Shown piece by piece: positions 1 to 64,000 of a stretch of 64,000 nt of DNA. Position 1 is the first letter of the stretch; each line of letters begins with the position of its first letter. Source of the stretch: a virus. Position numbers and translations under genes: made by a program. The DNA lies in IMG/VR virus record IMGVR_UViG_3300022602_000029, positions 62,001-126,000 of that record; one strand, written 5' to 3'. The notes beneath the pieces are model-generated. The model did no database searches. It saw nothing but the letters and a program-made list of their open reading frames with translations, and was not told the DNA's origin.

Positions 1-2
1 CA

Positions 3-3000
3 TCTAGTACCATAGTAGGAGGCACTACTGGAGCCTTATTATATCAGGCCGCACCAGGCACGACCAGTTTTATAGGAATAGGATCTGCAGGCACAGTGCT
101 ACAAAGCAATGGCACCACAGCTACATGGGTAACTACCGCATCATTGGGAATAAGCGGCGGTGGTGGAGGTGGTAGTGTCAGCCTAAACGCCTACTGTAGT
201 TATTATATTACCAGCCCTACTATTAGTAGTAGCGGCGTCAACAACATAGCTATCGGTTGTTGTACCTTAAGCGCAAACTCCTGTGGGTCGGATAACTTCG
301 CCATGGGGTATGGCGCACTTAGATCAAATACCTGTGGTTCAAATAATATAGCTATAGGACATAGCACCTTATTCAGTAATACCACTGGATGTGGTAACTT
401 CGCCGCTGGTCGTGTAGCTTTATACAGGAACCTAACTGGAAACTATAACACTGCTTTTGGCTACGGCGCAATGTGTTCAAACACAGGCGGTATCAATAAC
501 CTTGCCATCGGACAGTTTGCTATGGCTAGCAACACGATAGGTAGTAACAACCTTGCCATAGGACAGAGCGCACTAGCTTGTAATACTACCGGATGTTATA
601 ACTTTGCCGTTGGTTGCCAAGCACTTCAAGCAAATACAACAGGTAATAGTAACTTTGCCGTTGGCGGATTCGGACCGTTAGTTAATAATACATCTGGTAG
701 CAATAACATTGCTGTAGGTTACGGAGTATTGAGGTCCAATACCACCGGTAGCAATAACATCGCTCTAGGTTATAAATCATTATATGGTAACATCTTTGGC
801 TGTAACAACATCGCTCTAGGTTACCAAAGCCTTAAGTGCAACACCTGTGGCTACTCGAACATCGCGGTAGGATATGGCAGTCTCTTCTGCAATACCACTG
901 GCAGCTTGAACACCGCAGTAGGAACCTTCAGCCTCTGCGCCAACACCACCGGAATCAACAACACCGCAGTGGGCGCTAAGAGCCTATACTACAACACCAC
1001 CGGAGTTTACAACACCGCAATAGGCTATGGCAGTCTCTTCTGCAACACCACGGGTGCCTGCAACACCGTAGTAGGGTATGGTGCAGGATGCTGTATCACA
1101 ACAGGTATCGGTAATGTAATTTTAGGAAATTATGCTGGATCAGCCGCATTGGCATGTATATTCGTGGTACAGGCAGGCAACTGCGTGAGACTATGCGTCA
1201 ATAACAGCGGACTTTATGTAAACGGATCTGTTGTTGGTGGTGCTAGTCTAGGCACCTGCTGCCAGTTTCTAGTTATCAGTCCAACAAATAGCAGTAGTAC
1301 TGGCGCAAATAATATTGCTATTGGTTGCTGTTCTTTAAGTAATAATACTACCGGGTGTAACAATATAGCATTAGGTTATGGATCTCTTAAATGTAATACT
1401 ATCGGCATACTCAACACAGCTATAGGCTATAATACTCTCGCACTGAACACCACCGGCTGCAATAACACCGCGATAGGTGCCGGTAGCCTCTGCGCCAACA
1501 CCTCTGGCGTCAGCAACACCGCAGTAGGAGTCAACACTCTCATCTGTAACACTATCGGCATGTGTAACACCGCAGTAGGCTATGGCAGTCTCGCCTACAA
1601 TACCTCTGGCGGCTGTAACGTCGCATTAGGCTTCAGCAGCCTATACAATAATACTACCGGTGGTTACAACACAGCAGTGGGCGCTAGGAGCCTATACTGC
1701 AACATCTTCGGTCTGTATAACGTTGCAATAGGTTATAACAGCCTCTCCAACAACACTTGTGGTAATACAAACGTCGCCATAGGAATGTCTGCCCTCTACA
1801 ACAACACCACCGGCGTCTGTAACACCGCGATAGGCTATGGTAGCCTTTGTTTAAATAAGACCGGCTCTGCTAACGTCGCAGTGGGATATGGATCATTAGC
1901 TTATAACAGCAGTGGTACCTATAATACCGCAGTGGGTGTTATAGCCCTCAATAAAAATATCACCGGTTGCCTCAACGTCGCAATAGGTTATGGCAGCCTC
2001 AAATGCAACACTTCCGGCGGGTGTAATACTGCAGTAGGTGCTACTACCCTCCCTGCTAATACCACCGGAGTTTATAATGTCGCAGTAGGATATAACAATC
2101 TCCAGTCTAACACCATAGGCTCATGCAACATCTCCATAGGCGCAGCCAACTTACTTTACAATACTTCTGGCTGCGCAAATACAGCAATCGGCCAACTTTC
2201 TTTATATTGCAATAAAACCGGTTGCAATAACATCGCAATAGGCTATTGTACCCTCTATAACAATACCTATGGTAGCTATAATATCGCCATGGGCGGATGC
2301 TCCATGAAGAATAATATCAGTGGCATCAGCAACGTCGCAATAGGCTATGGTACTCTCGGATGCAACACTACTGGCAGCTGCAACACCGCAATAGGGTCAC
2401 GGAGCCTTTATGGCAATACTACAGGCGTTGGTAATACAGTAGTAGGCTATAATGCCAATGTATGTGGCCATGGCGGTAGCAACAACACCGCAGTAGGTAG
2501 CCTCAGCCTCTACTTCAACACCTATGGCAACTACAATGTCGCAGTAGGTACCAGCAGCCTCTCCTGTAACACCACGGGTGCCTGCAACGTCGCAGTGGGT
2601 GCCAGCAGCCTCTATTGCAATACCACTGGCTGCGCAAATACCGCAGTAGGAACCTACGGCCTCTACCTCAACACCACTGGCATCAGTAACACCGCACTAG
2701 GATATATTGCTGGATGCACAAATACCACCGGAGTTAATAACACGTTCTTAGGTAATGGTGCTGTAGGATTAGCCGCAACATGTAGTAATACCATTACGCT
2801 AGGTAATAGCTCGATCGCCACTATACGTGCACAGCAAACTAGCATAACAGCACTATCAGACTGCAGAGATAAGACTAATATCTGTGGACTACCGATTGGA
2901 TTAGAATTCGTTCGCGCACTACGTCCAGTTAAGTTCGATTGGAATATGAGGGACGGAGCCAAGGTAGGAATACCAGAAGCTGGATTTATCGCCCAGGAAC

Positions 3001-3176
3001 TAGATGAGGTCCAAAAGAAATTCACAGCTACTGATTACTTGAATTTGATCATCAGTAACGAAGATGGATCGAGGCTAGAAGCTACTCCGGGTAAACTTTT
3101 ACCAGTACTAGTACGTGCTATCCAAGAACTCAGTATCGAAGTGGATAGATTACGTAGCCTAGTAGAACCACAATAA
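3..3176 (+). CDS. Tail fibre/adhesin with 17-residue repeats and C-terminal S74 chaperone (5' partial)
   Basis: The reading frame is open to the left edge, so the N-terminus lies outside the window; the GTG at 96 is an internal valine. The visible start carries the fibre motif LLYQAAPGTTSF...GTVLQSNG, common in phage fibre proteins. Two blocks of 17-residue repeats (consensus NTAVGYGSLxxNTTGxx) follow, separated by a spacer of about 65 residues. From SDCRDKTNI (about residue 921 counted from the GTG) to the end is a Peptidase_S74 / endosialidase-type intramolecular chaperone (key pieces LRPVKFDW and AGFIAQELDEV), which in this family trimerises the fibre and then cleaves itself off. The repeats are rich in cysteine, unusual for an extracellular fibre. 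Role in receptor binding is inferred from the family. Confidence 0.85.
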   Translation, partial: SSTIVGGTTGALLYQAAPGTTSFIGIGSAGTVLQSNGTTATWVTTASLGISGGGGGGSVSLNAYCSYYITSPTISSSGVNNIAIGCCTLSANSCGSDNFAMGYGALRSNTCGSNNIAIGHSTLFSNTTGCGNFAAGRVALYRNLTGNYNTAFGYGAMCSNTGGINNLAIGQFAMASNTIGSNNLAIGQSALACNTTGCYNFAVGCQALQANTTGNSNFAVGGFGPLVNNTSGSNNIAVGYGVLRSNTTGSNNIALGYKSLYGNIFGCNNIALGYQSLKCNTCGYSNIAVGYGSLFCNTTGSLNTAVGTFSLCANTTGINNTAVGAKSLYYNTTGVYNTAIGYGSLFCNTTGACNTVVGYGAGCCITTGIGNVILGNYAGSAALACIFVVQAGNCVRLCVNNSGLYVNGSVVGGASLGTCCQFLVISPTNSSSTGANNIAIGCCSLSNNTTGCNNIALGYGSLKCNTIGILNTAIGYNTLALNTTGCNNTAIGAGSLCANTSGVSNTAVGVNTLICNTIGMCNTAVGYGSLAYNTSGGCNVALGFSSLYNNTTGGYNTAVGARSLYCNIFGLYNVAIGYNSLSNNTCGNTNVAIGMSALYNNTTGVCNTAIGYGSLCLNKTGSANVAVGYGSLAYNSSGTYNTAVGVIALNKNITGCLNVAIGYGSLKCNTSGGCNTAVGATTLPANTTGVYNVAVGYNNLQSNTIGSCNISIGAANLLYNTSGCANTAIGQLSLYCNKTGCNNIAIGYCTLYNNTYGSYNIAMGGCSMKNNISGISNVAIGYGTLGCNTTGSCNTAIGSRSLYGNTTGVGNTVVGYNANVCGHGGSNNTAVGSLSLYFNTYGNYNVAVGTSSLSCNTTGACNVAVGASSLYCNTTGCANTAVGTYGLYLNTTGISNTALGYIAGCTNTTGVNNTFLGNGAVGLAATCSNTITLGNSSIATIRAQQTSITALSDCRDKTNICGLPIGLEFVRALRPVKFDWNMRDGAKVGIPEAGFIAQELDEVQKKFTATDYLNLIISNEDGSRLEATPGKLLPVLVRAIQELSIEVDRLRSLVEPQ
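243..1112 (+). repeat. Fibre repeat block 1 (17 repeats of about 51 bp)
   Basis: Seventeen in-frame repeats of 17 residues (one has 18) with core N-[TIFLV]-A-[VIM]-G and a second conserved N-T-T-G. The regularly spaced small and hydrophobic residues resemble the YadA-head/Hep_Hag type of trimeric beta-roll, though the period differs (14 in YadA). Confidence 0.85.
1311..2789 (+). repeat. Fibre repeat block 2 (29 repeats of exactly 51 bp)
   Basis: Twenty-nine consecutive in-frame repeats, every one exactly 17 residues, with many cysteines at the position before N-T-T-G or just after it. The constant length suggests one structural rung per repeat and a history of tandem duplication. Confidence 0.88.
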
Positions 3177-3189
3177 ATCCGCCAGGCCA

Positions 3190-3218
3190 TTGACTTCTGA
3201 TAATTATCAGTATATATT
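3190..3218 (+). promoter_or_regulatory. Sigma70-type promoter of the glycan cassette with palindromic spacer
   Basis: TTGACT at 3190-3195, a 17-nt spacer and TATATT at 3213-3218. The spacer contains the perfect 14-bp palindrome CTGATAATTATCAG (3197-3210), a plausible operator. The first gene starts at 3241 after AGAGG. Confidence 0.65.
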
Positions 3219-3240
3219 ACTGTATCAATCAGAGGATTCA

Positions 3241-4176
3241 ATGGCAAAAACAATAATCTACATCGATGGCGGCGCAGGCCGTGTTATCGCGGCAATACCC
3301 GCATTACTCAAATTCAACAGACTCAACCCAACCCTAGATTGGGCGCTGATCATACCCGCTTGGGACTATCTACTTTGGAGCATTCCGGAACTACAAGATC
3401 GTACCTATGGCGCAGACACCAAAGGCATCTGGGACAATGTGATCAAAGAAGCAGATCTAATCATGACTCCTGAGCCCTATAGGCTACCTGCTTACTTCCG
3501 CCAAGAGATCAGTCTAGTAGAAGGGTTTGATAGAGAGATCAATGGAACTACAGATCATAGTGATCTAGGTATTCCTAAGATGATATTCAGCAAGACTGAA
3601 GAAAAATGGGCAGTCAATACCATAGCTGATGTCAAACAGCAACAGCAGAAAGCCAAAACTATCGTGATACAACCATTCGGTAGAGGTGCTACCTTGGATC
3701 GCAATGATGTCATCGACAGCGCCAGCCGTAGCCTTAGCGCAGATGGCTATATCAGCCTGACTAAGAAACTGGCCGCTAGGTATAACATGATATTTTTCGG
3801 AGAGCAACAACTACAGATCACCACCGACAGTTACACAGTCAAGTTACCTCCACAGACTGACCTACGCATGTGGGCATCATTGATCAGCTATGCTGACTAT
3901 TTCGTAGGGGTAGATTCGGTGGGACAACATATGGCACGTGCAGTAGGTTGTCCAGGAACTGTTATATTTGGTAGCACGTTCCCTGTCAATACCAGCTATC
4001 CAGATTATTTCCAAATCATAGAGAAAGCAGGACAGAAAAAATACAGTCCGATACGTATCACTGGACTAGACAGCGTGTTAGCAGATCGTTATAATGATAC
4101 TATGATGGATTTTGATGAGAGTGAAATCACTAATATCTACAACATGATCGTAGCAGACATAGAGAAAACAAAATAA
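3241..4176 (+). CDS. GT9-like glycosyltransferase (heptosyltransferase fold)
   Basis: A 311-residue protein that opens with a Rossmann-like strand and a GGAGRVIAAIPALLKF segment typical of GT9-type GT-B transferases. Its C-terminal half carries the nucleotide-sugar side signature DYFVGVDSVGQHMARAVG followed by a PGTVIFGST segment. It should transfer a sugar from a nucleotide donor to a glycan acceptor in the cytoplasm; donor and acceptor cannot be read from the sequence. I chose ATG 3241 over an in-frame TTG at 3190 because AGAGG lies 5 nt upstream and the TTG is the -35 box. It is the first gene of the glycan cassette and overlaps the next gene by 1 nt (TAATG). Confidence 0.75.
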   Translation: MAKTIIYIDGGAGRVIAAIPALLKFNRLNPTLDWALIIPAWDYLLWSIPELQDRTYGADTKGIWDNVIKEADLIMTPEPYRLPAYFRQEISLVEGFDREINGTTDHSDLGIPKMIFSKTEEKWAVNTIADVKQQQQKAKTIVIQPFGRGATLDRNDVIDSASRSLSADGYISLTKKLAARYNMIFFGEQQLQITTDSYTVKLPPQTDLRMWASLISYADYFVGVDSVGQHMARAVGCPGTVIFGSTFPVNTSYPDYFQIIEKAGQKKYSPIRITGLDSVLADRYNDTMMDFDESEITNIYNMIVADIEKTK

Positions 4177-5870
4177 TGTATAATATACTAGCGATTAATC
4201 CTGGACATAATGGGTCAGCGGCATTGGTATCGGATGGCAAGGTAGTATTCTACGCAGAAGAAGAACGTCTAAGCCGTATGAAATATGACGGCAATCCTTT
4301 CCGTGCTATGTTGACTGTGTTAGAAAGCACACATGTAGATGAACTAGTGATCGGCGGAACCAGCCCCGACCTAGTCAAACTACCTTGGACCTATGAAGAT
4401 GCTTATACAGCACTGGTCCGCAAGTTTAATCCCAAGGTAAAAGTAACTAATCTTGGACATCAGCATCATCTTGGACATGCCGCAGGCGCTTTTTATAATA
4501 GTGGATTCACTACTGCTGTAGCAGTGATAGCCGATGGTGCCGGTAGTGTACACAGCGCCAAGATGGGCGACGCAGAAGATAGTCCTGTTACCAGTGGATT
4601 TGAAACAGAAAGCATCTACAAGTGCAGTTATCCCAATGGGTTTGATACCGTGTATAAACGCTATGCTGACGGTAGTGCTAGATATTTTGACAACGGAGTA
4701 CAGGAGTTTGATAATTCTGTCACTATCACTAAAGCCTATGAAGCTGTCAGTAACTATCTAGGATTTGGTTTTATCGAAGCTGGTAAGACCATGGGACTAG
4801 CACCCTACGGAAAGTATGACTCTAACATACCTAATTTCTTTGTAGAAGGTAAAGGCAACAAAAATCTATTGCAACCTATGTATCCGGCCGGTGCTCTAAT
4901 AGATGAAAATAGATTTACATACTTGCGCAGGACCCAAGATCCATCTGTATGGCATCATGATTTCAGTAAGGTCCGTGATATAGACAAGAATCTAGCCTGG
5001 CACATACAGCAAGAATCGCAGGAACAACTGGGCGATATCATCGAGTTAGCTGTACAGAAGACAGGAGAAAAGAATGTGGTTATCGCAGGAGGCTATGGAC
5101 TTAACTGTGTAGCCAACTACTATTACCTAGAAAGATTTCCCGAGCTTAATATCTATGTAGATCCCATAGCACACGATGGTGGAACAGCACTAGGTCTGGC
5201 GCTTTTAGCATGGCATCTACATAGCAACAGCACTATTCCTAATCCTCTTACTACCTTATATCTAGGCCTAGAGCCGTCATATGATGATCTCAAAGCGATA
5301 CATAGTAAAAACCTTAAGGTCGTGGATGATGTCACACCTGATGATATCGCACAGTTATTGGTCGATCAAAATATCGTGGCCATGTTTAGGGGAAGTGCCG
5401 AAGCAGGCCCTAGAGCATTAGGTAATAGAAGTATCTTATTTGATCCTCGCGGTGCTAATGGTAAAGATTTTGTAAACAAGGTCAAGGGTCGTGAATGGTT
5501 CAGACCATTCGCTGGAAGTGTATTGGAAGAATATGCGCACGAATGGTTTGAGATGAGAGGCTTGAAATCTAGCCCATTTATGATGTATGCCATCAATGTA
5601 TTACCTAGTAAACTAGGAGAGATTCCTGCTGTAACTCACGTAGATGGAACATGCCGTGTACAAACAGTAAGTAAGGGTGACAATATAGACTACTATAATC
5701 TGATTAACTCGTTTTATAAGATGACCGGAGTTCCTATGTTGTTTAATACCAGTTTTAATCTAGCCGGTGATCCTTTGGTTGAAACACTAGAAGATGCCAT
5801 TGACACGCTGGCAAGATCGGATATAAAATATCTATATCTATCAGAAGTAGGAAAGCTAATAATAAAATAA
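4176..5870 (+). CDS. Carbamoyltransferase (NodU/CmcH family)
   Basis: A 564-residue full-length member of the NodU/CmcH family, which transfers carbamoyl from carbamoyl phosphate, through an adenylate, to a hydroxyl of a sugar or antibiotic. N-terminal Kae1-like domain: NPGHNGSAALV (about 8-18), the metal-binding HHLGHAAGAF (97-106) and a GGYGLNCVANY segment. C-terminal YrdC-like domain: GSAEAGPRALGNRSI and the terminal FNTSFNLAGDP motif. All landmarks of an active enzyme are present. It sits between a GT9-like transferase and a sulfotransferase, so decoration of a glycan is the likely role. TAATG overlap upstream, and the next ATG follows its stop directly: translational coupling is likely. 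Confidence 0.9.
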   Translation: MYNILAINPGHNGSAALVSDGKVVFYAEEERLSRMKYDGNPFRAMLTVLESTHVDELVIGGTSPDLVKLPWTYEDAYTALVRKFNPKVKVTNLGHQHHLGHAAGAFYNSGFTTAVAVIADGAGSVHSAKMGDAEDSPVTSGFETESIYKCSYPNGFDTVYKRYADGSARYFDNGVQEFDNSVTITKAYEAVSNYLGFGFIEAGKTMGLAPYGKYDSNIPNFFVEGKGNKNLLQPMYPAGALIDENRFTYLRRTQDPSVWHHDFSKVRDIDKNLAWHIQQESQEQLGDIIELAVQKTGEKNVVIAGGYGLNCVANYYYLERFPELNIYVDPIAHDGGTALGLALLAWHLHSNSTIPNPLTTLYLGLEPSYDDLKAIHSKNLKVVDDVTPDDIAQLLVDQNIVAMFRGSAEAGPRALGNRSILFDPRGANGKDFVNKVKGREWFRPFAGSVLEEYAHEWFEMRGLKSSPFMMYAINVLPSKLGEIPAVTHVDGTCRVQTVSKGDNIDYYNLINSFYKMTGVPMLFNTSFNLAGDPLVETLEDAIDTLARSDIKYLYLSEVGKLIIK

Positions 5871-6686
5871 ATGCAAAAATATCATTTTATATCAGGATTA
5901 CCGCGTAGTGGATCTACGTTATTAACATCAATCCTAAAACAAAATCCTAGATTTACCGCACAGATAAGTGATCCATTGCATGATTATGCCAGGAACATAT
6001 TAACCACTACACACGCCAGCGTAGGTATGGAGTCTGCGGTACCTATAGAAAAACGCCAAAGGTTGATCAAAGGTCTTTTTAAGGCATTTTACGAAGATGG
6101 TAATGAAGTATGTTTTAATACTAATCGTGCCTGGACTTCGCAGACTCCACTGGTAAGAGATCTATTCCCCGGTAGCAAGATCATCATCTGTATAAGGGAT
6201 GTGCCTTGGATATTGGACAGTTTTGAACAGCTCAATGCCAAGAATCCCTATACGATAAAAGCCTTATATCATCACCAAGATCTAGGCACGGTATATCATA
6301 GATCTCAATCTTTGATGGATCCAAACAACGGATATGTAGCAGGTCCTATTACCTGTCTAAAACAGGCCCTTTTCAGCAATGAAAAAGATATGTTGTGCGT
6401 AGTCGATTATGATGCGCTATCTAAAAGGCCACAAGAAACTATGGAAACGATATATGGTTTCTTAAACGAACCCTACTATGATCACGATTTTGATAATGTC
6501 GAAGATAGCTACGACGAGTTTGATGAAGCTACCAACATAAAGGGTCTACATACAGTTAGGAAAAAAGTAGAATATAAACAGAGAAAACCGATCATCCCAT
6601 CAGATCTATGGCAACAAAATGTTGGACAGAGTTTCTGGAAGTTTGATTTTGATCATATAAAGAGACAAATACTATGGATAGAATAA
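5871..6686 (+). CDS. Sulfotransferase (PAPS-dependent)
   Basis: A 271-residue sulfotransferase-family protein. GLPRSGSTLL (9-18) is the 5'-phosphosulfate-binding loop and IIICIRDVPWILDSF (from about 104) matches the strand and R/S region that binds the 3'-phosphate of PAPS. It should move sulfate from PAPS to a hydroxyl, most plausibly on the glycan built by its neighbours. The gene starts immediately after the carbamoyltransferase stop and its end overlaps the next gene by 13 nt. The CysC-like kinase at the end of the same cassette could supply PAPS, which supports the call. The acceptor is unknown. Confidence 0.82.
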   Translation: MQKYHFISGLPRSGSTLLTSILKQNPRFTAQISDPLHDYARNILTTTHASVGMESAVPIEKRQRLIKGLFKAFYEDGNEVCFNTNRAWTSQTPLVRDLFPGSKIIICIRDVPWILDSFEQLNAKNPYTIKALYHHQDLGTVYHRSQSLMDPNNGYVAGPITCLKQALFSNEKDMLCVVDYDALSKRPQETMETIYGFLNEPYYDHDFDNVEDSYDEFDEATNIKGLHTVRKKVEYKQRKPIIPSDLWQQNVGQSFWKFDFDHIKRQILWIE

Positions 6687-7462
6687 GCAGAAAATTTAAC
6701 AAACAACTACAGGAACCTCAAGCACCCCAGAATCAACCTCGGCGGGTATTGATAGGAACTCCATGTTATGACGGTCGTATCGAAGTGTGGTATGCCAACA
6801 GCCTCATCCAGACTATACGCATGGGACTACAACTAGGTATAGAGATCATGCCTATATGGTTAAGTTATGATGCCCTGATACAGCGTGCTAGGAACGATCT
6901 CATGGGCATAATGATAGAAAGTGGATTTGATGATATAGTGTTTATCGACAGTGATATAGATTGGGTACCTGAGGAATTTTTTAAGTTGTTGAACCATCCG
7001 GTAGATGTAGTCGGTGGAACATATCGTAAAAAAGGTGATCTAGAACAATATGTGGCCAAGATATTAGATACCAAGAGATCGAGAGATCCTAGCAATGGTT
7101 TAATACATGCAGAAGGATTAGGTACAGGATTCTTACGTATGTCCAAGGCTGCCGTACAGTATCTATGGGATAACAGCACGCCTTACGAAGAAAAAGATCA
7201 AGGAAAAGTGCGTCGTTGGATATTTGATGTAGAGATTAAAAACGGCGAGATTTTTAGCGAAGATATACTAGTATGCCAGAAACTAAACGACGGTGGCATA
7301 CCGGTTTGGTTAGACCCAACTATAACCTGCGGGCATATAGGAACCAAGAGATTTGCTGGAAACTTTGAAGCTTGGTACGACAATATGCAGAAAGGACAAA
7401 ATATGTCTCCGACTGGATATGGCGGAGCAACACCGCCCGATATTAAATCATTATACGAGTAA
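6674..7462 (+). CDS. GT-A type glycosyltransferase
   Basis: A 262-residue protein with the GT-A arrangement: an early strand VLIGTPCYDGRIEVWYANSL, then DIVFIDSDIDWVPEEFF, where the D-x-D of IDSDID (91-96) is the expected metal/nucleotide-sugar site. Later GLGTGFLRMS and FSEDILVCQKLNDGG resemble the acceptor-side segments of small phage GT2-like enzymes, and WLDPTITCGHIG gives the usual late histidine. It overlaps the sulfotransferase gene by 13 nt. Linkage and substrate cannot be inferred. Confidence 0.75.
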   Translation: MDRISRKFNKQLQEPQAPQNQPRRVLIGTPCYDGRIEVWYANSLIQTIRMGLQLGIEIMPIWLSYDALIQRARNDLMGIMIESGFDDIVFIDSDIDWVPEEFFKLLNHPVDVVGGTYRKKGDLEQYVAKILDTKRSRDPSNGLIHAEGLGTGFLRMSKAAVQYLWDNSTPYEEKDQGKVRRWIFDVEIKNGEIFSEDILVCQKLNDGGIPVWLDPTITCGHIGTKRFAGNFEAWYDNMQKGQNMSPTGYGGATPPDIKSLYE

Positions 7463-7466
7463 TCAC

Positions 7467-8117
7467 ATGGGACGTTTTAGTGTAGAAAAAAGCATAGTTA
7501 CCAACGCACCGATAGCAGAACAACAGGGGGTAGGCGTCTATACTCCTCTACAGATGCCTACAACCTTTGACAAATACACTATCGCATTAGATAGAGACGG
7601 TGTCATGGTAGAATGCGGAGATGCTATCACAGGTCCAGACACATTCAACCCTATAGATGGATCATTTAGAGCAGTAGCTTTGATACGCAGTAAAGGACAC
7701 AAGATAGTAATATTGTTTGATCAACCAGGAGTCGTGCAGAAAAAAGTAACGATAGAACAGGTCGAAGATTGTAATAGACACATGCTACAGCTATTAGGAC
7801 AGGCAGGCTGCACTAGTATTGACGGTATATGGTATAACACCAGTAGTCGTAAAGAAGATGTTTATGCTAAACCTAATACTGGTTTATTCAAACATGCTGA
7901 GTCTAATAGTCCGGGGGTAAAGATCTCCGGGGGAGTATATGTCGGAGATAGTATCGAAGATCTAGTCATGGCAGACAAAGCCGGCGCTACTCCTGTACTA
8001 GTGTTAACCGGTAAAGGTCAGAAGACCGCTGAAAAACTCAAAAATCCTATCTATAGATTATTACAACCAAAAGTAAAAATCTATGATAATCTTATGAAGT
8101 TTGCGGAGGCACTATGA
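7467..8117 (+). CDS. HAD phosphatase, GmhB-like
   Basis: A 216-residue HAD hydrolase. The nucleophile motif is LDRDGV (41-46); FDQPGV stands where GmhB has TNQSG; AKPNTG gives the lysine motif; and VGDSIEDLVMADKAG (from about 159) is the acidic motif IV, followed by the TGKG seen in heptose-bisphosphate phosphatases. The zinc-binding Cys/His cluster of classical GmhB is not evident. Removal of phosphate from a sugar bisphosphate, as in ADP- or GDP-heptose synthesis, is the best guess. ATG 7467 is chosen because it lies just after the previous stop; a longer frame upstream runs inside the previous gene. Confidence 0.72.
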   Translation: MGRFSVEKSIVTNAPIAEQQGVGVYTPLQMPTTFDKYTIALDRDGVMVECGDAITGPDTFNPIDGSFRAVALIRSKGHKIVILFDQPGVVQKKVTIEQVEDCNRHMLQLLGQAGCTSIDGIWYNTSSRKEDVYAKPNTGLFKHAESNSPGVKISGGVYVGDSIEDLVMADKAGATPVLVLTGKGQKTAEKLKNPIYRLLQPKVKIYDNLMKFAEAL

Positions 8118-9025
8118 AACCATTAGGCGGAAGTGAGCTCATGTATTATACAGTTGATAAACTGTTGAAAACCGGCTACAAAGATAAAGTTAATCTAATC
8201 CTTAGTTTTTGCGATCCTCAATATATAGATCCTACTAAAAAAAATATATTATGGCAACAGTTAAACACTAACGAAGAAACTGTAGCTCTGATGGGAGATC
8301 CTAAGTTTGTAGAAAAAATAGATGCCTTCGTTTGGGTTAGCCATTGGCAATATGAAAAGTTCTTAAAAGAGTTCAAGATGCCTGCTTATAAATGTATGGT
8401 CATAAAAAATGCCAGCCAACCGTGCCAATGGATTCCTAGAGAACAAGGGAAGTTTAAGTTAGTATACACTTCAACTCCTTGGAGAGGGTTGGATATATTG
8501 ATCAAGGCATTTAAGCTGTTGAATCGTTCTGATGTAGAACTCGATGTATTTTCTAGTACTAAGATATATGGACCTAAGTTTGAAGAACAGACCAAAGGTC
8601 AATTTGATCACCTATGGGAAGAGTGCAGGAATACACCGGGCATCACATATCACGGCTATGCCACTAACGATATAGTGCGAGATACTGTTAAGAAAGCACA
8701 CATATTTGCCTATCCTAATACCTTTGAAGAAACAAGTTGTATAAGTGCAATCGAAGCATTGATCTCGGGATGTAAAGTAGTTACAACAGGACACGGTGCC
8801 TTACCTGAAACCTGCGGAGAATGGGCAGATTATATACCTTACGGACCTAATAGAGATATAATGGCAGAGAGATTCGCTCACGCTCTTAATAGGGCGATTA
8901 ACCAATATTGGACGACCAATACACAAGAGTTACTTAAGAGACAGAACGAATACTATAATGGTTTCTATTCTTGGAATACACGTATCTTAGAGTGGCAAGG
9001 TTTGATAGATAGATTATCAAAATGA
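8114..9025 (+). CDS. GT4-family glycosyltransferase
   Basis: A 303-residue GT-B transferase. LVYTSTPWRGLDILIKAF is the typical linker between the two domains, and PNTFEETSCISAIEALISGCKVVTT contains the E-x7-E-type nucleotide-sugar-binding motif of GT4, followed by GALPETCG. The N-terminal domain is short compared with bacterial GT4 enzymes. The gene overlaps its neighbours by 4 nt on both sides (ATGA), placing it firmly in the cassette. Confidence 0.8.
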   Translation: MKPLGGSELMYYTVDKLLKTGYKDKVNLILSFCDPQYIDPTKKNILWQQLNTNEETVALMGDPKFVEKIDAFVWVSHWQYEKFLKEFKMPAYKCMVIKNASQPCQWIPREQGKFKLVYTSTPWRGLDILIKAFKLLNRSDVELDVFSSTKIYGPKFEEQTKGQFDHLWEECRNTPGITYHGYATNDIVRDTVKKAHIFAYPNTFEETSCISAIEALISGCKVVTTGHGALPETCGEWADYIPYGPNRDIMAERFAHALNRAINQYWTTNTQELLKRQNEYYNGFYSWNTRILEWQGLIDRLSK

Positions 9026-9639
9026 CAAAAAAGATATTGGTAATGGGCCTGCCGGGATCCGGCAAAACCACGTTTAGCCAAGAGCTCGTAAAAAGGCTCA
9101 TGCTTACCCACACGGTTAAATGGTTTAACGCCGATGCTGTCCGTGAGCAGTACAATGATTGGGATTTCAGCCCAGAAGGCCGTAAGCGGCAGGTCGAGCG
9201 CATGGGTGATCTAGCCAAGAAAGCCGAAGTTGATTTCGCCATATGTGATTTTGTATGTCCCACACAAGACCTGAGAGATGCGTTTGATGCTGATATAGTA
9301 ATATGGATGGATACTATCACAGCGGGTAGATTTGAAGATACTAACAAAGTATTCCAAAAACCTATCGATGTAGATTATCATGTAACCGATTGGAGCGATG
9401 AGTGGGTTAAAAGCATTTCAGCTTCTCTAGCCATACCTAAAAGCGAAAGCCATTTACGAAGCATAGCTAAAGCAGTCAGCTGGAGAACCCTGGGAACTGT
9501 TGATACATTTATATTAAGTTTTATCATCACAGGTCAGGCAAAAATGGCACTTGCTATTAGCGGAGTTGAGATCTTTACTAAAGTATTCCTATTTTGGGCA
9601 CACGAACGCATTTGGACCAGGGTAGGCTGGGGAAGATAA
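9022..9639 (+). CDS. APS-kinase-like P-loop kinase fused to DUF2061 membrane domain
   Basis: A 205-residue fusion. The N-terminal part has a Walker A loop GLPGSGKT (9-16) and FNADAVREQY...DFSPEGRKRQVERMGDLA, which parallels the substrate-binding segment of adenylylsulfate kinase CysC; the RDPKG-type lid of CysC is not obvious. From about residue 147 (SIAKAVSWRTLGTVDT) to the end is a DUF2061 domain with a hydrophobic hairpin, so the enzyme is probably anchored in the inner membrane. In this cassette it would make PAPS for the sulfotransferase. Kinase fold is certain; APS as substrate is an inference from motif order and context. Confidence 0.68.
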   Translation: MTKKILVMGLPGSGKTTFSQELVKRLMLTHTVKWFNADAVREQYNDWDFSPEGRKRQVERMGDLAKKAEVDFAICDFVCPTQDLRDAFDADIVIWMDTITAGRFEDTNKVFQKPIDVDYHVTDWSDEWVKSISASLAIPKSESHLRSIAKAVSWRTLGTVDTFILSFIITGQAKMALAISGVEIFTKVFLFWAHERIWTRVGWGR

Positions 9640-9645
9640 TAAATA
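9638..9645 (+). promoter_or_regulatory. Late promoter element AATAAATA
   Basis: Overlaps the end of the APS-kinase-like gene and is followed by a leader with AAAGGAG before the ATG at 9667. This is one of the late elements with a conventional leader. Confidence 0.6.
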
Positions 9646-9666
9646 CTATTATAAAAGGAGACTTAG

Positions 9667-9969
9667 ATGTCACAAATCACATTACAAAATGCCGTTGAAG
9701 TAACACCTGCTATCCCAGCAGTAACTTCAAATCAAGTCACTGTACTAGAAGTACGTGAAAACTTTGGTTGGAACTATGATCCAACACAACCTGGTGGATT
9801 TTTTGGTCCAGGACGCCCACAATCAGTAGAAGCTACTGTACTATTGAGCTCAGATCCACAGATCCAACGCACGATTACAGTATGGGAAGGTGATGCTTAT
9901 CTAGCAGTTCGTGGAACATGGACTGATGCTGATCTAGCTACTCGTATTACAGCGATACTAGGCGGTTAA
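9667..9969 (+). CDS. Small late protein of unknown function
   Basis: One hundred residues, not recognised. It is rich in Thr, Val and Pro and predicted to be mostly beta (for example VTVLEVRENFGWNYDP and RTITVWEGDAYLAVRGTW), with no signal peptide or membrane segment. A strong ribosome-binding site (AAAGGAG) and an upstream late element suggest an abundant virion-associated protein. Its 3' end overlaps the convergent Nudix gene by 4 nt. Confidence 0.7.
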   Translation: MSQITLQNAVEVTPAIPAVTSNQVTVLEVRENFGWNYDPTQPGGFFGPGRPQSVEATVLLSSDPQIQRTITVWEGDAYLAVRGTWTDADLATRITAILGG

Positions 9970-10388
9970 ATCAACTCTAGCAATAGTTCGATCTTAGTTT
10001 TTATAGATCGATTATTGAGGCTGGTTTTAACACCCTGGTGTAATGGCTTAGGCCATGCGTTAAGGTCACACCAAGCATATCCCGAATGCTCATCATTGAG
10101 CGTCGGGATAAATTCTTTTTCTACGATCAAAACGTAGGTATTATATTGAAACTGTTGGTCGTTACTAGTGAATAGTTCTAAAGGAACTATTTTTTTTATG
10201 ACCGGAGTTTTGCCTACTTCTTCTTCTATTTCTCTTTTAAGAGCATCATAGGGCGTATGGTCCTGTGGTTCTTTCTTTCCGCCCACAAGGCCCCATGTTC
10301 CTGCTGTCTTTCCTTGAGTCCTTAGCAAGAATAAAAATCTTTTAGTATCTTTAGTTAAGAATAAACCGCCACTGCAAACTATCTGCAT
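9966..10388 (-). CDS. Nudix hydrolase
   Basis: A 140-residue Nudix-fold protein. GLVGGKKEPQDHTPYDALKR followed by EIEEEVG gives the catalytic REhxEExG part of the Nudix box, although the first half is one residue longer than the canonical G-x5-E-x7 spacing. It probably hydrolyses a nucleoside diphosphate derivative (damaged dNTP, ADP-ribose or similar). The ATG follows directly on the stop of the gp15-like gene (TAAATG), so it is the third gene of a leftward late operon gp14-gp15-nudix. Confidence 0.82.
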   Translation of the reverse strand: MQIVCSGGLFLTKDTKRFLFLLRTQGKTAGTWGLVGGKKEPQDHTPYDALKREIEEEVGKTPVIKKIVPLELFTSNDQQFQYNTYVLIVEKEFIPTLNDEHSGYAWCDLNAWPKPLHQGVKTSLNNRSIKTKIELLLELI

Positions 10389-11771
10389 TTATAATATTAA
10401 ACTCCAGTTACCTCTATCATACACACCTTCAAAAGATTTGGTCCATTGCGTACCATCCCATTTGTATTGTATCCCTGTATATGTATTAGTTATATAGGTA
10501 GTTGAAGTAACTTCTGCGGAATTGAAAATAACACTCCATGTCGTTCCATTAGTTGTTATTATATCATTAGCGTGGGCTATGAACTGTGAACCATTGAGAT
10601 TCTTCCATGCCTTGGCATCAGAGGGAATATCTTCTAATATTAGATATCTTGTATTAGGCTTAGTGATTCCTGGATTTAGTGTGGTAGGATCTACGATGGC
10701 ATCAATAGTACCTCTACCGTCGATTATGGTATTAGAAGGAATAGTATCTTGATCAAAGTTTAGATTTAGGTTAAAATCGTTTAAAGGATTCAAAGAGACA
10801 TAAGCGATGATCTGTGTCCCTGACGGAGTATTCAATCTAAGTTGGCTCAATCCTGCTGTAAATTCTCCAGGATATAAATCCAATAGCGTCTGCCACTGGA
10901 CTGAATGCACTGATGATGTGCTGGTCAAACTGTTATACAACTGATCATCCTTATATGGTATAAGGCTCGCTACTCCATCTAATACCAATAGATCGAAATT
11001 TCCAGGAGTTATGGCGGTCCTAGCGGTAGGAGTCTGTCCTTCGAAGAGATCAGTTAAACCTTGGTATGTAGAATAAGGTGCATTTTCTAATGTTCCTGTT
11101 GGCTCGGCATAGATATTGGCTATGATCTTGGTGATGATGCCCATCTGCAGTATCTTAGCAGGAGGGGTGATCCATATAGGACTATTAAAACTTATGCTAC
11201 ACACACTGATATCACTTTCTAATCCTTGGGGAATACTTCGACTCTCCCAAACCATACTGCTTATCTCTAGATAACTTAAACTGGTCCAATCGATATAGTT
11301 GTCAGAACTCTGTATCTCTAAAGCAGGATTGAACAACACAGCTATCTGTTCCCATAGTTGTAGTTTTTGTTCAGTGTTAGTTACCCATATATCGGCATTA
11401 AAGGTCACCTTATAGGGTGTAGGCATCATGCGCTGTACCGTATAGTTTTGACCCTGTGTGTTTACGTATTGTGATCCATCGGCATTCGTACCTCTTTCTC
11501 TTATCTGCACAGATTCTACGAAACTAGGATCCTGCATCCTATCTCGATCAAACTGTAGATCCTTAATATAACAAGATATAAACGGAGCACTTTGGATGAC
11601 ATTCTCGCTATTTTTACTAATAATCTGTGCTACCTGTCGACTCATGTCACCATACCGTACCGGTACCTGTGTAAGATTACCCCTAGCATCTTTGTAACTA
11701 AAGTTACTCATGACACGTATAAACTGTGTAAGGAATCTCCTTACCTGTCCATCATAAAAAAACTGGCTCAT
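10389..11771 (-). CDS. 15: Tail sheath stabiliser / tail completion protein (T4 gp15-like)
   Basis: The N-terminal 220 residues follow T4 gp15: FFYDGQVRRFLTQFIRVMSNF, then VPVRYGDMSRQ, a central MPTPYKVTFNADIW and SFNSPIWITPPAK. In T4, gp15 caps the sheath and tube and joins tail to neck. At 460 residues it is much longer than T4 gp15 (272); the extra C-terminal part ends with a TGIQYKWDGTQWTK module also found in its gp14 and gp18 partners. It overlaps the gp14-like gene by 4 nt. Confidence 0.82.
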   Translation of the reverse strand: MSQFFYDGQVRRFLTQFIRVMSNFSYKDARGNLTQVPVRYGDMSRQVAQIISKNSENVIQSAPFISCYIKDLQFDRDRMQDPSFVESVQIRERGTNADGSQYVNTQGQNYTVQRMMPTPYKVTFNADIWVTNTEQKLQLWEQIAVLFNPALEIQSSDNYIDWTSLSYLEISSMVWESRSIPQGLESDISVCSISFNSPIWITPPAKILQMGIITKIIANIYAEPTGTLENAPYSTYQGLTDLFEGQTPTARTAITPGNFDLLVLDGVASLIPYKDDQLYNSLTSTSSVHSVQWQTLLDLYPGEFTAGLSQLRLNTPSGTQIIAYVSLNPLNDFNLNLNFDQDTIPSNTIIDGRGTIDAIVDPTTLNPGITKPNTRYLILEDIPSDAKAWKNLNGSQFIAHANDIITTNGTTWSVIFNSAEVTSTTYITNTYTGIQYKWDGTQWTKSFEGVYDRGNWSLIL

Positions 11772-12982
11772 AATTTATCTGCTTTCGGTCTTAGTGCTTT
11801 ACTCAATGCTTGTCTTTGCGGCATAGTTACATTACCGACAGTGACGGTATTGGTATTATTAACGAATGTACCGAGCTGTGTTTGATTGATAGCTTTTCCA
11901 GCATTCAATGTGCCTGGGGCTACATCGTTGGCTCCGAAGTTATCCAGGGTCATCCTTACGCTACTTTCAACAAATACCCAGTAGTGTCCGTCCCATTTAT
12001 ACATGACGTTTGGTACATAATCTATCCTTAGGCAGTATTGTCCTACCACGGGATCTGTAGGATACGTTATTCCCATGGTGATAGGAGCACCATTTGGCGG
12101 GATAGCACCATTGGTCAAGTATCCTTGATATTGAGTATTTTTTCCTTCCGGACTGGAACTTAATACGAAACTGGCATCGAGGGCATTGTTATCACTGCTA
12201 ACATCAACGCCTGTTGTGACATCTACTGATCCAGATAATCCATTAGCATTAAGTGGTATAACATAATAGGCGGTGTTATCGTATCCACTTAATGGAACAT
12301 CTAGTTCAGCCTGTTGTATGATAGCTTCATTGACCTGTATATTGGTATTGTAGGTACTGAGTACATCTCGTAGGGTCTTATTACCATCTCCTGAAGGGGA
12401 ATCAAGTATCTCTTTAAATTCTTGGCTATCAACTAGTGGTTGGCATTTAGCTCTCAGCAGGTGCGGGTACCACGTTTGGCTAAATCCTGATGCAGTTCTC
12501 GTTACATCAGTTATTACATAAAATCTTTTTAAAGCCACTGTGCTATCGTCGAGTGCGTATTCGTCTTTTAGATGAGGTAGTTCTAATACATCTCCTGCCA
12601 TTATTTTGCGTCCCAGTGCATCATAGGTGGTCCTTAGATGGAAAGTCACCATGATATTATCATTTTGTAAGAATAATCCAAACTGGCTGAGATTGAAATC
12701 TATATCCTGCATCGTATAGATGACACGCATCTGATAAACATCAGGTTCATATTTCCTATCTCTGTTTTCCATGAATAACAGATCTTGTATTCCTAGTTCA
12801 GAAATATAGTTTCCGTTGTTAGGTATCGCAGGGCTACTCTCGCCTTCTTGCGGGTTTACTGGTCCTAGATATTTGTGCACGAAAACATCTGTGCCTCCTA
12901 CTTGGAATTGTTCGTTGATAACACGGTCTAGGAATCTGAAATCCGGACCTTTTTCTGGTTTATATAAACTTAGGCGTGGCAT
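11768..12982 (-). CDS. 14: Neck protein (T4 gp14-like)
   Basis: A 404-residue protein. FLDRVINEQFQVGGTDVFVHKY, an SQFGLFLQNDNIMVTFHL segment and GDVLELPHLKDE reproduce the order of motifs in T4 gp14, which forms the neck collar with gp13 and closes the filled head. It is longer than T4 gp14 (256) because of a C-terminal extension containing an MYKWDGHYWVF module. I start at ATG 12982 (MPRLSLYK) rather than an upstream start at 13027, because TATAAATA ends 7 nt before it. No Shine-Dalgarno sequence is present. Confidence 0.8.
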   Translation of the reverse strand: MPRLSLYKPEKGPDFRFLDRVINEQFQVGGTDVFVHKYLGPVNPQEGESSPAIPNNGNYISELGIQDLLFMENRDRKYEPDVYQMRVIYTMQDIDFNLSQFGLFLQNDNIMVTFHLRTTYDALGRKIMAGDVLELPHLKDEYALDDSTVALKRFYVITDVTRTASGFSQTWYPHLLRAKCQPLVDSQEFKEILDSPSGDGNKTLRDVLSTYNTNIQVNEAIIQQAELDVPLSGYDNTAYYVIPLNANGLSGSVDVTTGVDVSSDNNALDASFVLSSSPEGKNTQYQGYLTNGAIPPNGAPITMGITYPTDPVVGQYCLRIDYVPNVMYKWDGHYWVFVESSVRMTLDNFGANDVAPGTLNAGKAINQTQLGTFVNNTNTVTVGNVTMPQRQALSKALRPKADKL

Positions 12983-12989
12983 AGTAGTA

Positions 12990-12997
12990 TATTTATA
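12990..12997 (-). promoter_or_regulatory. Late promoter TATAAATA for gp14 operon
   Basis: Perfect T4-type late element, 7 nt before ATG 12982. It directly abuts the divergent late element of the gp13-like gene. Confidence 0.72.
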
Positions 12998-13005
12998 GGT
13001 AAATA
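12998..13005 (+). promoter_or_regulatory. Late promoter GGTAAATA for gp13-like gene
   Basis: Ends 5 nt before ATG 13011 with no room for a ribosome-binding site; back to back with the gp14 late element. Confidence 0.65.
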
Positions 13006-13010
13006 ACAGT

Positions 13011-13847
13011 ATGGCCCAATACAACAATTACCCACCTAATCCTGCGTATCCTCCTACTAATCCCATAACTCCGGATTACGAGGCGTATCTAAAACAGCTT
13101 GAAGTGTCACGCCAAGATGTTGTCGAATATGTTAGAACCATGTTAGGTTATGGAATGGTTGACGTTGAGCTCGATCCCGCACATTACAATACAGCTATAG
13201 ATAAAGCATTGGCCAAGTATCGTCAGCGCAGTAGTAATGCTGTAGAAGAAAGTTTTGGATTCTTGACCTTAGAGATCGATCAGAACGAATATGTATTACC
13301 TAGAGAAGTCCAAAGCGTCCGTGAGATATTCCGACGTAGCATCGGCTCAAGGACAGGCGGTGGTGATGGCGGATCATTATTTGAGCCATTTAATCTAGCC
13401 TACAGCAATACCTATTTGCTTAGTACCAGCAACATGGGAGGTATCGCTACCTACTATATGTTCGCTAGTTATCAGAAAGAAGTAGGTAAGTTATTTGGTA
13501 GTTATATCCTGTTTGATTTTAACTCTGTAACTAAAAAGCTACGCATCACACAGCGTCCAAGAGGACAAGAAAGTGTCTTATTATGGATGTATAATCAACG
13601 TCCAGATTTCCAACTATATACAGATACCTATTCAGGGATATGGTTAAAAGATTATACTCTAGCACTATGTAAGATCATGCTAGGTGAAGCACGTGAAAAA
13701 TTCGCCACTATCGCTAGTCCACAAGGCGGAACACAGTTAAATGGACAGGCCCTCAAAACTGAGGGTAGAGAACTAATCGAAAAACTAGAACTTGAATTGA
13801 TTAATAATCACGATAATCAAACACCAATGTGGTTTACCAGGGGTTGA
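13011..13847 (+). CDS. 13: Neck protein (T4 gp13-like)
   Basis: A 278-residue protein. The early helix RQDVVEYVRTMLGYGMVDVEL and LDPAHYNTAIDKALAKYRQ match the start of T4 gp13, and WLKDYTLALCKIMLGEAREK...LNGQALKTEGRELIEKLELEL matches its C-terminal helices. gp13 binds the portal after packaging and forms the collar with gp14, which is encoded divergently next door. The first 25 residues are proline- and asparagine-rich, probably disordered. No Shine-Dalgarno sequence; the late element ends 5 nt upstream. Confidence 0.83.
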   Translation: MAQYNNYPPNPAYPPTNPITPDYEAYLKQLEVSRQDVVEYVRTMLGYGMVDVELDPAHYNTAIDKALAKYRQRSSNAVEESFGFLTLEIDQNEYVLPREVQSVREIFRRSIGSRTGGGDGGSLFEPFNLAYSNTYLLSTSNMGGIATYYMFASYQKEVGKLFGSYILFDFNSVTKKLRITQRPRGQESVLLWMYNQRPDFQLYTDTYSGIWLKDYTLALCKIMLGEAREKFATIASPQGGTQLNGQALKTEGRELIEKLELELINNHDNQTPMWFTRG

Positions 13848-13892
13848 TCTCTACATCTAAATGTAATAAACTATAAACAAGCAGGAGACACT

Positions 13893-14543
13893 ATGATTAT
13901 AGGCTTTGTTGGTTTAATAGGCAGCGGTAAAGATACAGCCGCAGATTACTTAGTTAACTTCCACGGATTTAGACGAGACAGTTTCGCCAGCACACTCAAA
14001 GATGCTGTAGCCGCGGTATTCGGTTGGGACCGAACATTACTAGAAGGCAGGACCAAAGAAGGTCGCGAATGGCGAGAACAGGTAGATCCATGGTGGGCTG
14101 AGAGATTGAATATGCCTACGCTGACTCCCCGTTGGGTCCTGCAGTATTGGGGCACAGACGTTATCCGCAACGGATTCCATAACGACATGTGGATAGCTAG
14201 CCTAGAAAATAAGATGCGCAAAACTACTGATGACATAGTGATCAGCGATGTTAGATTTCCTAACGAGATAACTGCTATACACAACAGTGGTGGCATCGTG
14301 GTACGAATAAAGAGAGGCGCCGATCCTGAATGGTTTATAGATGCTGAACACTATAATGCTGGACCTAATGGAAATTTGGATTGGGCGTTAAGTAAAAATC
14401 GATTAACTGCTCACAATGTACACTCTAGCGAATACAGCTGGGTCGGTGGTAATATAGATCATATCGTTATTAATGATTCCACGATCGATGATCTTTTCCA
14501 GCAGATTAAAAATCTGGTACCAAATCTCCCTGTCTCCAACTGA
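13893..14543 (+). CDS. 1: Deoxynucleoside monophosphate kinase (T4 gp1-like)
   Basis: A 216-residue dNMP kinase. GLIGSGKDTAADYL (about 7-20) is the P-loop with the GKDT of phage dNMP kinases; WVLQYWGTDVIRNGF and DIVISDVRFPNEITAI are the conserved LID/core segments of the T4 gp1 family. It converts dNMPs, in T4 including hydroxymethyl-dCMP, to diphosphates for DNA synthesis. GCAGGAG precedes the ATG. Its last 38 nt overlap the convergent zinc-ribbon gene. Confidence 0.85.
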   Translation: MIIGFVGLIGSGKDTAADYLVNFHGFRRDSFASTLKDAVAAVFGWDRTLLEGRTKEGREWREQVDPWWAERLNMPTLTPRWVLQYWGTDVIRNGFHNDMWIASLENKMRKTTDDIVISDVRFPNEITAIHNSGGIVVRIKRGADPEWFIDAEHYNAGPNGNLDWALSKNRLTAHNVHSSEYSWVGGNIDHIVINDSTIDDLFQQIKNLVPNLPVSN

Positions 14544-14844
14544 CGCCTTCATCTAGTAGTAGTCTCTGGCAGTTGGCACATACTGATTTGAGATTAGCAT
14601 GGCGACAGTTATCTAAATTTCCATCTATGTGATATACATTGAACTGTTTGGAATATCTGCTAGTGAAGCCGCATTTGTCGCATTTCAGTTTTAACTTGTA
14701 TCCTGCCCTGGCCCATCTTGGGATTCCTTCTTCTCTTCCCCTAACACAATGGTCGCACTGACTCCTATAATAGGTCTTGCCCTCTTTGTGATAGTTAACA
14801 GCCCTTGGCCTAGTTCCGCATTTTTTACATAATAATCTCGACAT
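14506..14844 (-). CDS. Zinc-ribbon HNH-like endonuclease
   Basis: One hundred and twelve residues from ATG 14844 (MSRLLCKKC). Four CxxC knuckles are visible (CKKC, CDHC, CDKC, CANC), and VYHIDGNLDNCRHANLKSVC looks like the betabeta-alpha-metal core of HNH nucleases (H, then the N of NLKSVC). It lies antisense between the dNMP kinase and the sheath gene, the typical location of a free-standing homing endonuclease. A longer frame to 14928 exists but has no ribosome-binding site. Confidence 0.68.
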   Translation of the reverse strand: MSRLLCKKCGTRPRAVNYHKEGKTYYRSQCDHCVRGREEGIPRWARAGYKLKLKCDKCGFTSRYSKQFNVYHIDGNLDNCRHANLKSVCANCQRLLLDEGVSWRQGDLVPDF

Positions 14845-14904
14845 ATGCGCCCTTTTGTTGCCCTTTACAAACGTATTTAATACGGTAAAAAATCTTGTGG
14901 TATC

Positions 14905-14912
14905 GCTAAATA
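14905..14912 (+). promoter_or_regulatory. Late promoter GCTAAATA for tail sheath
   Basis: Followed by a 32-nt leader with AGGAG before ATG 14945, so this highly expressed gene keeps a conventional leader. Confidence 0.55.
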
Positions 14913-14944
14913 AAACAAAGTGATCCAAATTAGGAGATTCAACA

Positions 14945-17900
14945 ATGGGAACAACACTAAATTCACCAGGCGTATCAGTAAGCGTAATAGACCAGAGTTT
15001 TTACACACCAGCTGCCCCTGGAACGGTTCCGATGTTTTTCGTAGCATCGGCCGCAAACAAAATTAATAGTTCCGGAGTTATTGCCCAGGGAACTATACCA
15101 GCTAACGCAGGTACAGTATATACGATTTCAAGTCAACTAGATCTAGTTAATACATTTGGTACACCTCTGTTCCCTACAGATAGCCAAGGTAACAGCATCA
15201 ACGGCGGCGAGCAAAATGAATATGGATTACAGGCTGCCTACAGCAGTTTAGGTGTTAACAACCTAGCATATGTTGTTAGAGCTAATATCGATCTAAGCCA
15301 GTTATCAGCTAGCGCATCTGTTCCAACTGGTCTACCAGTCAATGGAACATATTGGTTAGATACAGGCAACACACAGTTTGGAGTTTATGAGTGGGATGCT
15401 GTAAACAAAGTATTCACTTTACAAACACCATTAATCATCGATGACAGTAACTCAGCTACAGACACTGCAGATGGATTGACTCCTAATCAAAGTTTTGGTA
15501 CATTAGGTGCCTATGCTGTAGTCGCTACCAGCATGAATAAAGGTCAAGTATGGTACAAAAACGAATCCAATAACTGGGTGATCGTTGGTACTAATACAGA
15601 ATCACAGTTTGGATCCAGCATCAGCGGATACACATTTAAATCTAACTCTTGGGTAACAAGCTATCCATTGGTGACCAGCACTGGTATACAAGGCCTAACA
15701 GGTGGTAGCACATTCTATATCAATGGAACACAGATCACTATTGGATCAACATCTACTAACAGCGTGGCTACAACTATCAATAGCCTAATGCCACAGAACG
15801 GTGTAGGAGCCAAGGTTAACAGTAGCGGTTATATAGAACTATATGCTGATTCTAGAGCCGACGGGGTAACCACTAACGATGGACAAATCGTGCTAAGTGG
15901 AACGACATCAACTCTAGTAGCGTTAGGATTGACAGCAGGTACATATGCTCCTGTGGCATTGACACTAGCACCGCATACACAAGTTCCTAAATATGCTTCA
16001 CTGGGTGTACCTAGTGGTAGTGTATACGTCAAGACAACCAGCGCTAGCGTTGGTGCTGATTGGATCATTAGATTATACAATGCGAATACAGCAGTATGGA
16101 CTACAGTTTCTGCTCCTATATATGGCGGAACAGATGCAGCCTTAGTTGCTCTAGATCCAGTAGGCGGTGGTGGCCAGATAGCAGTAGGTACCTTATTCGT
16201 AGAAAGCAACTTCGACCACGGTAAGAATACATATAATAGTCCCAAAGAAGCTGAGTTTAGAGTCATGCGTAGATCAGCTACTAAACCTACTACTATAGTA
16301 GGCGGACAAAGCGTATCGTCTTTTGTTATTCATAGAGGCGCTAGTACAGTTACTACCGTTTACAGTTTCTCAATAGATGAAAGTATCCCCGGAATAAACG
16401 GATATCAAAATACATCTACTATCACAGTAGCTACTATCACTGCTAGCACAGGATCAACAAGTACTACAGTGAGTGGTTCTAGTATAGTGACACAGATCAG
16501 TGCTGCCGGATTTGCAGAAATCAGCGCCAGTATCAACAGTAGTGGTTATCTAACAATCACTCATGCAAGTGGTGGAGATTTCCGTCTAACTGATATCAAC
16601 TCAACAGGCATACTCAGCACATTAGGCTATACAGCTACAGGAAATAATCCTACAGCGAATCTACTGGCTCCAGGAGCTTTTGATTCATATACCTTCAAAG
16701 GTTCAAACTGGGCTCCGTTGGTATTTGAAGCATTAACTACAGAACCAACGACTAGCCCAACTAATGGACAGTTATGGTATGGAAGTAATCTAGAAGATGT
16801 TGATATCTTATATCATAACGGCACTACATGGGTAGGATATCAATATGCTGGTAATGGTTACCAAGGAGTTGATCCTGCGTTCCCTAACAGCGATCCTAAT
16901 GGACCTATCATAGCCGCAGTACAACCTACTAAACAGAGCGATGGTACAGCATTAGAAAACGGTGATATATGGATTAACAGCTCAAGTTCAGTTATATATG
17001 GCCAAGCTATATATGTTTACAATGGCAATACTTTAACATGGGTCCTACAAGATCCTTCCGATCACGTTACACCTAATGGCTGGGTATTTGCTGACGCACG
17101 CTGGGCAACAAGTGGTCAGGCTACTCAACCAAGCTCTATTAAATCATTGTTGACAAGTAACTATCTAGATCCAGACGCACCGGATCCAGCACTATATCCA
17201 GAAGGCACACGCTTATGGAATCTACGTCGTAGTGGATACAACGTCAAGAAATATGAAGTCGGTTATATCAACATCTACGAAAACAACGGTGTCAATCCTA
17301 GATATCAAAATGACCCAATGGAGGGTCAAGGTAACACTACCCCATATAACGCTAACCGTTGGGTAACAGTTAGCCCTAATGACTATTTAGGTAGAGGTGT
17401 ATTCGGAAGATATGCACAGCGAGGCTTTGTTGTAGCGAGTTTGAAATCAGCTATAGATACAAATACAAAAGCTAGAGATACCGATACAGTTATATTCAAT
17501 CTATCTGCTTGCCCTGGATACCCAGAAGCGATACAGAACTTGATCGAACTAAATTCTGATAGAGGTTACACAGGATTTGTAGTGGGAGATACTCCATTCC
17601 GTTTACCTAGCGATACTACTTCTCTAGCCAACTGGGGTACCAACGCAGCCGGTGCTGTTGATAATGGAGAGCAAGGCGCTGTTAGTTATGATGACTACAT
17701 GGCTATGTTCTATCCAAGTGGTTATACGAATGATAACACAGGAAATCCTATCATCGTACCACCAAGCCATATGATGATACGCACTATTATTGAAAGCGAT
17801 CAGAAATCATATCCTTGGTTTGCTCCAAGCGGTGTGAACAGAGGAGCTATCGATAATGCTACATCAGTAGGTTATGTAGATAGCGCAGGTGATTTTATTA

Positions 17901-18379
17901 CGGCAGCCTTACCACAGAGCACACGCGATGTAATGGCTCAGAATGGAAAGATCAATCCTTTAGCAACACTAAATGGGGTTGGTATCGTTAACTATGGTAA
18001 CTATACTAGGGCCCACACAGCAAGTGCGTTAGACAGGATCAACGTAGCTAGATTGGTAGCTTATCTAAGACGCCAGCTAGGTATTTTGGCTCAACCTTAT
18101 CTGTTTGAACCAAATGATTCTGGTACTAGAGCCGCAATACAAAAAGCCGCAGAAAGTCTGTTTATTGAATTAGTCAATCAACGTGCTATCTATGACTATA
18201 TTGTAGTTTGCGATTCTAGCAACAACACACCAGCAAGGATCGATAGAAACGAACTATGGTTGGATGCGGCTATCGAACCAGTTAAAGCAGTTGAGTTTAT
18301 CTATATACCATTGAGACTGTTGAATACAGGCGCTATAGCATCAGGAAATCTTGGTGCTGGATTCCCCGGTTCAAATTAA
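14945..18379 (+). CDS. 18: Tail sheath protein (T4 gp18-like), enlarged
   Basis: A 1144-residue contractile sheath subunit. The N-terminus (NSPGVSVSVID) and NEYGLQAAYSSLGVNNLAYVVRAN are typical of gp18, and the last 350 residues hold the conserved core: HTASALDRINVARLVAYLRR, then AIYDYIVVCDSSNNTPARID and AVEFIYIPLRLL. T4 gp18 has 659 residues. The excess is an insertion from about residue 125 to 700 with small beta modules such as GQVWYKNESNNWVIVG, GQLWYGSNLEDVDILYHNG and IYVYNGNTLTWV. The insertion probably decorates the outside of the tail. Strong ribosome-binding site. Confidence 0.9.
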   Translation: MGTTLNSPGVSVSVIDQSFYTPAAPGTVPMFFVASAANKINSSGVIAQGTIPANAGTVYTISSQLDLVNTFGTPLFPTDSQGNSINGGEQNEYGLQAAYSSLGVNNLAYVVRANIDLSQLSASASVPTGLPVNGTYWLDTGNTQFGVYEWDAVNKVFTLQTPLIIDDSNSATDTADGLTPNQSFGTLGAYAVVATSMNKGQVWYKNESNNWVIVGTNTESQFGSSISGYTFKSNSWVTSYPLVTSTGIQGLTGGSTFYINGTQITIGSTSTNSVATTINSLMPQNGVGAKVNSSGYIELYADSRADGVTTNDGQIVLSGTTSTLVALGLTAGTYAPVALTLAPHTQVPKYASLGVPSGSVYVKTTSASVGADWIIRLYNANTAVWTTVSAPIYGGTDAALVALDPVGGGGQIAVGTLFVESNFDHGKNTYNSPKEAEFRVMRRSATKPTTIVGGQSVSSFVIHRGASTVTTVYSFSIDESIPGINGYQNTSTITVATITASTGSTSTTVSGSSIVTQISAAGFAEISASINSSGYLTITHASGGDFRLTDINSTGILSTLGYTATGNNPTANLLAPGAFDSYTFKGSNWAPLVFEALTTEPTTSPTNGQLWYGSNLEDVDILYHNGTTWVGYQYAGNGYQGVDPAFPNSDPNGPIIAAVQPTKQSDGTALENGDIWINSSSSVIYGQAIYVYNGNTLTWVLQDPSDHVTPNGWVFADARWATSGQATQPSSIKSLLTSNYLDPDAPDPALYPEGTRLWNLRRSGYNVKKYEVGYINIYENNGVNPRYQNDPMEGQGNTTPYNANRWVTVSPNDYLGRGVFGRYAQRGFVVASLKSAIDTNTKARDTDTVIFNLSACPGYPEAIQNLIELNSDRGYTGFVVGDTPFRLPSDTTSLANWGTNAAGAVDNGEQGAVSYDDYMAMFYPSGYTNDNTGNPIIVPPSHMMIRTIIESDQKSYPWFAPSGVNRGAIDNATSVGYVDSAGDFITAALPQSTRDVMAQNGKINPLATLNGVGIVNYGNYTRAHTASALDRINVARLVAYLRRQLGILAQPYLFEPNDSGTRAAIQKAAESLFIELVNQRAIYDYIVVCDSSNNTPARIDRNELWLDAAIEPVKAVEFIYIPLRLLNTGAIASGNLGAGFPGSN

Positions 18380-18380
18380 T

Positions 18381-18388
18381 GGTAAATA
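18381..18388 (+). promoter_or_regulatory. Late promoter GGTAAATA for tail tube
   Basis: Begins 2 nt after the sheath stop codon and is followed by AAGGAG and the tube ATG at 18410. Confidence 0.55.
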
Positions 18389-18409
18389 TAAAGAATAAGG
18401 AGCATTTTG

Positions 18410-19039
18410 ATGGCAATATCTAGTTTAATAAATTATTCAGTACCTTTAGCTGGAGGCGGGCAGAGCGCCGCTAACCAGGGCTTACTGATGCCAAAACTGA
18501 AATATCGTTTCAGAGTAACATTCGTTGGATTCGGTGCTAATAATAACACATTCGAGTTAACTAAACAGGTCGTGACTGCAGGTCGTCCAAGTGTTTCCTG
18601 GGAAAACGTAGAACTCAATGTATATAACAGTAAGATAAACTATGCTGGAAAATATACATGGGATGCTGTGCAGATCGTGTTAAGAGATGACGTAACCAAC
18701 GCAGTAACACAGTTAGTTGGTCAACAGATCCAGAAACAGTTTGATTTCTTTGAACAGAGTTCGGCGGCATCGGGAAGTGATTATAAATTCCAAACTAATA
18801 TCGAGATACTAGATGGTGGAAATGGAACAAATTCTCCAACTACTCTTGAACAGTTTGAACTCTATGGTTGCTACATACAAAAAGCCGCATATCAACAAGG
18901 TGATTACAAAACCAGCGATGCTATGGATATTACCTTAGATCTTAAGTTTGATAACGCACTACAATACAACGGTGATGGATCTCTAGGTGGTATTGGTACC
19001 TCAGTAGCAAGGACATTAGGTCAAGTAGCTACAAGCTAA
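18410..19039 (+). CDS. 19: Tail tube protein (T4 gp19-like)
   Basis: A 209-residue tube monomer. LMPKLKYRFRVTFVGFG is the opening strand pair of gp19-type tubes, followed by VTAGRPSVSWENVELNVYNSK with the conserved P-x-V-x-x-E-x-V-E of tube proteins, WDAVQIVLRDDV, and a C-terminal MDITLDLKFDNALQ strand. It stacks in hexameric rings inside the sheath. ATG 18410 is chosen over an in-frame TTG at 18407 because of AGGAG spacing. A strong terminator follows. Confidence 0.9.
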   Translation: MAISSLINYSVPLAGGGQSAANQGLLMPKLKYRFRVTFVGFGANNNTFELTKQVVTAGRPSVSWENVELNVYNSKINYAGKYTWDAVQIVLRDDVTNAVTQLVGQQIQKQFDFFEQSSAASGSDYKFQTNIEILDGGNGTNSPTTLEQFELYGCYIQKAAYQQGDYKTSDAMDITLDLKFDNALQYNGDGSLGGIGTSVARTLGQVATS

Positions 19040-19052
19040 TAGACCTAAAAAT

Positions 19053-19077
19053 AAAGGCCCTTAGGGGCCTTTTTTTA
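19053..19077 (+). terminator. Rho-independent terminator after tail tube gene
   Basis: AGGCCC, a TTA-containing loop and GGGCCT followed by a run of seven T. It insulates the tube gene from the next late promoter. Confidence 0.88.
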
Positions 19078-19080
19078 TCA

Positions 19081-19088
19081 CATAAATA
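19081..19088 (+). promoter_or_regulatory. Late promoter CATAAATA (leaderless)
   Basis: Ends 5 nt before ATG 19094, directly after the terminator. Confidence 0.68.
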
Positions 19089-19093
19089 TTGCT

Positions 19094-20266
19094 ATGAGCG
19101 CTTTTACATCTTTCCTATCTACAGTATTATCTGAAGGCTGGATGCGTGATCAAGAACATGCCAGTAAGCTATACAGAGCAGATGGTGTTTATGATTTCGC
19201 ACCTAAAACAGCATGGATATACTATGTTACATTCCAAATAAACAGCAATGTTCTAGGAGCTGCCTCAGGATCAGCGCAGGTAGCAAATAAGTTTTTCATC
19301 AGCCAAAGTTGGAAAAATAGGATGTATGATGGGAATACTATCGGCCAGTTAGTTAAATCTGCTGATCTTCCTAAATTCAATATATCGACTGAGACATTGA
19401 ATCAATACAATAGGAAAACACAGGTAACTACCAAGTTAGAATATCTACCACTGAATATAACGTTCCATGATGATCAGGCCAATGCCACTAGTGATCTTTG
19501 GTTCGCCTATTATAACTATATGTTCGCTGATGGGTATTATAGTCCTGCTAACTCTCCGGGAAATCAGGGATATATAAGCCTTGTACAACAGCAATACTAT
19601 AATAGCGATAACAAATACTCAGTGGAACCTACCAGATATGGTTATGATCCTCAAAATAAATATCCCTTCTTTGATAGCATTACGATTTATCTGATGAACA
19701 AACAAAAATATTATAGTTTTACTTTGATAAATCCTATCATCAAAGAATGGAGGCATGGCGATGTTGATCAAAATCAAGGAAATAAATTCTTAGAAAATAA
19801 AATGACCTTGGCATATGAGACTATAGCCTATGATAAAGGAAATACAGGAAACATCAAACCGGCCTTTAACAAAACACATTACGATACCACTCCTAGCCCT
19901 CTAGCTATCGCGGGAGGTGGTAGCAGTAGTCTTTTTGGAGAAGGGGGAGTAGTAGCAGGAGCCACAGGAATATTCGGAGCCAACGGATCATTCTCCGCCG
20001 CATTATCTTCCAATGATCCATGGGCATTTGCCAAGGTAGCTATTCAGACTGCTAACCTAGCTAAAAATGTCTCTAATCTTAATACAGCGGCCACAGTCAA
20101 TGAACTAACTAACCAGGGATTGGCTCAGCTGAATAGTATAGCGACCAGCGCCAAATCAGGTAGTTCGGTCATACCTCCTGGATTTAGTTTTCCAGGAGTG
20201 GGATTTAACGGCGGCGCCCCTACCACTACAGCCCAGCCTTCTAATATAACTTATAATAAAGTATGA
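19094..20266 (+). CDS. Tail-tube-fold virion protein (tube/baseplate tube initiator type)
   Basis: A 390-residue protein not confidently assigned to one T4 gene. The segment LVKSADLPKFNISTETLNQYN followed by LEYLPLNITFHDD has the layout of the tube fold shared by gp19, gp54 and gp48, and YPFFDSITIYLMNKQKYYSFTLINPII suggests a second strand set. The C-terminal 120 residues are Gly/Ala/Ser-rich and probably flexible. Position directly after the tube gene fits a tube-associated structural protein. Its leader is missing: the late element ends 5 nt before the ATG. Confidence 0.62.
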   Translation: MSAFTSFLSTVLSEGWMRDQEHASKLYRADGVYDFAPKTAWIYYVTFQINSNVLGAASGSAQVANKFFISQSWKNRMYDGNTIGQLVKSADLPKFNISTETLNQYNRKTQVTTKLEYLPLNITFHDDQANATSDLWFAYYNYMFADGYYSPANSPGNQGYISLVQQQYYNSDNKYSVEPTRYGYDPQNKYPFFDSITIYLMNKQKYYSFTLINPIIKEWRHGDVDQNQGNKFLENKMTLAYETIAYDKGNTGNIKPAFNKTHYDTTPSPLAIAGGGSSSLFGEGGVVAGATGIFGANGSFSAALSSNDPWAFAKVAIQTANLAKNVSNLNTAATVNELTNQGLAQLNSIATSAKSGSSVIPPGFSFPGVGFNGGAPTTTAQPSNITYNKV

Positions 20267-20640
20267 CCTTATACAATAACATTCCCCAATCTACATCAGG
20301 CGGATCTAGTTCAGATGCCACTGTGCAATATTTCAGTACTTTCTATCAGAAGCCTATTAGTCTTAGTGATCAAGACCTGGCGGCAGTGACCGGTTTCTTC
20401 CAAGGAGCTGGATTTAGTTTAGAGAATGCTAGATCTATAGCTACTATAATACTCAGCCAGGCCAAACTAACCAACTCAGATGCTTATACTATTATAGATA
20501 CCTTGAGAAAGTTAAATGGCCTACAGTTAAGCACCATAGTGGCAGAAATATTGAACACTAACAGATTTAAAACTAGCAGCCTAGGTACATCAAATCTTTC
20601 GACTACTGCTGATGAAGTATCGAGAAACATAATAGCATGA
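20263..20640 (+). CDS. Conserved small virion-associated protein, unknown function
   Basis: One hundred and twenty-five residues, not recognised. It has a Ser-rich start and a helical middle (LTNSDAYTIIDTLRKLNGLQ and similar), with no membrane segment. It overlaps its upstream neighbour (19094) and downstream neighbour (gp4-like) by 4 nt each, so it is co-translated with structural genes and probably belongs to tail or neck assembly. Confidence 0.7.
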   Translation: MTLYNNIPQSTSGGSSSDATVQYFSTFYQKPISLSDQDLAAVTGFFQGAGFSLENARSIATIILSQAKLTNSDAYTIIDTLRKLNGLQLSTIVAEILNTNRFKTSSLGTSNLSTTADEVSRNIIA

Positions 20641-21077
20641 GTCTAAGATTTAATCAGGGATTTTTTAGCATCAAGAATCCAGAAAAATACATAGGATTAG
20701 GGACACCTCGTTTCCGTAGTAGTTGGGAGCTGTCGGTTATGAAGATGTGCGATGAGAACGAAGCGATACATCAATGGGCCAGCGAAAGTATAAAAATACC
20801 CTACAAAGATCCTCTAAGCGGTAAACCTACTGTTTATGTACCTGACTTCTTGGTCATATTCCAAGATAATAAAAAACAAAAACGTGCCGAAGTATGGGAG
20901 ATAAAACCTGCCAATCAAACCCTGAAAGAAAAGGTAGGCAAAAATATCTACAATCAGGCGCAGTACATACGTAACATGGTTAAATGGGCGGCAGCCAAGG
21001 CCTACTGTAGCCAGAACGGAATGAAGTTCCGTATTATAACAGAACATGATTTATACCATACCGGTAAAAAGATGTGA
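20637..21077 (+). CDS. 4: Head completion protein (T4 gp4-like)
   Basis: A 146-residue homologue of T4 gp4 (gp50). NPEKYIGLGTPRFRSSWELSVMK followed by WASESIKIPYKDP, VYVPDFLVIF, EVWEIKPANQ and KFRIITEHDLY reproduce the order of the T4 protein. The pattern (E of SSWE, PDF, E-x-K) is PD-(D/E)XK-nuclease-like. In T4 this protein acts on packaged DNA ends or the portal so that heads can accept tails. It overlaps the preceding gene by 4 nt. Confidence 0.85.
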   Translation: MSLRFNQGFFSIKNPEKYIGLGTPRFRSSWELSVMKMCDENEAIHQWASESIKIPYKDPLSGKPTVYVPDFLVIFQDNKKQKRAEVWEIKPANQTLKEKVGKNIYNQAQYIRNMVKWAAAKAYCSQNGMKFRIITEHDLYHTGKKM

Positions 21078-21090
21078 TAAGTAGTAGACT

Positions 21091-21564
21091 ATGACAAAGA
21101 AGCTAGAAGAACTATTAGATATAAATCCGCTCAAGGAAGAATCTGCTCCCCTTCCGGAAACACTACCAGAAAATCCCGTAATCTCGCTAGAAGAAAAACT
21201 AGAAGAGTTTGATAAAATAGCCAGTGCCCTACCTCGTGTGAGAGGGCTAGGAGATATATCAGATCTAGAACTAGATAATCTAGCAAAGAAAGCAGAAGAA
21301 GCCTATGATGACATCATGGATCTAGGTATGCAGGTCGAGCCCAAATATAGCGCTCGTATGTTTGAAGTGGCTACAGGTATGCTTAATGCCGCTATAACAG
21401 CCAAAACAAATAAGATTGAAAAGAAGCTGAAAATGGTAGATCTACAGCTGAAAAAACTAGCTATAGATAAGAAAAGCGGCAAGGGTGACGAGATCGAAGG
21501 TGAAGGCTTCATCGTCACGGATCGTAACAGCATCCTTGAAAAACTTAAAAATCTTAATAAATAA
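21091..21564 (+). CDS. 16: Terminase small subunit (T4 gp16-like)
   Basis: A 157-residue protein with an acidic N-terminus and a long helical centre (LDNLAKKAEEAYDDIMDLGM, then SARMFEVATGMLNAAITAKTNKIE) matching the central coiled-coil domain of T4 gp16 in length and register. Small terminase recognises DNA and stimulates the gp17 ATPase. It stands two genes before the large subunit. The assignment rests on pattern and position, since gp16 proteins diverge quickly. Confidence 0.72.
   Translation: MTKKLEELLDINPLKEESAPLPETLPENPVISLEEKLEEFDKIASALPRVRGLGDISDLELDNLAKKAEEAYDDIMDLGMQVEPKYSARMFEVATGMLNAAITAKTNKIEKKLKMVDLQLKKLAIDKKSGKGDEIEGEGFIVTDRNSILEKLKNLNK
21556..21563 (+). promoter_or_regulatory. 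Late element AATAAATA inside end of gp16-like gene
   Basis: Overlaps the stop codon of the terminase small subunit gene; 17 nt of leader with AGGA before ATG 21581. Confidence 0.5.
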
Positions 21565-21580
21565 AGCATAGGATACTGAC

Positions 21581-22192
21581 ATGACATCATTTAAACAACT
21601 ACTGTCCGAGAGCACTAAGAAATATAACTTTAGAGTTAAAATCGCCGGAGCTTTTGACAAAGACAACGAAACCAAACTGGAATCATTACTAGATAAGTTC
21701 AAGGTTTCTAGTTTTAAAAAATCAGGAACAACTCCTGTGCAGAGCTTTCCTTTAGATTTTCCTAAGTTAAGGAATGAACTAGTTTCTATCTATGAAGTTA
21801 CAGTAGATTATCCAACTACACCGTTCGAACTTACAGAATACCTAAATAACAATATCAATATTCCTAAAGAACACCTAATAGTAAAAACACCAGGTGATCC
21901 TACAGAAGCATACCAAGAGCCAGTAGAAAAAAGAACAGAGGCATTGCTCAATGATGGAGAATATAAAGAATCTCCAAATGCCAAGTTTGAAGATTACTAC
22001 GGTGACAAATACAACTCAGGATTCGTCAAAGAACTAAACGATATCTTGAAGTTGCAGAGAAGAGAGAGAGGTGAAGTCATACCCGAGTCTAAGCCAGATG
22101 ATATTATCAAGAACCCAGGTCAGACTTTAAATGATATCCCGCAAAATAACAAGTCGCTATTAAAGCAGGCTACAGATCCAAGGAAACGATAA
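21581..22192 (+). CDS. Conserved T4-type late protein, unknown function
   Basis: A 203-residue protein. The N-terminal 100 residues look like a small alpha/beta domain (YNFRVKIAGAFDKDNETKLESLL, then ELVSIYEVTVDYPTTPFEL); the rest is charged and probably extended. It starts with the MTSFKQLLSES pattern common to late proteins of marine T4-like phages. It sits between the two terminase genes, so a packaging or head role is possible but not shown. Confidence 0.7.
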   Translation: MTSFKQLLSESTKKYNFRVKIAGAFDKDNETKLESLLDKFKVSSFKKSGTTPVQSFPLDFPKLRNELVSIYEVTVDYPTTPFELTEYLNNNINIPKEHLIVKTPGDPTEAYQEPVEKRTEALLNDGEYKESPNAKFEDYYGDKYNSGFVKELNDILKLQRRERGEVIPESKPDDIIKNPGQTLNDIPQNNKSLLKQATDPRKR

Positions 22193-22193
22193 T

Positions 22194-23819
22194 ATGCAAA
22201 TGATCAATGTACTACAGAGACTAGCAGAGCTAGATTCTAAAAATCCAAATGTAGCTAATCCATTAGCCGCTGGAAAGAAAGTCATGGAGGCTGATCAGAT
22301 GCCCCAACTTCCTGAACTTAAATCAGTTAATGAACTAAAAGCACTAAGTGGTTTAAAACCGGTAGCAGAATGCGGCATCATGGAACTAGGTGGCGGTGAG
22401 ATGATGAACGCACATCCCCGTCCTCCAGCAAGTTTCAGTATCAATGCCACAGCAGCCGATGGCGCTGAAGTCAGCAGTATGCTAAGTGATATTTTAAATC
22501 TCGCAGGCGTACATAAGGTAGGCGATGAGCACATGCCTGCTGTAGATGGTCCTCAAACATCTATGATACAGACAGCTCCTATGGCACACGGAATGGATGC
22601 TAAAGATGCTATGAGATCAGCGCTAGATAAAATGAATGCGCCCGGCGATGAAATGCATGATATGGATGAACCCGAAGACGGGGCCATGGACGATATGCCT
22701 ATGACAGACGAAGAAGAGATGCCTATGTCTACAGCTGGATTTGGAGATGCAGGCGGAGCCGGAGCCGCTGAACCAATGTCAGCTCAAGGGCTAGGTAGTG
22801 GCGGTACAGACAGTCCTGTTAGTTCTATGGCTGACGAAATACGCGACATGGCCGATAAGTTAAGTCAGATCGAAGACAAAGAAGACTTGCCAGGACTAGA
22901 CAAAGATCAAAAAGCAGACGAGGCCTACAACAACACTCCTGCTGATCCCACAAATGTTCCTCTAGGTAACTCCAACGATTTTTCTTATAATCCTAATATG
23001 GGAGCAGGCGCTTCACGACACGGATTAGGCACACAGCCTACCGCGATGGCCGAAGACCTAGAAGATCAACTATATTCAGAATATAAAAAGTTTGTTAGCG
23101 AAGCCAAAGCTGATTGCTGTTGCGAAGAGAAAGGCAAAAAAGCCTGTCCAGTACACGGTAAAAAAAAAGCTAACGAAGGCCTAAATCACAATCACGCAGG
23201 ACCTAAGATTGAACACGCCGATGTAGAAGCCTGCGTTAAGTGCGCAGAGACTATGGGCGTGGCTTTAGAACACGAAAACATGCAGGCACTACATGACTGC
23301 ATGGAAAGTTTCCCCAAGTTCCATAAACACATCACGAACAAGTATAACGAGTGCTGGGAAGATTTCCACACTAAATGCTGTGAACATTACCATAATAGAA
23401 ACGGCCATGAGATGATAGCTGACGAAGACCATACCGGACAAGCAGGAGTCGCAGGGCCTGGTATAATGGCAGGTGGTGGTGGCAGCTACGGCATGTATGA
23501 ATCTAAAAAGAAAAAAGGCGATGGCAATCTAGCTAACAACTATCCTCCCTATGACAAGGTAACACGCGGTGACGTTATCGCCGGTGCCAAAGGCCAAGAT
23601 CAAATGGGCGGTAAGAAAAAGACTAAAGAAGGCGATGATAAAAGTCTAAGTAAAGCTGCCAAGACAGTTAAGAAAGGTGCCCTACACAAACAAGAAGGTA
23701 TTCCACAAGACAAAAAGATTGGAACAGATAAACTGAAAAGTCTAAAGAAAAGAGGCACACCTTTAGAAAAAAAACGTGCTAACTTTGCCCTTAATATACA
23801 GGGCAAGGGTAAAAAATAA
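22194..23819 (+). CDS. Met/Asp/Glu-rich low-complexity late protein with Cys/His cluster
   Basis: A 541-residue protein with no recognised domain. It has a short helical start, MMNAHPRPPASFSINA near residue 70, and a long acidic, methionine-rich stretch (about 145-200). A Cys/His-rich part follows (ADCCCEEKGKKACPVHGKKK, then VEACVKCAETMGV and CWEDFHTKCCEHYHNR) that could bind metal. A lysine-rich tail completes it. The strongly opposite charges of middle and tail suggest a scaffold-like or internal head protein. It is followed by a terminator. Confidence 0.7.
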   Translation: MQMINVLQRLAELDSKNPNVANPLAAGKKVMEADQMPQLPELKSVNELKALSGLKPVAECGIMELGGGEMMNAHPRPPASFSINATAADGAEVSSMLSDILNLAGVHKVGDEHMPAVDGPQTSMIQTAPMAHGMDAKDAMRSALDKMNAPGDEMHDMDEPEDGAMDDMPMTDEEEMPMSTAGFGDAGGAGAAEPMSAQGLGSGGTDSPVSSMADEIRDMADKLSQIEDKEDLPGLDKDQKADEAYNNTPADPTNVPLGNSNDFSYNPNMGAGASRHGLGTQPTAMAEDLEDQLYSEYKKFVSEAKADCCCEEKGKKACPVHGKKKANEGLNHNHAGPKIEHADVEACVKCAETMGVALEHENMQALHDCMESFPKFHKHITNKYNECWEDFHTKCCEHYHNRNGHEMIADEDHTGQAGVAGPGIMAGGGGSYGMYESKKKKGDGNLANNYPPYDKVTRGDVIAGAKGQDQMGGKKKTKEGDDKSLSKAAKTVKKGALHKQEGIPQDKKIGTDKLKSLKKRGTPLEKKRANFALNIQGKGKK

Positions 23820-23831
23820 GCAGTATGACCC

Positions 23832-23858
23832 AATAGCCCCTTAGGGGGCTATTTTTTT
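23832..23858 (+). terminator. Rho-independent terminator before terminase large subunit
   Basis: AATAGCCCC, a short loop and GGGGCTATT run into seven T. It separates the gp16 transcription unit from the leaderless gp17 unit. Confidence 0.88.
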
Positions 23859-23859
23859 C

Positions 23860-23867
23860 AGTAAATA
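23860..23867 (+). promoter_or_regulatory. Late promoter AGTAAATA (leaderless) for terminase large subunit
   Basis: Begins 2 nt after the terminator T-run and ends 5 nt before ATG 23873. Confidence 0.62.
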
Positions 23868-23872
23868 AAAAT

Positions 23873-25462
23873 ATGACAACTAATAGATTTGATGGTAACC
23901 TAGTTAAAACTGCTCACAGTAAGCAAAAATATACCGAGCAGGATATAATTGATCTAGGCGCTTGTATGGATCCTATTACTGGTCCACATCATTTCCTTGA
24001 TAACTTTTTTTACATACAACATCCTACTAAAGGACGTTTACGATACGACGCATTTGAATATCAACGTAGGTTAATAGACAGTTATCACAATCATAGATTT
24101 AATGTAAACCTATTACCTCGCCAGACTGGTAAGACTACCACAGCGGCGGGCTATCTCTTATGGTATGCCATGTTCGTGCCAGATGCTACGATACTAATCG
24201 CCGCACACAAATATACAGGGGCCCAGGAGATCATGAGTAGGATACGGTTCGCCTATGAATTATGTCCTGATCATATACGTTGCGGAGTTACCAGTTATAA
24301 CAAACAGAGTATAGAGTTTGATAATGGAAGCCGTATCATAGCACAGACGACTACAGAAACAACAGGTCGAGGTTTGTCACTATCACTACTATATGCAGAT
24401 GAGTTTGCGTTCGTTCCGCCCAATGTGGCTACAGAATTCTGGACTTCGATATCACCTACCCTAGCTACTGGTGGTAAAGCTATCATCACATCTACTCCGA
24501 ACAGTGATGAAGATCAATTCGCTACAATCTGGAAAGAAGCAAATAAGCGTCTAGATGAATTCGGTAACACACAAGAAATAGGACGCAACGGTTTCTTCCC
24601 CTTTAAAGCGCATTGGAGGGAACATCCTGATAGAGACGACAAGTGGGCAGAAGAAGAACGAAGTCGAATCGGCGAAGAACGTTTCCGCCGTGAACACGAC
24701 TGCGAATTCTTGGTATTTGATGAAACACTAGTTAACAGTATTTGCCTAGCAGAACTTGAAGGAATCGAACCGATTTTGAAAATGGGACAGGTGCGTTGGT
24801 ATAAAGAAATCGATCCAAAATCCACCTATGTAGTAGCTCATGATCCTAGTCTCGGTACTGGAGGTAACTACGCAGGTATAGAAATATTTGAACTACCTAG
24901 CATGGAACAGGTAGGAGAATGGCAACATAATCTTACGCCAATACAACAACAAGTAAAGGTACTAAGAGAAATCTGCAAATATATAGATAACAAATGTCTA
25001 GAATCAGGGAAGAATGCCACTATCTATTTTAGCATAGAAAACAACACAGTAGGAGAAGCCGCATTGGTAGCTATCAACGAGATGGGAGAAGAAAGCATAC
25101 CGGGTATGTTCCTAAGCGAGCCTGTGAAAAGAGGACATGTGCGTAGATTCCGTAGAGGATTTAACACTACTCATAACAGTAAAATATCTGCCTGTAGCAA
25201 GGCCAAACAGTTGATAGAACAGGGAAAAATCAAGATCAACAGCAAGAGTCTTATATCAGAGCTTAAGACTTTTGTGGCCGCAGGTATAACTTTCAAAGCC
25301 AAAGATCAGCAATATGATGACTTGGTTTCAGCATTATTGTTGGCAGTGAGAATGATAGTTATGCTAGGTGACTGGGATCCTATAATCTATAATAAGATGG
25401 TCGAGGATGCCAAGATGGATGACTACGAAATGCCCATGCCTATCTACGTCAGCAGTTTTTAA
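23873..25462 (+). CDS. 17: Terminase large subunit (T4 gp17-like)
   Basis: A 529-residue packaging motor. ATPase domain: Walker A RQTGKTT (83-89) and Walker B LLYADEF (172-178), followed by the coupling motif ITSTPN. Nuclease domain: AHDPSLGTGGNYAG (first Asp), FSIENNTVGEAAL (Glu) and QQYDDLVSALL (Asp), the RNase H-type triad of gp17. It pumps DNA into the prohead and cuts concatemers, headful style in T4. The translated region has no Shine-Dalgarno sequence; the late element lies 5 nt upstream. Full length and intact. Confidence 0.95.
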   Translation: MTTNRFDGNLVKTAHSKQKYTEQDIIDLGACMDPITGPHHFLDNFFYIQHPTKGRLRYDAFEYQRRLIDSYHNHRFNVNLLPRQTGKTTTAAGYLLWYAMFVPDATILIAAHKYTGAQEIMSRIRFAYELCPDHIRCGVTSYNKQSIEFDNGSRIIAQTTTETTGRGLSLSLLYADEFAFVPPNVATEFWTSISPTLATGGKAIITSTPNSDEDQFATIWKEANKRLDEFGNTQEIGRNGFFPFKAHWREHPDRDDKWAEEERSRIGEERFRREHDCEFLVFDETLVNSICLAELEGIEPILKMGQVRWYKEIDPKSTYVVAHDPSLGTGGNYAGIEIFELPSMEQVGEWQHNLTPIQQQVKVLREICKYIDNKCLESGKNATIYFSIENNTVGEAALVAINEMGEESIPGMFLSEPVKRGHVRRFRRGFNTTHNSKISACSKAKQLIEQGKIKINSKSLISELKTFVAAGITFKAKDQQYDDLVSALLLAVRMIVMLGDWDPIIYNKMVEDAKMDDYEMPMPIYVSSF

Positions 25463-25468
25463 TAAATA
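25461..25468 (+). promoter_or_regulatory. Late promoter AATAAATA (leaderless)
   Basis: Overlaps the gp17 stop codon (TAA 25460-25462) and ends 5 nt before ATG 25474. Confidence 0.68.
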
Positions 25469-25473
25469 TAGCT

Positions 25474-27378
25474 ATGAAAACTATCGAAATAATCAGCCAG
25501 GATTTGTTTGACAAAATCCGCAGTCGTTTTGAAAATCTCCAGATGGGGGATGAATCAGGCGAAGTCACTATGGACCCTCGCAAAGCTAGATTTTATGACT
25601 TTGATTTTACTATCGAAAGCCATAATCTAGGACGAGTCAGCATCAGTATCAATGAGTTAGGTACGCTTAAGATGTTTTATGGTAAGAGCATCTTAGAAGA
25701 TATAGATCCTATCAGCAAAGACTATTGGTACGATTTCCTAAGAGAAATGCGTAGTTTCGCTATGCGTAGATTATTGAGATTTGATACAAGAGACATAACG
25801 AAATCTAATCTAAACAAGGATGATTTCCAATATCTAGCAACCAATGGTAGCAAGGAAGAAAACATGAATGAATCACAGTTTAAGGGCGGTAGGATGACTA
25901 GCCATAGGATGTTAGAAAGAACCAAGCTAGTAATCAAACATAAAAAAGGTGTAGAAGAAGGACAACCTAGAGGAATGCCTAGCAACATCGCGGCTATCTT
26001 TATCGAGAATGAAGAAGGTGAGCGTTACAAATATCCATTCATACATACTGCCGGAGCCAAAGCTATGCAACGTCATGTAGCCAACGGCGGGCGTCCATAT
26101 GATGAATTAGGACGACACATCATAGACACCAGTAGCAAGATAGCTCAACTAAGTGCATTCCATAGACACATGGGCAGGCATGATCAACTTAATCAAGAGG
26201 TCCACGAAATAGCAGGTAAGACAGGCGCCAAACTAGAAAGCCTGCGCCAGCATATCAACTCTCTACATGGACAGAGAGGATATGAAGCTTTCGCCGAAAC
26301 ATTTGAACCCGTAGCCAATGGTTATTCTGAAGAGATAGATGATGTGACTATGGAAGATTATAAAAATAAATTTACAGTCAGCAGTTTCAGAGAAGATCTA
26401 GCACAATATTTTCCATTGATACACAGCATCATGCAGGAAGCCGGTACTATCGATCTAGAAGAATATGTCAATGAAGGAGACATCTGTGACGATTGTGAAC
26501 ATGATCCCTGTATCTGTAACAAAGACACAGTCAAAGAAAATGAGTTCGATATTTTCCGTAAATGGACCGAATCAGTAGCCGAAGGTGGTATAGAACCAGA
26601 TACGTTAGGTGAACTGGTTGAACTGTTAGGTAGCCAAGATCTAGCTCAAGTAGGAGTTGATGCCACTAGCACCATAGAAGCTCTGAAAGGTATAGGAATC
26701 GAAGATGATGAATTACAAAAAGATCTAGAAGCTATCGCTAAAAATAGTGACGGCCAAGCTAATCCTCAACATACCATATTGGCCTGGCTACAGAAGATAG
26801 ATCCCCAGGCGGCAGCAGAACTGGAACAAGGAGCACAACAACAGCCAGAGCCGGCTCCAGAAGCTCAACCTGCTCAACAACCAGATCCACAGCAGATGGC
26901 ACAGCAACAGATGCCAGTAGATCCTCAACAACAAATGCCTATGGCTGAATCTGAACAAGACGAAGACGAAATGCATGGGAAAGAACCTAAGTCTAAGGGT
27001 AAGACTGTTAGAGACTTAGCACATTGGTTAGGCGCTTTCTACAATAAAGCTTTCAAAGCTGAAGGGTTTAAAAGTCCTTGGAGGAAAGGTCCTACTGAAC
27101 TAGGAATCATGGCCGAAAAAGAATTTGGACCTCACCACGCACACCTAGTTAAAGAACTAATGGGTATGAAGGGCGGTGAAACTAAACTAGAACGTGCCGC
27201 ACGTAGAAGTCACGAGCGTAAACAAGAAATGGAAGGATCCGAAAGTGTGTTAGGACACAAGGACATAGAGCCAAAGATGGCTAGTGCCACACGCAAAGGT
27301 CAACCAGAAGCAGGGATGAAAATGTCAGAAGCAGGAGAGTTCGACGCTATCCTAAGGCTAGCAGGACTATCAAAATAA
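25474..27378 (+). CDS. Large late protein with Cys4 knuckle and Gln/Pro-rich linker, unknown function
   Basis: A 634-residue protein not recognised. The first 120 residues form an alpha/beta region; residues about 140-300 contain MTSHRMLERTKLVIKHK and KYPFIHTAGAKAMQRHV, suggesting a conserved domain. ICDDCEHDPCICNK near residue 345 is a compact cysteine knuckle. A Gln/Pro-rich linker (about 450-490) joins a basic C-terminal domain (LAHWLGAFYNKAFKAEGFKS). Late, leaderless expression and position behind gp17 suggest a virion or packaging-associated protein. Confidence 0.72.
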   Translation: MKTIEIISQDLFDKIRSRFENLQMGDESGEVTMDPRKARFYDFDFTIESHNLGRVSISINELGTLKMFYGKSILEDIDPISKDYWYDFLREMRSFAMRRLLRFDTRDITKSNLNKDDFQYLATNGSKEENMNESQFKGGRMTSHRMLERTKLVIKHKKGVEEGQPRGMPSNIAAIFIENEEGERYKYPFIHTAGAKAMQRHVANGGRPYDELGRHIIDTSSKIAQLSAFHRHMGRHDQLNQEVHEIAGKTGAKLESLRQHINSLHGQRGYEAFAETFEPVANGYSEEIDDVTMEDYKNKFTVSSFREDLAQYFPLIHSIMQEAGTIDLEEYVNEGDICDDCEHDPCICNKDTVKENEFDIFRKWTESVAEGGIEPDTLGELVELLGSQDLAQVGVDATSTIEALKGIGIEDDELQKDLEAIAKNSDGQANPQHTILAWLQKIDPQAAAELEQGAQQQPEPAPEAQPAQQPDPQQMAQQQMPVDPQQQMPMAESEQDEDEMHGKEPKSKGKTVRDLAHWLGAFYNKAFKAEGFKSPWRKGPTELGIMAEKEFGPHHAHLVKELMGMKGGETKLERAARRSHERKQEMEGSESVLGHKDIEPKMASATRKGQPEAGMKMSEAGEFDAILRLAGLSK

Positions 27379-27398
27379 AACAACAAGGAATAGTTAAC

Positions 27399-27956
27399 AT
27401 GGATCCAAGATTTTTTAGAAAATATTCAGATTTGATCAAAGAAGCTGAACAGATGAACGAGCTTAGTCCAGATCTAATGCGCAGAGCAGCAGATGCGGCA
27501 ACCGCCAAGGCTGATAGACTAAAAGGTCCCGAAAATAAAGATGATAGACTAAAAGCCAGACGTCAGGAAGAAAAGTTTTATCAAGGGCAGGTTGATAGAT
27601 CTAATGCCAATCCAGAAGCTGGAACACAAGCAACAGCAAACGCTTATGCTGAAAAATTAAAACAAAATGGTTGGAATCAGATTACCAATCCTCGGCAAAT
27701 TCAACAGGCAGCTGCATCACTTGGGTGGGACAAATATAGTCAACCACCAGAAGGAGTAACATGGTTTACTCACTCGCAAAGCGGAGAGGCTGCATACATC
27801 GATCCTAAGAACGGTCAATTGGTTCGTTCAAGTAACACCCAGCAACGAGTGCGTCATTCGTTTGGAAATGCTAAAGGTATGCATCCAGCAGCAAGTGACT
27901 CGCAAAAATGGAATGCAAACAACCCCCCACAAAATATATTCCAACCGGGAAAATAA
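27399..27956 (+). CDS. Late protein of unknown function
   Basis: A 185-residue protein, charged and helical in the first 90 residues (MRRAADAATAKADRLKGPEN), then a globular-looking part around WNQITNPRQIQQAAASLGW and GVTWFTHSQSGEAAYIDPK. No recognised domain. AAGGAA precedes the ATG and a bidirectional terminator follows, so it closes the packaging transcription unit. Confidence 0.65.
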   Translation: MDPRFFRKYSDLIKEAEQMNELSPDLMRRAADAATAKADRLKGPENKDDRLKARRQEEKFYQGQVDRSNANPEAGTQATANAYAEKLKQNGWNQITNPRQIQQAAASLGWDKYSQPPEGVTWFTHSQSGEAAYIDPKNGQLVRSSNTQQRVRHSFGNAKGMHPAASDSQKWNANNPPQNIFQPGK

Positions 27957-27999
27957 TTGGCAAAATAAAATCAAAATACAGCAGGTTAATTCTTGCGAT

Positions 28000-28007
28000 G
28001 ATAAATA
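28000..28007 (+). promoter_or_regulatory. Possible late element GATAAATA upstream of gp32
   Basis: A late-type octamer directly before the terminator hairpin. Transcripts from it would start inside the hairpin, so its use is doubtful. Confidence 0.3.
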
Positions 28008-28045
28008 AAAGTGTGTATAGTTAACTATATGCACTTTTTCTTTTT
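28007..28045. terminator. Terminator with near-perfect palindrome upstream of gp32
   Basis: AAAAGTGTGTATAG, loop TTAA and CTATATGCACTTTT form a 14-bp stem with two G-U pairs, followed by TTTTTCTTTTTT-like sequence. The core TATAGTTAACTATA (28016-28029) is a perfect 14-bp palindrome and could also be a protein-binding site. Confidence 0.7.
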
Positions 28046-28052
28046 TAGTCAG

Positions 28053-28080
28053 TTGGCTTTAAAAGAATGGCACATAAAAT
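28053..28080 (+). promoter_or_regulatory. Possible sigma70-like promoter of gp32
   Basis: TTGGCT, 16-nt spacer and TAAAAT at 28075-28080, followed by AAGGAAA and ATG 28102. Weak match to both boxes. Confidence 0.4.
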
Positions 28081-28101
28081 TAAACATTAAGGAAAAACAT
28101 T

Positions 28102-29082
28102 ATGGCAACTTTAGCAGAAATCAGAGCGAAACTTCAAGCATCTTCACAACAAAACACTGGCTCGGGTGGTGGAGACAACGCAATATACCCCCACTGGAAC
28201 ATTCAAGAAGGCACTAACGCTACCGTTAGATTCTTACCAGATGCGGATCCAAATAACACTTTCTTCTGGGTAGAACGTAACATGATCAAGTTACCGTTCG
28301 CCGGAGTAAAAGGTGATACAAACAGTAAACCAGTCGAAGTCCAAGTTCCATGCATGGAAATGTGGGGCGAGACATGTCCAATCTTAACTGAGGTGCGTCC
28401 TTGGTTTAAAGATAAAAGCCTAGAAGCTATGGGTCGTAAATATTGGAAAAAGAAATCATATCTATTCCAAGGTTTCGTAGTAGACAGCAGTCTACAAGAA
28501 GACAAAGTCCCAGAAAATCCAATCCGAAGATTTATTATTGGTAGTCAAATCTATAACATCATCAAGGCAGCTTTGCTAGATCCAGATTTCGCAGAACTGC
28601 CAACCGATTATGTACGTGGTACAGATTTCCGTATCACTAAAACATCAAAAGGTGGATATGCTGATTATTCAACATCAGTATGGGCACGTCGTGAACGTGC
28701 TCTAAGCGATGAGGAAAATGCAGCCATCAAACAGTATGGCGTGTTTGATCTCAAGAGTTTCTTACCAAAGAAACCAGGCGATGTAGAACTCAAAGTCATG
28801 AAAGAAATGTTTGAAGCATCAGTAGATGGTGAAGCATTTGATATGGACAAGTGGGGACAATACTTCAAACCAAATGGATATAACAATGCGAATAAACCAT
28901 CAGCATCAACTCCATCAGCGGCATCTGTGTCAAGCACACCAGCATCAGCAGATGAAGATGGCGACGACGAACCAGCAAGTGTGTCAACAGCACCTACAGC
29001 GCCAGCATCAACAACAGGCGACGCAGGCAGCAGAGCGCAAGACATCCTTGCGATGATCCGTAACCGTCAAAAAGCAGAATAA
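28102..29082 (+). CDS. 32: ssDNA-binding protein (T4 gp32-like)
   Basis: A 326-residue single-stranded DNA-binding protein. The N-terminus (MATLAEIRAKLQ) corresponds to the cooperativity B-domain. The OB-fold core includes VRFLPDADPNNTFFWVERNMIKLPF, CPILTEVRPWFK and GRKYWKKKSYLFQGFVV, as in cyanophage gp32. Only part of the Cys/His zinc site of T4 gp32 is visible (C-x-E-M-W...C-P). The last 60 residues are Ser/Ala-rich with an acidic DEDGDDEP stretch, matching the flexible tail that recruits replication partners. uvsX follows directly. Confidence 0.88.
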   Translation: MATLAEIRAKLQASSQQNTGSGGGDNAIYPHWNIQEGTNATVRFLPDADPNNTFFWVERNMIKLPFAGVKGDTNSKPVEVQVPCMEMWGETCPILTEVRPWFKDKSLEAMGRKYWKKKSYLFQGFVVDSSLQEDKVPENPIRRFIIGSQIYNIIKAALLDPDFAELPTDYVRGTDFRITKTSKGGYADYSTSVWARRERALSDEENAAIKQYGVFDLKSFLPKKPGDVELKVMKEMFEASVDGEAFDMDKWGQYFKPNGYNNANKPSASTPSAASVSSTPASADEDGDDEPASVSTAPTAPASTTGDAGSRAQDILAMIRNRQKAE

Positions 29083-29093
29083 GGAGATAGACC

Positions 29094-30152
29094 ATGGTAA
29101 AGAGCTTTGATATCTCAAAGTTCCGTAAGTCTATCACTAAAAGTATCGATGGCTTAGGAATTGGTTTCAATGATCCAACTGATTGGATTTCAACTGGCAA
29201 CTATGCCCTAAACTATCTTATCTCTGGGGACTTCTTTAAGGGGGTTCCCCTAGGTAAGGTTACAGTTTTTGCGGGCGAAAGTGGAGCAGGTAAGAGTTAT
29301 ATTTGTTCCGGCAATATTGTGCGTCATGCACAAGAACAAGGTATTTTTGTTATCCTTATTGACAGCGAAAATGCTTTAGATGAAGACTGGTTGAAAGCAT
29401 TGGGTGTCGACACTGGCGAACAAAAACTGCTTAAACTCAACATGGCGATGATTGACGATGTAGCAAAAACTATCCATGAGTTCATGAATGAATATAAAAC
29501 TATGGATGCTACAGATCGTCCAAAAGTTTTATTCGTCATCGATTCATTGGGTATGTTGTTGACTCCTACTGATATTAATCAGTTTGAAGCAGGTGATTTA
29601 AAAGGTGACATGGGTCGTAAGCCCAAGGCATTGACAGCACTTGTTCGTAACTGTGTAAACATGTTCGGTAGTTATAATGTTGGATTAGTTTGTACTAATC
29701 ACACATACGCAAGTCAAGACATGTTCGATCCAGATGATAAAATCTCAGGCGGTCAAGGATTTGTTTATGCGAGTAGTATCGTAGTTGCCATGAAAAAACT
29801 CAAACTCAAAGAGGATGAGGATGGTAATAAAATTAGTGATGTAGTAGGCATTAGATCAGCCTGTAAAGTCATGAAAACTCGGTATGCTAAACCTTTTGAA
29901 AGCGTCCAGGTCAAGATTCCATATTCGACTGGTATGAGCCCTACAAGTGGGCTGGTTGACATGTTTGAGAAGATGAATGTATTATCTAAAGTAGGAAACA
30001 AACTAGCCTACACCAATAAAGAAACTGGTGAAATAATGGCTGAATTCCGTAAAAATTGGACTGAAGACAAACTAAAGTTGATCATGCAACAATGGGATGA
30101 AAATTCAGTCAATCCAGTAACTACTGTCGAAGAGGAGGCTGAAGAAGCATAA
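29094..30152 (+). CDS. uvsX: UvsX recombinase (RecA family)
   Basis: A 352-residue strand-exchange protein. Walker A GESGAGKS (61-68), ILIDSENALDEDWL, Walker B VLFVIDSLGMLL and the DNA-binding loop region KISGGQGFVYASSIV are in the order of T4 UvsX. It drives homologous recombination and recombination-dependent replication together with gp32, UvsY and UvsW, all encoded in this window. AAGGAG precedes the ATG, and its stop overlaps the next gene by 1 nt. Confidence 0.92.
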   Translation: MVKSFDISKFRKSITKSIDGLGIGFNDPTDWISTGNYALNYLISGDFFKGVPLGKVTVFAGESGAGKSYICSGNIVRHAQEQGIFVILIDSENALDEDWLKALGVDTGEQKLLKLNMAMIDDVAKTIHEFMNEYKTMDATDRPKVLFVIDSLGMLLTPTDINQFEAGDLKGDMGRKPKALTALVRNCVNMFGSYNVGLVCTNHTYASQDMFDPDDKISGGQGFVYASSIVVAMKKLKLKEDEDGNKISDVVGIRSACKVMKTRYAKPFESVQVKIPYSTGMSPTSGLVDMFEKMNVLSKVGNKLAYTNKETGEIMAEFRKNWTEDKLKLIMQQWDENSVNPVTTVEEEAEEA

Positions 30153-30400
30153 TGGATGAAACATTAATCATGGAAATGTGGGATACGTTCAAAGAATATA
30201 TCCCTGAGAAAAACAAGGATATGGCCGCGACACAATATGTCGATTATCTTATCGGTAAGGACGTTGAGTCTAGTATCCTCGAAGGGTTGGTAGGATATGA
30301 TAATCATCTCGATGATGCCATCAAACAGGCGTTAGCTGAAGAAGGCTCTGATAGCGATGATTACGAAGAAGATGCTGACTACTACGAAGACGAGGACTAA
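30152..30400 (+). CDS. Small acidic protein between uvsX and uvsY
   Basis: Eighty-two residues, with a helical N-terminal part (MEMWDTFKEYIPEKNKDMAA, VDYLIGKDVESSILEGL) and an extremely acidic tail of Asp, Glu and Tyr. It overlaps uvsX by 1 nt (TAATG) and abuts uvsY. Such a tail could mimic DNA or contact gp32/UvsY; this is inference only. Confidence 0.72.
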   Translation: MDETLIMEMWDTFKEYIPEKNKDMAATQYVDYLIGKDVESSILEGLVGYDNHLDDAIKQALAEEGSDSDDYEEDADYYEDED

Positions 30401-30859
30401 ATGGCCCAATGGTATGCCAAGGTTAGCCAGGACATATCACATCTCCCGAGCTGTATCGATTATTTCTATAAAGAACTAGCAGACGCCAAGGGTGAAACTA
30501 AGATTTACGGAAATATCGAAAAAGCTAGCTCAATATTACCAGGAATAGTTGAACATCGATTTAACCAGCTTCAAGAGATTGAAGCTGTGTTAGAGTATCT
30601 AAACATAGAACTTAGACGTGTTCGATCAAAGACATTTAAAAAATATCTTGAGAACTATCAAAGGTCATTAAGCTCAAGAGATGTTGAAAAATATGTCGAC
30701 GGCGAAGCAGATGTAGTTGATATGGAAAAGATTATCAACGAATTCGCTCTATTACGTAATCAGTGGTTAGGCATAGTCAAAGGTCTTGACATTAAACAAT
30801 GGCAACTTTCAAACATAATCAAACTTAGGACTGCGGGTCTAGAAGACGCATCATTATAA
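30401..30859 (+). CDS. uvsY: UvsY-like recombination mediator
   Basis: A 152-residue, largely helical protein. VEHRFNQLQEIEAVLEYLNI, RVRSKTFKKYLENYQRSLSSRDVEKYVDGE and LLRNQWLGIVKGLDIKQWQL match T4 UvsY in register (T4 protein 137 residues). UvsY loads UvsX onto gp32-covered ssDNA. Position two genes behind uvsX supports it. Its stop overlaps the next ATG by 1 nt. Confidence 0.78.
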   Translation: MAQWYAKVSQDISHLPSCIDYFYKELADAKGETKIYGNIEKASSILPGIVEHRFNQLQEIEAVLEYLNIELRRVRSKTFKKYLENYQRSLSSRDVEKYVDGEADVVDMEKIINEFALLRNQWLGIVKGLDIKQWQLSNIIKLRTAGLEDASL

Positions 30860-32091
30860 TGTATATCGAAGACATGATTTTCTATTGTGTAGGTCTGCAT
30901 GGAAACAAGTTGATTCCTGCGCCTCATTTTTTCACGACTAAAGAAAAATCTTTGATATCAAGTTTTTTCACACAGGTTTCTGCCGGTAATAGCCTCACTG
31001 AAAAACAAGCAATAGTCATTGAAAATATATTTAAATCACATGTTTTAGAAATTACCAGGTATATAGGAGTTGATGTAACTCAATATCTTACATCTCCACA
31101 ATATAGGCTAGGAAAACGGTCTAGCTCAACTTCTCGATCATGCAGAATGATACTAGACGACGATGGGATTAGGAAAATCGCCTTAGAATTTCCATATGAT
31201 GAAAAGTTAATAGAAAATATTAAAAAAATACGTGTCTCTATGTCGGAAGAAACCGGAATAGTTTCTAAAAATCACGTGGTTTGGGATAATGCCAAGCGTA
31301 TATGGAAATGTAGAGTGACCGAATATATACTTTCTTGGATAAATCAAAATATTGTCAATGATAATTTTGTTATTGACGAAGAAATTAAAAATCTGTTGGA
31401 AGAAGTAAGAAATATTGAACAAAACGTCGAGGAATATTTTCCTATAGTCGTGTTTGAGGAAGGAAATTTCAAATATCTCAACACACATAAAAATATTCCA
31501 CAACCTAAGAGTAATCATTTGTTAGAAGTGCTGTTCGAGGCGAAAAAATATGGTATAGACACATGGAGTGAAGATATTGATCTGGCTCTTCAAGATATTT
31601 CTATCAAAAGTTTTACGAGATCATTTTTGAAATCACAAAATCTCATCAAACATACTACTACTTTTTCAATCGACGGTACGATCGTAGATTTCTCGCAACT
31701 AGAAGATGTGATAAGATATAACGGAACGATACTAGGAGTCATTCCTGCTGGAGATGAATATAAATCTTTACGTGCGTTCTATCTAGAGATGAGAAATTTA
31801 GGATATCATGACGATGAAATGTGTGCCCTGTTTAGGGTAGACAATGAAAAAGGAAAAATCACCAATGATTTTATCAAGGAGCATTCTTTGAATAATCCTA
31901 TATCAGAAAAAATCAAGATTTTTTTCGTTAGTACAAAGATGCCTAAACCATTGATAAAAAATCAGATAAAAATAGGTACCGTTATTACCCTAGGATCTAT
32001 TAATGCCCATCATAGCCTGAGAAATTTTATTAACCATCATCACAATGTGTTAACATATAAGATGAAATTAGAAAAAAATGCCAACTTGTAA
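30859..32091 (+). CDS. Protein of unknown function in the uvsY-uvsW interval
   Basis: A 410-residue protein with no motif I can name. It is AT-rich in coding sequence and mixed alpha/beta, with NHVVWDNAKRIWKCRVTEY in the first half and a basic C-terminus with repeated histidines (NAHHSLRNFINHHHN). Walker motifs are absent. It overlaps uvsY by 1 nt and uvsW by 14 nt, so it is translated together with the recombination genes and may assist branch processing. Confidence 0.72.
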   Translation: MYIEDMIFYCVGLHGNKLIPAPHFFTTKEKSLISSFFTQVSAGNSLTEKQAIVIENIFKSHVLEITRYIGVDVTQYLTSPQYRLGKRSSSTSRSCRMILDDDGIRKIALEFPYDEKLIENIKKIRVSMSEETGIVSKNHVVWDNAKRIWKCRVTEYILSWINQNIVNDNFVIDEEIKNLLEEVRNIEQNVEEYFPIVVFEEGNFKYLNTHKNIPQPKSNHLLEVLFEAKKYGIDTWSEDIDLALQDISIKSFTRSFLKSQNLIKHTTTFSIDGTIVDFSQLEDVIRYNGTILGVIPAGDEYKSLRAFYLEMRNLGYHDDEMCALFRVDNEKGKITNDFIKEHSLNNPISEKIKIFFVSTKMPKPLIKNQIKIGTVITLGSINAHHSLRNFINHHHNVLTYKMKLEKNANL

Positions 32092-33541
32092 AGTTATAAT
32101 AAAAGACGAAGTCAATGTTAAGATAGAAAATCTCGATCTCGACACGAGAAAGGCATTGGTCAAGAAATTTAAGTATGAAGACCCCACGGCGAGGTATCGT
32201 CCTGCCTATAAACTAGGACGTTGGGATGGTAGCATACCATTTTTTGGTCTTGGAGGAACCACTTATCTTTCTTTGATCGAACGTGTCCTTGAAGAATTAG
32301 AAAATCGTAACTACTACATAGAGATAGAAGATCTACGAAATAGTCCTACCTTAGAATTTCCTGAAATTTCTGAAGATTTTTGGGGGGATGCTACATGGCC
32401 CAAAGGACACAGATACGAGGGAGAAAAAATAAGATTGAGAGATGACCAAGTTGAAGTCGTGAATATCTTTTTGCGTAATCCTCAAAGCATACAGGAGATA
32501 GCTACCGGTTTTGGTAAGACCATCACCACCGCAACTTTGGCGAAAATTTGTGAAAAATACGGTCGTACGATAACTATCGTTCCTAATAAAAGTTTAGTAG
32601 AACAGACTGAGGAAGATTTTATCAACGTAGGACTAGACGTAGGTGTCTACTACGGAGATAGAAAAAATCTAGATAAGACACACACTATCTGTACTTGGCA
32701 AAGTCTTAATATTTTAGATAAAAACTCAAAAAATGCCTCAGAAAATTCCGAAATTTTAACACTGGCAGAATTGCTTGAAGGAGTGAGATGTGTAATGGTC
32801 GATGAAGTTCATCAGGCCAAGGCAGAAGTTTTAAAAAAACTAATGACTCACAATCTAGCTAATGCTCCTATACGTTGGGGACTTACAGGAACTATTCCAA
32901 AACAGGATTTTGAGGTGGAAACCATCAAAGCAAGTATTGGAGATATCGTAAATCAAGTAAAAGCACACACTCTGCAAGAAAAAGGCGTATTAAGTAACTG
33001 CCACGTAAATGTTATACAAACATCTGAATGGAAAGAATTTGGAAGCTATGCAGAGGAGTTGAAATATCTAGTAACAGATGAAAAACGCATGACCTATATC
33101 ACTAATCTCGTTAAAGAAATTTCTAAAAATGGAAACACGTTGGTATTGGTTGACAGGATAGAATCAGGACGTATAATAACAAGTAATATAGAGGAAAGTG
33201 TATTCATTTCAGGTGAAGTGAAAACTAAAGATCGTAAAGAAGAATATGATGAAGTTAGGACAAGTGATAACAAAATTATTGTGGCGACTTATGGTGTGGC
33301 CGCTGTGGGCATTAATATTCCTCGGATCTTTAACTTGGTTCTTCTTGAACCCGGAAAGAGCTTTGTCCGTGTTATCCAATCTATTGGGCGAGGTATTAGG
33401 AAAGCAGAGGATAAGGACTTCGTACAGATCTGGGACCTTACAGCCGCATCAAAATACGCCAAGAGACATTTAACAGAACGTAAGAAATTCTATAAAGAAG
33501 CACACTATCCTTTTACGATAGAAAAAACAAAATATCAATGA
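32078..33541 (+). CDS. uvsW: UvsW-like recombination helicase
   Basis: A 487-residue SF2 helicase. The N-terminal domain (to about 110) has the YKLGRWDGSIPFF motif of UvsW. Then come ATGFGKT (motif I, 142-148), DEVH (motif II, 242-245), LTGTIP (motif III), VATYGVAAVGINIP (motif V) and QSIGRGIRK (motif VI). UvsW unwinds branched structures and R-loops and, in T4, switches replication from origin R-loops to recombination-dependent mode, relevant to the origin candidate at 54.1 kb. It ends convergently against a homing endonuclease. Confidence 0.9.
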   Translation: MPTCKVIIKDEVNVKIENLDLDTRKALVKKFKYEDPTARYRPAYKLGRWDGSIPFFGLGGTTYLSLIERVLEELENRNYYIEIEDLRNSPTLEFPEISEDFWGDATWPKGHRYEGEKIRLRDDQVEVVNIFLRNPQSIQEIATGFGKTITTATLAKICEKYGRTITIVPNKSLVEQTEEDFINVGLDVGVYYGDRKNLDKTHTICTWQSLNILDKNSKNASENSEILTLAELLEGVRCVMVDEVHQAKAEVLKKLMTHNLANAPIRWGLTGTIPKQDFEVETIKASIGDIVNQVKAHTLQEKGVLSNCHVNVIQTSEWKEFGSYAEELKYLVTDEKRMTYITNLVKEISKNGNTLVLVDRIESGRIITSNIEESVFISGEVKTKDRKEEYDEVRTSDNKIIVATYGVAAVGINIPRIFNLVLLEPGKSFVRVIQSIGRGIRKAEDKDFVQIWDLTAASKYAKRHLTERKKFYKEAHYPFTIEKTKYQ

Positions 33542-34257
33542 TTTTGTTTTTTAGAATCCCAATATATTTTGCGAGATTCAGACATACGTTTTTTAGTTTC
33601 TTCAGACATCACTCTACCTTTTAATTTTTCAGATACTATTTTTTTCTGGGCATCTGTTTTAGCAGGCATTGTTTTGCCTATCTGATTCTTTGATATCTTT
33701 TTCTTAGTTTCTTCAGAATGTTTATATCCTTTTCGAGATTCTAATATTTTATCAACGGTTGATTGTGCAATCACCTTCCCGGTGTGTGATTTTGATAATT
33801 TTTGTTTTTGCTCTTCGGACATTTCTCTACCTTTATTAGGACTAACTTGTCCTTTACGAGTTTTTGAAATTTTCTTACGAGTTTCTTCTGAAACATTTTT
33901 ACCTTTATGTAATCTAGACATTAATTCTGTAAATTTATTTTTTGCCAATTCATAAAATCTACCTCTGGATATTTTCCTTATCTGTCCTTTATTTTCTACC
34001 CTTAATATCATCCATGCCGCGTACCACATCTTCTTAGTATGTTCTTCAGATACAGTCATTTTAGGAAGTAGCAAGTGACATAGTCTGTGCTCTCTTGCTG
34101 TTAACTTTACTAAATTAGTCAAATCGTTTGACCCACCCAAACTTTTAGGTATAATATGATGATTCTCTGAGTAAATTTCTTTTGATAAATCTCTTGACCT
34201 TGCTCGGTTAATAATGCTATTATAAACATTAGTATACTTGTTCTGTAAATATATCAT
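33535..34257 (-). CDS. HNH homing endonuclease with NUMOD3 repeats
   Basis: A 240-residue free-standing homing endonuclease. HHIIPKSLGGSNDLTNLVKL and REHRLCHLLL form the HNH core. It is followed by at least five NUMOD3-type DNA-binding repeats with the pattern SEETRKKIS(K/E)...KG, ending in SEETKKRMSESRK. It lies antisense directly behind uvsW, overlapping its end by 7 nt, a typical intergenic homing site. It is markedly AT-rich compared with neighbours. TATAAATA 20 nt upstream of the ATG suggests late expression. Confidence 0.9.
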   Translation of the reverse strand: MIYLQNKYTNVYNSIINRARSRDLSKEIYSENHHIIPKSLGGSNDLTNLVKLTAREHRLCHLLLPKMTVSEEHTKKMWYAAWMILRVENKGQIRKISRGRFYELAKNKFTELMSRLHKGKNVSEETRKKISKTRKGQVSPNKGREMSEEQKQKLSKSHTGKVIAQSTVDKILESRKGYKHSEETKKKISKNQIGKTMPAKTDAQKKIVSEKLKGRVMSEETKKRMSESRKIYWDSKKQNH

Positions 34258-34277
34258 TTAATAGTTCCTCGTATACT

Positions 34278-34285
34278 TATTTATA
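34278..34285 (-). promoter_or_regulatory. Late promoter TATAAATA for the NUMOD3-HNH gene
   Basis: Perfect late element with a 20-nt leader containing GAGGA before ATG 34257. Confidence 0.6.
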
Positions 34286-34365
34286 GGAGAATTAAAGTTC
34301 AAATACTAACACTAGAAAACAAAACATTTTATCTCAATGATCTACCTGAGGAGATAGAAGAAGAC

Positions 34366-34800
34366 ATGAGGTTTGCTGTCTTAGATAACAGTGACGCTTC
34401 TAATCCAGACTACTTCTACATACCTCTAATTTTCCTGGAGAGTTTTACTGGTCCAGCAGTGGTATTAAGGATTGGTAATAGAGAAGTAACAATGCCATTA
34501 GATTGGTGTACCATCGTCGGAGATCCCGAAGGTCCTGACATGGAAGTGTTACCGATCACTAGTCTCAATGACAGAGGATTCAAAACTTTTTGTTTTAATC
34601 CATTAGGTAGTTTTAGACCAGAATTCCATGAGATTGATATCATAAATGTCTATCCAGATGTCAAATGGTATTTTCCTAAGATGAGGCAAGGGCAGTTACT
34701 CTGCACTCCTTTAGAACCGGGCGAGAATCCACTCTGTGCCTATTTCGTGAAAGAAGTCAGCAGACAAAGTGAATTGGTGGACTACACCAAATGCTGGTAA
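34366..34800 (+). CDS. Conserved phage protein; true start probably upstream of the ATG
   Basis: At least 144 residues, unknown function. It contains FFxxPLIFLESFTGPAVVLRIG-like sequence (FYIPLIFLESFTGPAVVL) and LNDRGFKTFCFNPLGSFRPEFHEI; mostly beta and proline-rich. The frame stays open upstream and codes for a plausible conserved N-terminus (LTLENKTFYLNDLPEEIEED) back to about 34291, where AGGAG lies, but no ATG, GTG or TTG is present there; the first candidates are ATT 34291 or GTT 34297. The listed start is therefore conservative. Confidence 0.65.
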   Translation: MRFAVLDNSDASNPDYFYIPLIFLESFTGPAVVLRIGNREVTMPLDWCTIVGDPEGPDMEVLPITSLNDRGFKTFCFNPLGSFRPEFHEIDIINVYPDVKWYFPKMRQGQLLCTPLEPGENPLCAYFVKEVSRQSELVDYTKCW

Positions 34801-35045
34801 AACACAGCATAGAAATGGTGGTATTCCACTATGATGGTGGCAAACATGGTGCTTGGGCAAAACAAACAGATGGCTCAGGAACGGCGTATGGACACTACAA
34901 TCGCACCGAATGGTGGCCTTGCGAAAATATCTTAGAACCTTTACAATATACTGAAGCATTAGAATTATCAGAGACTGTTCCTGCGCTAAAGATAGCTCTA
35001 GAGCAGGTATCTCTATTGTATAAACTCAGCAAGGAAGAAAAATGA
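34791..35045 (+). CDS. Small protein A of a paralogous pair
   Basis: Eighty-four residues: a beta-looking front (MVVFHYDGGKHGAWAKQTDG) and a helical end containing VPALKIALEQVSLLYKLSK. The same P-x-LKIAL...L..L.K ending occurs in the next gene, so the two are probably related. It overlaps its neighbours by 10 and 4 nt. Function unknown. Confidence 0.68.
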   Translation: MLVKHSIEMVVFHYDGGKHGAWAKQTDGSGTAYGHYNRTEWWPCENILEPLQYTEALELSETVPALKIALEQVSLLYKLSKEEK

Positions 35046-35263
35046 GCAATGTGATGTACGGTGCTGGTCCTAGTTATGCCAAGGCAGGGCAAGTATTGAC
35101 AGCAGGCGGATGGAAAGATCTATCAGGAATTCCATTGAATGATTATCAACTTTGGAGAGAGATACAAGAAAACGCAGAAAAGACTCCATCACTTAAAATC
35201 GCATTACAAAATCTAATCAATCTACACAACTTAACTAAAGACCATGGCGACAGCGAAACTTGA
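35042..35263 (+). CDS. Small protein B of a paralogous pair
   Basis: Seventy-three residues. The C-terminal helix TPSLKIALQNLINLHNLTKD parallels the end of the preceding protein; the N-termini differ (MSNVMYGAGPSYAKAGQVLT). Overlaps of 4 and 20 nt with its neighbours. Function unknown. Confidence 0.66.
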   Translation: MSNVMYGAGPSYAKAGQVLTAGGWKDLSGIPLNDYQLWREIQENAEKTPSLKIALQNLINLHNLTKDHGDSET

Positions 35264-35708
35264 TATCAAACGTGAACTATCAGCGGTAGATAAGAAAAAC
35301 TACGAGTTCTATGACAAGCTAGAGGACGACGAAAAAAAGGCGTTCAGTCCATATATCTTGATGCGATACACTTCAAATGTACAGGGCGATAAAGATACAC
35401 AAGAATGGTTTTTAGAAATGACTAACGAACTGGTCAATAAAAATCACTGGACGTTGAGCAAAGATCATAAGCCATTGTTATGGAAACTATTCGCAGGAGT
35501 AGGCACCGGCGTAACAGCATTCCACCCATATCTAGCAGGTGGCAAAAAAGAAAAAGCAGTCAAGATAGAAAAACTATTGGCAGAATTATATCCAGCTAAG
35601 AAGATGGAAGACATTAAACTATTAGCTAGTTTAATGTCTAAGGAGGACAAGGAAGAATTATTCGATAAGATGGGGTTTGACAAGAAACAACGGAAGGAAT
35701 ATGAGTGA
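35244..35708 (+). CDS. Possible clamp-loader small subunit (gp62-like)
   Basis: A 154-residue helical protein. KKAFSPYILMRYTSNVQGD, EMTNELVNKNHWTLSKDHKP and a C-terminal helical part ending in FDKKQRKEYE resemble the layout of small clamp-loader subunits in marine T4-like phages (gp62, 187 residues in T4). No gp44 or gp45 gene is in the window to support it by context, so the assignment is tentative. The start lies inside the preceding gene. Confidence 0.5.
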   Translation: MATAKLDIKRELSAVDKKNYEFYDKLEDDEKKAFSPYILMRYTSNVQGDKDTQEWFLEMTNELVNKNHWTLSKDHKPLLWKLFAGVGTGVTAFHPYLAGGKKEKAVKIEKLLAELYPAKKMEDIKLLASLMSKEDKEELFDKMGFDKKQRKEYE

Positions 35709-36400
35709 TAGCATTGGTTAATCAACCACACAACTGTGTTCACTGCGGCAAGAGTTTTATGCAGGAAAAAACTCTCTATGCTCACATGTGCGAAAATAAA
35801 AGAAGGGCCATGCAGAAAGATGAAAAACGAGTCCAGGCCGGTTATATGGCGTTTAATAGATTTTTTAGGCTCACTCAAAACGCAAAGAAAGATAAGACCT
35901 ATGAAGATTTTTGCAAGAGTCCTTATTATAATGCTTTTGTTAAATTTGGTAGTTTTGTTACTAATGTAAATCCGTTATACGCAGACAAGTTTATAGACTA
36001 TGTGATCAAGAGCGGAGTCAAACTAGATCATTGGGCGAGAGATGATTTATATGATACATATCTCTATGAGACTATTAAAACTGAACCAGTCGAAAGTGCT
36101 ATACAACGCAGTCTACAACATATGATGGAATGGGGAGATACTAGCGGAGCACAATTCAATCATTATTTTAACTATGTCAATCTCAATCGCGCTGTACAGG
36201 ATATACGGGGTGGCAAGATCACTCCCTGGCTGATATTAAACTGTCGATCAGGCAAAGAACTTTTAAATAAGTTTAACGATGAGCAGTTAGATATCATAGC
36301 ACCTGCTTTGGATCTACCCTACTGGTTAAAGAAGTTCAAACAGGTGCCTGCTGATGTCATATTGGTCAAAGAGATTTGCCAAGGAGCGGGAATAGAATGA
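35705..36400 (+). CDS. C2H2 zinc-finger protein conserved in T4-like marine phages
   Basis: A 231-residue protein. CVHCGKSFMQEKTLYAHMC (about 11-29) is a single C2H2/C2HC-type finger at the N-terminus. The rest is helical with ITPWLILNCRSGKELLNKFN near the C-terminus. The finger suggests nucleic-acid or protein binding, perhaps in transcription or replication; nothing more can be said. Its stop overlaps the next ATG (ATGA). Confidence 0.75.
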   Translation: MIALVNQPHNCVHCGKSFMQEKTLYAHMCENKRRAMQKDEKRVQAGYMAFNRFFRLTQNAKKDKTYEDFCKSPYYNAFVKFGSFVTNVNPLYADKFIDYVIKSGVKLDHWARDDLYDTYLYETIKTEPVESAIQRSLQHMMEWGDTSGAQFNHYFNYVNLNRAVQDIRGGKITPWLILNCRSGKELLNKFNDEQLDIIAPALDLPYWLKKFKQVPADVILVKEICQGAGIE

Positions 36401-36798
36401 CTGAACAAGAAAAAGAAATATTAGAGCAGTGGACTGCGAGGCACAATGTCGCGATTCTAGATACTAATAAACGTGTATCGAGATATATGAGGTTACAGCC
36501 TAGATACTTCACAGATGATATCGACTACAATTACATAGATCAAAATCATATCCAACATCAAACTGAAACCCTATATACAGTAACCATACCAGAGAGCAGT
36601 CTACATCGTATCGCTGAATTTGAACAGCGTGTGTTCAACCGCATGATAAAAGATGGCAGTTACAATCTGTTTGAAATCATGATGGGACAGAAGGAGCGTG
36701 AGAAATATCTCGCTGAAAAATATCCAGCGGTCAAGAAAGCACAAGAACAATATAGCATGATACTTAAACTAGCAGAAAGCGGAGAACTCAGTGCCTGA
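36397..36798 (+). CDS. Conserved protein of unknown function
   Basis: One hundred and thirty-three residues from ATG 36397 (MTEQEKEILEQW), chosen for the ATGA overlap; a longer frame begins inside the previous gene. It is rich in Tyr and Gln (YNYIDQNHIQHQTETLYTV) with helical C-terminal half. It overlaps the Pol III-like gene by 8 nt, so the two are translationally linked. Confidence 0.68.
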   Translation: MTEQEKEILEQWTARHNVAILDTNKRVSRYMRLQPRYFTDDIDYNYIDQNHIQHQTETLYTVTIPESSLHRIAEFEQRVFNRMIKDGSYNLFEIMMGQKEREKYLAEKYPAVKKAQEQYSMILKLAESGELSA

Positions 36799-37369
36799 TA
36801 TCGATATAGATTTTGCGGATAGGAATAAAGTGCTCGACATCATCAAACATATTCCTGCTTCTCTCGACGGAGCCAAGAAACACAACACAGGCGTCTACTG
36901 CCAAAGTATTCCTATTAATCCGTTAACAGGACAGGCTAACATAAACTACAAAGAAGCAGAAGAAAGAGGTTATTTCAAGATCGATTTCTTAAATGTTAGT
37001 GCCTATGAAGGTATCAAAAATGAAGAACATATCAAAGAATTATTATCTATAGAACCTCTTTGGGATTTGATGTATGAGAAAGAAGTTTGTGATCAACTAT
37101 TCCACGTCAACGGCTATCATGTTCTATTAGCCAGGCTTAGACCCAAGACTATATTAGATCTAGCAACAGTGCTGGCACTCATAAGACCGGGCAAACGTCA
37201 CTTGATAGATCAGTGTGCCCAGGATGGATTCGATAGCATACAAGAGGAAGTGTGGTCCCAAACTGACGAAGGGTATAGTTTTAAAAAGAGTCATGCTGTA
37301 GGCTATGCCCACGTGATTGCTATGCAGTTAAATTTGATTTGCGAGCGTGTCAGTTACGGGTTTTCTTAG
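36791..37369 (+). CDS. Miniature DNA polymerase III alpha-like protein
   Basis: A 192-residue protein with GTG start. It contains, in DnaE order, PDIDIDFADR (2-11, which in bacterial alpha subunits carries the catalytic aspartates), HNTGVYCQS, GYFKIDFLNVSAYEGIKN, LARLRPKTILDLATVLALIRPGKR and YSFKKSHAVGYAHVIAMQ. Bacterial alpha subunits have over 1000 residues; the intervening YQEQVM region, PHP, tau-binding and OB domains are all missing here. Catalysis is therefore doubtful. It may have been repurposed, for example to bind a host clamp, primer terminus or replisome partner. Overlaps neighbours on both sides. Confidence 0.72.
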   Translation: MPDIDIDFADRNKVLDIIKHIPASLDGAKKHNTGVYCQSIPINPLTGQANINYKEAEERGYFKIDFLNVSAYEGIKNEEHIKELLSIEPLWDLMYEKEVCDQLFHVNGYHVLLARLRPKTILDLATVLALIRPGKRHLIDQCAQDGFDSIQEEVWSQTDEGYSFKKSHAVGYAHVIAMQLNLICERVSYGFS

Positions 37370-37733
37370 AAGACCTTACTAGTTGTATCGATCTTCGTTT
37401 TATGCGTTTTTCGGCTATATCGCCGAGATTTACAGTGGGTCCAAAAATTATTTCTATATCTTTGCTATTGAATGTTTTGATGTAGGGCCTATAAGAGATC
37501 AACATATCTTTTAAGAAAATATTGATAGGGATCTTGCGATTTGATTCCCACCACCAAGTTTCTCCAAGTTCTAGAAATACCTGCTTTTCTTCATCAGATT
37601 TCATGCACTCAAGGTCGTAGATGCTGGTCACGAATTCATCATAGTTGATGATTATACCGACATATTCTATTTCATTTGACTTAATGCACGTAATAAATGG
37701 GAGTTTGTCCTGTATGGTGTTCTTGATTGTCAT
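37350..37733 (-). CDS. Conserved phage protein, unknown function
   Basis: One hundred and twenty-seven residues. It has beta-rich start FITCIKSNEIEYVGIIINYDEF, a striking LELGETWWWESNRKIPINIFL motif, and a basic C-terminus EKRIKRRSIQLVRSSKK. It lies antisense with a 20-nt overlap at its 3' end with the Pol III-like gene. The conserved motif and basic tail suggest nucleic-acid or protein binding; I do not recognise the family by name. Confidence 0.68.
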   Translation of the reverse strand: MTIKNTIQDKLPFITCIKSNEIEYVGIIINYDEFVTSIYDLECMKSDEEKQVFLELGETWWWESNRKIPINIFLKDMLISYRPYIKTFNSKDIEIIFGPTVNLGDIAEKRIKRRSIQLVRSSKKTRN

Positions 37734-37740
37734 GAGTTAA

Positions 37741-37748
37741 AATAAATA
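37741..37748 (+). promoter_or_regulatory. Late promoter AATAAATA (leaderless)
   Basis: Ends 4 nt before ATG 37753. Confidence 0.62.
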
Positions 37749-37752
37749 CTTA

Positions 37753-38610
37753 ATGCTAAAATGCCCAGTCTATTTATACCCCAATTCATTTACCATAATA
37801 TTGGATTTGGACCTGAACACGAGGATTTACAATAATATGTACCAACGAGAAATACAACTGCAAAAGGGTCTGAAAAACACCATTCAGTTCCAGTTTAAAA
37901 ACAGTGATCAAAAGTTTGTTAACATATCCACTGGTACATTCGTTTTTAATATGTTTGATGCTATAAATCAAAGGCAACTGGTTTCTAGGGTATTAGATGT
38001 AGTAGATGACGGCGTAACAACCTCTACTAGAGGACTAGCTACTCTAACAATATACGACGGAGATACTGTAGATCTAGACAATGGAAAATATCAGTTTTCA
38101 GTATCTGCTTACGATAGCGATGGTAGTTACGAGCCCACTTATGCCAATACCTATTATGCTATGGCAGGTACTCTCGAGCTACGTAGCGACGGATATCCTA
38201 CACTTCAACAGAGCTATGAAGTATTTGATTTCCAACCAGAGTTCGATTACACACAGAGCCTTTATCTCTACTACAGCGGCAATATTCCTAGCCATCCGGA
38301 ATTCGCAGGCAACACGGCCCTCCATACTGTCAGCTATCATATGACTGGGTATCGTGGACAGGTCTGGGTGGAAGGTACCCAAGATAATAGCCCTAACTAT
38401 TTTTCAGGATTTGTAGAGATAGATGGGACAAGAAAAACATACGGTCAAGGTCTAGTTGGTTTTACTGGAAACGACTATCAAAACTTTTATGGGGTATGGA
38501 GTTATATTAGGATAATCTATCAACCGACGCCAAACCCGATCAACATGAGCAACGATTACTTATCTATATCTTATCGCGGTACATTTGACAAAGCTATCTA
38601 TAGATATTAA
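37753..38610 (+). CDS. Virion structural protein (beta-rich, fibre or baseplate type)
   Basis: A 285-residue, almost entirely beta protein. The region YQREIQLQKGLKNTIQFQFKN and FVFNMFDAINQRQLVSRVL resembles the opening of baseplate or fibre accessory proteins that begin with an immunoglobulin-like domain; SYHMTGYRGQVWVEGTQDN starts a second domain. It is separated from structural genes and embedded among replication genes, but has a late element 4 nt before the ATG. Identity beyond structural is not supported. An internal ATG at 37837 (MYQREIQLQKG) is a possible alternative start. Confidence 0.65.
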   Translation: MLKCPVYLYPNSFTIILDLDLNTRIYNNMYQREIQLQKGLKNTIQFQFKNSDQKFVNISTGTFVFNMFDAINQRQLVSRVLDVVDDGVTTSTRGLATLTIYDGDTVDLDNGKYQFSVSAYDSDGSYEPTYANTYYAMAGTLELRSDGYPTLQQSYEVFDFQPEFDYTQSLYLYYSGNIPSHPEFAGNTALHTVSYHMTGYRGQVWVEGTQDNSPNYFSGFVEIDGTRKTYGQGLVGFTGNDYQNFYGVWSYIRIIYQPTPNPINMSNDYLSISYRGTFDKAIYRY

Positions 38611-38619
38611 ACTAGTAGC

Positions 38620-39618
38620 ATGAGTCTCATGCTACAGGCACTACAAGCCGTATTACCTCCAAATCGAAAACAAACGCCATCAGGGTGGATTAGTTTTGAT
38701 GCTCCCTGTTGCCATTATAGAGGAGAGACCAAAGACGACCGTAAGCGCGGTGGAGTCATGATTACCGGCGATGCGTTTACCTATCATTGTTTCAACTGTA
38801 ACTTCAAGGCAGGTTGGAGCCCTGGTAAAATACTAAGCAACAACACAAGGAAGTTATTCAGCTGGATGGGTGTTCCAGAAAGCGAGATAACACACTTGGC
38901 CATGGAAGCTGTCAAGGCACAAGACGCCATTCCTAGGTTGAAAAAAGAACTCAGTTTTGAACTCAAAGAAGTAGAGTTACCGGAAGCCGCTATGACCATA
39001 ACAGAGTGGCTCAATACGCCATACCTACCAGACATAGCAGAAGATCTAGGTAAGGTAGTAGACTATGTATTAAGCAGAGGAATGGCCTTAGAATGGTATG
39101 ATTGGATGTGGAGTCCTGCCCCGGGATACATCGATCGCGTGATCATACCGTTCTATCAAGACTATAAGCTAGTAGGATATACCGCACGTAAGATCACAGA
39201 TGGCAAGCCTAGATATCTGGCGCATAGCCAACCTGGATATGTGTTCAATCTCACAAGGCAACCGCTAGGAAGAAAGTATACTGTAGTAGTAGAAGGACAC
39301 TTTGATGCTATCGCTATAGACGGAGTATGTATAGGACACAATGATCCAAATGAAACACAGATAGCCCGCATCAATACATTGAATAAAGAAATCATCGTAG
39401 TGCCAGACAGAGATCGAGCTGGATCTAAGATGCTAAAATCGGCGGTAGATAACGGATGGAGCGCCAGCCTTCCACCTTGGGGAGATGACGTAAAGGATGT
39501 AGCTGACGCAGTGAAGAAATATGGTAGACTATATGTCTTAGCCACTATCCTACACTACAGGACAGACAACAAGCTAAAAATACAAGTAATGAAAAAGAAA
39601 CTAGAAGGAATGGGATGA
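38620..39618 (+). CDS. 61: DNA primase (T4 gp61-like)
   Basis: A 332-residue primase. N-terminal zinc finger: CCHYRG (about 30) paired with YHCFNCNFKAGW (about 53-64). Then the TOPRIM domain: VVVEGHFDAIAIDGV with the catalytic Glu, and IIVVPDRDRAGSKML with the DxD metal site. It synthesises RNA primers on the lagging strand. gp41 helicase follows with a 4-nt overlap, keeping the primosome pair together as in cyanophages. Confidence 0.88.
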   Translation: MSLMLQALQAVLPPNRKQTPSGWISFDAPCCHYRGETKDDRKRGGVMITGDAFTYHCFNCNFKAGWSPGKILSNNTRKLFSWMGVPESEITHLAMEAVKAQDAIPRLKKELSFELKEVELPEAAMTITEWLNTPYLPDIAEDLGKVVDYVLSRGMALEWYDWMWSPAPGYIDRVIIPFYQDYKLVGYTARKITDGKPRYLAHSQPGYVFNLTRQPLGRKYTVVVEGHFDAIAIDGVCIGHNDPNETQIARINTLNKEIIVVPDRDRAGSKMLKSAVDNGWSASLPPWGDDVKDVADAVKKYGRLYVLATILHYRTDNKLKIQVMKKKLEGMG

Positions 39619-41066
39619 TAAAACAAGACAAAGAAAAACCTAACTATGATTATGAGATACAGAAACTATACCTGGAAATGTTTCTCAGCGATGCTGAAAC
39701 TTTTAGCCGTTGCCAGAGCATATTCGACCCTGAAAATTTCGACCAAAAACTGAGAGAGACAGCGGAGTTTATCACACGGTATGTAGACGAATATAAAGTG
39801 ATTCCAGACGTTACTATCGTCAACGCCAGCTGTAAAAGAGAACTACAGACAGTGAGCTTACCACAACAAAACTATGAATGGCTCAAGGACGAATTTGAAC
39901 AATTTTCTCGACACAAGGCCCTAGAACGTGCTATCATGAAGAGTTTTGATCTGTTAGAAAACGGCGAGTACGGCCCGGTGGAAAAGCTGGTCAAAGACGC
40001 TATACAGGTCAGTTTGACCAAAGATATGGGTACAGATTACTTTGAAGATCCCAAGGCTAGGCTGACGGCACTGAAAGACGGAAATGGTCAAATTTCCACC
40101 GGTTGGCCCAGCATAGACAAGAAATTATACGGTGGCTTCAATCGCGGAGAATTGAATATTTTCTGCGCTGGATCAGGAGGCGGTAAGAGCTTGTTCCTAG
40201 CCAACATGGGCGTAAACTGGGCTCTACAGGGCTTGAATGTGCTTTACTTAACTTTTGAATTGAGCGAAAAATTAGTGGCCATGAGGCTGGATTCTATGGT
40301 CACCGGCATCACTACACGTGAGATTTTCAAAAGCATAGATGATGTAGAATTAAAGGTTAAAATGGTGGGAAAACAGGCGGGAAGCATACAGATCAAGTAT
40401 ATGCCCTCAGGAAAAAATTGTAACGATATTCGGTCGTATTTGAAGGAATATCAGGTCAAAAAAGGCCTAAAACCTGACGTAATTTTAATAGATTACCTGG
40501 ATTTAATGATGCCACTAAATGTGAAGGTATCGCCCAGTGATCTGTTTGTTAAAGACAAATATGTGTCAGAAGAGATAAGAAACTTGGCCATGGAAACCCA
40601 GTGCATCACGGTAACCGCTAGCCAGTTAAACAGGGCCGCAGTTGAAGAAATCGAGTTTGATCACAGCCATATTTCCGGTGGATTATCAAAGATCATGACA
40701 GCGGATAATGTCATCGGTATCTTTACCAGCCGTGCCATGCGTGAGCGGGGACGCTATCAGATACAGTTCATGAAGACCAGATCCAGCAGTGGTGTTGGAC
40801 AGAAGGTCGATCTAGAGTTCAATGTAGAAACCCTGCGCATATCAGACCTAGGAGAAGAAGGTGATGCTCCAAATCAATCACAGGGAGCCAGCCGTGCGCC
40901 ATCTAGCGTCTATGCGGGATTGAAGCGTACCAGTACCGTCGGCACAGATCCTGAAACTGGAGAAGTAGATCCCACGCAGGGTGCCAACGCACCCAAGATA
41001 CGTGCTGAAGCGGGCAGTGCCGCTATACGCAAGATGTTGGCATCGCTCAACAACGAGCGTGATTAG
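39615..41066 (+). CDS. 41: Replicative DNA helicase (T4 gp41-like, DnaB family)
   Basis: A 483-residue hexameric helicase. The N-terminal helical domain (to about 140) is followed by the RecA core: CAGSGGGKSLFLANMGVNWA (Walker A 185-192), DVILIDYLDLMMP (Walker B), ITVTASQLNRAA (the sensor Gln) and SRAMRERGRYQIQFMKTRSS (arginine finger region). It unwinds DNA 5' to 3' ahead of the polymerase and works with the adjacent gp61. The C-terminal 60 residues are a Ser/Ala-rich extension. Confidence 0.92.
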   Translation: MIKQDKEKPNYDYEIQKLYLEMFLSDAETFSRCQSIFDPENFDQKLRETAEFITRYVDEYKVIPDVTIVNASCKRELQTVSLPQQNYEWLKDEFEQFSRHKALERAIMKSFDLLENGEYGPVEKLVKDAIQVSLTKDMGTDYFEDPKARLTALKDGNGQISTGWPSIDKKLYGGFNRGELNIFCAGSGGGKSLFLANMGVNWALQGLNVLYLTFELSEKLVAMRLDSMVTGITTREIFKSIDDVELKVKMVGKQAGSIQIKYMPSGKNCNDIRSYLKEYQVKKGLKPDVILIDYLDLMMPLNVKVSPSDLFVKDKYVSEEIRNLAMETQCITVTASQLNRAAVEEIEFDHSHISGGLSKIMTADNVIGIFTSRAMRERGRYQIQFMKTRSSSGVGQKVDLEFNVETLRISDLGEEGDAPNQSQGASRAPSSVYAGLKRTSTVGTDPETGEVDPTQGANAPKIRAEAGSAAIRKMLASLNNERD

Positions 41067-41629
41067 AACCAGCTGGCTATTTCTTTGCGGCCCGCTAGCT
41101 CTATGCCATTGAGCCACTGCTGATCGCCCGAGCCACCGAATACCGTGTTGACTTCAGCGGGCACCGTGAGCCATCTATGCCCATCGCTCCAGGGATGCTC
41201 TCCGCTCATCTCACCTTCTAGCTCTCCAGGGCCTAGGATGCGCTGGCCCACTACGCAACGCCAGGCCCTAGGACCCTCGTTGGTGGCTATGGCGGCCAAT
41301 ATGCTGGTCTCGTTGGTGATACCGATCTCGTCCGTGATCTGGCGTGTGTTGGCCACGGCCCAATCCATCGTGTGCACGATCTGCACACGGTTCTGTTCCA
41401 TGGGCCCGCCGTAGTAGGCCAAGCCCTTCCATTCGCTGCACTGTATGCCCGCGTTTTCCAGCACAGCCGTGACCGGTACTTGGTTCTGGCTGGGCTTGTT
41501 GATGACCACCATGCTGGAGCCCGCATCCCAGTGGCTAGTTACCAGGATCAGGCTCCTGTGGTAGTCAGTGTGATAGGTATTGGGTATAGCTACTAGTAGC
41601 TGTCCCACTAGATTCTTGCCTGTCTTCAT
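41063..41629 (-). CDS. AlgH/YqgE-family protein (UPF0301, DUF179)
   Basis: One hundred and eighty-eight residues. The opening NLVGQLLVAIPNTYHTDYHR and SLILVTSHWDAGSSMVVINKP match the start of AlgH/YqgE proteins (L-x-G-x-LLIA-P...F-x-x-SV....H...GA-x-G...N-P), followed by YYGGPMEQNRVQIVHTMDW, the GGPV...H motif of the family. Cellular function is poorly defined (AlgH was linked to alginate regulation in Pseudomonas). It converges on gp41 with a 4-nt overlap and has a late element 5 nt before its ATG. It marks the start of a GC-richer stretch. Confidence 0.8.
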   Translation of the reverse strand: MKTGKNLVGQLLVAIPNTYHTDYHRSLILVTSHWDAGSSMVVINKPSQNQVPVTAVLENAGIQCSEWKGLAYYGGPMEQNRVQIVHTMDWAVANTRQITDEIGITNETSILAAIATNEGPRAWRCVVGQRILGPGELEGEMSGEHPWSDGHRWLTVPAEVNTVFGGSGDQQWLNGIELAGRKEIASWF

Positions 41630-41634
41630 AACAG

Positions 41635-41642
41635 TATTTATA
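41635..41642 (-). promoter_or_regulatory. Late promoter TATAAATA (leaderless) for AlgH-like gene
   Basis: Ends 5 nt before ATG 41629; back to back with the divergent element at 41644. Confidence 0.7.
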
Positions 41643-41643
41643 G

Positions 41644-41651
41644 GTTAAATA
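41644..41651 (+). promoter_or_regulatory. Late promoter GTTAAATA (leaderless) for nucleotidyltransferase
   Basis: Ends 5 nt before ATG 41657, divergent from the AlgH-like late element one base away. Confidence 0.58.
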
Positions 41652-41656
41652 CTCTC

Positions 41657-42346
41657 ATGAACATAAGAGAATTCACACCGGGTGTAGAACTACATGACGA
41701 ACTCAACCCAAAGATCTGGGCGGGCGAAGAGCTCAAGCCCGAAGTAAGGTTGGCCCTGGAGCACATAGCACACAAGTTCATACTGTTCCTGGGCTTCCCG
41801 GTCAGGGTAGAAGATGTCATAATAACCGGTAGCCAGACCGCCTACACCTACACGGCAGCATCGGACATAGATCTACACGTGATAGTGGCCTTCAGCAATA
41901 TCCAGTGCGATCAACCCGTGCAGGAGCTGTTCGACACCAAACGCCAGCTGTGGAAAGCGGAACACGACATAGACATCTACGGTATACCAGTGGAATGCTA
42001 TGTAGAGGACACGGCCCGCCCGGTAGAAGGCCACAGCTACAGCATAGAACGCGATCAGTGGCTACATCGGCCTAGGCCTCTCAAGACACACGCCCTGCCC
42101 CCTGATGTTATAGCTAAAACCACAGCTTGGACACAGCAGATACGTGCGGCCATAGCCAGCAGGAACTTGGCTGTGATCGCCAAGACCAAGGCCATGCTGA
42201 AAGACTATAGGGCCCGGGGCCTGGGCAGGGAAGGTGAGATGGGCACGGCCAATCTGGTGTTCAAGACCTTAAGGAACAATGGCGTCATACACGACCTAAT
42301 GAAGAGCCTGAGACATTTGGAAGATCGCAAGCTGAGTCGCCGTTGA
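41657..42346 (+). CDS. Nucleotidyltransferase-fold protein
   Basis: Two hundred and twenty-nine residues. VIITGSQTAYTYTAASDIDLHVIVAF is the GS...DxD signature of the DNA polymerase beta/MNT superfamily, and the later DIDIYGIPVECYV supplies the third acidic position. Such enzymes move a nucleotide to a protein, sugar or RNA; the target is unknown. It is leaderless and late, so the protein may be packaged or act at the end of infection. Divergent from the AlgH-like gene. Confidence 0.76.
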   Translation: MNIREFTPGVELHDELNPKIWAGEELKPEVRLALEHIAHKFILFLGFPVRVEDVIITGSQTAYTYTAASDIDLHVIVAFSNIQCDQPVQELFDTKRQLWKAEHDIDIYGIPVECYVEDTARPVEGHSYSIERDQWLHRPRPLKTHALPPDVIAKTTAWTQQIRAAIASRNLAVIAKTKAMLKDYRARGLGREGEMGTANLVFKTLRNNGVIHDLMKSLRHLEDRKLSRR

Positions 42347-42371
42347 CCCTAGCCAAATATCCCAGTATACT
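42343..42371 (+). promoter_or_regulatory. Sigma70 promoter (leaderless) for deoxyribonucleotidase
   Basis: TTGACC, 17-nt spacer and TATACT at 42366-42371. Only 6 nt separate the -10 box from ATG 42378, so transcription should begin at the A of ATG. The -35 overlaps the preceding stop codon. Confidence 0.7.
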
Positions 42372-42377
42372 AGTAGT

Positions 42378-42881
42378 ATGAAAACACTATATCTAGACAT
42401 GGATGGCGTAGTAGCCGACTGGGAAACCGCCGCCCGCAGGTTCATGGACAACCGACAGGTGCCCGATATCAATGGCCGCTGGCCCGACGGTGAATGGCAC
42501 AAGATCCGCGACAACAGGCACTTCTATAGAGATCTGCCTACCATGCCCGGAGCTGAAGACTTGATCACACTGGCACGACAGTTCCGAGACCAAGGGGGCT
42601 GGAGGCTCTGTATGCTGACCGCCATACCACACAACAATGACATGCCCGATGTTTACCACGACAAGATCGATTGGATGCGGGATCGCTGGCCCGAGATACG
42701 TGTGCACTTTGGCCCCTACTCACATGACAAACAGGTGCACTGCCAACCAGGTGATATATTGGTGGACGATCGCCCCTCCAACATAGCAGAATGGCAGGCC
42801 AAAGGTGGCGTTGGAATCGAAGTTAAAAACAGGGATCTGGCTTCAGCCATAGAAATACTGAGGAGCCGCTTCAGGGCGTAG
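42378..42881 (+). CDS. 5'(3')-deoxyribonucleotidase-like HAD phosphatase
   Basis: One hundred and sixty-seven residues. LYLDMDGVVADW (4-15) is the nucleophile motif of the NT5C family, followed by a short cap (FYRDLPTMPGAEDLI), CMLTAIPHNND (motif II) and GDILVDDRPSNIAEW (motif IV) with GGVGI. It would dephosphorylate deoxynucleoside monophosphates and so adjust nucleotide pools. The gene lacks a Shine-Dalgarno site and seems to be expressed from a leaderless sigma70 promoter. Confidence 0.85.
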   Translation: MKTLYLDMDGVVADWETAARRFMDNRQVPDINGRWPDGEWHKIRDNRHFYRDLPTMPGAEDLITLARQFRDQGGWRLCMLTAIPHNNDMPDVYHDKIDWMRDRWPEIRVHFGPYSHDKQVHCQPGDILVDDRPSNIAEWQAKGGVGIEVKNRDLASAIEILRSRFRA

Positions 42882-42934
42882 AGAGCCCAACAAGCGCGAA
42901 GCGCGAGCGGTAAAAAAGATTTTTTCACTATCTG

Positions 42935-42942
42935 ATTAAATA
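42935..42942 (+). promoter_or_regulatory. Late element ATTAAATA with conventional leader
   Basis: Followed by AAAGGAG and ATG 42964; drives three overlapping tiny genes. Just upstream (42892-42930) is a GCGC-rich hairpin and A/T runs that may terminate the previous unit. Confidence 0.48.
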
Positions 42943-42963
42943 CTGTGTTAAAGGAGATGAGGA

Positions 42964-43056
42964 ATGTTAGAGTTCTTTGCCGTGAGCCTAGTGGGTTTGG
43001 CCCTGCTGATCTTATTCATCGCTATCTTTAGATACTTTAGTGGAGATGATCAATGA
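42964..43056 (+). CDS. Thirty-residue single-pass membrane peptide
   Basis: Thirty residues: a short start, then a hydrophobic helix (AVSLVGLALLILFIAIF) and a polar end SGDDQ. A strong ribosome-binding site (AAAGGAGATGAGG) precedes it and its stop overlaps the next ATG (ATGA), so it is likely real despite its size. It could be a small membrane effector or holin-like peptide; no evidence for either. Confidence 0.62.
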   Translation: MLEFFAVSLVGLALLILFIAIFRYFSGDDQ

Positions 43057-43187
43057 GATTCTGGAAAGTGACCTATCTGTTAGGCGACAGCGAAAATACC
43101 ACAGTGATAAGGGCCCTAAATCGTGCTATGATAGAACGTAGCATACCATCAGATTGGCGGATCGTAGGAGTAGAAGAAATAAGATGA
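43053..43187 (+). CDS. Forty-four-residue protein
   Basis: Forty-four residues (MRFWKVTYLLGDSE... ending WRIVGVEEIR). The pattern of a short strand, a helix and a closing strand is typical of tiny phage alpha/beta proteins. It is linked by ATGA overlaps on both sides to its neighbours. Function unknown. Confidence 0.6.
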   Translation: MRFWKVTYLLGDSENTTVIRALNRAMIERSIPSDWRIVGVEEIR

Positions 43188-43450
43188 CACACAAGACTAT
43201 AACATGGCAGCTGGGACTGACTGGCACTGAAGTGAAAGAAGGCACCAAACGACTGAGCAAGTTGCACGTAGAGCTGGATAGATGGCACAAGGCCAATGGA
43301 TTCAAACAGCGTATATTCAATCTACAGATAACCCGTCCCTATACCTACGAAGCTGTGATAGACACGACAGATCCCAAGATCGAGCTGTTTTTAAATACTT
43401 TCCTACTGACCGCTGGCTCACAGTATACGCTGACAACTGTAGGCCAATAG
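43184..43450 (+). CDS. Small protein of unknown function
   Basis: Eighty-eight residues from ATG 43184 (MTHKTITWQL), chosen for the ATGA overlap with the preceding gene. Contains helix RLSKLHVELDRWHKANGF and strand-rich end IFNLQITRPYTYEAVIDT. Its 3' end overlaps the convergent Trp-rich gene by 33 nt. Not recognised. Confidence 0.62.
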   Translation: MTHKTITWQLGLTGTEVKEGTKRLSKLHVELDRWHKANGFKQRIFNLQITRPYTYEAVIDTTDPKIELFLNTFLLTAGSQYTLTTVGQ

Positions 43451-43687
43451 AAACAGCGTACAAGACTTTTCCTGTCGGAAAGTGACTCCACAGAGATAAG
43501 CGTTGTGCAGAGTCCAAGTATCCCAGCACCATTCTCTATAGTGAGGACCCACGGAGCGTTCTAGCCAATCTTCTACGCTAGAGACAGCCTGCACCCAATC
43601 TGGTTGCCCATTGAACTCTATTATGGGCCAAGGTGCCACCGCCCGGTAGGGTAACCGTAGAGCAGGATGGTCATACAGTGCGGGCAT
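43418..43687 (-). CDS. Trp-rich small late protein
   Basis: Eighty-nine residues with a dense WVQAVSSVEDWLERSVGPHY and WCWDTWTLHNAYLCGVTF core. Despite the overlap with the gene on the other strand, it is likely real because TGTAAATA ends exactly 5 nt before its ATG, the same arrangement as the other leaderless late genes. Function unknown. Confidence 0.62.
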   Translation of the reverse strand: MPALYDHPALRLPYRAVAPWPIIEFNGQPDWVQAVSSVEDWLERSVGPHYREWCWDTWTLHNAYLCGVTFRQEKSCTLFLLAYSCQRIL

Positions 43688-43692
43688 GACTT

Positions 43693-43700
43693 TATTTACA
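43693..43700 (-). promoter_or_regulatory. Late promoter TGTAAATA (leaderless)
   Basis: Ends 5 nt before ATG 43687. Confidence 0.55.
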
Positions 43701-43902
43701 CAGGGCCCGAAAAAGGTCAGGCTAGGGCAAAAAAATTGCTGTGCAAAATTTGCGGTGTAGGGCGATCTAGATCTAGGTGGTTTTAATCTAAGTCACTTTA
43801 GATTTAGGGGAAAAAATGGCAAGCTAGCTGTAGCTTTTACACAACAGCTTGTGCATGCACCTCCCCACCCCAGGGGCCCCTCGGGTGCCAGCAGGCAGGT
43901 CA

Positions 43903-44178
43903 TCAGGCCGTGCGCCTGCGGGCCTTGAACATATCCACCAGGGCAAGGTCTGCAGTAGCCAGGTGGGGCTCACGTCTCGTCACTGGCGCGGCAGCGCTGT
44001 CCTTAGGTGTGAACAGGTTGACCGTAGCTGAGGTAGCTGTAGTTATAGCACTAGCTGTGCCCACTACTAGCCTGTAAAGGGTCTGCGTGATCACTGTGGC
44101 CACGATCCCAATGCCCACTCCTGCTGCCATGCTGACGAACTCGTAGTAGTGTGCTGTGAGGAAGAGGTGTAACGTCAT
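43903..44178 (-). CDS. Small membrane protein
   Basis: Ninety-one residues. One strong transmembrane helix (about residues 14-40, SMAAGVGIGIVATVITQTLY region) after a short N-terminus, an Ala/Thr-rich linker, and a basic C-terminus ending KARRRTA. AGGAG precedes the ATG. No promoter matching its neighbours was found. The 215 nt downstream to the next gene contain only a short AATCTAA/TTAGATT hairpin. Confidence 0.62.
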   Translation of the reverse strand: MTLHLFLTAHYYEFVSMAAGVGIGIVATVITQTLYRLVVGTASAITTATSATVNLFTPKDSAAAPVTRREPHLATADLALVDMFKARRRTA

Positions 44179-44212
44179 GTGGGACTCCTAGGGTTAATAG
44201 TTAAGGGCGATG

Positions 44213-44416
44213 TTAGATCGTATCGTCGATGACTTCTGCACTAAGGCAGTCGTTGATGTAAAGCACAGGGCCTTGGCTGTATTCACGCACGCCCACCATG
44301 CTGGCATCTACCGCACACTCGTATTCCATGTTCATGCTGATCTTCACGGGCAGAGTGGGATCGACCCTGCTTAAGATCTCTATCAGTTCTGCTACTGTTA
44401 ATGTATCGTTTGTCAT
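44213..44416 (-). CDS. Small early protein, unknown function
   Basis: Sixty-seven residues (TLTVAELIEILSRVDPTLPV, then GPVLYINDC). The front half resembles a short helix-strand unit seen in many small phage proteins (L-x-x-L-x-x-h-DP-x-x-PV). AAGGAGCAC precedes the ATG and a consensus sigma70 promoter lies upstream. Function unknown. Confidence 0.72.
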   Translation of the reverse strand: MTNDTLTVAELIEILSRVDPTLPVKISMNMEYECAVDASMVGVREYSQGPVLYINDCLSAEVIDDTI

Positions 44417-44444
44417 AGTGTGCTCCTTTGTTTGCTATGTATGT

Positions 44445-44473
44445 ATTATACAGTCTTTTGGATGACCCGTCAA
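44445..44473 (-). promoter_or_regulatory. Early sigma70 promoter for gene 44213
   Basis: TTGACG, 17-nt spacer, TATAAT, then an ACATACATAG leader and AAAGGAG. Confidence 0.85.
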
Positions 44474-44486
44474 AGTCTAGGGTCTT

Positions 44487-44735
44487 TCAGCAGTCTGGAT
44501 CGAAATCGCGCCATTCATCGGCTTCGGTGGGATCTTCTTCAGGCGCTTCTTCATCCCAGATGACTTCTTCGTCGATCACGCCTAGATCCTCGACAGTGAT
44601 CTCACCGTCGGTAACCCCTTGGAATGCTGTGCGGAAACTCTGATGCTCAGCTAGGAAATCCAGGATCTCCTCTTTAGAAGTGCCCTCAGGAACTGTCAAC
44701 TCTTGGCTTAGGGTGGTAGTAACGATAACTTTCAT
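44487..44735 (-). CDS. Small acidic early protein
   Basis: Eighty-two residues from ATG 44735 (MKVIVTTTLSQELTVPEG). The start is a ubiquitin-like beta hairpin followed by SKEEILDFLAEHQ; the last 30 residues are almost all acidic (DEEVIWDEEAPEEDPTEADE). AAAGGAGCTGAC precedes the ATG. A DNA-mimic role is conceivable but untested. Confidence 0.72.
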   Translation of the reverse strand: MKVIVTTTLSQELTVPEGTSKEEILDFLAEHQSFRTAFQGVTDGEITVEDLGVIDEEVIWDEEAPEEDPTEADEWRDFDPDC

Positions 44736-44762
44736 GTCAGCTCCTTTGTTGTTCATGTATGT

Positions 44763-44791
44763 ATTATAACCCCAAATCCTAGTCCTGTCAA
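44763..44791 (-). promoter_or_regulatory. Early sigma70 promoter, perfect consensus, for gene 44487
   Basis: TTGACA, 17-nt spacer, TATAAT: exact match to the consensus boxes. It overlaps the 3' end of the next upstream gene. Confidence 0.88.
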
Positions 44792-44988
44792 CCTCTAAGG
44801 ACATTGAAGATGGAGTTCTGTAAATCTGCCACCTCATCGCTGGCGACATAGAAGTCTGTGCGGGGATCCCAGTACTCGCCTGCCTTTGGATCGTAGTACA
44901 GGACACGACCGTTGGGATAGTGGAATGGACCCTCTAGGCCCTTACGGCTAGTGAACTCCTGATTGTGCTTGAAAACGGTGTATGCCAT
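44788..44988 (-). CDS. Small early protein, unknown function
   Basis: Sixty-six residues (VFKHNQEFTSRKGLEGPF, then YYDPKAGEYWDPRTDFYVAS), rich in aromatic residues and predicted beta. AAGGAGCCCAC and a sigma70 promoter precede it. Function unknown. Confidence 0.7.
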   Translation of the reverse strand: MAYTVFKHNQEFTSRKGLEGPFHYPNGRVLYYDPKAGEYWDPRTDFYVASDEVADLQNSIFNVLRG

Positions 44989-45015
44989 TGTGGGCTCCTT
45001 GTTGTCTATGTATGT

Positions 45016-45046
45016 ATTATACTGCCAAAAAAAAGACCCGAGTCAA
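45016..45046 (-). promoter_or_regulatory. Early sigma70 promoter for gene 44788
   Basis: TTGACT, 19-nt spacer containing eight T, TATAAT. The spacing is 2 nt longer than in its neighbours, so it may be weaker. Confidence 0.7.
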
Positions 45047-45061
45047 CCGTAGGGTCTTTGA

Positions 45062-45271
45062 TCATTCTAGTGTTACCTGCACTGCTGCCGCTTCCCAGTC
45101 TCTGAGGGCGAATGTGGTGTTGCCCGCTCGTATCACCATAGCTGATCCCTTTGAGGCTGCGTGCAGCTTCCTCACGACTTCTCCTGGGATGAAACCCAGT
45201 TCCTTGAGCCGGTCATCACAGCAGTGTGTGATGCGTGCAGTGATTCCCAGCTCTAGTTCAGTGAGATTCAG
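45062..45271 (-). CDS. FeoA-like SH3-domain protein, CTG start
   Basis: Sixty-nine residues that begin LNLTELELGITARI, continue DRLKELGFIPGEVV and end TFALRDWEAAAVQVTLE. This is the complete FeoA pattern (L-x-x-L-x-x-G...L-x-LG-h-x-PG-x-x-V...h-x-x-R-G....hALR..EA..h-x-V). FeoA domains are small SH3-like folds that act in ferrous iron uptake or as the C-terminal domain of DtxR-type regulators. No ATG, GTG or TTG is available before the conserved start: a TGA lies two codons upstream, and CTG 45271 with GAGG 7 nt before it is the best start. It overlaps the stop of the GcrA-like gene and ends a four-gene operon. Confidence 0.72.
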   Translation of the reverse strand: MNLTELELGITARITHCCDDRLKELGFIPGEVVRKLHAASKGSAMVIRAGNTTFALRDWEAAAVQVTLE

Positions 45272-45522
45272 ATGTCATCCTCAAGGGCTAGCTCATCTAC
45301 GGCTGCGTTGAAATCATCGATGAGGTCCTGCAGGCTCAGTTGTGATCGCTCCTTCTTGCGGCGCGGCTTCACTGAGCTACCCTCTTGATACACTAGCCAT
45401 ACGTGATCACAGCAGTAGCTTTTGCCTGTGATGCTGGGCCGACCGCAGGCCTTGCTGAGATCCAGCACACCCTCGCCCAGGTAGGTACAGGTGGATTCGT
45501 GATAGTTGTCATGTGTGCTCAT
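45268..45522 (-). CDS. GcrA-like zinc-binding small protein
   Basis: Eighty-four residues. ACGRPSITGKSYCCDHVWLVY (C...YC..H) followed by basic KPRRKKERS resembles the C-terminal zinc-binding segment of the alphaproteobacterial cell-cycle regulator GcrA (C-x-x-P...YC-x-x-H...AY...RR). The N-terminal DNA-binding helix-turn-helix of GcrA is missing. The acidic helical tail (LIDDFNAAVDELALEDD) is separate. It may interfere with host transcription or bind RNA polymerase; inference only. ATGA overlap with the upstream gene. Confidence 0.62.
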   Translation of the reverse strand: MSTHDNYHESTCTYLGEGVLDLSKACGRPSITGKSYCCDHVWLVYQEGSSVKPRRKKERSQLSLQDLIDDFNAAVDELALEDDI

Positions 45523-45782
45523 CGTGAGACCTTTTGTTCTAGTTCGTTGATCTGTCGTTGATATCTGTTGATCAGCTCGCGTTGTTCTACCATGCCTTTG
45601 GCCGCGTGATCTAGGGCATCTTCGTATCGAGTTGCGGCGTCATGCTCACCTTCCTGCCGTGCTATCCAATCGGCCGCCCAGAACAGGGCCAAGAAGCACC
45701 AGAACTGCCAACCCCAGGAAGGCACTCCCAGGCTATCGATCAGGATGCCTAGGGTGCAGTAAATGGCTATGCGCTCGATCAT
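45519..45782 (-). CDS. Small membrane protein with coiled-coil tail
   Basis: Eighty-seven residues. Two hydrophobic stretches near the N-terminus (IAIYCTLGILIDSLG and WGWQFWCFLALFWAADW) are followed by a charged helix predicted as coiled coil (MVEQRELINRYQRQINELEQ). ATGA overlaps at both ends place it between the AAA+ ATPase and the GcrA-like protein. The layout resembles an anchor or spanin/holin-like protein, but the operon context argues for an ATPase partner. Confidence 0.7.
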   Translation of the reverse strand: MIERIAIYCTLGILIDSLGVPSWGWQFWCFLALFWAADWIARQEGEHDAATRYEDALDHAAKGMVEQRELINRYQRQINELEQKVSR

Positions 45783-46645
45783 GTGCGTCTCATGCAGGTA
45801 GTCTTGGCCATAGCTTGCCAGTTGGTAGGAAAGGCTGCTCTCAAGTCGGCCAGCTTCAAGACCATGCGCAGGCTCAGCTCGCGTAGCTTGTCCTTGTGAT
45901 CTGTTATGAAGGCCAACAGCTCATCCCTTACAACGGGGTCGAACTCATATTTGTCCAGCATACCATCGCCTACGATCTGATTGATCCTTAGCATCTTTTC
46001 GCGCTGTGTGTCCATCTGGAGATCGATGTAGTGGCAGCGACTCTCCAATGCGTCCAAGTGGCTACGTAGCTTCTTGCTCTTGACGTGCTCGAACTTGATG
46101 TTAGTGATGAATATGGCTGAGCCCTTGAACTCGAAACGATCTGGGATGCCTTCACTGCGCAACATACGGCTGTCTGTGTTCCAGGCTATCCATCTCTTGG
46201 CGCTGGAGTCTAGGGCACCTTTGAGTATGTTCAGACTCAGCTCATCCAACAAGATCTGATCGCAGTCATCGAAGACCACTACGTTCTTCTCAGCGGCAAA
46301 CTCATATAGCTTGCTGTAGAGACCTAGTGCGCTCATGGCACCCTTCACGATCTCGTATTTGGGTTTGCGTTCGGCCAAGGTGTCAAACAGGCCGTCCTTC
46401 TGGAGCACAGCTTCTACGCCAAAGCTCTTGCCTACGCCTGGAGGGCCACTCACGATCATTGCACGCACGGTGCCTGACTTGACTGCCTTGGTCATGTCGT
46501 CTAGGATCGTGAATCTCTCTCTCAATCTCTCGATGATCTCTTGATCGCTCTCCTTGGCTACCTCACGCTCGCGTTGTGCGATGGCTGCTGTGTCGAACTC
46601 CAAGATCGTGGTGCCCGCTGTGGGCTTGGTGCTGGCTTTGGCCAT
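45779..46645 (-). CDS. AAA+ ATPase
   Basis: Two hundred and eighty-eight residues. Walker A GPPGVGKS (67-74), Walker B VVVFDDCDQ (122-130), a sensor-1-like AIFITNIKFEHVKSKKLRSHLDALESRC segment with an arginine that could serve as finger, and a helical C-terminal lid. The DDCDQ variant (Asp rather than Glu after DD) deserves notice. It heads a four-gene operon with a membrane protein, a GcrA-like protein and a FeoA-like protein. Its cellular target is unknown; remodelling of a host complex is a possibility. Confidence 0.82.
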   Translation of the reverse strand: MAKASTKPTAGTTILEFDTAAIAQREREVAKESDQEIIERLRERFTILDDMTKAVKSGTVRAMIVSGPPGVGKSFGVEAVLQKDGLFDTLAERKPKYEIVKGAMSALGLYSKLYEFAAEKNVVVFDDCDQILLDELSLNILKGALDSSAKRWIAWNTDSRMLRSEGIPDRFEFKGSAIFITNIKFEHVKSKKLRSHLDALESRCHYIDLQMDTQREKMLRINQIVGDGMLDKYEFDPVVRDELLAFITDHKDKLRELSLRMVLKLADLRAAFPTNWQAMAKTTCMRRT

Positions 46646-46673
46646 GTATTGCTCCTGCGTTGTTTAAAATCGT

Positions 46674-46702
46674 ATTATAACATTATTTACTAGCCGAGTC
46701 AA
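46674..46702 (-). promoter_or_regulatory. Early sigma70 promoter for the AAA+ operon
   Basis: TTGACT, 17-nt spacer, TATAAT, then a 28-nt leader with CAGGAG. Confidence 0.85.
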
Positions 46703-46710
46703 CCGCTAGT

Positions 46711-46824
46711 TTATCCAAAAAGGTATCGGGCCAAGGCGTTGCCCAGCACTACCAACATGATCGTGCAGGTGGCCAGGGTGAGAGCAGCCAAGAGTAGCAG
46801 GAGAGGGATTGGATCGTCTTTCAT
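46711..46824 (-). CDS. Thirty-seven-residue membrane peptide
   Basis: Thirty-seven residues: MKDDPIP followed by a long hydrophobic helix (LLLLLAALTLATCTIMLVVL) and GNALARYLFG. Its ATG overlaps the preceding stop (TGATG), the third gene in a chain of 1-nt overlaps. Confidence 0.6.
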   Translation of the reverse strand: MKDDPIPLLLLLAALTLATCTIMLVVLGNALARYLFG

Positions 46825-46997
46825 CAGTAGGTTTCCTTGACTATGTAGTAGATATCGTCCGGGTAGAGTTCCTTGAATGCATCGGTCTTGATGTAGTCGT
46901 TCAGGGCCTGTGCATTCATGAACTTGCGATGGTACACTCCCACGTGCGTGTCTTTACGGCATACGGTTAGGTATACGCTTTTTGCGTGTCCGGCCAT
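46824..46997 (-). CDS. Small protein of unknown function
   Basis: Fifty-seven residues (MAGHAKSVYLTVCRKDTHVG ... DDIYYIVKETY), with alternating strand/helix character. Start and stop each overlap a neighbour by 1 nt (TAATG, TGATG), which supports a real gene. Confidence 0.62.
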   Translation of the reverse strand: MAGHAKSVYLTVCRKDTHVGVYHRKFMNAQALNDYIKTDAFKELYPDDIYYIVKETY

Positions 46998-47194
46998 TAC
47001 TTGTTGACCTTCACGTTAGTTTTGAATGCTGCCCCGAGGATGACCACTGCAGCCCAGGTCGAGAAATCGTATGGGATGTTGAGTGCGGGGAATAAGGTGT
47101 TCAGGGCCCACAGTGTGAGGAGCGGACCGATGGCCACCAGTACGGCTACCACGACGATGGCTCCCAGGAGCTCTGCTAGTTTGTTTGTTTCCAT
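46997..47194 (-). CDS. Small membrane protein
   Basis: Sixty-five residues from ATG 47194 (METNKLAELLG). Two hydrophobic segments (AIVVVAVLVAIGPLLTLWAL and WAAVVILGAAF) form a hairpin. AAGGAAAAC precedes the start. No sigma70 boxes are visible; instead the 13-nt motif at 47211-47223 lies 16 nt upstream. First gene of a three-gene chain. Confidence 0.66.
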   Translation of the reverse strand: METNKLAELLGAIVVVAVLVAIGPLLTLWALNTLFPALNIPYDFSTWAAVVILGAAFKTNVKVNK

Positions 47195-47210
47195 TTGTTT
47201 TCCTTTAGTG

Positions 47211-47223
47211 TTACAGCGGGGTC
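47211..47223 (-). repeat. Motif copy 1: YTACAGCGGGGTC (GACCCCGCTGTAA read leftward)
   Basis: First of five copies. In the direction of transcription it lies 16 nt upstream of ATG 47194, whose operon lacks a sigma70 promoter. Confidence 0.7.
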
Positions 47224-47230
47224 TTGGCAC

Positions 47231-47479
47231 TTAGTAGTGCATAGGATGACCTACGTAGTTGTAGTCGTCCATAGGGTCTAGTTCGTCTTCAACTTCGGGC
47301 TCATACTCGTCATCAGGGAGCATGTTATTGCTCTCCATCATGTCGCCTACGTCCGCATCGCTCATGTAGCAGAGGCAAGCTTCTAATACTGTGTCTGCGT
47401 CTAAGAGACCTTCAGCTAGTAAGTCCATTAGCTTGACTGTGTTCTTGCGTGCCACGCTGCCGTTGTAGTATTCTATCAT
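47231..47479 (-). CDS. Small acidic early protein
   Basis: Eighty-two residues. Helical start (NTVKLMDLLAEGLLDADTVLEACL) and an acidic tail (DDEYEPEVEDELDPMDDY). AAAGGAGCACTAG precedes the ATG and a perfect sigma70 promoter lies upstream. Function unknown. Confidence 0.72.
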   Translation of the reverse strand: MIEYYNGSVARKNTVKLMDLLAEGLLDADTVLEACLCYMSDADVGDMMESNNMLPDDEYEPEVEDELDPMDDYNYVGHPMHY

Positions 47480-47508
47480 CTAGTGCTCCTTTTACTGCTT
47501 AAAAACTT

Positions 47509-47537
47509 ATTATAACGCATTCTGTCCAAAATGTCAA
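47509..47537 (-). promoter_or_regulatory. Early sigma70 promoter, perfect consensus, for gene 47231
   Basis: TTGACA, 17-nt spacer, TATAAT. Almost a copy of the promoter at 47759-47787. Confidence 0.88.
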
Positions 47538-47545
47538 ATGCGCTG

Positions 47546-47564
47546 TAATAAGCCCTTATGGGCT
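47546..47564 (-). terminator. Weak terminator after gene 47584
   Basis: AGCCC, loop and GGGCT followed by TTATTAC; a short stem with an imperfect T-run just upstream of the next promoter. Confidence 0.5.
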
Positions 47565-47583
47565 GTAGGGTTATTATATAACA

Positions 47584-47739
47584 TTAATCCACGTAGTAGT
47601 CAACCGTTTGCAATAGTGTGCTCATTGCGTTCTCTAACTCGTTAAAGCACTCCAGTTCCGCTAGTTGTACCCCATCGCATGTTGCCTCCAACAGCATAGC
47701 TTCCACTTCCGCTAGTTTAACAAGTATTGCATCTTTCAT
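47584..47739 (-). CDS. Small helical early protein
   Basis: Fifty-one residues (MKDAILVKLAEVEAMLLEAT ... STLLQTVDYYVD), predicted as two helices. AAGGAGCAC and a perfect promoter precede it. A TTGACT near its end, 19 nt before a TATAAT, may be an extra promoter for the next gene. Confidence 0.66.
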   Translation of the reverse strand: MKDAILVKLAEVEAMLLEATCDGVQLAELECFNELENAMSTLLQTVDYYVD

Positions 47740-47758
47740 TTGTGCTCCTTAAAAACTT

Positions 47759-47787
47759 ATTATAACGCATTTTGGCAAAACTGTCAA
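47759..47787 (-). promoter_or_regulatory. Early sigma70 promoter, perfect consensus, for gene 47584
   Basis: TTGACA, 17-nt spacer, TATAAT. Confidence 0.88.
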
Positions 47788-47793
47788 ATGCGT

Positions 47794-47815
47794 TATAAAA
47801 AGCCCTTACGGGCTT
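47794..47815 (-). terminator. Rho-independent terminator after gene 47823
   Basis: AAGCCC, loop GTAA-like and GGGCTT running into TTT; lies directly before the next promoter. Confidence 0.7.
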
Positions 47816-47822
47816 AGTGTTA

Positions 47823-48008
47823 TTATGCGTCCAGTTCCATTTCCTCTATGTTAGTAACAACATCTTTCAGTCCGTCCTCTAACGCCTCTGCTATTAAATT
47901 ACGCTGTGCTGTCTCAGCGTTAACTCTGCTACTGTAAACGCCTGTATTATAAAAAGCGTTCTCATCGTCGCCCCATCCCAGCACTTGCACAATGTAAACT
48001 TTTTGCAT
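47823..48008 (-). CDS. Small early protein, unknown function
   Basis: Sixty-one residues (VYIVQVLGWGDDENAFYNTG, then NAETAQRNLIAEALEDG): a beta hairpin followed by a helix, the look of many small phage proteins of the type that describe time or distance-dependent regulators, with no name. AAAGGAGCTGGC precedes the ATG. Confidence 0.68.
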   Translation of the reverse strand: MQKVYIVQVLGWGDDENAFYNTGVYSSRVNAETAQRNLIAEALEDGLKDVVTNIEEMELDA

Positions 48009-48034
48009 GCCAGCTCCTTTGTTAGTGTAAGTGT

Positions 48035-48063
48035 ATTATACAATAAAAAAGAAACCCGCACAA
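48035..48063 (-). promoter_or_regulatory. Early promoter fused with upstream terminator
   Basis: TTGTGC, 17-nt spacer, TATAAT. The -35 box is part of the right arm of the terminator hairpin at 48044-48071. Confidence 0.7.
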
Positions 48064-48071
48064 ATGGCGGG
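48044..48071 (-). terminator. Rho-independent terminator after the Api92-like gene
   Basis: CCCGC, loop and GCGGG followed by TTTCTTTTTT. A second hairpin (GTGTGGC/GCCACAC, 48081-48100) lies just before it. Confidence 0.8.
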
Positions 48072-48108
48072 CCTTTGGGAGTGTGGCCCAAAAGCCACAC
48101 CACCATGA

Positions 48109-48714
48109 TTACTCGTTGACTGCGCTCACACCTCCGTCTAGATCGATCTCTTGATTCTCCTCGTCTTCATACTCGGCAATCGTTTCTGATATCGCAAACA
48201 TCTCATCGAGATCCTCGGGGATGGCATCCTTGACTTGATCGCTAGTCATGTCAGAGAGATTGTAGCCTTCATCCCCGTCTGCATCAAACACGCCACAGAA
48301 GGCCATTCCGGATTCATAGTAATAGGCCTTTACACCGAACCCTAGATCAAGTAACCTTTCGTAGGCAGCGATAGGAGGGGCCCAGGCACTGTCAAAGTAA
48401 AAACTGACGCTGTTAGAATCTAACCTAGTGATACTGCCATCATCACCCCCGACGTCCCACTTAGTGCCCCACTCGTTGACACAATAATCATACCAGTTTT
48501 TGTAACCGTGTTTGATCTTGTTGTCTAGCTCTTTCTGCTCTAGTGCCGCCTGCTCATCAGGATCTCCCACACGGCCTGCCACGATCTGTAGATCGGATGG
48601 GATAGGAATAAACTCATCGAGCAGTCTACTATCAGCAAATGCTCGTGCCGCACGCTCGATCATCTCTGGGTCTGTGTGGGTTAACTTGAGGTTGTTGTTA
48701 CACCAGTTTGGCAT
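48109..48714 (-). CDS. Api92-like ferredoxin-fold protein (DUF1281 family)
   Basis: Two hundred and one residues. MPNWCNNNLKLTHTD, LLDEFIPIPSDL, NWYDYCVNEWGTKWDVGG and VSFYFDSAWAPPIAAYERL are the hallmarks of the Api92/DUF1281 family, common on phages and plasmids with no known function. An acidic C-terminal tail follows. AAGGAG precedes the ATG, and its -10 box lies inside the upstream gene. Confidence 0.82.
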   Translation of the reverse strand: MPNWCNNNLKLTHTDPEMIERAARAFADSRLLDEFIPIPSDLQIVAGRVGDPDEQAALEQKELDNKIKHGYKNWYDYCVNEWGTKWDVGGDDGSITRLDSNSVSFYFDSAWAPPIAAYERLLDLGFGVKAYYYESGMAFCGVFDADGDEGYNLSDMTSDQVKDAIPEDLDEMFAISETIAEYEDEENQEIDLDGGVSAVNE

Positions 48715-48723
48715 AGGATCTCC

Positions 48724-48885
48724 TTAAATGGTTGAAGTGTCTATTATACTGTCTGCTAGTAAGACTGTGATCTCATAGGCTTTTTTACAACGGAATCTCG
48801 CCTGCGCTTTTTGCTGTGCCTCATAGGAGCTCGAGGCCTGGACAGCGATCTCCTTGCCGCGATATAGGCAGATGTAATCTCTCAT
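48724..48885 (-). CDS. Small protein, carries the next promoter in its 3' end
   Basis: Fifty-three residues (MRDYICLYRGKEIAVQASSS, then YEAQQKAQARFRCKKAYEI): strand, helix and strand, the shape of small phage proteins with a Y-x-A-x-x-KA motif. ATGA overlap with the preceding gene. TATAAT at 48743-48748 inside its C-terminal codons serves the Api92-like gene. Confidence 0.66.
   Translation of the reverse strand: MRDYICLYRGKEIAVQASSSYEAQQKAQARFRCKKAYEITVLLADSIIDTSTI
48743..48771 (-). promoter_or_regulatory. Weak sigma70-like promoter inside gene 48724
   Basis: ATCACA, 17-nt spacer, TATAAT at 48743-48748; strong -10 but poor -35. Reads into the Api92-like gene. Confidence 0.5.
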
Positions 48886-49067
48886 GCAGTCTCCTTTGGG
48901 GTCATAAGTTTACGCATATCTCTCATAAACAAACGGATGGCTTCTGCATCCGGTGCGAACAGTTCATCCCTGAGATCCCACATCTCTGTGGCCGCCATAA
49001 GGATGTCACAGTTGGTGTTTTGCTCGGCATACGCTTGTACTCTCTCACACGCTTCTGCTATTAACAT
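48882..49067 (-). CDS. Small helical early protein
   Basis: Sixty-one residues, all helical (MLIAEACERVQAYAEQNTNC ... RLFMRDMRKLMTPKETA). AAAGGGAGCACTT precedes the ATG; TATAAT at 49090-49095 is strong but has no well-spaced -35. ATGA overlap with the next gene. Confidence 0.66.
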   Translation of the reverse strand: MLIAEACERVQAYAEQNTNCDILMAATEMWDLRDELFAPDAEAIRLFMRDMRKLMTPKETA

Positions 49068-49089
49068 AAGTGCTCCCTTTAAAAGTAAT

Positions 49090-49095
49090 ATTATA
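49090..49095 (-). promoter_or_regulatory. -10 box of the 48882 transcription unit
   Basis: TATAAT preceded by TTGACGC at the wrong distance (1 nt). No good -35 at 16-19 nt, so activity may need an activator or be low. Confidence 0.45.
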
Positions 49096-49159
49096 GCGTC
49101 AAATTAGATTGGACTTACATGGGCGTGGCTAAAAAGCCACTTGGTCCCAATGCCTGGTA

Positions 49160-49345
49160 TTAGATATCGTATTGGTCAGCGTACCATTCGTCGTCGATCA
49201 TGTTCTGGCGATTGCGGAACTCGTTGTAGTCACGCTCGTCTTCAGCCATGTTTTCCTCAACTTGTGCGCCTGCTTGGTCTAGTGTGAGACCTTGTGCTAA
49301 CAGCTCTGCGATCTGTGCGTTGTACTCTTCCTGGCTATAAAACAT
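49160..49345 (-). CDS. Small early protein, unknown function
   Basis: Sixty-one residues (YSQEEYNAQIAELLAQGLTL then ENMAEDERDYNEFRNRQNMI), helical and acidic. AAAGGAGCACTT and a sigma70 promoter precede it. A GTGGCT/AGCCAC hairpin at 49133-49146 follows. Confidence 0.7.
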   Translation of the reverse strand: MFYSQEEYNAQIAELLAQGLTLDQAGAQVEENMAEDERDYNEFRNRQNMIDDEWYADQYDI

Positions 49346-49371
49346 AAGTGCTCCTTTGTTGCTATGTGACG

Positions 49372-49400
49372 ATTATACTGCCAAATAATACCCGAGTCAA
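49372..49400 (-). promoter_or_regulatory. Early sigma70 promoter for gene 49160
   Basis: TTGACT, 17-nt spacer, TATAAT. Confidence 0.86.
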
Positions 49401-49408
49401 CCGTAGGG

Positions 49409-49663
49409 TTAATATTCGTAGAACTCAACCGTAGGATCCAAGGCCTTGAGCTCTGCGGCCACTTGTGTCAGTTGCTTGTAGCGGCGCTGGACTTCACTGC
49501 GAGGTAACTCACCATCACAGCTAAGGTTCTCAGGGCTTAGTGCCGCATCGATGTGTGCAGCGAGTTGGCGGCGGCCTACTGCTGTAGTGATCTCATACTG
49601 GCGGCCGTTGAACATGGCGTTCCACTTGTTTTGCTGGGCGATGTAGGCTTTGAGTGCTGTCAT
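49409..49663 (-). CDS. Small early protein, unknown function
   Basis: Eighty-four residues. MTALKAYIAQQNKWNAMFNG, ITTAVGRRQLAAHIDAALSP and EVQRRYKQLTQVAAELKALD give a mostly helical protein with a conserved look, but I do not know the family. AAGGAGCAC and a sigma70 promoter precede it. Confidence 0.7.
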   Translation of the reverse strand: MTALKAYIAQQNKWNAMFNGRQYEITTAVGRRQLAAHIDAALSPENLSCDGELPRSEVQRRYKQLTQVAAELKALDPTVEFYEY

Positions 49664-49683
49664 ATGTGCTCCTTAAAAACATT

Positions 49684-49712
49684 ATTATACTGCCAAATAA
49701 TACCCCAGTCAA
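49684..49712 (-). promoter_or_regulatory. Early sigma70 promoter for gene 49409
   Basis: TTGACT, 17-nt spacer, TATAAT. Confidence 0.86.
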
Positions 49713-49775
49713 CCTTAGGGTCTTTCTCTCAGTCCTTCCCTGCACGCTGCGTCGTGAAACCTGATGACATGGTCG

Positions 49776-49816
49776 TGAAAAAGCCCCAGAGATCCAACGT
49801 TAGGATCCTGGGGCTA
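49776..49816 (-). terminator. Strong terminator after gene 49857
   Basis: AGCCCCAG plus GATCC pair with GGATC plus CTGGGGCT around AACGTT, then five T in the leftward direction. Confidence 0.85.
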
Positions 49817-49856
49817 GTGCCTGGGGAGCGACTACCAGGACTTTGGGAGCAACCTA

Positions 49857-50132
49857 TTAAAGGGTGATGCCCAGGGCCATGGCCTTGTAACCTAGAGCTA
49901 CTAGCTCCTGGCTTGGGGTTCCCATTACATACTCTACCACGTGAGCGTTGTTACCTGCTACACGGTTCTTACGATATACAGCGAAACCATGCTGACGAAC
50001 ACGGCTGACCTCAGCGCTGATGTTTTTGATACCAAAACGCTTTTCAGCTTGGCTAGCAGTAATACGCTCGCCGGCCTGTAGTGCCTTGAATAACTTGTAT
50101 GCTTTGGTTTCTTGATTGAACTTCTTAATCAT
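49857..50132 (-). CDS. Winged-helix-like DNA-binding protein
   Basis: Ninety-one residues. The stretch AYKLFKALQAGERITASQAEKRFGI followed by NISAEVSRVRQHGFAVYRKNR is a helix-turn-helix with a basic wing, as in small phage regulators. It could control early or middle transcription. AGGAAAC precedes the ATG and a terminator follows. Confidence 0.74.
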   Translation of the reverse strand: MIKKFNQETKAYKLFKALQAGERITASQAEKRFGIKNISAEVSRVRQHGFAVYRKNRVAGNNAHVVEYVMGTPSQELVALGYKAMALGITL

Positions 50133-50176
50133 TTTTGTTGTTTCCTATATGTTGCTGTACTTAAACAGTTACATAT

Positions 50177-50205
50177 ATATTACGCTTTCTTTACTGGCTT
50201 TGCAA
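50177..50205 (-). promoter_or_regulatory. Sigma70-like promoter for the winged-helix gene
   Basis: TTGCAA, 17-nt spacer, TAATAT; located in the last codons of the upstream gene. Confidence 0.5.
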
Positions 50206-50470
50206 CTGGTTTTTTATCCAACTTCTTACTATTTCGTCCAACTGATCTAATGCTTGTTTCATTCTTCGCTCCAAATTCTTTTGTTACGTAATAGCGGATT
50301 AGGGATCTCTGGATCATCGTTACGAGATCCCCGTTGTCATCCGTGATGAACCGGACCGGACAGCGTCCCCAGGTGCCCAACCTTTGGAACTCTTCGAACC
50401 ACTTGCGATGGGCCTTGAGTTCCGGGTCAAAGACTACCCAGGGTCTACACATGTATGAGAGTCTACTCAT
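50180..50470 (-). CDS. Small basic protein, unknown function
   Basis: Ninety-six residues. PWVVFDPELKAHRKWFEEFQ, WGRCPVRFITDDNGDLVTMI and SLIRYYVTKEFG form a compact front domain; the tail is lysine-rich (KKLDKKPVAKPVKKA). There is no Shine-Dalgarno sequence; the 13-nt motif (copy 2) ends 6 nt before the ATG. Confidence 0.68.
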   Translation of the reverse strand: MSRLSYMCRPWVVFDPELKAHRKWFEEFQRLGTWGRCPVRFITDDNGDLVTMIQRSLIRYYVTKEFGAKNETSIRSVGRNSKKLDKKPVAKPVKKA

Positions 50471-50476
50471 TGGGTA

Positions 50477-50489
50477 TTACAGCGGGGTC
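50477..50489 (-). repeat. Motif copy 2: YTACAGCGGGGTC
   Basis: Read leftward it is GACCCCGCTGTAA, 6 nt upstream of ATG 50470, a gene without a recognisable sigma70 promoter. Confidence 0.7.
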
Positions 50490-50498
50490 TCTGTATGT

Positions 50499-50906
50499 TT
50501 AGAAAGGTGCGTCTTCGAGATCGGCCTTAGTAGCGATACCTAATGGAGCCATGCCCTCTAGCGCTGGAACCTGTGGAGTTACCGCAGCCTTAGCTGGAGT
50601 TTCTTTCTTAGGCTTCTTAGCTTCTTTGTTAGGCTTTTGCTCTTTCTTGGCAGCCTGTGTAGAGACCCCACGCTTCTCAGCGGCAGCTTCGAGAGCGGCA
50701 CGCACGGCTTTGTTGCCGTTGTCAAAGTTGATGCTCAACAGGTATGCTACAGCATCTTCCTTGGTCATGGGGTTCTTGAGCTCGATGATATCGATATCTT
50801 TGTGCCCATTTTTACGTAGTACCTTGACACGCATAGCGTCATTGCAGAAGCGGACTTTGAACTCACCGTTTTGTTTTGAAACTCCGGCATGTGTGAACTT
50901 AGACAT
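50499..50906 (-). CDS. Conserved phage protein with Lys/Ala-rich tail
   Basis: One hundred and thirty-five residues from ATG 50906 (MSKFTHAGVSKQNGEFKVRF). The first 75 residues form a conserved alpha/beta domain (GHKDIDIIELKNPMTKEDAV); then a histone-like Lys/Ala/Pro tail and a conserved end (GIATKADLEDAPF). The basic tail suggests nucleic-acid binding. AAGGAG precedes the ATG; a longer frame upstream overlaps the promoter and is rejected. Confidence 0.74.
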   Translation of the reverse strand: MSKFTHAGVSKQNGEFKVRFCNDAMRVKVLRKNGHKDIDIIELKNPMTKEDAVAYLLSINFDNGNKAVRAALEAAAEKRGVSTQAAKKEQKPNKEAKKPKKETPAKAAVTPQVPALEGMAPLGIATKADLEDAPF

Positions 50907-50958
50907 GTTAATCTCCTTGTAAATGTCTGTGTGTGAAAAATAACTAACTGGAACTATT

Positions 50959-50987
50959 AATATAGCACAGCTAGTTCGAACTGTCAA
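50959..50987 (-). promoter_or_regulatory. Early sigma70 promoter for gene 50499
   Basis: TTGACA, 17-nt spacer, TATATT; the -35 overlaps the stop region of the preceding gene. A long leader (about 50 nt) follows. Confidence 0.8.
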
Positions 50988-51259
50988 CTGTTAATAGTTT
51001 CGAAAGGGCTCAGATCTTCGGTCTGTGGCTGATCCGCCACACCCTCACCATCCAACCAAGCTAACACCATCTCGATTGGAATCTCGAGCACGTTGGCGAT
51101 GGTTTTGGCACTCATGCCGTCGATGTAGAGTTGCTCGATATCATATGCGATGTCTTTCATTGCGCTCATTTCGTTCTCCAGTTTAGTGATTTCAATCTCA
51201 TCCCTAACCCCTCGGCTAGGGCTTTCCCTTAGTGCTTGTAGTCGAGCATGGATACTCAT
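50984..51259 (-). CDS. Helix-turn-helix protein
   Basis: Ninety-one residues. AYDIEQLYIDGMSAKTIANVLEIPIEMVLAWL is a clear helix-turn-helix of the sigma-region-4/resolvase tail type, preceded by a helical coiled-coil-like segment (RDEIEITKLENEMSAMKD). A small transcription regulator is likely. AAGGAGCAAC precedes the ATG; co-transcribed with gene 51272. Confidence 0.76.
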   Translation of the reverse strand: MSIHARLQALRESPSRGVRDEIEITKLENEMSAMKDIAYDIEQLYIDGMSAKTIANVLEIPIEMVLAWLDGEGVADQPQTEDLSPFETINS

Positions 51260-51271
51260 AGTTGCTCCTTG

Positions 51272-51760
51272 TTAAGCGATTAGTTCCATAGTGTCAGAAA
51301 CAGAAGCCAATGCTTCAGCTAGTGGCACTAGCTTGTTGTAAAACTTCACGTCTGATTCGTAGGTGTTGCCCGCATACCACACACCATCCTGCATGATGTA
51401 GTACCATTCAGCGCCGCAGCCTTCAGCACGCTCAAAGAACTTGTCAAAGGTGTCGTCTACCTTCCACTCAGTACCAGTCTCGCCGCGATCGCGTCCGTAA
51501 AAGGTACAGCTATCACCGTGCTCGGCATCGTAGGCTGCCTGCTGATCTTCAGTGAGATCGTATGTGCTGAATGCATGCTTCTCTCCGATGTTCTTCTTGA
51601 GGCTGCTGAGATCGCCCAGTGATACTAGCTGGTTGGCCTTTGAGCTGTCGTAGTGTTGGGCTAAGAGTTGGCCATTGTGCTCTAGGTAGCCATCCCAGTG
51701 GCAGTATACGCTCTTGCAGTTGCTGCCGTGCATGACTCCGATGCGTGATCTTGTTCCCAT
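51272..51760 (-). CDS. Conserved phage early protein
   Basis: One hundred and sixty-two residues. MGTRSRIGVMHGSNCKSVYCHWDGYLEHNG... is the start of a widespread family in large phages and bacteria with no known function, recognisable by R-S-x-I-G and YCHWDGY; WYYIMQDGVWYAGN is the late conserved motif. AAAGGAGCGAAC and a sigma70 promoter precede it. Confidence 0.8.
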   Translation of the reverse strand: MGTRSRIGVMHGSNCKSVYCHWDGYLEHNGQLLAQHYDSSKANQLVSLGDLSSLKKNIGEKHAFSTYDLTEDQQAAYDAEHGDSCTFYGRDRGETGTEWKVDDTFDKFFERAEGCGAEWYYIMQDGVWYAGNTYESDVKFYNKLVPLAEALASVSDTMELIA

Positions 51761-51793
51761 AAAGTTCGCTCCTTTTTGTTTAACAATAGATAT

Positions 51794-51822
51794 ATTATAC
51801 GATCAAAACTGCCGCCCGTCAA
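51794..51822 (-). promoter_or_regulatory. Early sigma70 promoter for gene 51272
   Basis: TTGACG, 17-nt spacer, TATAAT. The -35 overlaps the end of the upstream gene. Confidence 0.86.
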
Positions 51823-52043
51823 CCAAAGGCACGCAATAACCCTACAACCATTATGGCTATTGATATCACGTTCACTGTCAGCTGTGGGCGATTCTTGACC
51901 CGATAGGCCCAGAAGGTAAAGGCCGCTGTGCCTACGGTGAAGCTCACGATGTTCCAGGGATAGGCCGCGGGCCCCACGCTGTTGAGTGCATGCCCTAGTA
52001 CTATGAGTACTGCGCCCGCCCACTGCACATGATCTAGCTTCAT
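51819..52043 (-). CDS. Small integral membrane protein
   Basis: Seventy-four residues with two to three transmembrane helices (AGAVLIVLGHALNSVG, VSFTVGTAAFTFWAY, ISIAIMVVGLLRAFG) and the motif YPWNIVSF. Size and motif resemble a small conserved cyanophage membrane protein; transport or superinfection roles are guesses. ATGA overlap with the upstream gene. Confidence 0.72.
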   Translation of the reverse strand: MKLDHVQWAGAVLIVLGHALNSVGPAAYPWNIVSFTVGTAAFTFWAYRVKNRPQLTVNVISIAIMVVGLLRAFG

Positions 52044-52312
52044 ACCACTTCCAACATGTTAGCTGGCACCTTCCAGAGACCCTCTGTGGTGCTGACCGTG
52101 ACGTATTTCTGTGCGATCTTGGTCACACTGCCCTGCATGGTTCGGCCGCGCCGCACGCTGTTAAAGGTCACTGCCTGCCCTAGGCGTAGCCCGCGCTTGT
52201 TTTCAGAGATCAGCCTGTGACGGGCGAACTTGACAGCTTCAGTGATGGTGTTCAATTCATCATTAGTGAACGAACCATGGATGATGGCTTGGTTGACTTG
52301 ATCGATGTTCAT
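52040..52312 (-). CDS. SH3/KOW-like small phage protein
   Basis: Ninety residues. Helical N-terminus (ELNTITEAVKFARHRLISEN) followed by a small beta-barrel pattern LGQAVTFNSVRRGRTMQGSVTKIAQKYVTV...LWKVPANML, common in large phages and similar to KOW/SH3 nucleic-acid-binding folds. AAGGAGCAC and a sigma70 promoter precede it. Confidence 0.76.
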   Translation of the reverse strand: MNIDQVNQAIIHGSFTNDELNTITEAVKFARHRLISENKRGLRLGQAVTFNSVRRGRTMQGSVTKIAQKYVTVSTTEGLWKVPANMLEVV

Positions 52313-52333
52313 GAGTGCTCCTTAAAAAAACTT

Positions 52334-52362
52334 AGTATACTATCGGTTTTACCATTTGTCAA
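52334..52362 (-). promoter_or_regulatory. Early sigma70 promoter for gene 52040
   Basis: TTGACA, 17-nt spacer, TATACT. Twenty bases around the -35 are identical to the promoter at 53144-53172. Confidence 0.85.
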
Positions 52363-52763
52363 GCTTCTTTATAGTGCTTCCACTTGTTGTGATCTCCTGC
52401 TCGCTTGCCTTTTTCCGAATGGCATAAACTACAGAGTTCCTGTAGATTTTGTGGACGATTGTCCGTGTTATCACCGTTCTTGTGATCTACTTCTGTGCTT
52501 AGTTTAAAGCCTGTAGATGCTACCAAGTCCCAATCTACTACACAGGGGAACCCTAGCCTGCTATTAATGTTAGAACAACGATTTTTCTTGAACCTTTTAA
52601 CCCCCGGAGCCAATGGATAATCCATATAGCTGTTCTTGTGACAAGTGCCGCAGAACACTCTATATCTCACATCTGATCCACCTACTCGTCCCCTCTGAGT
52701 GGCGCAGAGACTGCCACAGCCTGGGTTGATACAGATCGGTCTAAAATGTAATACTCGTCCCAT
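52359..52763 (-). CDS. HNH endonuclease
   Basis: One hundred and thirty-four residues. Zinc-knuckle cysteines (CGTCHKN) precede the HNH core TEVDHKNGDNTDNRPQNLQELCSLCHSEKGKRAGDHNK. It is likely a small homing endonuclease inserted in the early gene array. AAGGAGCGAC and a promoter precede it. Confidence 0.84.
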   Translation of the reverse strand: MGRVLHFRPICINPGCGSLCATQRGRVGGSDVRYRVFCGTCHKNSYMDYPLAPGVKRFKKNRCSNINSRLGFPCVVDWDLVASTGFKLSTEVDHKNGDNTDNRPQNLQELCSLCHSEKGKRAGDHNKWKHYKEA

Positions 52764-52791
52764 AAGTCGCTCCTTGTTAGTCTATGTCGCT

Positions 52792-52820
52792 ATTATACTG
52801 CCAAAATAAAGACCCTTCAA
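52792..52820 (-). promoter_or_regulatory. Early sigma70 promoter for the HNH gene
   Basis: TTGAAG, 17-nt spacer, TATAAT. Confidence 0.78.
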
Positions 52821-53137
52821 TCTCCCCGGGTATCAGTGTTGAGCTCTGGGCGCAACTGCCTGCGTAGCTCCACTTCTCTGCGGTGCGCCTCGGCCTTGCC
52901 CCTGATGACTTCTAACACTGCTACAGTGATCTGGCTCTTGTCCTCTAGCAGCCTCAGCACTGAGCAGAGGCTCCAGTCCTTGGCCTCCGTGTGCGCACGA
53001 TAGAAGTGCTTGGCAGCACGGGTCCTGGCGCTTTTCAACGCTGTAGACTCTGTCTTAGCCGTGACACCCACGTAGCGCAGTGTGCCCACTGTCAGCTGAT
53101 AGATCACATGATTTCGATCGGTTCTTTTCTTTCTCAT
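52817..53137 (-). CDS. GIY-YIG-type nuclease domain protein
   Basis: One hundred and six residues from ATG 53137 (MRKKRTDRN). HVIYQLTVGTLRYVGVT corresponds to the GIY...YIG strands, followed by the Arg-containing helix RTRAAKHFYRAHTE and a later acidic position (EAHRREVELRRQL). Probably a small homing or repair nuclease. A second ATG at 53143 lies upstream of the expected transcription start, so 53137, where transcription should begin, is preferred. Confidence 0.7.
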   Translation of the reverse strand: MRKKRTDRNHVIYQLTVGTLRYVGVTAKTESTALKSARTRAAKHFYRAHTEAKDWSLCSVLRLLEDKSQITVAVLEVIRGKAEAHRREVELRRQLRPELNTDTRGD

Positions 53138-53143
53138 ACACAT

Positions 53144-53172
53144 ATTATACAGTCGGTTTTACCATTTGTCAA
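53144..53172 (-). promoter_or_regulatory. Early sigma70 promoter (leaderless) for the GIY-YIG gene
   Basis: TTGACA, 17-nt spacer, TATAAT: perfect consensus. Six nt separate the -10 from ATG 53137. Confidence 0.85.
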
Positions 53173-53200
53173 CCCTATGCTTGTAAAGATATGTAAAGCT

Positions 53201-53461
53201 TCAATCAGTAGGTCCCTTCTGCACCCTAGCCGCGGGATCTCCTCCGAGGATCCTCTTGATCTCAGTATCTGGATCACCCCGGGCCCTGGCCGATCTCCAT
53301 TCCGTTTCTCGCTGCTCGTCCTGAGCGCTGTCCTCTGTATACTGTCCGGGGCACACAGCATAGTCTGAATCACAGGCCGTGCCCCACAACAGCTCCGCTA
53401 AGACCCAGATCAAGAACACCACGAGGAACATGGTTTCTAGGGTCCAATCCGTCTTTTTCAT
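53201..53461 (-). CDS. Small single-pass membrane protein
   Basis: Eighty-six residues: one transmembrane helix (TMFLVVFLIWVLAELLW) near the start, then a Cys-containing, acidic and finally basic tail (KRILGGDPAARVQKG). AGAAGG precedes the ATG weakly and no promoter is visible. First leftward gene next to the origin region. Confidence 0.6.
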   Translation of the reverse strand: MKKTDWTLETMFLVVFLIWVLAELLWGTACDSDYAVCPGQYTEDSAQDEQRETEWRSARARGDPDTEIKRILGGDPAARVQKGPTD

Positions 53462-53802
53462 AGTTAGATACCTTCTTTGATCTTAGAGAAACCCCGGCAG
53501 GACCTTCACGATCCCTGCCGAGGCTCAATCTGGGCTACTGCTAGTTCAGTTCCCAGAGCCCTCCTCCCCGTTTATGACTACCTCATATACGGTATAGCAC
53601 GCGGCTGCCTCCGCGAGGATTCTAGCACAGCACGGCTCCATGATGATCGCTCATCTCAGCTAGGCTGCCTCCTTAGTTCCGGCGCTTATCTAGACCACGG
53701 CAGCGGCTAGATCAAACCCGGGATTCTCTGTGCTATAGGCTTATAGTCACTAGTATACAGCCAATACACTACTAGGTCAACGTGTATATAGTACTAGACA
53801 CA

Positions 53803-53834
53803 TATACACTCATGTAGCTATACACACATGTAGA
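53803..53834 (+). repeat. Two tandem 16-bp repeats TATACACWCATGTAGM
   Basis: TATACACTCATGTAGC directly followed by TATACACACATGTAGA. The junction makes CTATACACA (53818-53826), one mismatch from a DnaA box. Confidence 0.75.
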
Positions 53835-53880
53835 CATATACTCTAGCTCAAGATCCACACGCACATACCAGGACGGCTCT

Positions 53881-53893
53881 TAGCAGCGGGGTC
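53881..53893 (-). repeat. Motif copy 3: TAGCAGCGGGGTC
   Basis: First of three copies in the origin region; two mismatches to the consensus at its left end. Confidence 0.6.
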
Positions 53894-54088
53894 ATTTTAG
53901 ATCTAACTGTATATAGCTGGCTATATGGTCCTAGACCGTAGGGGCGCAGAATCAGGGGATTTCTGGTAAAATCGGTAGGAAAAACTGTGAAAACCATACC
54001 TAGATCTGTTGTTTCTACGCTGAAATCTAGCGTAATAAATCTTGACAGGCCGTTTGGCGAGACAGGCTATGCCAAAATACTTTTCAAG

Positions 54089-54141
54089 TTATCCACAGGC
54101 TATCCACAGCTTATACACATGTTATACACTCGTTATCCACT
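54089..54141 (+). other. Five DnaA-box-like iterons phased at 11 bp
   Basis: TTATCCACA (54089), CTATCCACA (54100), TTATACACA (54111), TTATACACT (54122) and TTATCCACT (54133): starts are exactly 11 bp apart. Two match the DnaA box TTWTNCACA fully, three differ at one position. Phasing near one helical turn would align bound initiators on one face. Confidence 0.75.
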
Positions 54142-54185
54142 GGGTTGTCAACGTAGAAGTCACCCTGCTATCCCCTGCTAGAGCT

Positions 54186-54198
54186 TTACAGCGGGGTC
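54186..54198 (-). repeat. Motif copy 4: TTACAGCGGGGTC
   Basis: 45 bp beyond the last iteron; perfect consensus. Confidence 0.7.
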
Positions 54199-54324
54199 AT
54201 CTTACAGTACAGCCAGAGTTAACTAGAGTTAGCATCTATCTTCTACTAGAAGATCTGGGCTATTCTAGCTTTTTTTACCGCTGAGCCTTACAGGCTAACT
54301 ACGGACTAACTAAGGGTTAACTAG

Positions 54325-54337
54325 CTACAGCGGGGTC
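54325..54337 (-). repeat. Motif copy 5: CTACAGCGGGGTC
   Basis: Directly follows GTTAACTAG; perfect consensus with C at the first position. Confidence 0.7.
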
Positions 54338-54470
54338 TTTACAGCTATTAGACTATTCGTGTATACTGTGTGTACTGCGATTAGATATCTTATACGGGCA
54401 TTTGTATCTAGAATCACTATGAGTAGCCGGTGATGTGTGTCACTAGCACTTAGACATATTGCTTCTTGGC

Positions 54471-54478
54471 TATAAATA
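54471..54478 (+). promoter_or_regulatory. Late promoter TATAAATA (leaderless)
   Basis: Perfect late element, 7 nt before ATG 54486. Confidence 0.72.
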
Positions 54479-54485
54479 TCTCTAT

Positions 54486-55640
54486 ATGAGATACAAAGAA
54501 TTCGCACCTACTGAGTCTGTTACAGCTGGTACATCTGATTGGCAACCGCTTTATCAGCTTTCACGACAGCTATATCAGCACGTCTATATCAAGGCTCTGG
54601 GACCGCGTGTTAGAGTACAGGTCAAGGACCTAGACAGCGTCTACACAGATCGCGATGGTAGTGATCTAGATGGTAAGATAGATCTAGAGTTTTGGCTAGA
54701 CGCTCCGCATGACTGGGACGTTATTAAGCAGAGCTACGAAGCTGGTGAGGATGATCACTGGCTAGTTGACTATCACATCACAGAAGCCGCTGATCAAGTA
54801 GCTGATGCTATACGTCGCTACTATGGCGATACTTGGGCTGAGATCAGCAATGAGCTAGAGGGCGGTTGGGGAGTGGATGGATCAGTCACAGAAGATGTGC
54901 AGTCGGCGGAACCGCTACCTCTGCGTGGCTATGAGAATCTCTACGTAGAAGATAGTTCACAAGGGCCCTTGCTCTATGGTGTAGACCTAGAATGGCACGG
55001 GGAATCGGGCATCATAGGTTGGTTTGACTTCACGGCTAATCTCTCGACTGGTGTATTCGAGATAACTGGTAATAGGGCCAACAGAACTAGTGGGGGCGAG
55101 TTCGACACTGACGGTGACCTAGAGCGGTGGATCGAAAGCTGTATCGAGGACGCACAGCGCGAGTATGGTACCGATTGGGATGATATCGATAGCGAGCTAC
55201 ACGGCAGCTGGGGAGTAGATGACACTGATGAATCCCTTGGTCAAGTGGCCAGCTTAGAAGCTACACCCATAAAAAACATCGATTCAGATCGTCTACAGCA
55301 GGCCATCACTACCATAGCCCAGTTGGTGCACGATCGACAGATGGCCTATGGTGTGGCCCAGCGTAGCACCCTAGAAAAGGAACAGGCCGCCAGATACCAA
55401 AAACGCTACGCCGCTGTAGCCGCAGATCGACTCAAGGCAGAACAGGGCGAACTGGCCGTGGCAGATCTGGCTACGGCCCTGTATCGATATGTCTATCAAC
55501 ATCAAGCAGGGCACCCCATGGGCGGTAGCAAGAGCCATAACCCCCTGCTACGTGACTTTTTAGAAAATGATGTTACTGTGTCAGTAGATGATCAAGGCGG
55601 ACTGCATCCCGAAGAAAGCAGTTGGGGTGTCGACAGCTGA
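54486..55640 (+). CDS. Late protein with internal WGVD repeats
   Basis: Three hundred and eighty-four residues from ATG 54486 (MRYKEFAPTES). Two related segments, YYGDTWAEISNELEGGWGVD and YGTDWDDIDSELHGSWGVD, and a terminal SSWGVDS show an internal duplication; a helical region about residues 260-340 (LEKEQAARYQKRYAAVAADR) separates them. No known family. It is leaderless and late, and translationally coupled to the next gene by TGATG. A virion or virion-assembly role is likely. Confidence 0.68.
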   Translation: MRYKEFAPTESVTAGTSDWQPLYQLSRQLYQHVYIKALGPRVRVQVKDLDSVYTDRDGSDLDGKIDLEFWLDAPHDWDVIKQSYEAGEDDHWLVDYHITEAADQVADAIRRYYGDTWAEISNELEGGWGVDGSVTEDVQSAEPLPLRGYENLYVEDSSQGPLLYGVDLEWHGESGIIGWFDFTANLSTGVFEITGNRANRTSGGEFDTDGDLERWIESCIEDAQREYGTDWDDIDSELHGSWGVDDTDESLGQVASLEATPIKNIDSDRLQQAITTIAQLVHDRQMAYGVAQRSTLEKEQAARYQKRYAAVAADRLKAEQGELAVADLATALYRYVYQHQAGHPMGGSKSHNPLLRDFLENDVTVSVDDQGGLHPEESSWGVDS

Positions 55641-56809
55641 TGAGAGCACGGGATTTCCTGCTGTTGGAATACGACAGATCCAAGACCCTAAAGACCTTTG
55701 GCACCAAGCTACTGCAGGCCCTGGCTAGAGATCCCACAGCGGACCCCAAGCTCAAACATCAGCAGGATCCCAAGCAGGTATTAGATCAGATAGAAACTAA
55801 CGACCCCACTGAGCACAAGGAATACACACAATGGCTGGCCAAATGCTACAGCAATGAGGCGGTCAAGCTAGAGGACATCAACAGCAAGGCACAAGAAGCC
55901 CTGGCCCTTTATCATCAGATGAAACGCAAGCGCCTGTTCCGTGGTGAATACAGCGCCTGGGGTGACATCTACAAGCTGTCATTCCGTGATCTGCTGAAGG
56001 TGGTGAATACTGCCCAGCTGAGCCAACAGCTGAATCGAGAAAAGAAAGAACGACCCAAGGGTAGCGCCACAGAAATACTACGCAACGACCAAGTGCGTAT
56101 CTTGAAGATCAACGATGAGGCCGCGGCCAAATACTACGGGCAGGGCACCACATGGTGCACTTCAGGTGACAAGGACAATCGTTTCAACTACTACAACGAC
56201 AAAGGCCCCATATTCGTGCTACTGCCCCAACACCCCCAGTATCAGGGTGAAAAGTATCAGATACACATAGCCACAGATCAGTTCATGGACCCCCAGGATG
56301 AGCCAGCAGGCGGGGGTACTGACATGGGCAGTTGGTATCTGTTGAAACGACGCTTTGGCGACATCACCTCCGTGATAGCAGAAAACGACCCCAACATTTA
56401 CCTTAACCTATACTTGATAGATGAAGTCACGTTCAACAGAGTATTGGACAAGGTCAAGGCCCTGGCCTATAGACGGGTGGGTGAGTTCCGTGATCTCTAC
56501 GGTGAAGATGCTCTACCCGATGATTGGATAGAAGAATACAATGAGTTTCTGGAAGAACTGGATCGGAGGGCCCTGATAGATCTACAGCAGGAACTAGACT
56601 ACCAAGATGGCCATCACAGGGATCTATTGGCCATACCAGATATGATAGCCTTGCCTATACTCAGCGAGCACTATGGTGTGCTGGGCGATCTAGACAACGG
56701 TGATCTTGCCCATGATCTAGCGCAGGCCATAGGCTACGGTATCGTGATCCAACATGATGGCAAGGGCAAGTTTACCGTAACTCTAGACCACCAATACGAC
56801 CCACATTAG
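55640..56809 (+). CDS. Late protein with TTWCTS motif, unknown function
   Basis: Three hundred and eighty-nine residues from ATG 55640 (MRARDFLLLEY). The core is YYGQGTTWCTSGDKDNRFNY followed by KGPIFVLLP, a motif (TxWC-x-S...N-x-F..Y...G-x-hahl) that recurs in many large-phage proteins of unknown function, and YQIHIATDQFMD. The C-terminal 120 residues are acidic and helical. It converges on the GT9-like gene with a 4-nt overlap. The residues T, W and C could be catalytic; not established. Confidence 0.72.
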   Translation: MRARDFLLLEYDRSKTLKTFGTKLLQALARDPTADPKLKHQQDPKQVLDQIETNDPTEHKEYTQWLAKCYSNEAVKLEDINSKAQEALALYHQMKRKRLFRGEYSAWGDIYKLSFRDLLKVVNTAQLSQQLNREKKERPKGSATEILRNDQVRILKINDEAAAKYYGQGTTWCTSGDKDNRFNYYNDKGPIFVLLPQHPQYQGEKYQIHIATDQFMDPQDEPAGGGTDMGSWYLLKRRFGDITSVIAENDPNIYLNLYLIDEVTFNRVLDKVKALAYRRVGEFRDLYGEDALPDDWIEEYNEFLEELDRRALIDLQQELDYQDGHHRDLLAIPDMIALPILSEHYGVLGDLDNGDLAHDLAQAIGYGIVIQHDGKGKFTVTLDHQYDPH

Positions 56810-57567
56810 GGTCCAGGGCTGAATATGGGCTTGGCCGCTAGGCTATCCGATGGGGGCTGTAGTATGGTCCAATCCGTGCCCAAGACAGGAGTTAGGTGTA
56901 TGTGGCTACGGGGTATCCAATACTTGTCTCCATCTATCTTGAGCTGATCCACTAGGTTGCTGAATGCGCTGTCTATCAGGATCATGGCCTGGGCACCCTC
57001 TATGACCTTGAGCCAATCAAACACGCTGTCAGTCAAGGCCCTTATTTCTATGCGTTGCCAGTCCGAAGGTACGTTGCTGAGATCAGCCGCACACCTGTAG
57101 GTGCTACCCTCTGTGTGATAGACCATGTACTGCTCTTGGGTCACTACCTTATCATAGAGCCGTTGCTCTCGCTCTGGGTTCCTAGTGATGCACTCACCTA
57201 GGGTCCATTTCTTCAGGAAGGGTACCCCCGCTTTAGAATACTTGAACTCGTCAAAATGCTGTATCTGGAAGAAGGGCTGTTGGCTCAGTTCTGGGCGTAT
57301 GTTCAGGGCCTGGTATAGGCATATGATCTCATCGCACTTGAAGGCCTTGAGCCTCTTTTCGGGCTCGGTATAAAAGAAGTCGCCCTTGCTGTCTTCGGGT
57401 ATGGGTATCCAGTGTACCCAAGGCACTGTCTCTTTGACAGACCCCCAGAATGGCTCACAGATGGGCCAATAGATCTGGTAGCCCTCATCGGCCCAGTATC
57501 GGGCGATGGGCAGGGCTATGATGATATCACCTAGCCCCCTTGATTGTATGATTCCTAGTTTCTTCAT
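56806..57567 (-). CDS. GT9-like glycosyltransferase
   Basis: Two hundred and fifty-three residues from ATG 57567 (MKKLGIIQSRGLGDIIIALP), which carries the N-terminal GLGD...ALP signature of GT9/ADP-heptose-type transferases. WLKVIEGAQAMILIDSAFSNLVDQL gives the C-terminal nucleotide-sugar region with the S-x-x-x-H/N pattern. Shorter than bacterial heptosyltransferases (about 330). Lies downstream of Dam in a leftward unit. An upstream TTG start overlapping dam is rejected. Confidence 0.74.
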   Translation of the reverse strand: MKKLGIIQSRGLGDIIIALPIARYWADEGYQIYWPICEPFWGSVKETVPWVHWIPIPEDSKGDFFYTEPEKRLKAFKCDEIICLYQALNIRPELSQQPFFQIQHFDEFKYSKAGVPFLKKWTLGECITRNPEREQRLYDKVVTQEQYMVYHTEGSTYRCAADLSNVPSDWQRIEIRALTDSVFDWLKVIEGAQAMILIDSAFSNLVDQLKIDGDKYWIPRSHIHLTPVLGTDWTILQPPSDSLAAKPIFSPGP

Positions 57568-57571
57568 ATTT

Positions 57572-58513
57572 TTAGTTATCGAATTCAAAAAGTTGATCGA
57601 GCAATGTTGGCGCTTGGCTCGGGGGTGTTATAGAAGGACTGTGTAACAAGATCTCCTCAGCGGTCTTGGCCGTATGGGTAGTGTTGTTGTTTTCATCTAC
57701 GGTCTTGGCCCTGCGTCCTGCTGTATAGGTGATAGGGTATTTCTTTAGTATCAACTGACCCTGTTGCTGTGTGTAGAACGCATCTCCGCATTCTCTGTTA
57801 CAGTAGAACACTAGATCTCCTGCTAGGTCCTGTTGCCGACAGAACGTGATCAGATTGGTATGATCCTGATCAGTAAAGGTCTGGCTATAACTGGTAAAGC
57901 TATCTCTATAGGGTGGGTCAAAGAACCAAAAGGTCCTGCCCTGTTTCAGCGCAGTACAGTTCTGCCAGATACCGCAGGTGATGTCTACCCTTTGTAGGAA
58001 GTTATGCCATTCTATAACATTGTCTCTGTCATAGACCTTGACCGTTTGATTTAGCAATCCGCTGGGTGTGGCGAATCTGCCATTGCTGGTCTGGTTAGTC
58101 TGCCATATGCCGTTGAAACCGGTCTTCATCAAGAAGTAAAGGCTAGCACTTTCATCTGTGCTGTTCCATTGATGCCAGTTAGTGGTATACTCTCTGCGTA
58201 GGTCGTAGTAGAAAGCCTTGCGATCTATCTTAGATAAAGGTAGATACTGTAGCGTGAGGGCATCCATACGGGCCATGAAGTTCACGTGATCTGATTTGAT
58301 AGCCCTGTAGATACCTATGATCTCTGCGTTGATATCATTCAAGATAAACTTAGTGATGTTGGGACAGTTTTGGGCTACCCAACACATCATAGCGCCTCCT
58401 CCAAAGAAGGGTTCAGCGTAGGTATCATACCCAGATGTGGGTATGCCTGGATCCACTAGATATTTAGGGATCATCTTGTTCTTGCCACCTGCCCAGATAT
58501 ATAATGGTTTCAT
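57572..58513 (-). CDS. dam: DNA adenine methylase (Dam family)
   Basis: Three hundred and thirteen residues, full length. WAGGKNKMIP and EPFFGGGAM (motif I, 34-42) bind AdoMet; FFDPPYRDSF carries the catalytic DPPY (199-202); order I-TRD-IV makes it an alpha-class N6-adenine methylase like Dam. Target is probably GATC, which is common in this genome. It could protect phage DNA from restriction or influence promoters, including its own (GATC at 58539-58542). Its promoter is leaderless. Confidence 0.88.
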   Translation of the reverse strand: MKPLYIWAGGKNKMIPKYLVDPGIPTSGYDTYAEPFFGGGAMMCWVAQNCPNITKFILNDINAEIIGIYRAIKSDHVNFMARMDALTLQYLPLSKIDRKAFYYDLRREYTTNWHQWNSTDESASLYFLMKTGFNGIWQTNQTSNGRFATPSGLLNQTVKVYDRDNVIEWHNFLQRVDITCGIWQNCTALKQGRTFWFFDPPYRDSFTSYSQTFTDQDHTNLITFCRQQDLAGDLVFYCNRECGDAFYTQQQGQLILKKYPITYTAGRRAKTVDENNNTTHTAKTAEEILLHSPSITPPSQAPTLLDQLFEFDN

Positions 58514-58519
58514 CCTATT

Positions 58520-58548
58520 ATTATACAGGGTTGACTCGGATCTGTCAA
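58520..58548 (-). promoter_or_regulatory. Sigma70 promoter (leaderless) for dam, perfect consensus
   Basis: TTGACA, 17-nt spacer, TATAAT; 6 nt to ATG 58513. Its -35 (58543-58548) lies between the -35 and -10 of the rightward promoter. Confidence 0.86.
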
Positions 58549-58560
58549 TGATGTTATAAT
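58531..58560 (+). promoter_or_regulatory. Sigma70 promoter for GT9-like gene 58593
   Basis: TTGACT, 18-nt spacer, TATAAT. Interleaved with the divergent dam promoter, with a GATC at 58539-58542 between the two -35 boxes. Confidence 0.78.
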
Positions 58561-58565
58561 GGTGT

Positions 58566-58573
58566 TGTAAATA
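58566..58573 (+). promoter_or_regulatory. Late element TGTAAATA in the leader of gene 58593
   Basis: Follows the sigma70 -10 box; the gene may therefore be expressed both early and late. Confidence 0.4.
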
Positions 58574-58592
58574 TCACAAAGGAACTACAGCA

Positions 58593-59372
58593 GTGGCAAA
58601 AAACTCATACAAACATTCCGGGACCCTAGGCGATCTAGTATATAGCCTACCTATAGTAAGTTACACAGGGGGTGGCAAATTCTATCTCCACCTCAATCAG
58701 ATCGATTGGATAGGCAAGCATTATTATGGAGCAGACCCTAGCCCATTCCATCAGGGACGCATGACCCTAAAAGATTACGAGTTCATGAAATCATTTATGT
58801 TGGCACAGCCCTACATAGAATCCTTCGAACCTCTAGATACTAAAAAACACGAGATCACCCATAACCTGGATCGATTCCGTGCTCCTTTCGTGGGACACCC
58901 TGGCAACTATGTGGACCTATATGCCAATGTGTTTAATATCACAGATGCGGCCATCCATGAGCAACTGCGTACCACACCCTGGTTGACAGCACCCGCTCCA
59001 GTAGCCCCAGAAGGCATCAGTGTCATAGTCAATAGGACCGGACGTTGGGTTCCTGGACAGCGCAATCCACGTTACGATGAATGGAAAGCTGATGGCCTGG
59101 ATCAAGAAGCATTATTTGTTGGACTGAAAAACGAGTACGAAGATTTCGTTAAGTTATCTGGATGGGAAAACTGTAAATATCAGCCTACTAATACCCTGCT
59201 AGAAGTAGCGAATCTGATCAAAGGAGTTAACGCATTTATTGGTAATCAATCAGTGGCATTATCATTGGCTATTGGATTGGGCGCAGAGTTTTATTGTGAA
59301 GGGCGCAGAGACTTACCTATAGAACGCAATGAGTGTTACTTTCCTAAACAGCCGAATGGCTACTACTTCTGA
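58593..59372 (+). CDS. GT9-like glycosyltransferase, third copy
   Basis: Two hundred and fifty-nine residues with GTG start. HSGTLGDLVYSLPIV is the N-terminal GD...LP motif, and GVNAFIGNQSVALSLAIGLGAEFYCEG the C-terminal donor-binding region with an N-Q-S in place of D-S-G. AAGGA lies 10 nt before the GTG. Related in fold to genes 3241 and 56806, so this phage has three GT9-like enzymes. Confidence 0.74.
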   Translation: MAKNSYKHSGTLGDLVYSLPIVSYTGGGKFYLHLNQIDWIGKHYYGADPSPFHQGRMTLKDYEFMKSFMLAQPYIESFEPLDTKKHEITHNLDRFRAPFVGHPGNYVDLYANVFNITDAAIHEQLRTTPWLTAPAPVAPEGISVIVNRTGRWVPGQRNPRYDEWKADGLDQEALFVGLKNEYEDFVKLSGWENCKYQPTNTLLEVANLIKGVNAFIGNQSVALSLAIGLGAEFYCEGRRDLPIERNECYFPKQPNGYYF

Positions 59373-59401
59373 TTTGACGTAGCTTCCTTTATGTGTTACA
59401 G

Positions 59402-59427
59402 TAACGTGTACTAATAAATACACGTTA
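59402..59427 (+). promoter_or_regulatory. Late promoter AATAAATA inside a perfect inverted repeat
   Basis: TAACGTGTA (59402-59410) and TACACGTTA (59419-59427) are 9-bp perfect arms around and overlapping AATAAATA (59413-59420); the right arm includes the A of ATG 59427. A good operator candidate. Confidence 0.65.
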
Positions 59428-60872
59428 TGAATATGTTTGAAATAGCCACCCCTAAACTTAAAAAGCGAGTACTAAAAGCACTCGACAATATCGAAGACGA
59501 CGCTGTACTGAAAAAGATACTGCATCAAATGAAAGGTGATATCTTTGGCGGTAATCTAAAGAAAGCCTTAGAAAATAGCGGCATCAAAGATAAGTTTACT
59601 TCTGGACATCAAAAGGCCTATCAGTGGTTATGTAGAGAAATCGAGCATACAGAAGCTCCTTTGGAAGATAAAGTACATTTAGTAAAACTACTAACAGATC
59701 AATCTAATCTGATCAAACCTGAAGTGTTTACCAGTCCTACTACAGGACGTAGCATCCTAGACAGTCTAAGTCCTAAGATTAAAAATAACAAAGTTTTTAA
59801 AGATATTATTGAACCTTTGATGATGTTTGGTATGGCAGGACCTACAGGAATGGGCCCAGGCGAAGCCGCTATGATCGTACTAACTGCTGGTGCTAAAGAA
59901 AATACTGATAAAAAAGGTGGAGACTTTTCTATAGGAGATTGGAAAGTTGAGATCAAGATGGGTGGGGCGGTACCCCCGGGAGATAGCGGACAAAAGGTCG
60001 GCGATCAAGAGATAAAGAAACTATTAGATATTGCTAAGAAGCATGGCATCTCAGAAGAAGAGATTGGATACAGGAGAGGCGCATTGAATCCCAGTTTCGA
60101 AAGAGGATGGCTACCTGCTCTGTTTCAAGCCTATGCAGGTAAAGAAGGAGAAGACAAATCTAGAGAACTACTGGGAAAATATCTCAAAGTTATCTATCCT
60201 CCAATAGATGATGGATTGGTATCTACAGTCTATGCTGGACTAGGCCAACCGGGCAATAATAAAGTATTGATGCCGTTGATCTATAACATGTATAAGAAAA
60301 GTCACATGTGGGACAGCATGTGTTTTATTGATAAAGACACACTAGAGTATGCTAATACTTTAGAAGCGAGCGACATACCAGAAACGGCAGGAGTTAGCTA
60401 TAAACTAAGACAAGGTGGCGATACCTACGCTGTGGCTTCGGGGGCATTCATGCTATATCTAAAGCCTGACCCTAACGCTGAAGAGGGCGGAGATGTTCCT
60501 AACATAGAATTGAACCCACCAAAGAAGAAAAATAAAAAAACCAAAGTTGATCCTAGACAGCAAGACCTTTTTGATCCTGTTGAACTACAGAAAAAGGCTG
60601 ACAAAGTAAAACAAGATCTATCAATAGAACAACAAAGGGCAGAGATATTAAAAGATCCTAGCAATCCCATCACCCAGGCTTATAGTAATATAATCAATGG
60701 TCTACCAAAAGATTTAGATCCTGCTGAACGAACAGCTGAACTAGATCTATTTTTGAGCACTATCAGCGATGGCTTAATAAATGGATTGGATCCAAAAGCT
60801 ATCGCAAAGAACTTAATGGATCAGAACATCTATGAAAGCCAGTTAAGGCGATTAAAACAGTTGATCGTTTGA
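59427..60872 (+). CDS. Late protein with PD-(D/E)XK-like nuclease motif
   Basis: Four hundred and eighty-one residues. MGPGEAAMIVLTAG, then KKGGDFSIGDWKVEIKMGG gives E...GD(x8)E-x-K, the arrangement of PD-(D/E)XK nucleases (about residues 142-178). It continues with LIYNMYKKSHMWDSMCFIDK and a helical, charged C-terminus. A DNA-processing enzyme delivered or used late is plausible, but a structural protein cannot be excluded. Leaderless: late element 6 nt before the ATG. Confidence 0.66.
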   Translation: MNMFEIATPKLKKRVLKALDNIEDDAVLKKILHQMKGDIFGGNLKKALENSGIKDKFTSGHQKAYQWLCREIEHTEAPLEDKVHLVKLLTDQSNLIKPEVFTSPTTGRSILDSLSPKIKNNKVFKDIIEPLMMFGMAGPTGMGPGEAAMIVLTAGAKENTDKKGGDFSIGDWKVEIKMGGAVPPGDSGQKVGDQEIKKLLDIAKKHGISEEEIGYRRGALNPSFERGWLPALFQAYAGKEGEDKSRELLGKYLKVIYPPIDDGLVSTVYAGLGQPGNNKVLMPLIYNMYKKSHMWDSMCFIDKDTLEYANTLEASDIPETAGVSYKLRQGGDTYAVASGAFMLYLKPDPNAEEGGDVPNIELNPPKKKNKKTKVDPRQQDLFDPVELQKKADKVKQDLSIEQQRAEILKDPSNPITQAYSNIINGLPKDLDPAERTAELDLFLSTISDGLINGLDPKAIAKNLMDQNIYESQLRRLKQLIV

Positions 60873-60897
60873 CATCTTCCAAAAAATAGCGCATAAT
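60869..60897 (+). promoter_or_regulatory. Sigma70-like promoter of the lysis cassette
   Basis: TTGACA overlapping the preceding stop codon, 17-nt spacer, CATAAT. The endolysin ATG is 86 nt downstream. Confidence 0.68.
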
Positions 60898-60982
60898 AGC
60901 TTATTAAGAGCCTATTTCTCCACCATATCGAGTGGATGAGATAACTATATTACCAAAACTAAACTAGGAAAAGGAGGTCGTA

Positions 60983-61561
60983 ATGACGGAATTAACACTA
61001 GATAGAGTAGAAGCGAATACAGCTAAAGCAGAACGATTAGGAATAATATTCAAAGCCTGCATCATGCTGATAGGATTCTTAGTATGTGTAAACATGCTGA
61101 CCTATGCCGTTCATCGCAAGTTGGCACAATCAGAAGTCGTAGAAGATAATAATATCACAGCGGCTGTGAGAGAAAGACAAATCGGATGTCTAGCCAAAAA
61201 CATCTATCACGAAGCAGGAGCAGAGCCATTTGAAGGTAAAGTAGCCGTAGCACAGGTGACATTAAACAGGGCTAACAATAGCCAATTCCCTGGAGATATC
61301 TGCGGAGTCATTTATCAAAAAAACTTTGTCTATGATAAACTCATATGCCAGTTCAGCTGGTATTGTGACAGAGAAACAGGAGTGCGTCCTATCAACAAGG
61401 CCATGTTCAACGAAAGCGAAGAAGTGGCAAAGAAAGTACTGCTAGAAGGCTTTAGGCTTCCAGGCCTAAAAGATGCCTTATACTATCACGGGGATTATAT
61501 CAATCCACATTGGAACAAGCAACCAATCGCCCATATCGGTCATCACATCTTTTACAAGTAA
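60983..61561 (+). CDS. SleB-type cell wall hydrolase with N-terminal membrane anchor (endolysin)
   Basis: One hundred and ninety-two residues. A hydrophobic helix (about 22-41, FKACIMLIGFLVCVNMLTYA) works as signal anchor. The catalytic domain has LAKNIYHEAGAEPFEGKVAV with Glu77 in YHEA, followed by VTLNRANNSQFPGDICGVIY and CQFSWYCD, typical for SleB/Hydrolase_2. It should cut peptidoglycan after release or export by the membrane anchor. AAAGGAGG precedes the ATG. The next gene is a holin candidate. Confidence 0.86.
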   Translation: MTELTLDRVEANTAKAERLGIIFKACIMLIGFLVCVNMLTYAVHRKLAQSEVVEDNNITAAVRERQIGCLAKNIYHEAGAEPFEGKVAVAQVTLNRANNSQFPGDICGVIYQKNFVYDKLICQFSWYCDRETGVRPINKAMFNESEEVAKKVLLEGFRLPGLKDALYYHGDYINPHWNKQPIAHIGHHIFYK

Positions 61562-61570
61562 GGAAGTAAC

Positions 61571-61897
61571 ATGAATAGAACTATGATGGAGTTTATCTCT
61601 AAGTGGCCACGCTGGATCTGGTATTTCGTTAGGGATCATCTAGCTAAGATGTCAGCACATACCCTAGGTTGGTTCAGTATTATCTTGTGCCATTTTGCGG
61701 CTATTCCTACCCTGCTAGCTGTTCTTTTTGGACAAAGCGACAAGTTACCTCCCGTGGACCTTATGCTGTTCATCTGGAGCGCACTGATCACTATGTTCTT
61801 TAAGGCCATGATCGAGAAGAATTTCTTATATATTTCTACGATCTGTATGGGATTTGTAGCACAGACTGTGATCATGAGCTTGATCTTGTTCAAGTAG
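61571..61897 (+). CDS. Membrane protein, holin candidate
   Basis: One hundred and eight residues with three hydrophobic stretches (GWFSIILCHFAAIPTLLAVLF, LPPVDLMLFIWSALITMFF, ISTICMGFVAQTVIMSLILF). It starts 9 nt after the endolysin with AAGGAAG. Size, three helices and position next to SleB suggest a holin; sequence alone does not prove it. Confidence 0.7.
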   Translation: MNRTMMEFISKWPRWIWYFVRDHLAKMSAHTLGWFSIILCHFAAIPTLLAVLFGQSDKLPPVDLMLFIWSALITMFFKAMIEKNFLYISTICMGFVAQTVIMSLILFK

Positions 61898-61898
61898 A

Positions 61899-61906
61899 AA
61901 TAAATA
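61899..61906 (+). promoter_or_regulatory. Late promoter AATAAATA (leaderless)
   Basis: Begins 1 nt after the stop of the holin candidate and ends 4 nt before ATG 61911. Confidence 0.65.
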
Positions 61907-61910
61907 TCTC

Positions 61911-62612
61911 ATGCGCATACATGAGATAAACGAATCTGAAGCCTGGCAGAAATCTTCGGGCAAAAACAAGAATGGTGGCCTTAACGCCAAAGGCGTTAAG
62001 AGCTATCGAGCTAGTCATCCCGGCAGTCATCTACAAACTGCTGTAACTACTAAACCTAGCAAACTGAAAAAAGGGTCCAAAGCCAGCAAGAGACGCAAGA
62101 GTTTCTGTGCCCGCATGAAGGGGATGAAGAAACATCGTACTGGTGCCAAGACCAAACACGATCCAAATTCACGCATTAACAAAAGTCTACGCAAATGGCA
62201 TTGTGAAAGCATTGAAGAGATGCAGGATTTAATCTTAGCAGGAGATCTTTACATTGGCCTGTTAAAGGAAAATGCCGTATCAGATTTAGAAAAAGATCTC
62301 AAGGACCCTAAGAGCTACGATGCTATAGATCATATGATGACGGCTATAGCTAAGAAGCATAATATATCTCCCAAAAAACTACACGATGAATTCGTAGAGA
62401 AACACGGAGAACTGCCAGACGACTGGATCAGTGAAAACTTCGCAGATGGTAAAAAGCCCGGACGTAAAGGGTTGAGCAAACGCCTACATGTTAATACCAA
62501 AGGCACTGCGGCAGAACTAGAAAAACGTGCCCATAATGCCACAGGTGAGAAACAACGTATGTTACACTTTGTGGCCAACATGAAAGCTGGCAAAAAGAAG
62601 GCACATAAATAA
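61911..62612 (+). CDS. DUF6321-type basic late protein
   Basis: Two hundred and thirty-three residues. GGLNAKGVKSYRASHPGSHL, TTKPSKLKKGSKASKRRKSF and CARMKGMKKHRTGAKTKHDP match the DUF6321 phage family, which is strongly basic; a second related basic segment ends the protein (GKKPGRKGLSKRLHVNTKGT, EKQRMLHFVANMKAGKKKAH). The middle is helical and acidic. Probably a DNA-binding virion protein. Leaderless, late. Confidence 0.78.
   Translation: MRIHEINESEAWQKSSGKNKNGGLNAKGVKSYRASHPGSHLQTAVTTKPSKLKKGSKASKRRKSFCARMKGMKKHRTGAKTKHDPNSRINKSLRKWHCESIEEMQDLILAGDLYIGLLKENAVSDLEKDLKDPKSYDAIDHMMTAIAKKHNISPKKLHDEFVEKHGELPDDWISENFADGKKPGRKGLSKRLHVNTKGTAAELEKRAHNATGEKQRMLHFVANMKAGKKKAHK
62604..62611 (+). promoter_or_regulatory. 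Late promoter CATAAATA (leaderless) overlapping a stop codon
   Basis: Made from the last codons and TAA of the DUF6321 gene; ends 5 nt before ATG 62617. Confidence 0.65.
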
Positions 62613-62616
62613 AAGT

Positions 62617-63195
62617 ATGAGAATGAGCGAACTCCTGCCTGAAGTGAGAGATCACGGATCCGGCCACAACAATATGATGGATACCAATCCTACCGAGAGT
62701 GGATTCTCTTACGATTCAGAACATGGCGGGATGATGCCTAATCGCGAAGATCCAGATGATGCTGAACACTGCATATGGGTAGATGGCAAGTTATTTCGCA
62801 CCTACTGGGGTAAAGATGTCGCTATGCGAATGGCTCACGAACTACATCGTAAATATCCCCATAGACACATTGAAGTAAAGCCTAAGTTCCAAGCAGAACA
62901 ACATGATAGTATGCGCATGACTAATAATACCATAGATGACTCAGAGGCTAGAGAAAATGACGAAGGTGGTAGTGTATCAGGTAAAGTGGTATCTAACTTT
63001 ATGGAGAAGACATCTCCTAAACTATGCAGAAGTCCCAAACGTCTAGGACGTAGTGATCATAGTAGCTGTGTAGCACAGGGTCTAAGACCACATCAATCAA
63101 AAGGTAAAGGCCATACTGATGGCAACGGGCATTACCTCAAAGGCCATAAGGCTAAATCCGTCAAATATGGCGGTAATGTTAAAGACTATAGTTAA
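62617..63195 (+). CDS. Late protein of unknown function, His/Gly/Lys-rich tail
   Basis: One hundred and ninety-two residues. Conserved-looking centre AEHCIWVDGKLFRTYWGKDV, then MAHELHRKYPHRHIEVKPKF; the last 60 residues are basic and rich in His, Gly and Ser (KLCRSPKRLGRSDHSSCVAQG). Late, leaderless, and paired with the DUF6321 protein, so possibly another internal virion protein. Confidence 0.66.
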   Translation: MRMSELLPEVRDHGSGHNNMMDTNPTESGFSYDSEHGGMMPNREDPDDAEHCIWVDGKLFRTYWGKDVAMRMAHELHRKYPHRHIEVKPKFQAEQHDSMRMTNNTIDDSEARENDEGGSVSGKVVSNFMEKTSPKLCRSPKRLGRSDHSSCVAQGLRPHQSKGKGHTDGNGHYLKGHKAKSVKYGGNVKDYS

Positions 63196-63200
63196 AAAAT

Positions 63201-63228
63201 TTGACAGCCGCGTCTTAGGTAGTATAAT
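63201..63228 (+). promoter_or_regulatory. Sigma70 promoter for the nucleotide-sugar dehydrogenase
   Basis: TTGACA, 16-nt spacer, TATAAT; 21 nt to the ATG with AGGA in the leader. Confidence 0.84.
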
Positions 63229-63249
63229 TACTACTAACACAGGACCACT

Positions 63250-63990
63250 ATGATCGGAATAATCGGATACGGAATGGTCGGCAAGGCAGTTGAATACGGA
63301 TTCCCAAACTGTAAATCACTGATCGTCGATCCACAATACTCAACATTGACAATAGAACAGCTCTGCGAATCAGAAGTTGAAGCTATATTTGTCTGCGTGC
63401 CAACACCTACAGATGACACAGATTATGCCGTCCTCAAGGATGTTCTAAACAGGATCAAACAATCCGCATACCGAGGATTGACTATAGTCAAAAGCACCAT
63501 ACTACCACATCATCTAGAAGGGTACGATGTAGTTTACAATCCAGAGTTCTTAAGTCGTGCTACAGCCAATAGCGATTTTGTTAATCCACCTTTAGTGTTA
63601 ATAGGAGGCGACAGGAGCGCGGCATTATTAGATATCTATAAGAAATATTCTATCGTCAATCTTAAAGTAGTGATATGCACAGATATCAAGACTGCGTCGC
63701 TGGCCAAATATACCATGAACAGTTTTTATGCTCTTAAGATAACCTATATGAATGCGATCTATGACATCGCTGAAAAGATGGGAGTTGACTATCAATCGAT
63801 CACTGAGATATTAAGATATCAATATTGGATGGGCACACATCATTTTGATGTGCCGGGTCCTGATGGAGATAGGGGGTTTGGTGGTCCTTGCCTTCCTAAA
63901 GACACCGAAGCACTAGCTAAAGAATTTGATGTTGAATTATTAAAAGTTGTATTATCAATTAACAGGAACTATCGAGATGGAACCATTTGA
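63250..63990 (+). CDS. UDP-glucose/GDP-mannose dehydrogenase-like protein, short form
   Basis: Two hundred and forty-six residues. NAD-binding GYGMVGKA (6-13), FVCVPTPT, the substrate strand VYNPEFLSRATANSDF, central helix KYTMNSFYALKITYMNAI and the catalytic-cysteine motif GFGGPCLPKDT (Cys214) are all present. Family members have 380-450 residues; the C-terminal UDP-binding domain is missing because the frame stops 30 residues after the cysteine. It may still oxidise a nucleotide sugar as a dimer with a modified site, or act otherwise. Early promoter; belongs with the glycan genes. Confidence 0.8.
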   Translation: MIGIIGYGMVGKAVEYGFPNCKSLIVDPQYSTLTIEQLCESEVEAIFVCVPTPTDDTDYAVLKDVLNRIKQSAYRGLTIVKSTILPHHLEGYDVVYNPEFLSRATANSDFVNPPLVLIGGDRSAALLDIYKKYSIVNLKVVICTDIKTASLAKYTMNSFYALKITYMNAIYDIAEKMGVDYQSITEILRYQYWMGTHHFDVPGPDGDRGFGGPCLPKDTEALAKEFDVELLKVVLSINRNYRDGTI

Positions 63991-64000
63991 TTATAAAGTT
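63977..64000 (+). CDS. Start of a further gene (3' partial)
   Basis: ATG 63977 opens the frame MEPFDYKV that runs off the window, overlapping the dehydrogenase end by 14 nt with AGGAAC upstream. Too short to identify; co-translation with the dehydrogenase suggests another sugar enzyme. Confidence 0.4.

Follow-up and report, generated by a model that had tools for sequence, protein, structure and literature searches.

A helically phased array of DnaA-box-like repeats in an origin-like intergenic element of an uncultured T4-related jumbo phage

An intergenic site at about 53.88-54.34 kb of the window is tentatively read here as an iteron-type, origin-like assembly site. The window is the whole 64,000-nucleotide stretch analysed, bases 62001-126000 of a 194-kb (193,746-bp) uncultured virus record. 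In this lineage the phased repeats of the site would be DnaA boxes on which host ATP-DnaA forms a pentamer; we hold this reading at a little less than even confidence. The gene-free control region is conserved and is probably a replication origin, and the use of host DnaA by the phage is plausible, as judged from the sequence. It lies where early-type genes running leftward diverge from a late-type gene running rightward. The site is made up of the fixed core AGGCTATGCnnnAWTAC, a repeat array in helical phase and, on either side, CAGCGGGGT repeats. Host ATP-DnaA would occupy all five boxes in one orientation, giving a head-to-tail pentamer. The pentamer would help to open nearby DNA, and the phage's own DnaB-like helicase and primase might then be loaded onto the opened strands. 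How replication starts in the jumbo T4-related phages is largely unknown, and the element offers a precise place to test it.

The array and its genomic setting

The phage belongs to the T4-related jumbo myoviruses and is uncultured. Its TerL shares 57% identity with those of the Pseudomonas jumbo phages PA5oct and MIJ3, the latter classified in Arenbergviridae, Wroclawvirus. IMG/VR contains closer relatives, among them a 355-kb record whose TerL is 93% identical in the best segment. Judging by the sizes of its relatives, the 194-kb record probably covers only part of a jumbo genome. Megablast found no near-identical cultured phage, and distant blastn matched only DnaA-box stretches of unrelated phages. 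The window encodes a T4-like single-strand binding protein (gp32-like), UvsX, a primase (gp61-like) and a DnaB-like helicase (gp41-like), with the helicase and primase genes at 38.6-41.1 kb. A further gene, at 45779-46645, codes for a member of the T4 NrdC.10 family of AAA proteins. The original description of a T4-type phage therefore holds in the broad sense.

Five DnaA-box-like 9-mers lie on the + strand at 54089-54141, in one orientation and at an exact 11-bp step, that is, 9-bp boxes separated by 2-bp gaps. Boxes 1 (TTATCCACA, 54089-54097) and 3 (TTATACACA, 54111-54119) match TTWTNCACA perfectly. Boxes 2 (CTATCCACA, 54100-54108), 4 (TTATACACT, 54122-54130) and 5 (TTATCCACT, 54133-54141) have one mismatch each. 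The original prediction had given these positions and sequences exactly. In the window, boxes with one mismatch or none form a run of five at step 11, and no run longer than one at any other step from 8 to 15. When 64 kb of the same dinucleotide composition was simulated 60 times with a Markov model, the run never exceeded two. Outside the array, the 193,746-bp record has TTATMCAC as scattered singletons only. The 11-bp array, not the single boxes, is the exceptional feature, and it is unique in the 194-kb record; this supports the origin-like DnaA reading. A chance run of DnaA-like words would agree with the single boxes being no commoner than in shuffles (94 in the window when one mismatch is allowed, against a shuffle mean of 132). 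It was rejected on the analytic expectation for a five-box run (~4e-11 per window), the syntenic conservation in G001 and G002 contradicts it, and its probability is practically negligible.

The gap around the array spans ~1.09 kb (53369-54458) without an ORF of at least 90 aa. It had been called the only gene-free region of 1 kb in the window, which proved incorrect, since 46646-48108 is longer at the same cutoff. The placement between leftward and rightward genes was confirmed. The leftward block has consensus sigma-70 promoters, including TTGACA-17-TATAAT at 53144-53172 (- strand). The first rightward ORF (ATG at 54486, end at 55640) is preceded by TATAAATA at 54471-54478 (+ strand), the sole + strand copy in the window, which resembles a T4 late promoter. 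A search anchored on the protein of 54459-55640 found no relatives, the ORFs neighbouring the array had no initiator-family match in PHROGs or Pfam, and Rfam gave no RNA element.

Several further features of this region were observed. The leftward block (44791-58548, - strand) has many near-perfect TTGACA-17-TATAAT promoters, as do L335, L336, L426 and L429; their abundance suggests strong use of the host sigma-70 RNA polymerase early in infection. The G+C content is ~0.47-0.51 in the region of the leftward genes and the array (window 43000-58000; 245-262 kb of the relative G001), compared with ~0.40 in the rest of both phages. The first rightward ORFs (54486 and the 55622 region in the window; 13379 and 14814 of L335, which is G001) start with MR[YF][KN]EF and have little further similarity, possibly a shared N-terminal signal. 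A conserved ORF at 56806-57588 (- strand), with QSRGLGDIIIALP near its start, resembles the heptosyltransferase type (GT9) by eye, with no Pfam or PHROG match.

The setting between leftward sigma-70 promoters and a rightward TATAAATA-type promoter might point to transcription control where early and late genes diverge. The flanking genes would then be repressed or activated by DnaA or a phage factor bound to the repeats, and the site would not start replication. DnaA is a known transcription factor, and CAGCGGGGT copies are also found in gaps between leftward genes. However, no sigma-70 promoter-like site overlaps the array, and a strong one is found no nearer than ~0.9 kb. A typical DnaA-regulated promoter would probably also need less than a pentamer-type array of five boxes. 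We regard this explanation, the second among the rivals, as distinctly unlikely; the lack of a promoter-like overlap counts for the origin-like DnaA reading.

A composite element and its conservation

The array is only part of a larger element, consisting of the core, the phased repeats and the CAGCGGGGT copies; the core and the CAGCGGGGT copies had been missed in the original prediction. The core, AGGCTATGCCAAAATAC, is located directly upstream of the array at 54064-54080 (+ strand). Its consensus, AGGCTATGCnnnAWTAC, is common to ten distinct records, the window's own included. One copy stands at the syntenic place in G000, G001, G002 (one mismatch), G027, G030 and G038, and no exact match occurs elsewhere in the 21 records searched. 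Additional cores were recovered by pattern scanning and at anchor loci. No relative with the element is cultured, and the relatives come from metagenomic records whose completeness is uncertain.

Flanking repeats are located to the left (CAGCGGGGTCATT, 53884-53896) and to the right (CAGCGGGGTCATC, 54189-54201; CAGCGGGGTCTTT, 54328-54340), all on the + strand. The CAGCGGGGTMTTT copies are on the same strand as the core, and two more lie between leftward genes at about 47214 and 50480. In the element-bearing records AGCGGGGTMWT is hardly seen outside the array region, apart from one stray copy in G002, where four CAGCGGGGTMTTT copies or close variants stand exactly 53 bp apart. Repeats of the CAGCGGGG type occur in 8 of the 10 distinct core-bearing records; a shorter variant, ACAGCGGTTTACAG, takes their place in L430 and L431. 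The conserved core and the region-restricted CAGCGGGGT repeats support the origin-like DnaA reading. Single-strand folding of the CAGCGGGGT copies and the array showed nothing unusual. The CAGCGGGGTMTTT repeats are also always on one strand in L335, L336 (10676-10835), L426, L428, L429, L438, L487 and L488. By eye, the strand upstream of the core is G-rich in several relatives.

Conservation of the array and its spacing in close relatives had been set as a check in the original prediction, and it was found in syntenic position in two long relatives. G001 (355 kb) has four clear boxes at 11-bp steps (TTATCCACA-CTATCCACA-CTATCCACA-CTTTACACA). Their distance from TerL, ~30 kb, is that of the window array, and homologues of the same genes flank them. 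G002 (322 kb) has a degenerate series of six repeats, TTATCCACAGC CTGTACACAGG TCGCCCACAGC CCATCCACAGG TTCATCACAGT and a final TTATTCACA, the last one base off the step. Judged by eye, CACAG keeps the 11-bp period in this series whereas the TTAT half decays. A denser cluster is found in the same interval of G028 (353 kb), with eleven boxes on the opposite strand, several as 11-bp pairs and most of them perfect. The array in place in G001 and G002 and the eleven boxes in G028 favour the origin-like DnaA reading. Genes to the right of the element in G002 (locus L336, 6680-8850, - strand) have many GYGGDKAIFGYG-like repeats by eye, and perhaps encode a repetitive structural protein.

Retention of DnaA boxes in all relatives is ruled out. 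G005 and G029 lack the array and the element at the equivalent position, and MIJ3 has neither core nor array. These absences could reflect relocation instead of loss. In most other core-bearing relatives, the phased repeats are mostly not DnaA boxes. The 100 bp behind the core contain repeats such as TTGTTCACCTA/TTTTCTCATACC (23 bp), TTTCTCACAGG (11), GATTCACACT (10) and AATCTTCCCACC (12). The non-DnaA repeats, together with the lack of the element in G005, G029 and MIJ3, count against the origin-like DnaA reading. Autocorrelation against background windows from the same loci was significant at lags 10-12 and 21-23 (Fisher p ~2e-14, ten distinct records). Without the three DnaA-like members it was ~6e-10 at these lags versus 4e-3 off-helix, and the slight off-helix excess indicates that general repetitiveness contributes to the signal. 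The signal is weak in L430 and negative in L431. As the periodicity is significant without the DnaA-like members, conservation is stronger for the phased arrangement than for the DnaA sequence. Ten distinct records show what is expected of an iteron origin with a phage- or plasmid-encoded initiator, namely direct repeats in tandem and in helical phase at a conserved intergenic position.

In the main rival explanation, the site would be an origin whose repeats are iterons for a phage-encoded initiator with a recognition sequence that drifts between phages, the DnaA match being incidental or secondary. Different phased repeats follow the same core, and their periodicity stands without the DnaA-like members. 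DnaA specificity is highly conserved among bacteria, and one DnaA-bound site should not drift so far. Nevertheless, the repeats of the window and G001 depart from the DnaA consensus at very few positions, and the eleven mostly perfect boxes of G028 would hardly arise from drift alone. Searches for DnaA domains and comparison of the neighbouring ORFs with PHROGs and Pfam gave no candidate phage initiator. On balance, a phage initiator on drifting iterons appears unlikely, although it deserves serious weight.

Another explanation is a decoy function, in which a datA-like array would titrate host DnaA and stop host replication. A tight, high-affinity-type cluster on a high-copy phage could titrate DnaA. 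However, a fixed map position beside a conserved core and CAGCGGGGT repeats should not matter to a decoy, nor should phasing that persists after DnaA identity is lost, and host genomes already have many boxes. We consider this function very improbable.

Candidate binders and origin signals

No phage DnaA was detected in the seven records searched, with only weak sub-cutoff matches to PF08299 and PF00308. This favours the host protein as the binder, and, with the phage helicase and primase present, supports the origin-like DnaA reading. The mostly non-DnaA repeats behind the same core favour a phage protein or another binder in the other relatives. The AAA gene at 45779-46645 was rejected as an initiator; its product matched no PDB sequence and is related to T4 NrdC.10.

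A GC-skew signal had been proposed as a check of the site. A local trough was seen, but the leftward gene block accounts for it, and neither the 355-kb relative nor the 194-kb record has a global skew switch. In the oriC architecture, the unwinding side is expected 3' of the last box. The right flank of the array is 46-62% A+T. It has no strongly AT-rich unwinding element and no clear DnaA-trio 3' of the last box; the only candidate, judged by eye, is TAG-AAG at 54153-54158. A low-stability tract rich in TA steps lies to the left of the array at 53740-53839 (97.5th percentile of 100-bp windows), and is a possible but weak unwinding candidate. The missing skew switch argues against the origin-like DnaA reading, and so does the right flank, where neither a strongly AT-rich unwinding element nor a clear DnaA-trio is seen.

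A wider proposal is that the members of one clade of T4-related jumbo phages share an undescribed origin module with an invariant core, an exchangeable or fast-evolving iteron cassette, and CAGCGGGGT repeats. In some lineages the cassette would have become a DnaA-oligomerization array, by which the host initiator starts the replication of a giant lytic phage. This proposal is speculative, and we give it a rather low probability. Since some relatives have DnaA boxes after the shared core and others do not, comparing them would reveal whether one origin can change from one initiator to another. A search of the open-access literature gave no earlier description of such an element, and its novelty is provisional within that scope.

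Phased boxes in other viruses and known origins

Many viral contigs contain DnaA-box arrays with helical phasing, and this phage is no special case in that respect. In 103 viral loci with three TTATMCACA boxes at free spacing (sample L122-L224), same-strand neighbours peak at 11-12, 21-22 and 33 bp, and spacings of 14-17 bp are nearly absent. A scan of viral contigs at a fixed 11-bp step gave at least 120 matches, some of them simple tandem repeats. The frequency of such arrays makes the window array itself less surprising, and it also supports the origin-like DnaA reading.

The phage array resembles the DnaA-oligomerization region (DOR) of bacterial oriC. It has five near-consensus sites with at most one mismatch, in one orientation and with helical spacing of ~2 bp; the 11-bp steps are exact in the window and G001, and are kept by 5 of the 6 repeats in G002. 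The left DOR of E. coli likewise has five same-orientation boxes supporting a pentamer (PMC10316083). Thermotoga DnaA binds same-orientation boxes with maximal cooperativity at 2-bp gaps, the spacing of boxes 3-5 in the Thermotoga maritima oriC (PMC10316083). The fit of the box geometry to this pentamer and this optimum supports the origin-like DnaA reading. However, the phage element differs from bacterial oriC in belonging to a virulent-type phage without a dnaA gene, in lacking a clear unwinding element or DnaA-trio, and in its phage-specific core and CAGCGGGGT repeats.

Iteron plasmid origins (RK2, F, P1 oriR) have direct short repeats beside DnaA boxes in a compact intergenic origin. The phage element likewise has directly repeated short sites in a compact intergenic place. 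It differs in that the boxes for DnaA are the phased repeats themselves, and no gene for a Rep initiator was identified. T4 (oriE, R-loop origins) belongs to a related lineage, and shares with this phage its own helicase, primase, UvsX and gp32-like proteins. T4 is not known to use DnaA. The Pseudomonas phage PseuGes_254 has a putative DnaA-box origin, predicted by Ori-Finder together with AT-rich repeats (PMC11512268). Both phages have DnaA boxes in a region proposed as an origin; unlike PseuGes_254, the phage described here has an exact 11-bp array that is syntenic in its relatives.
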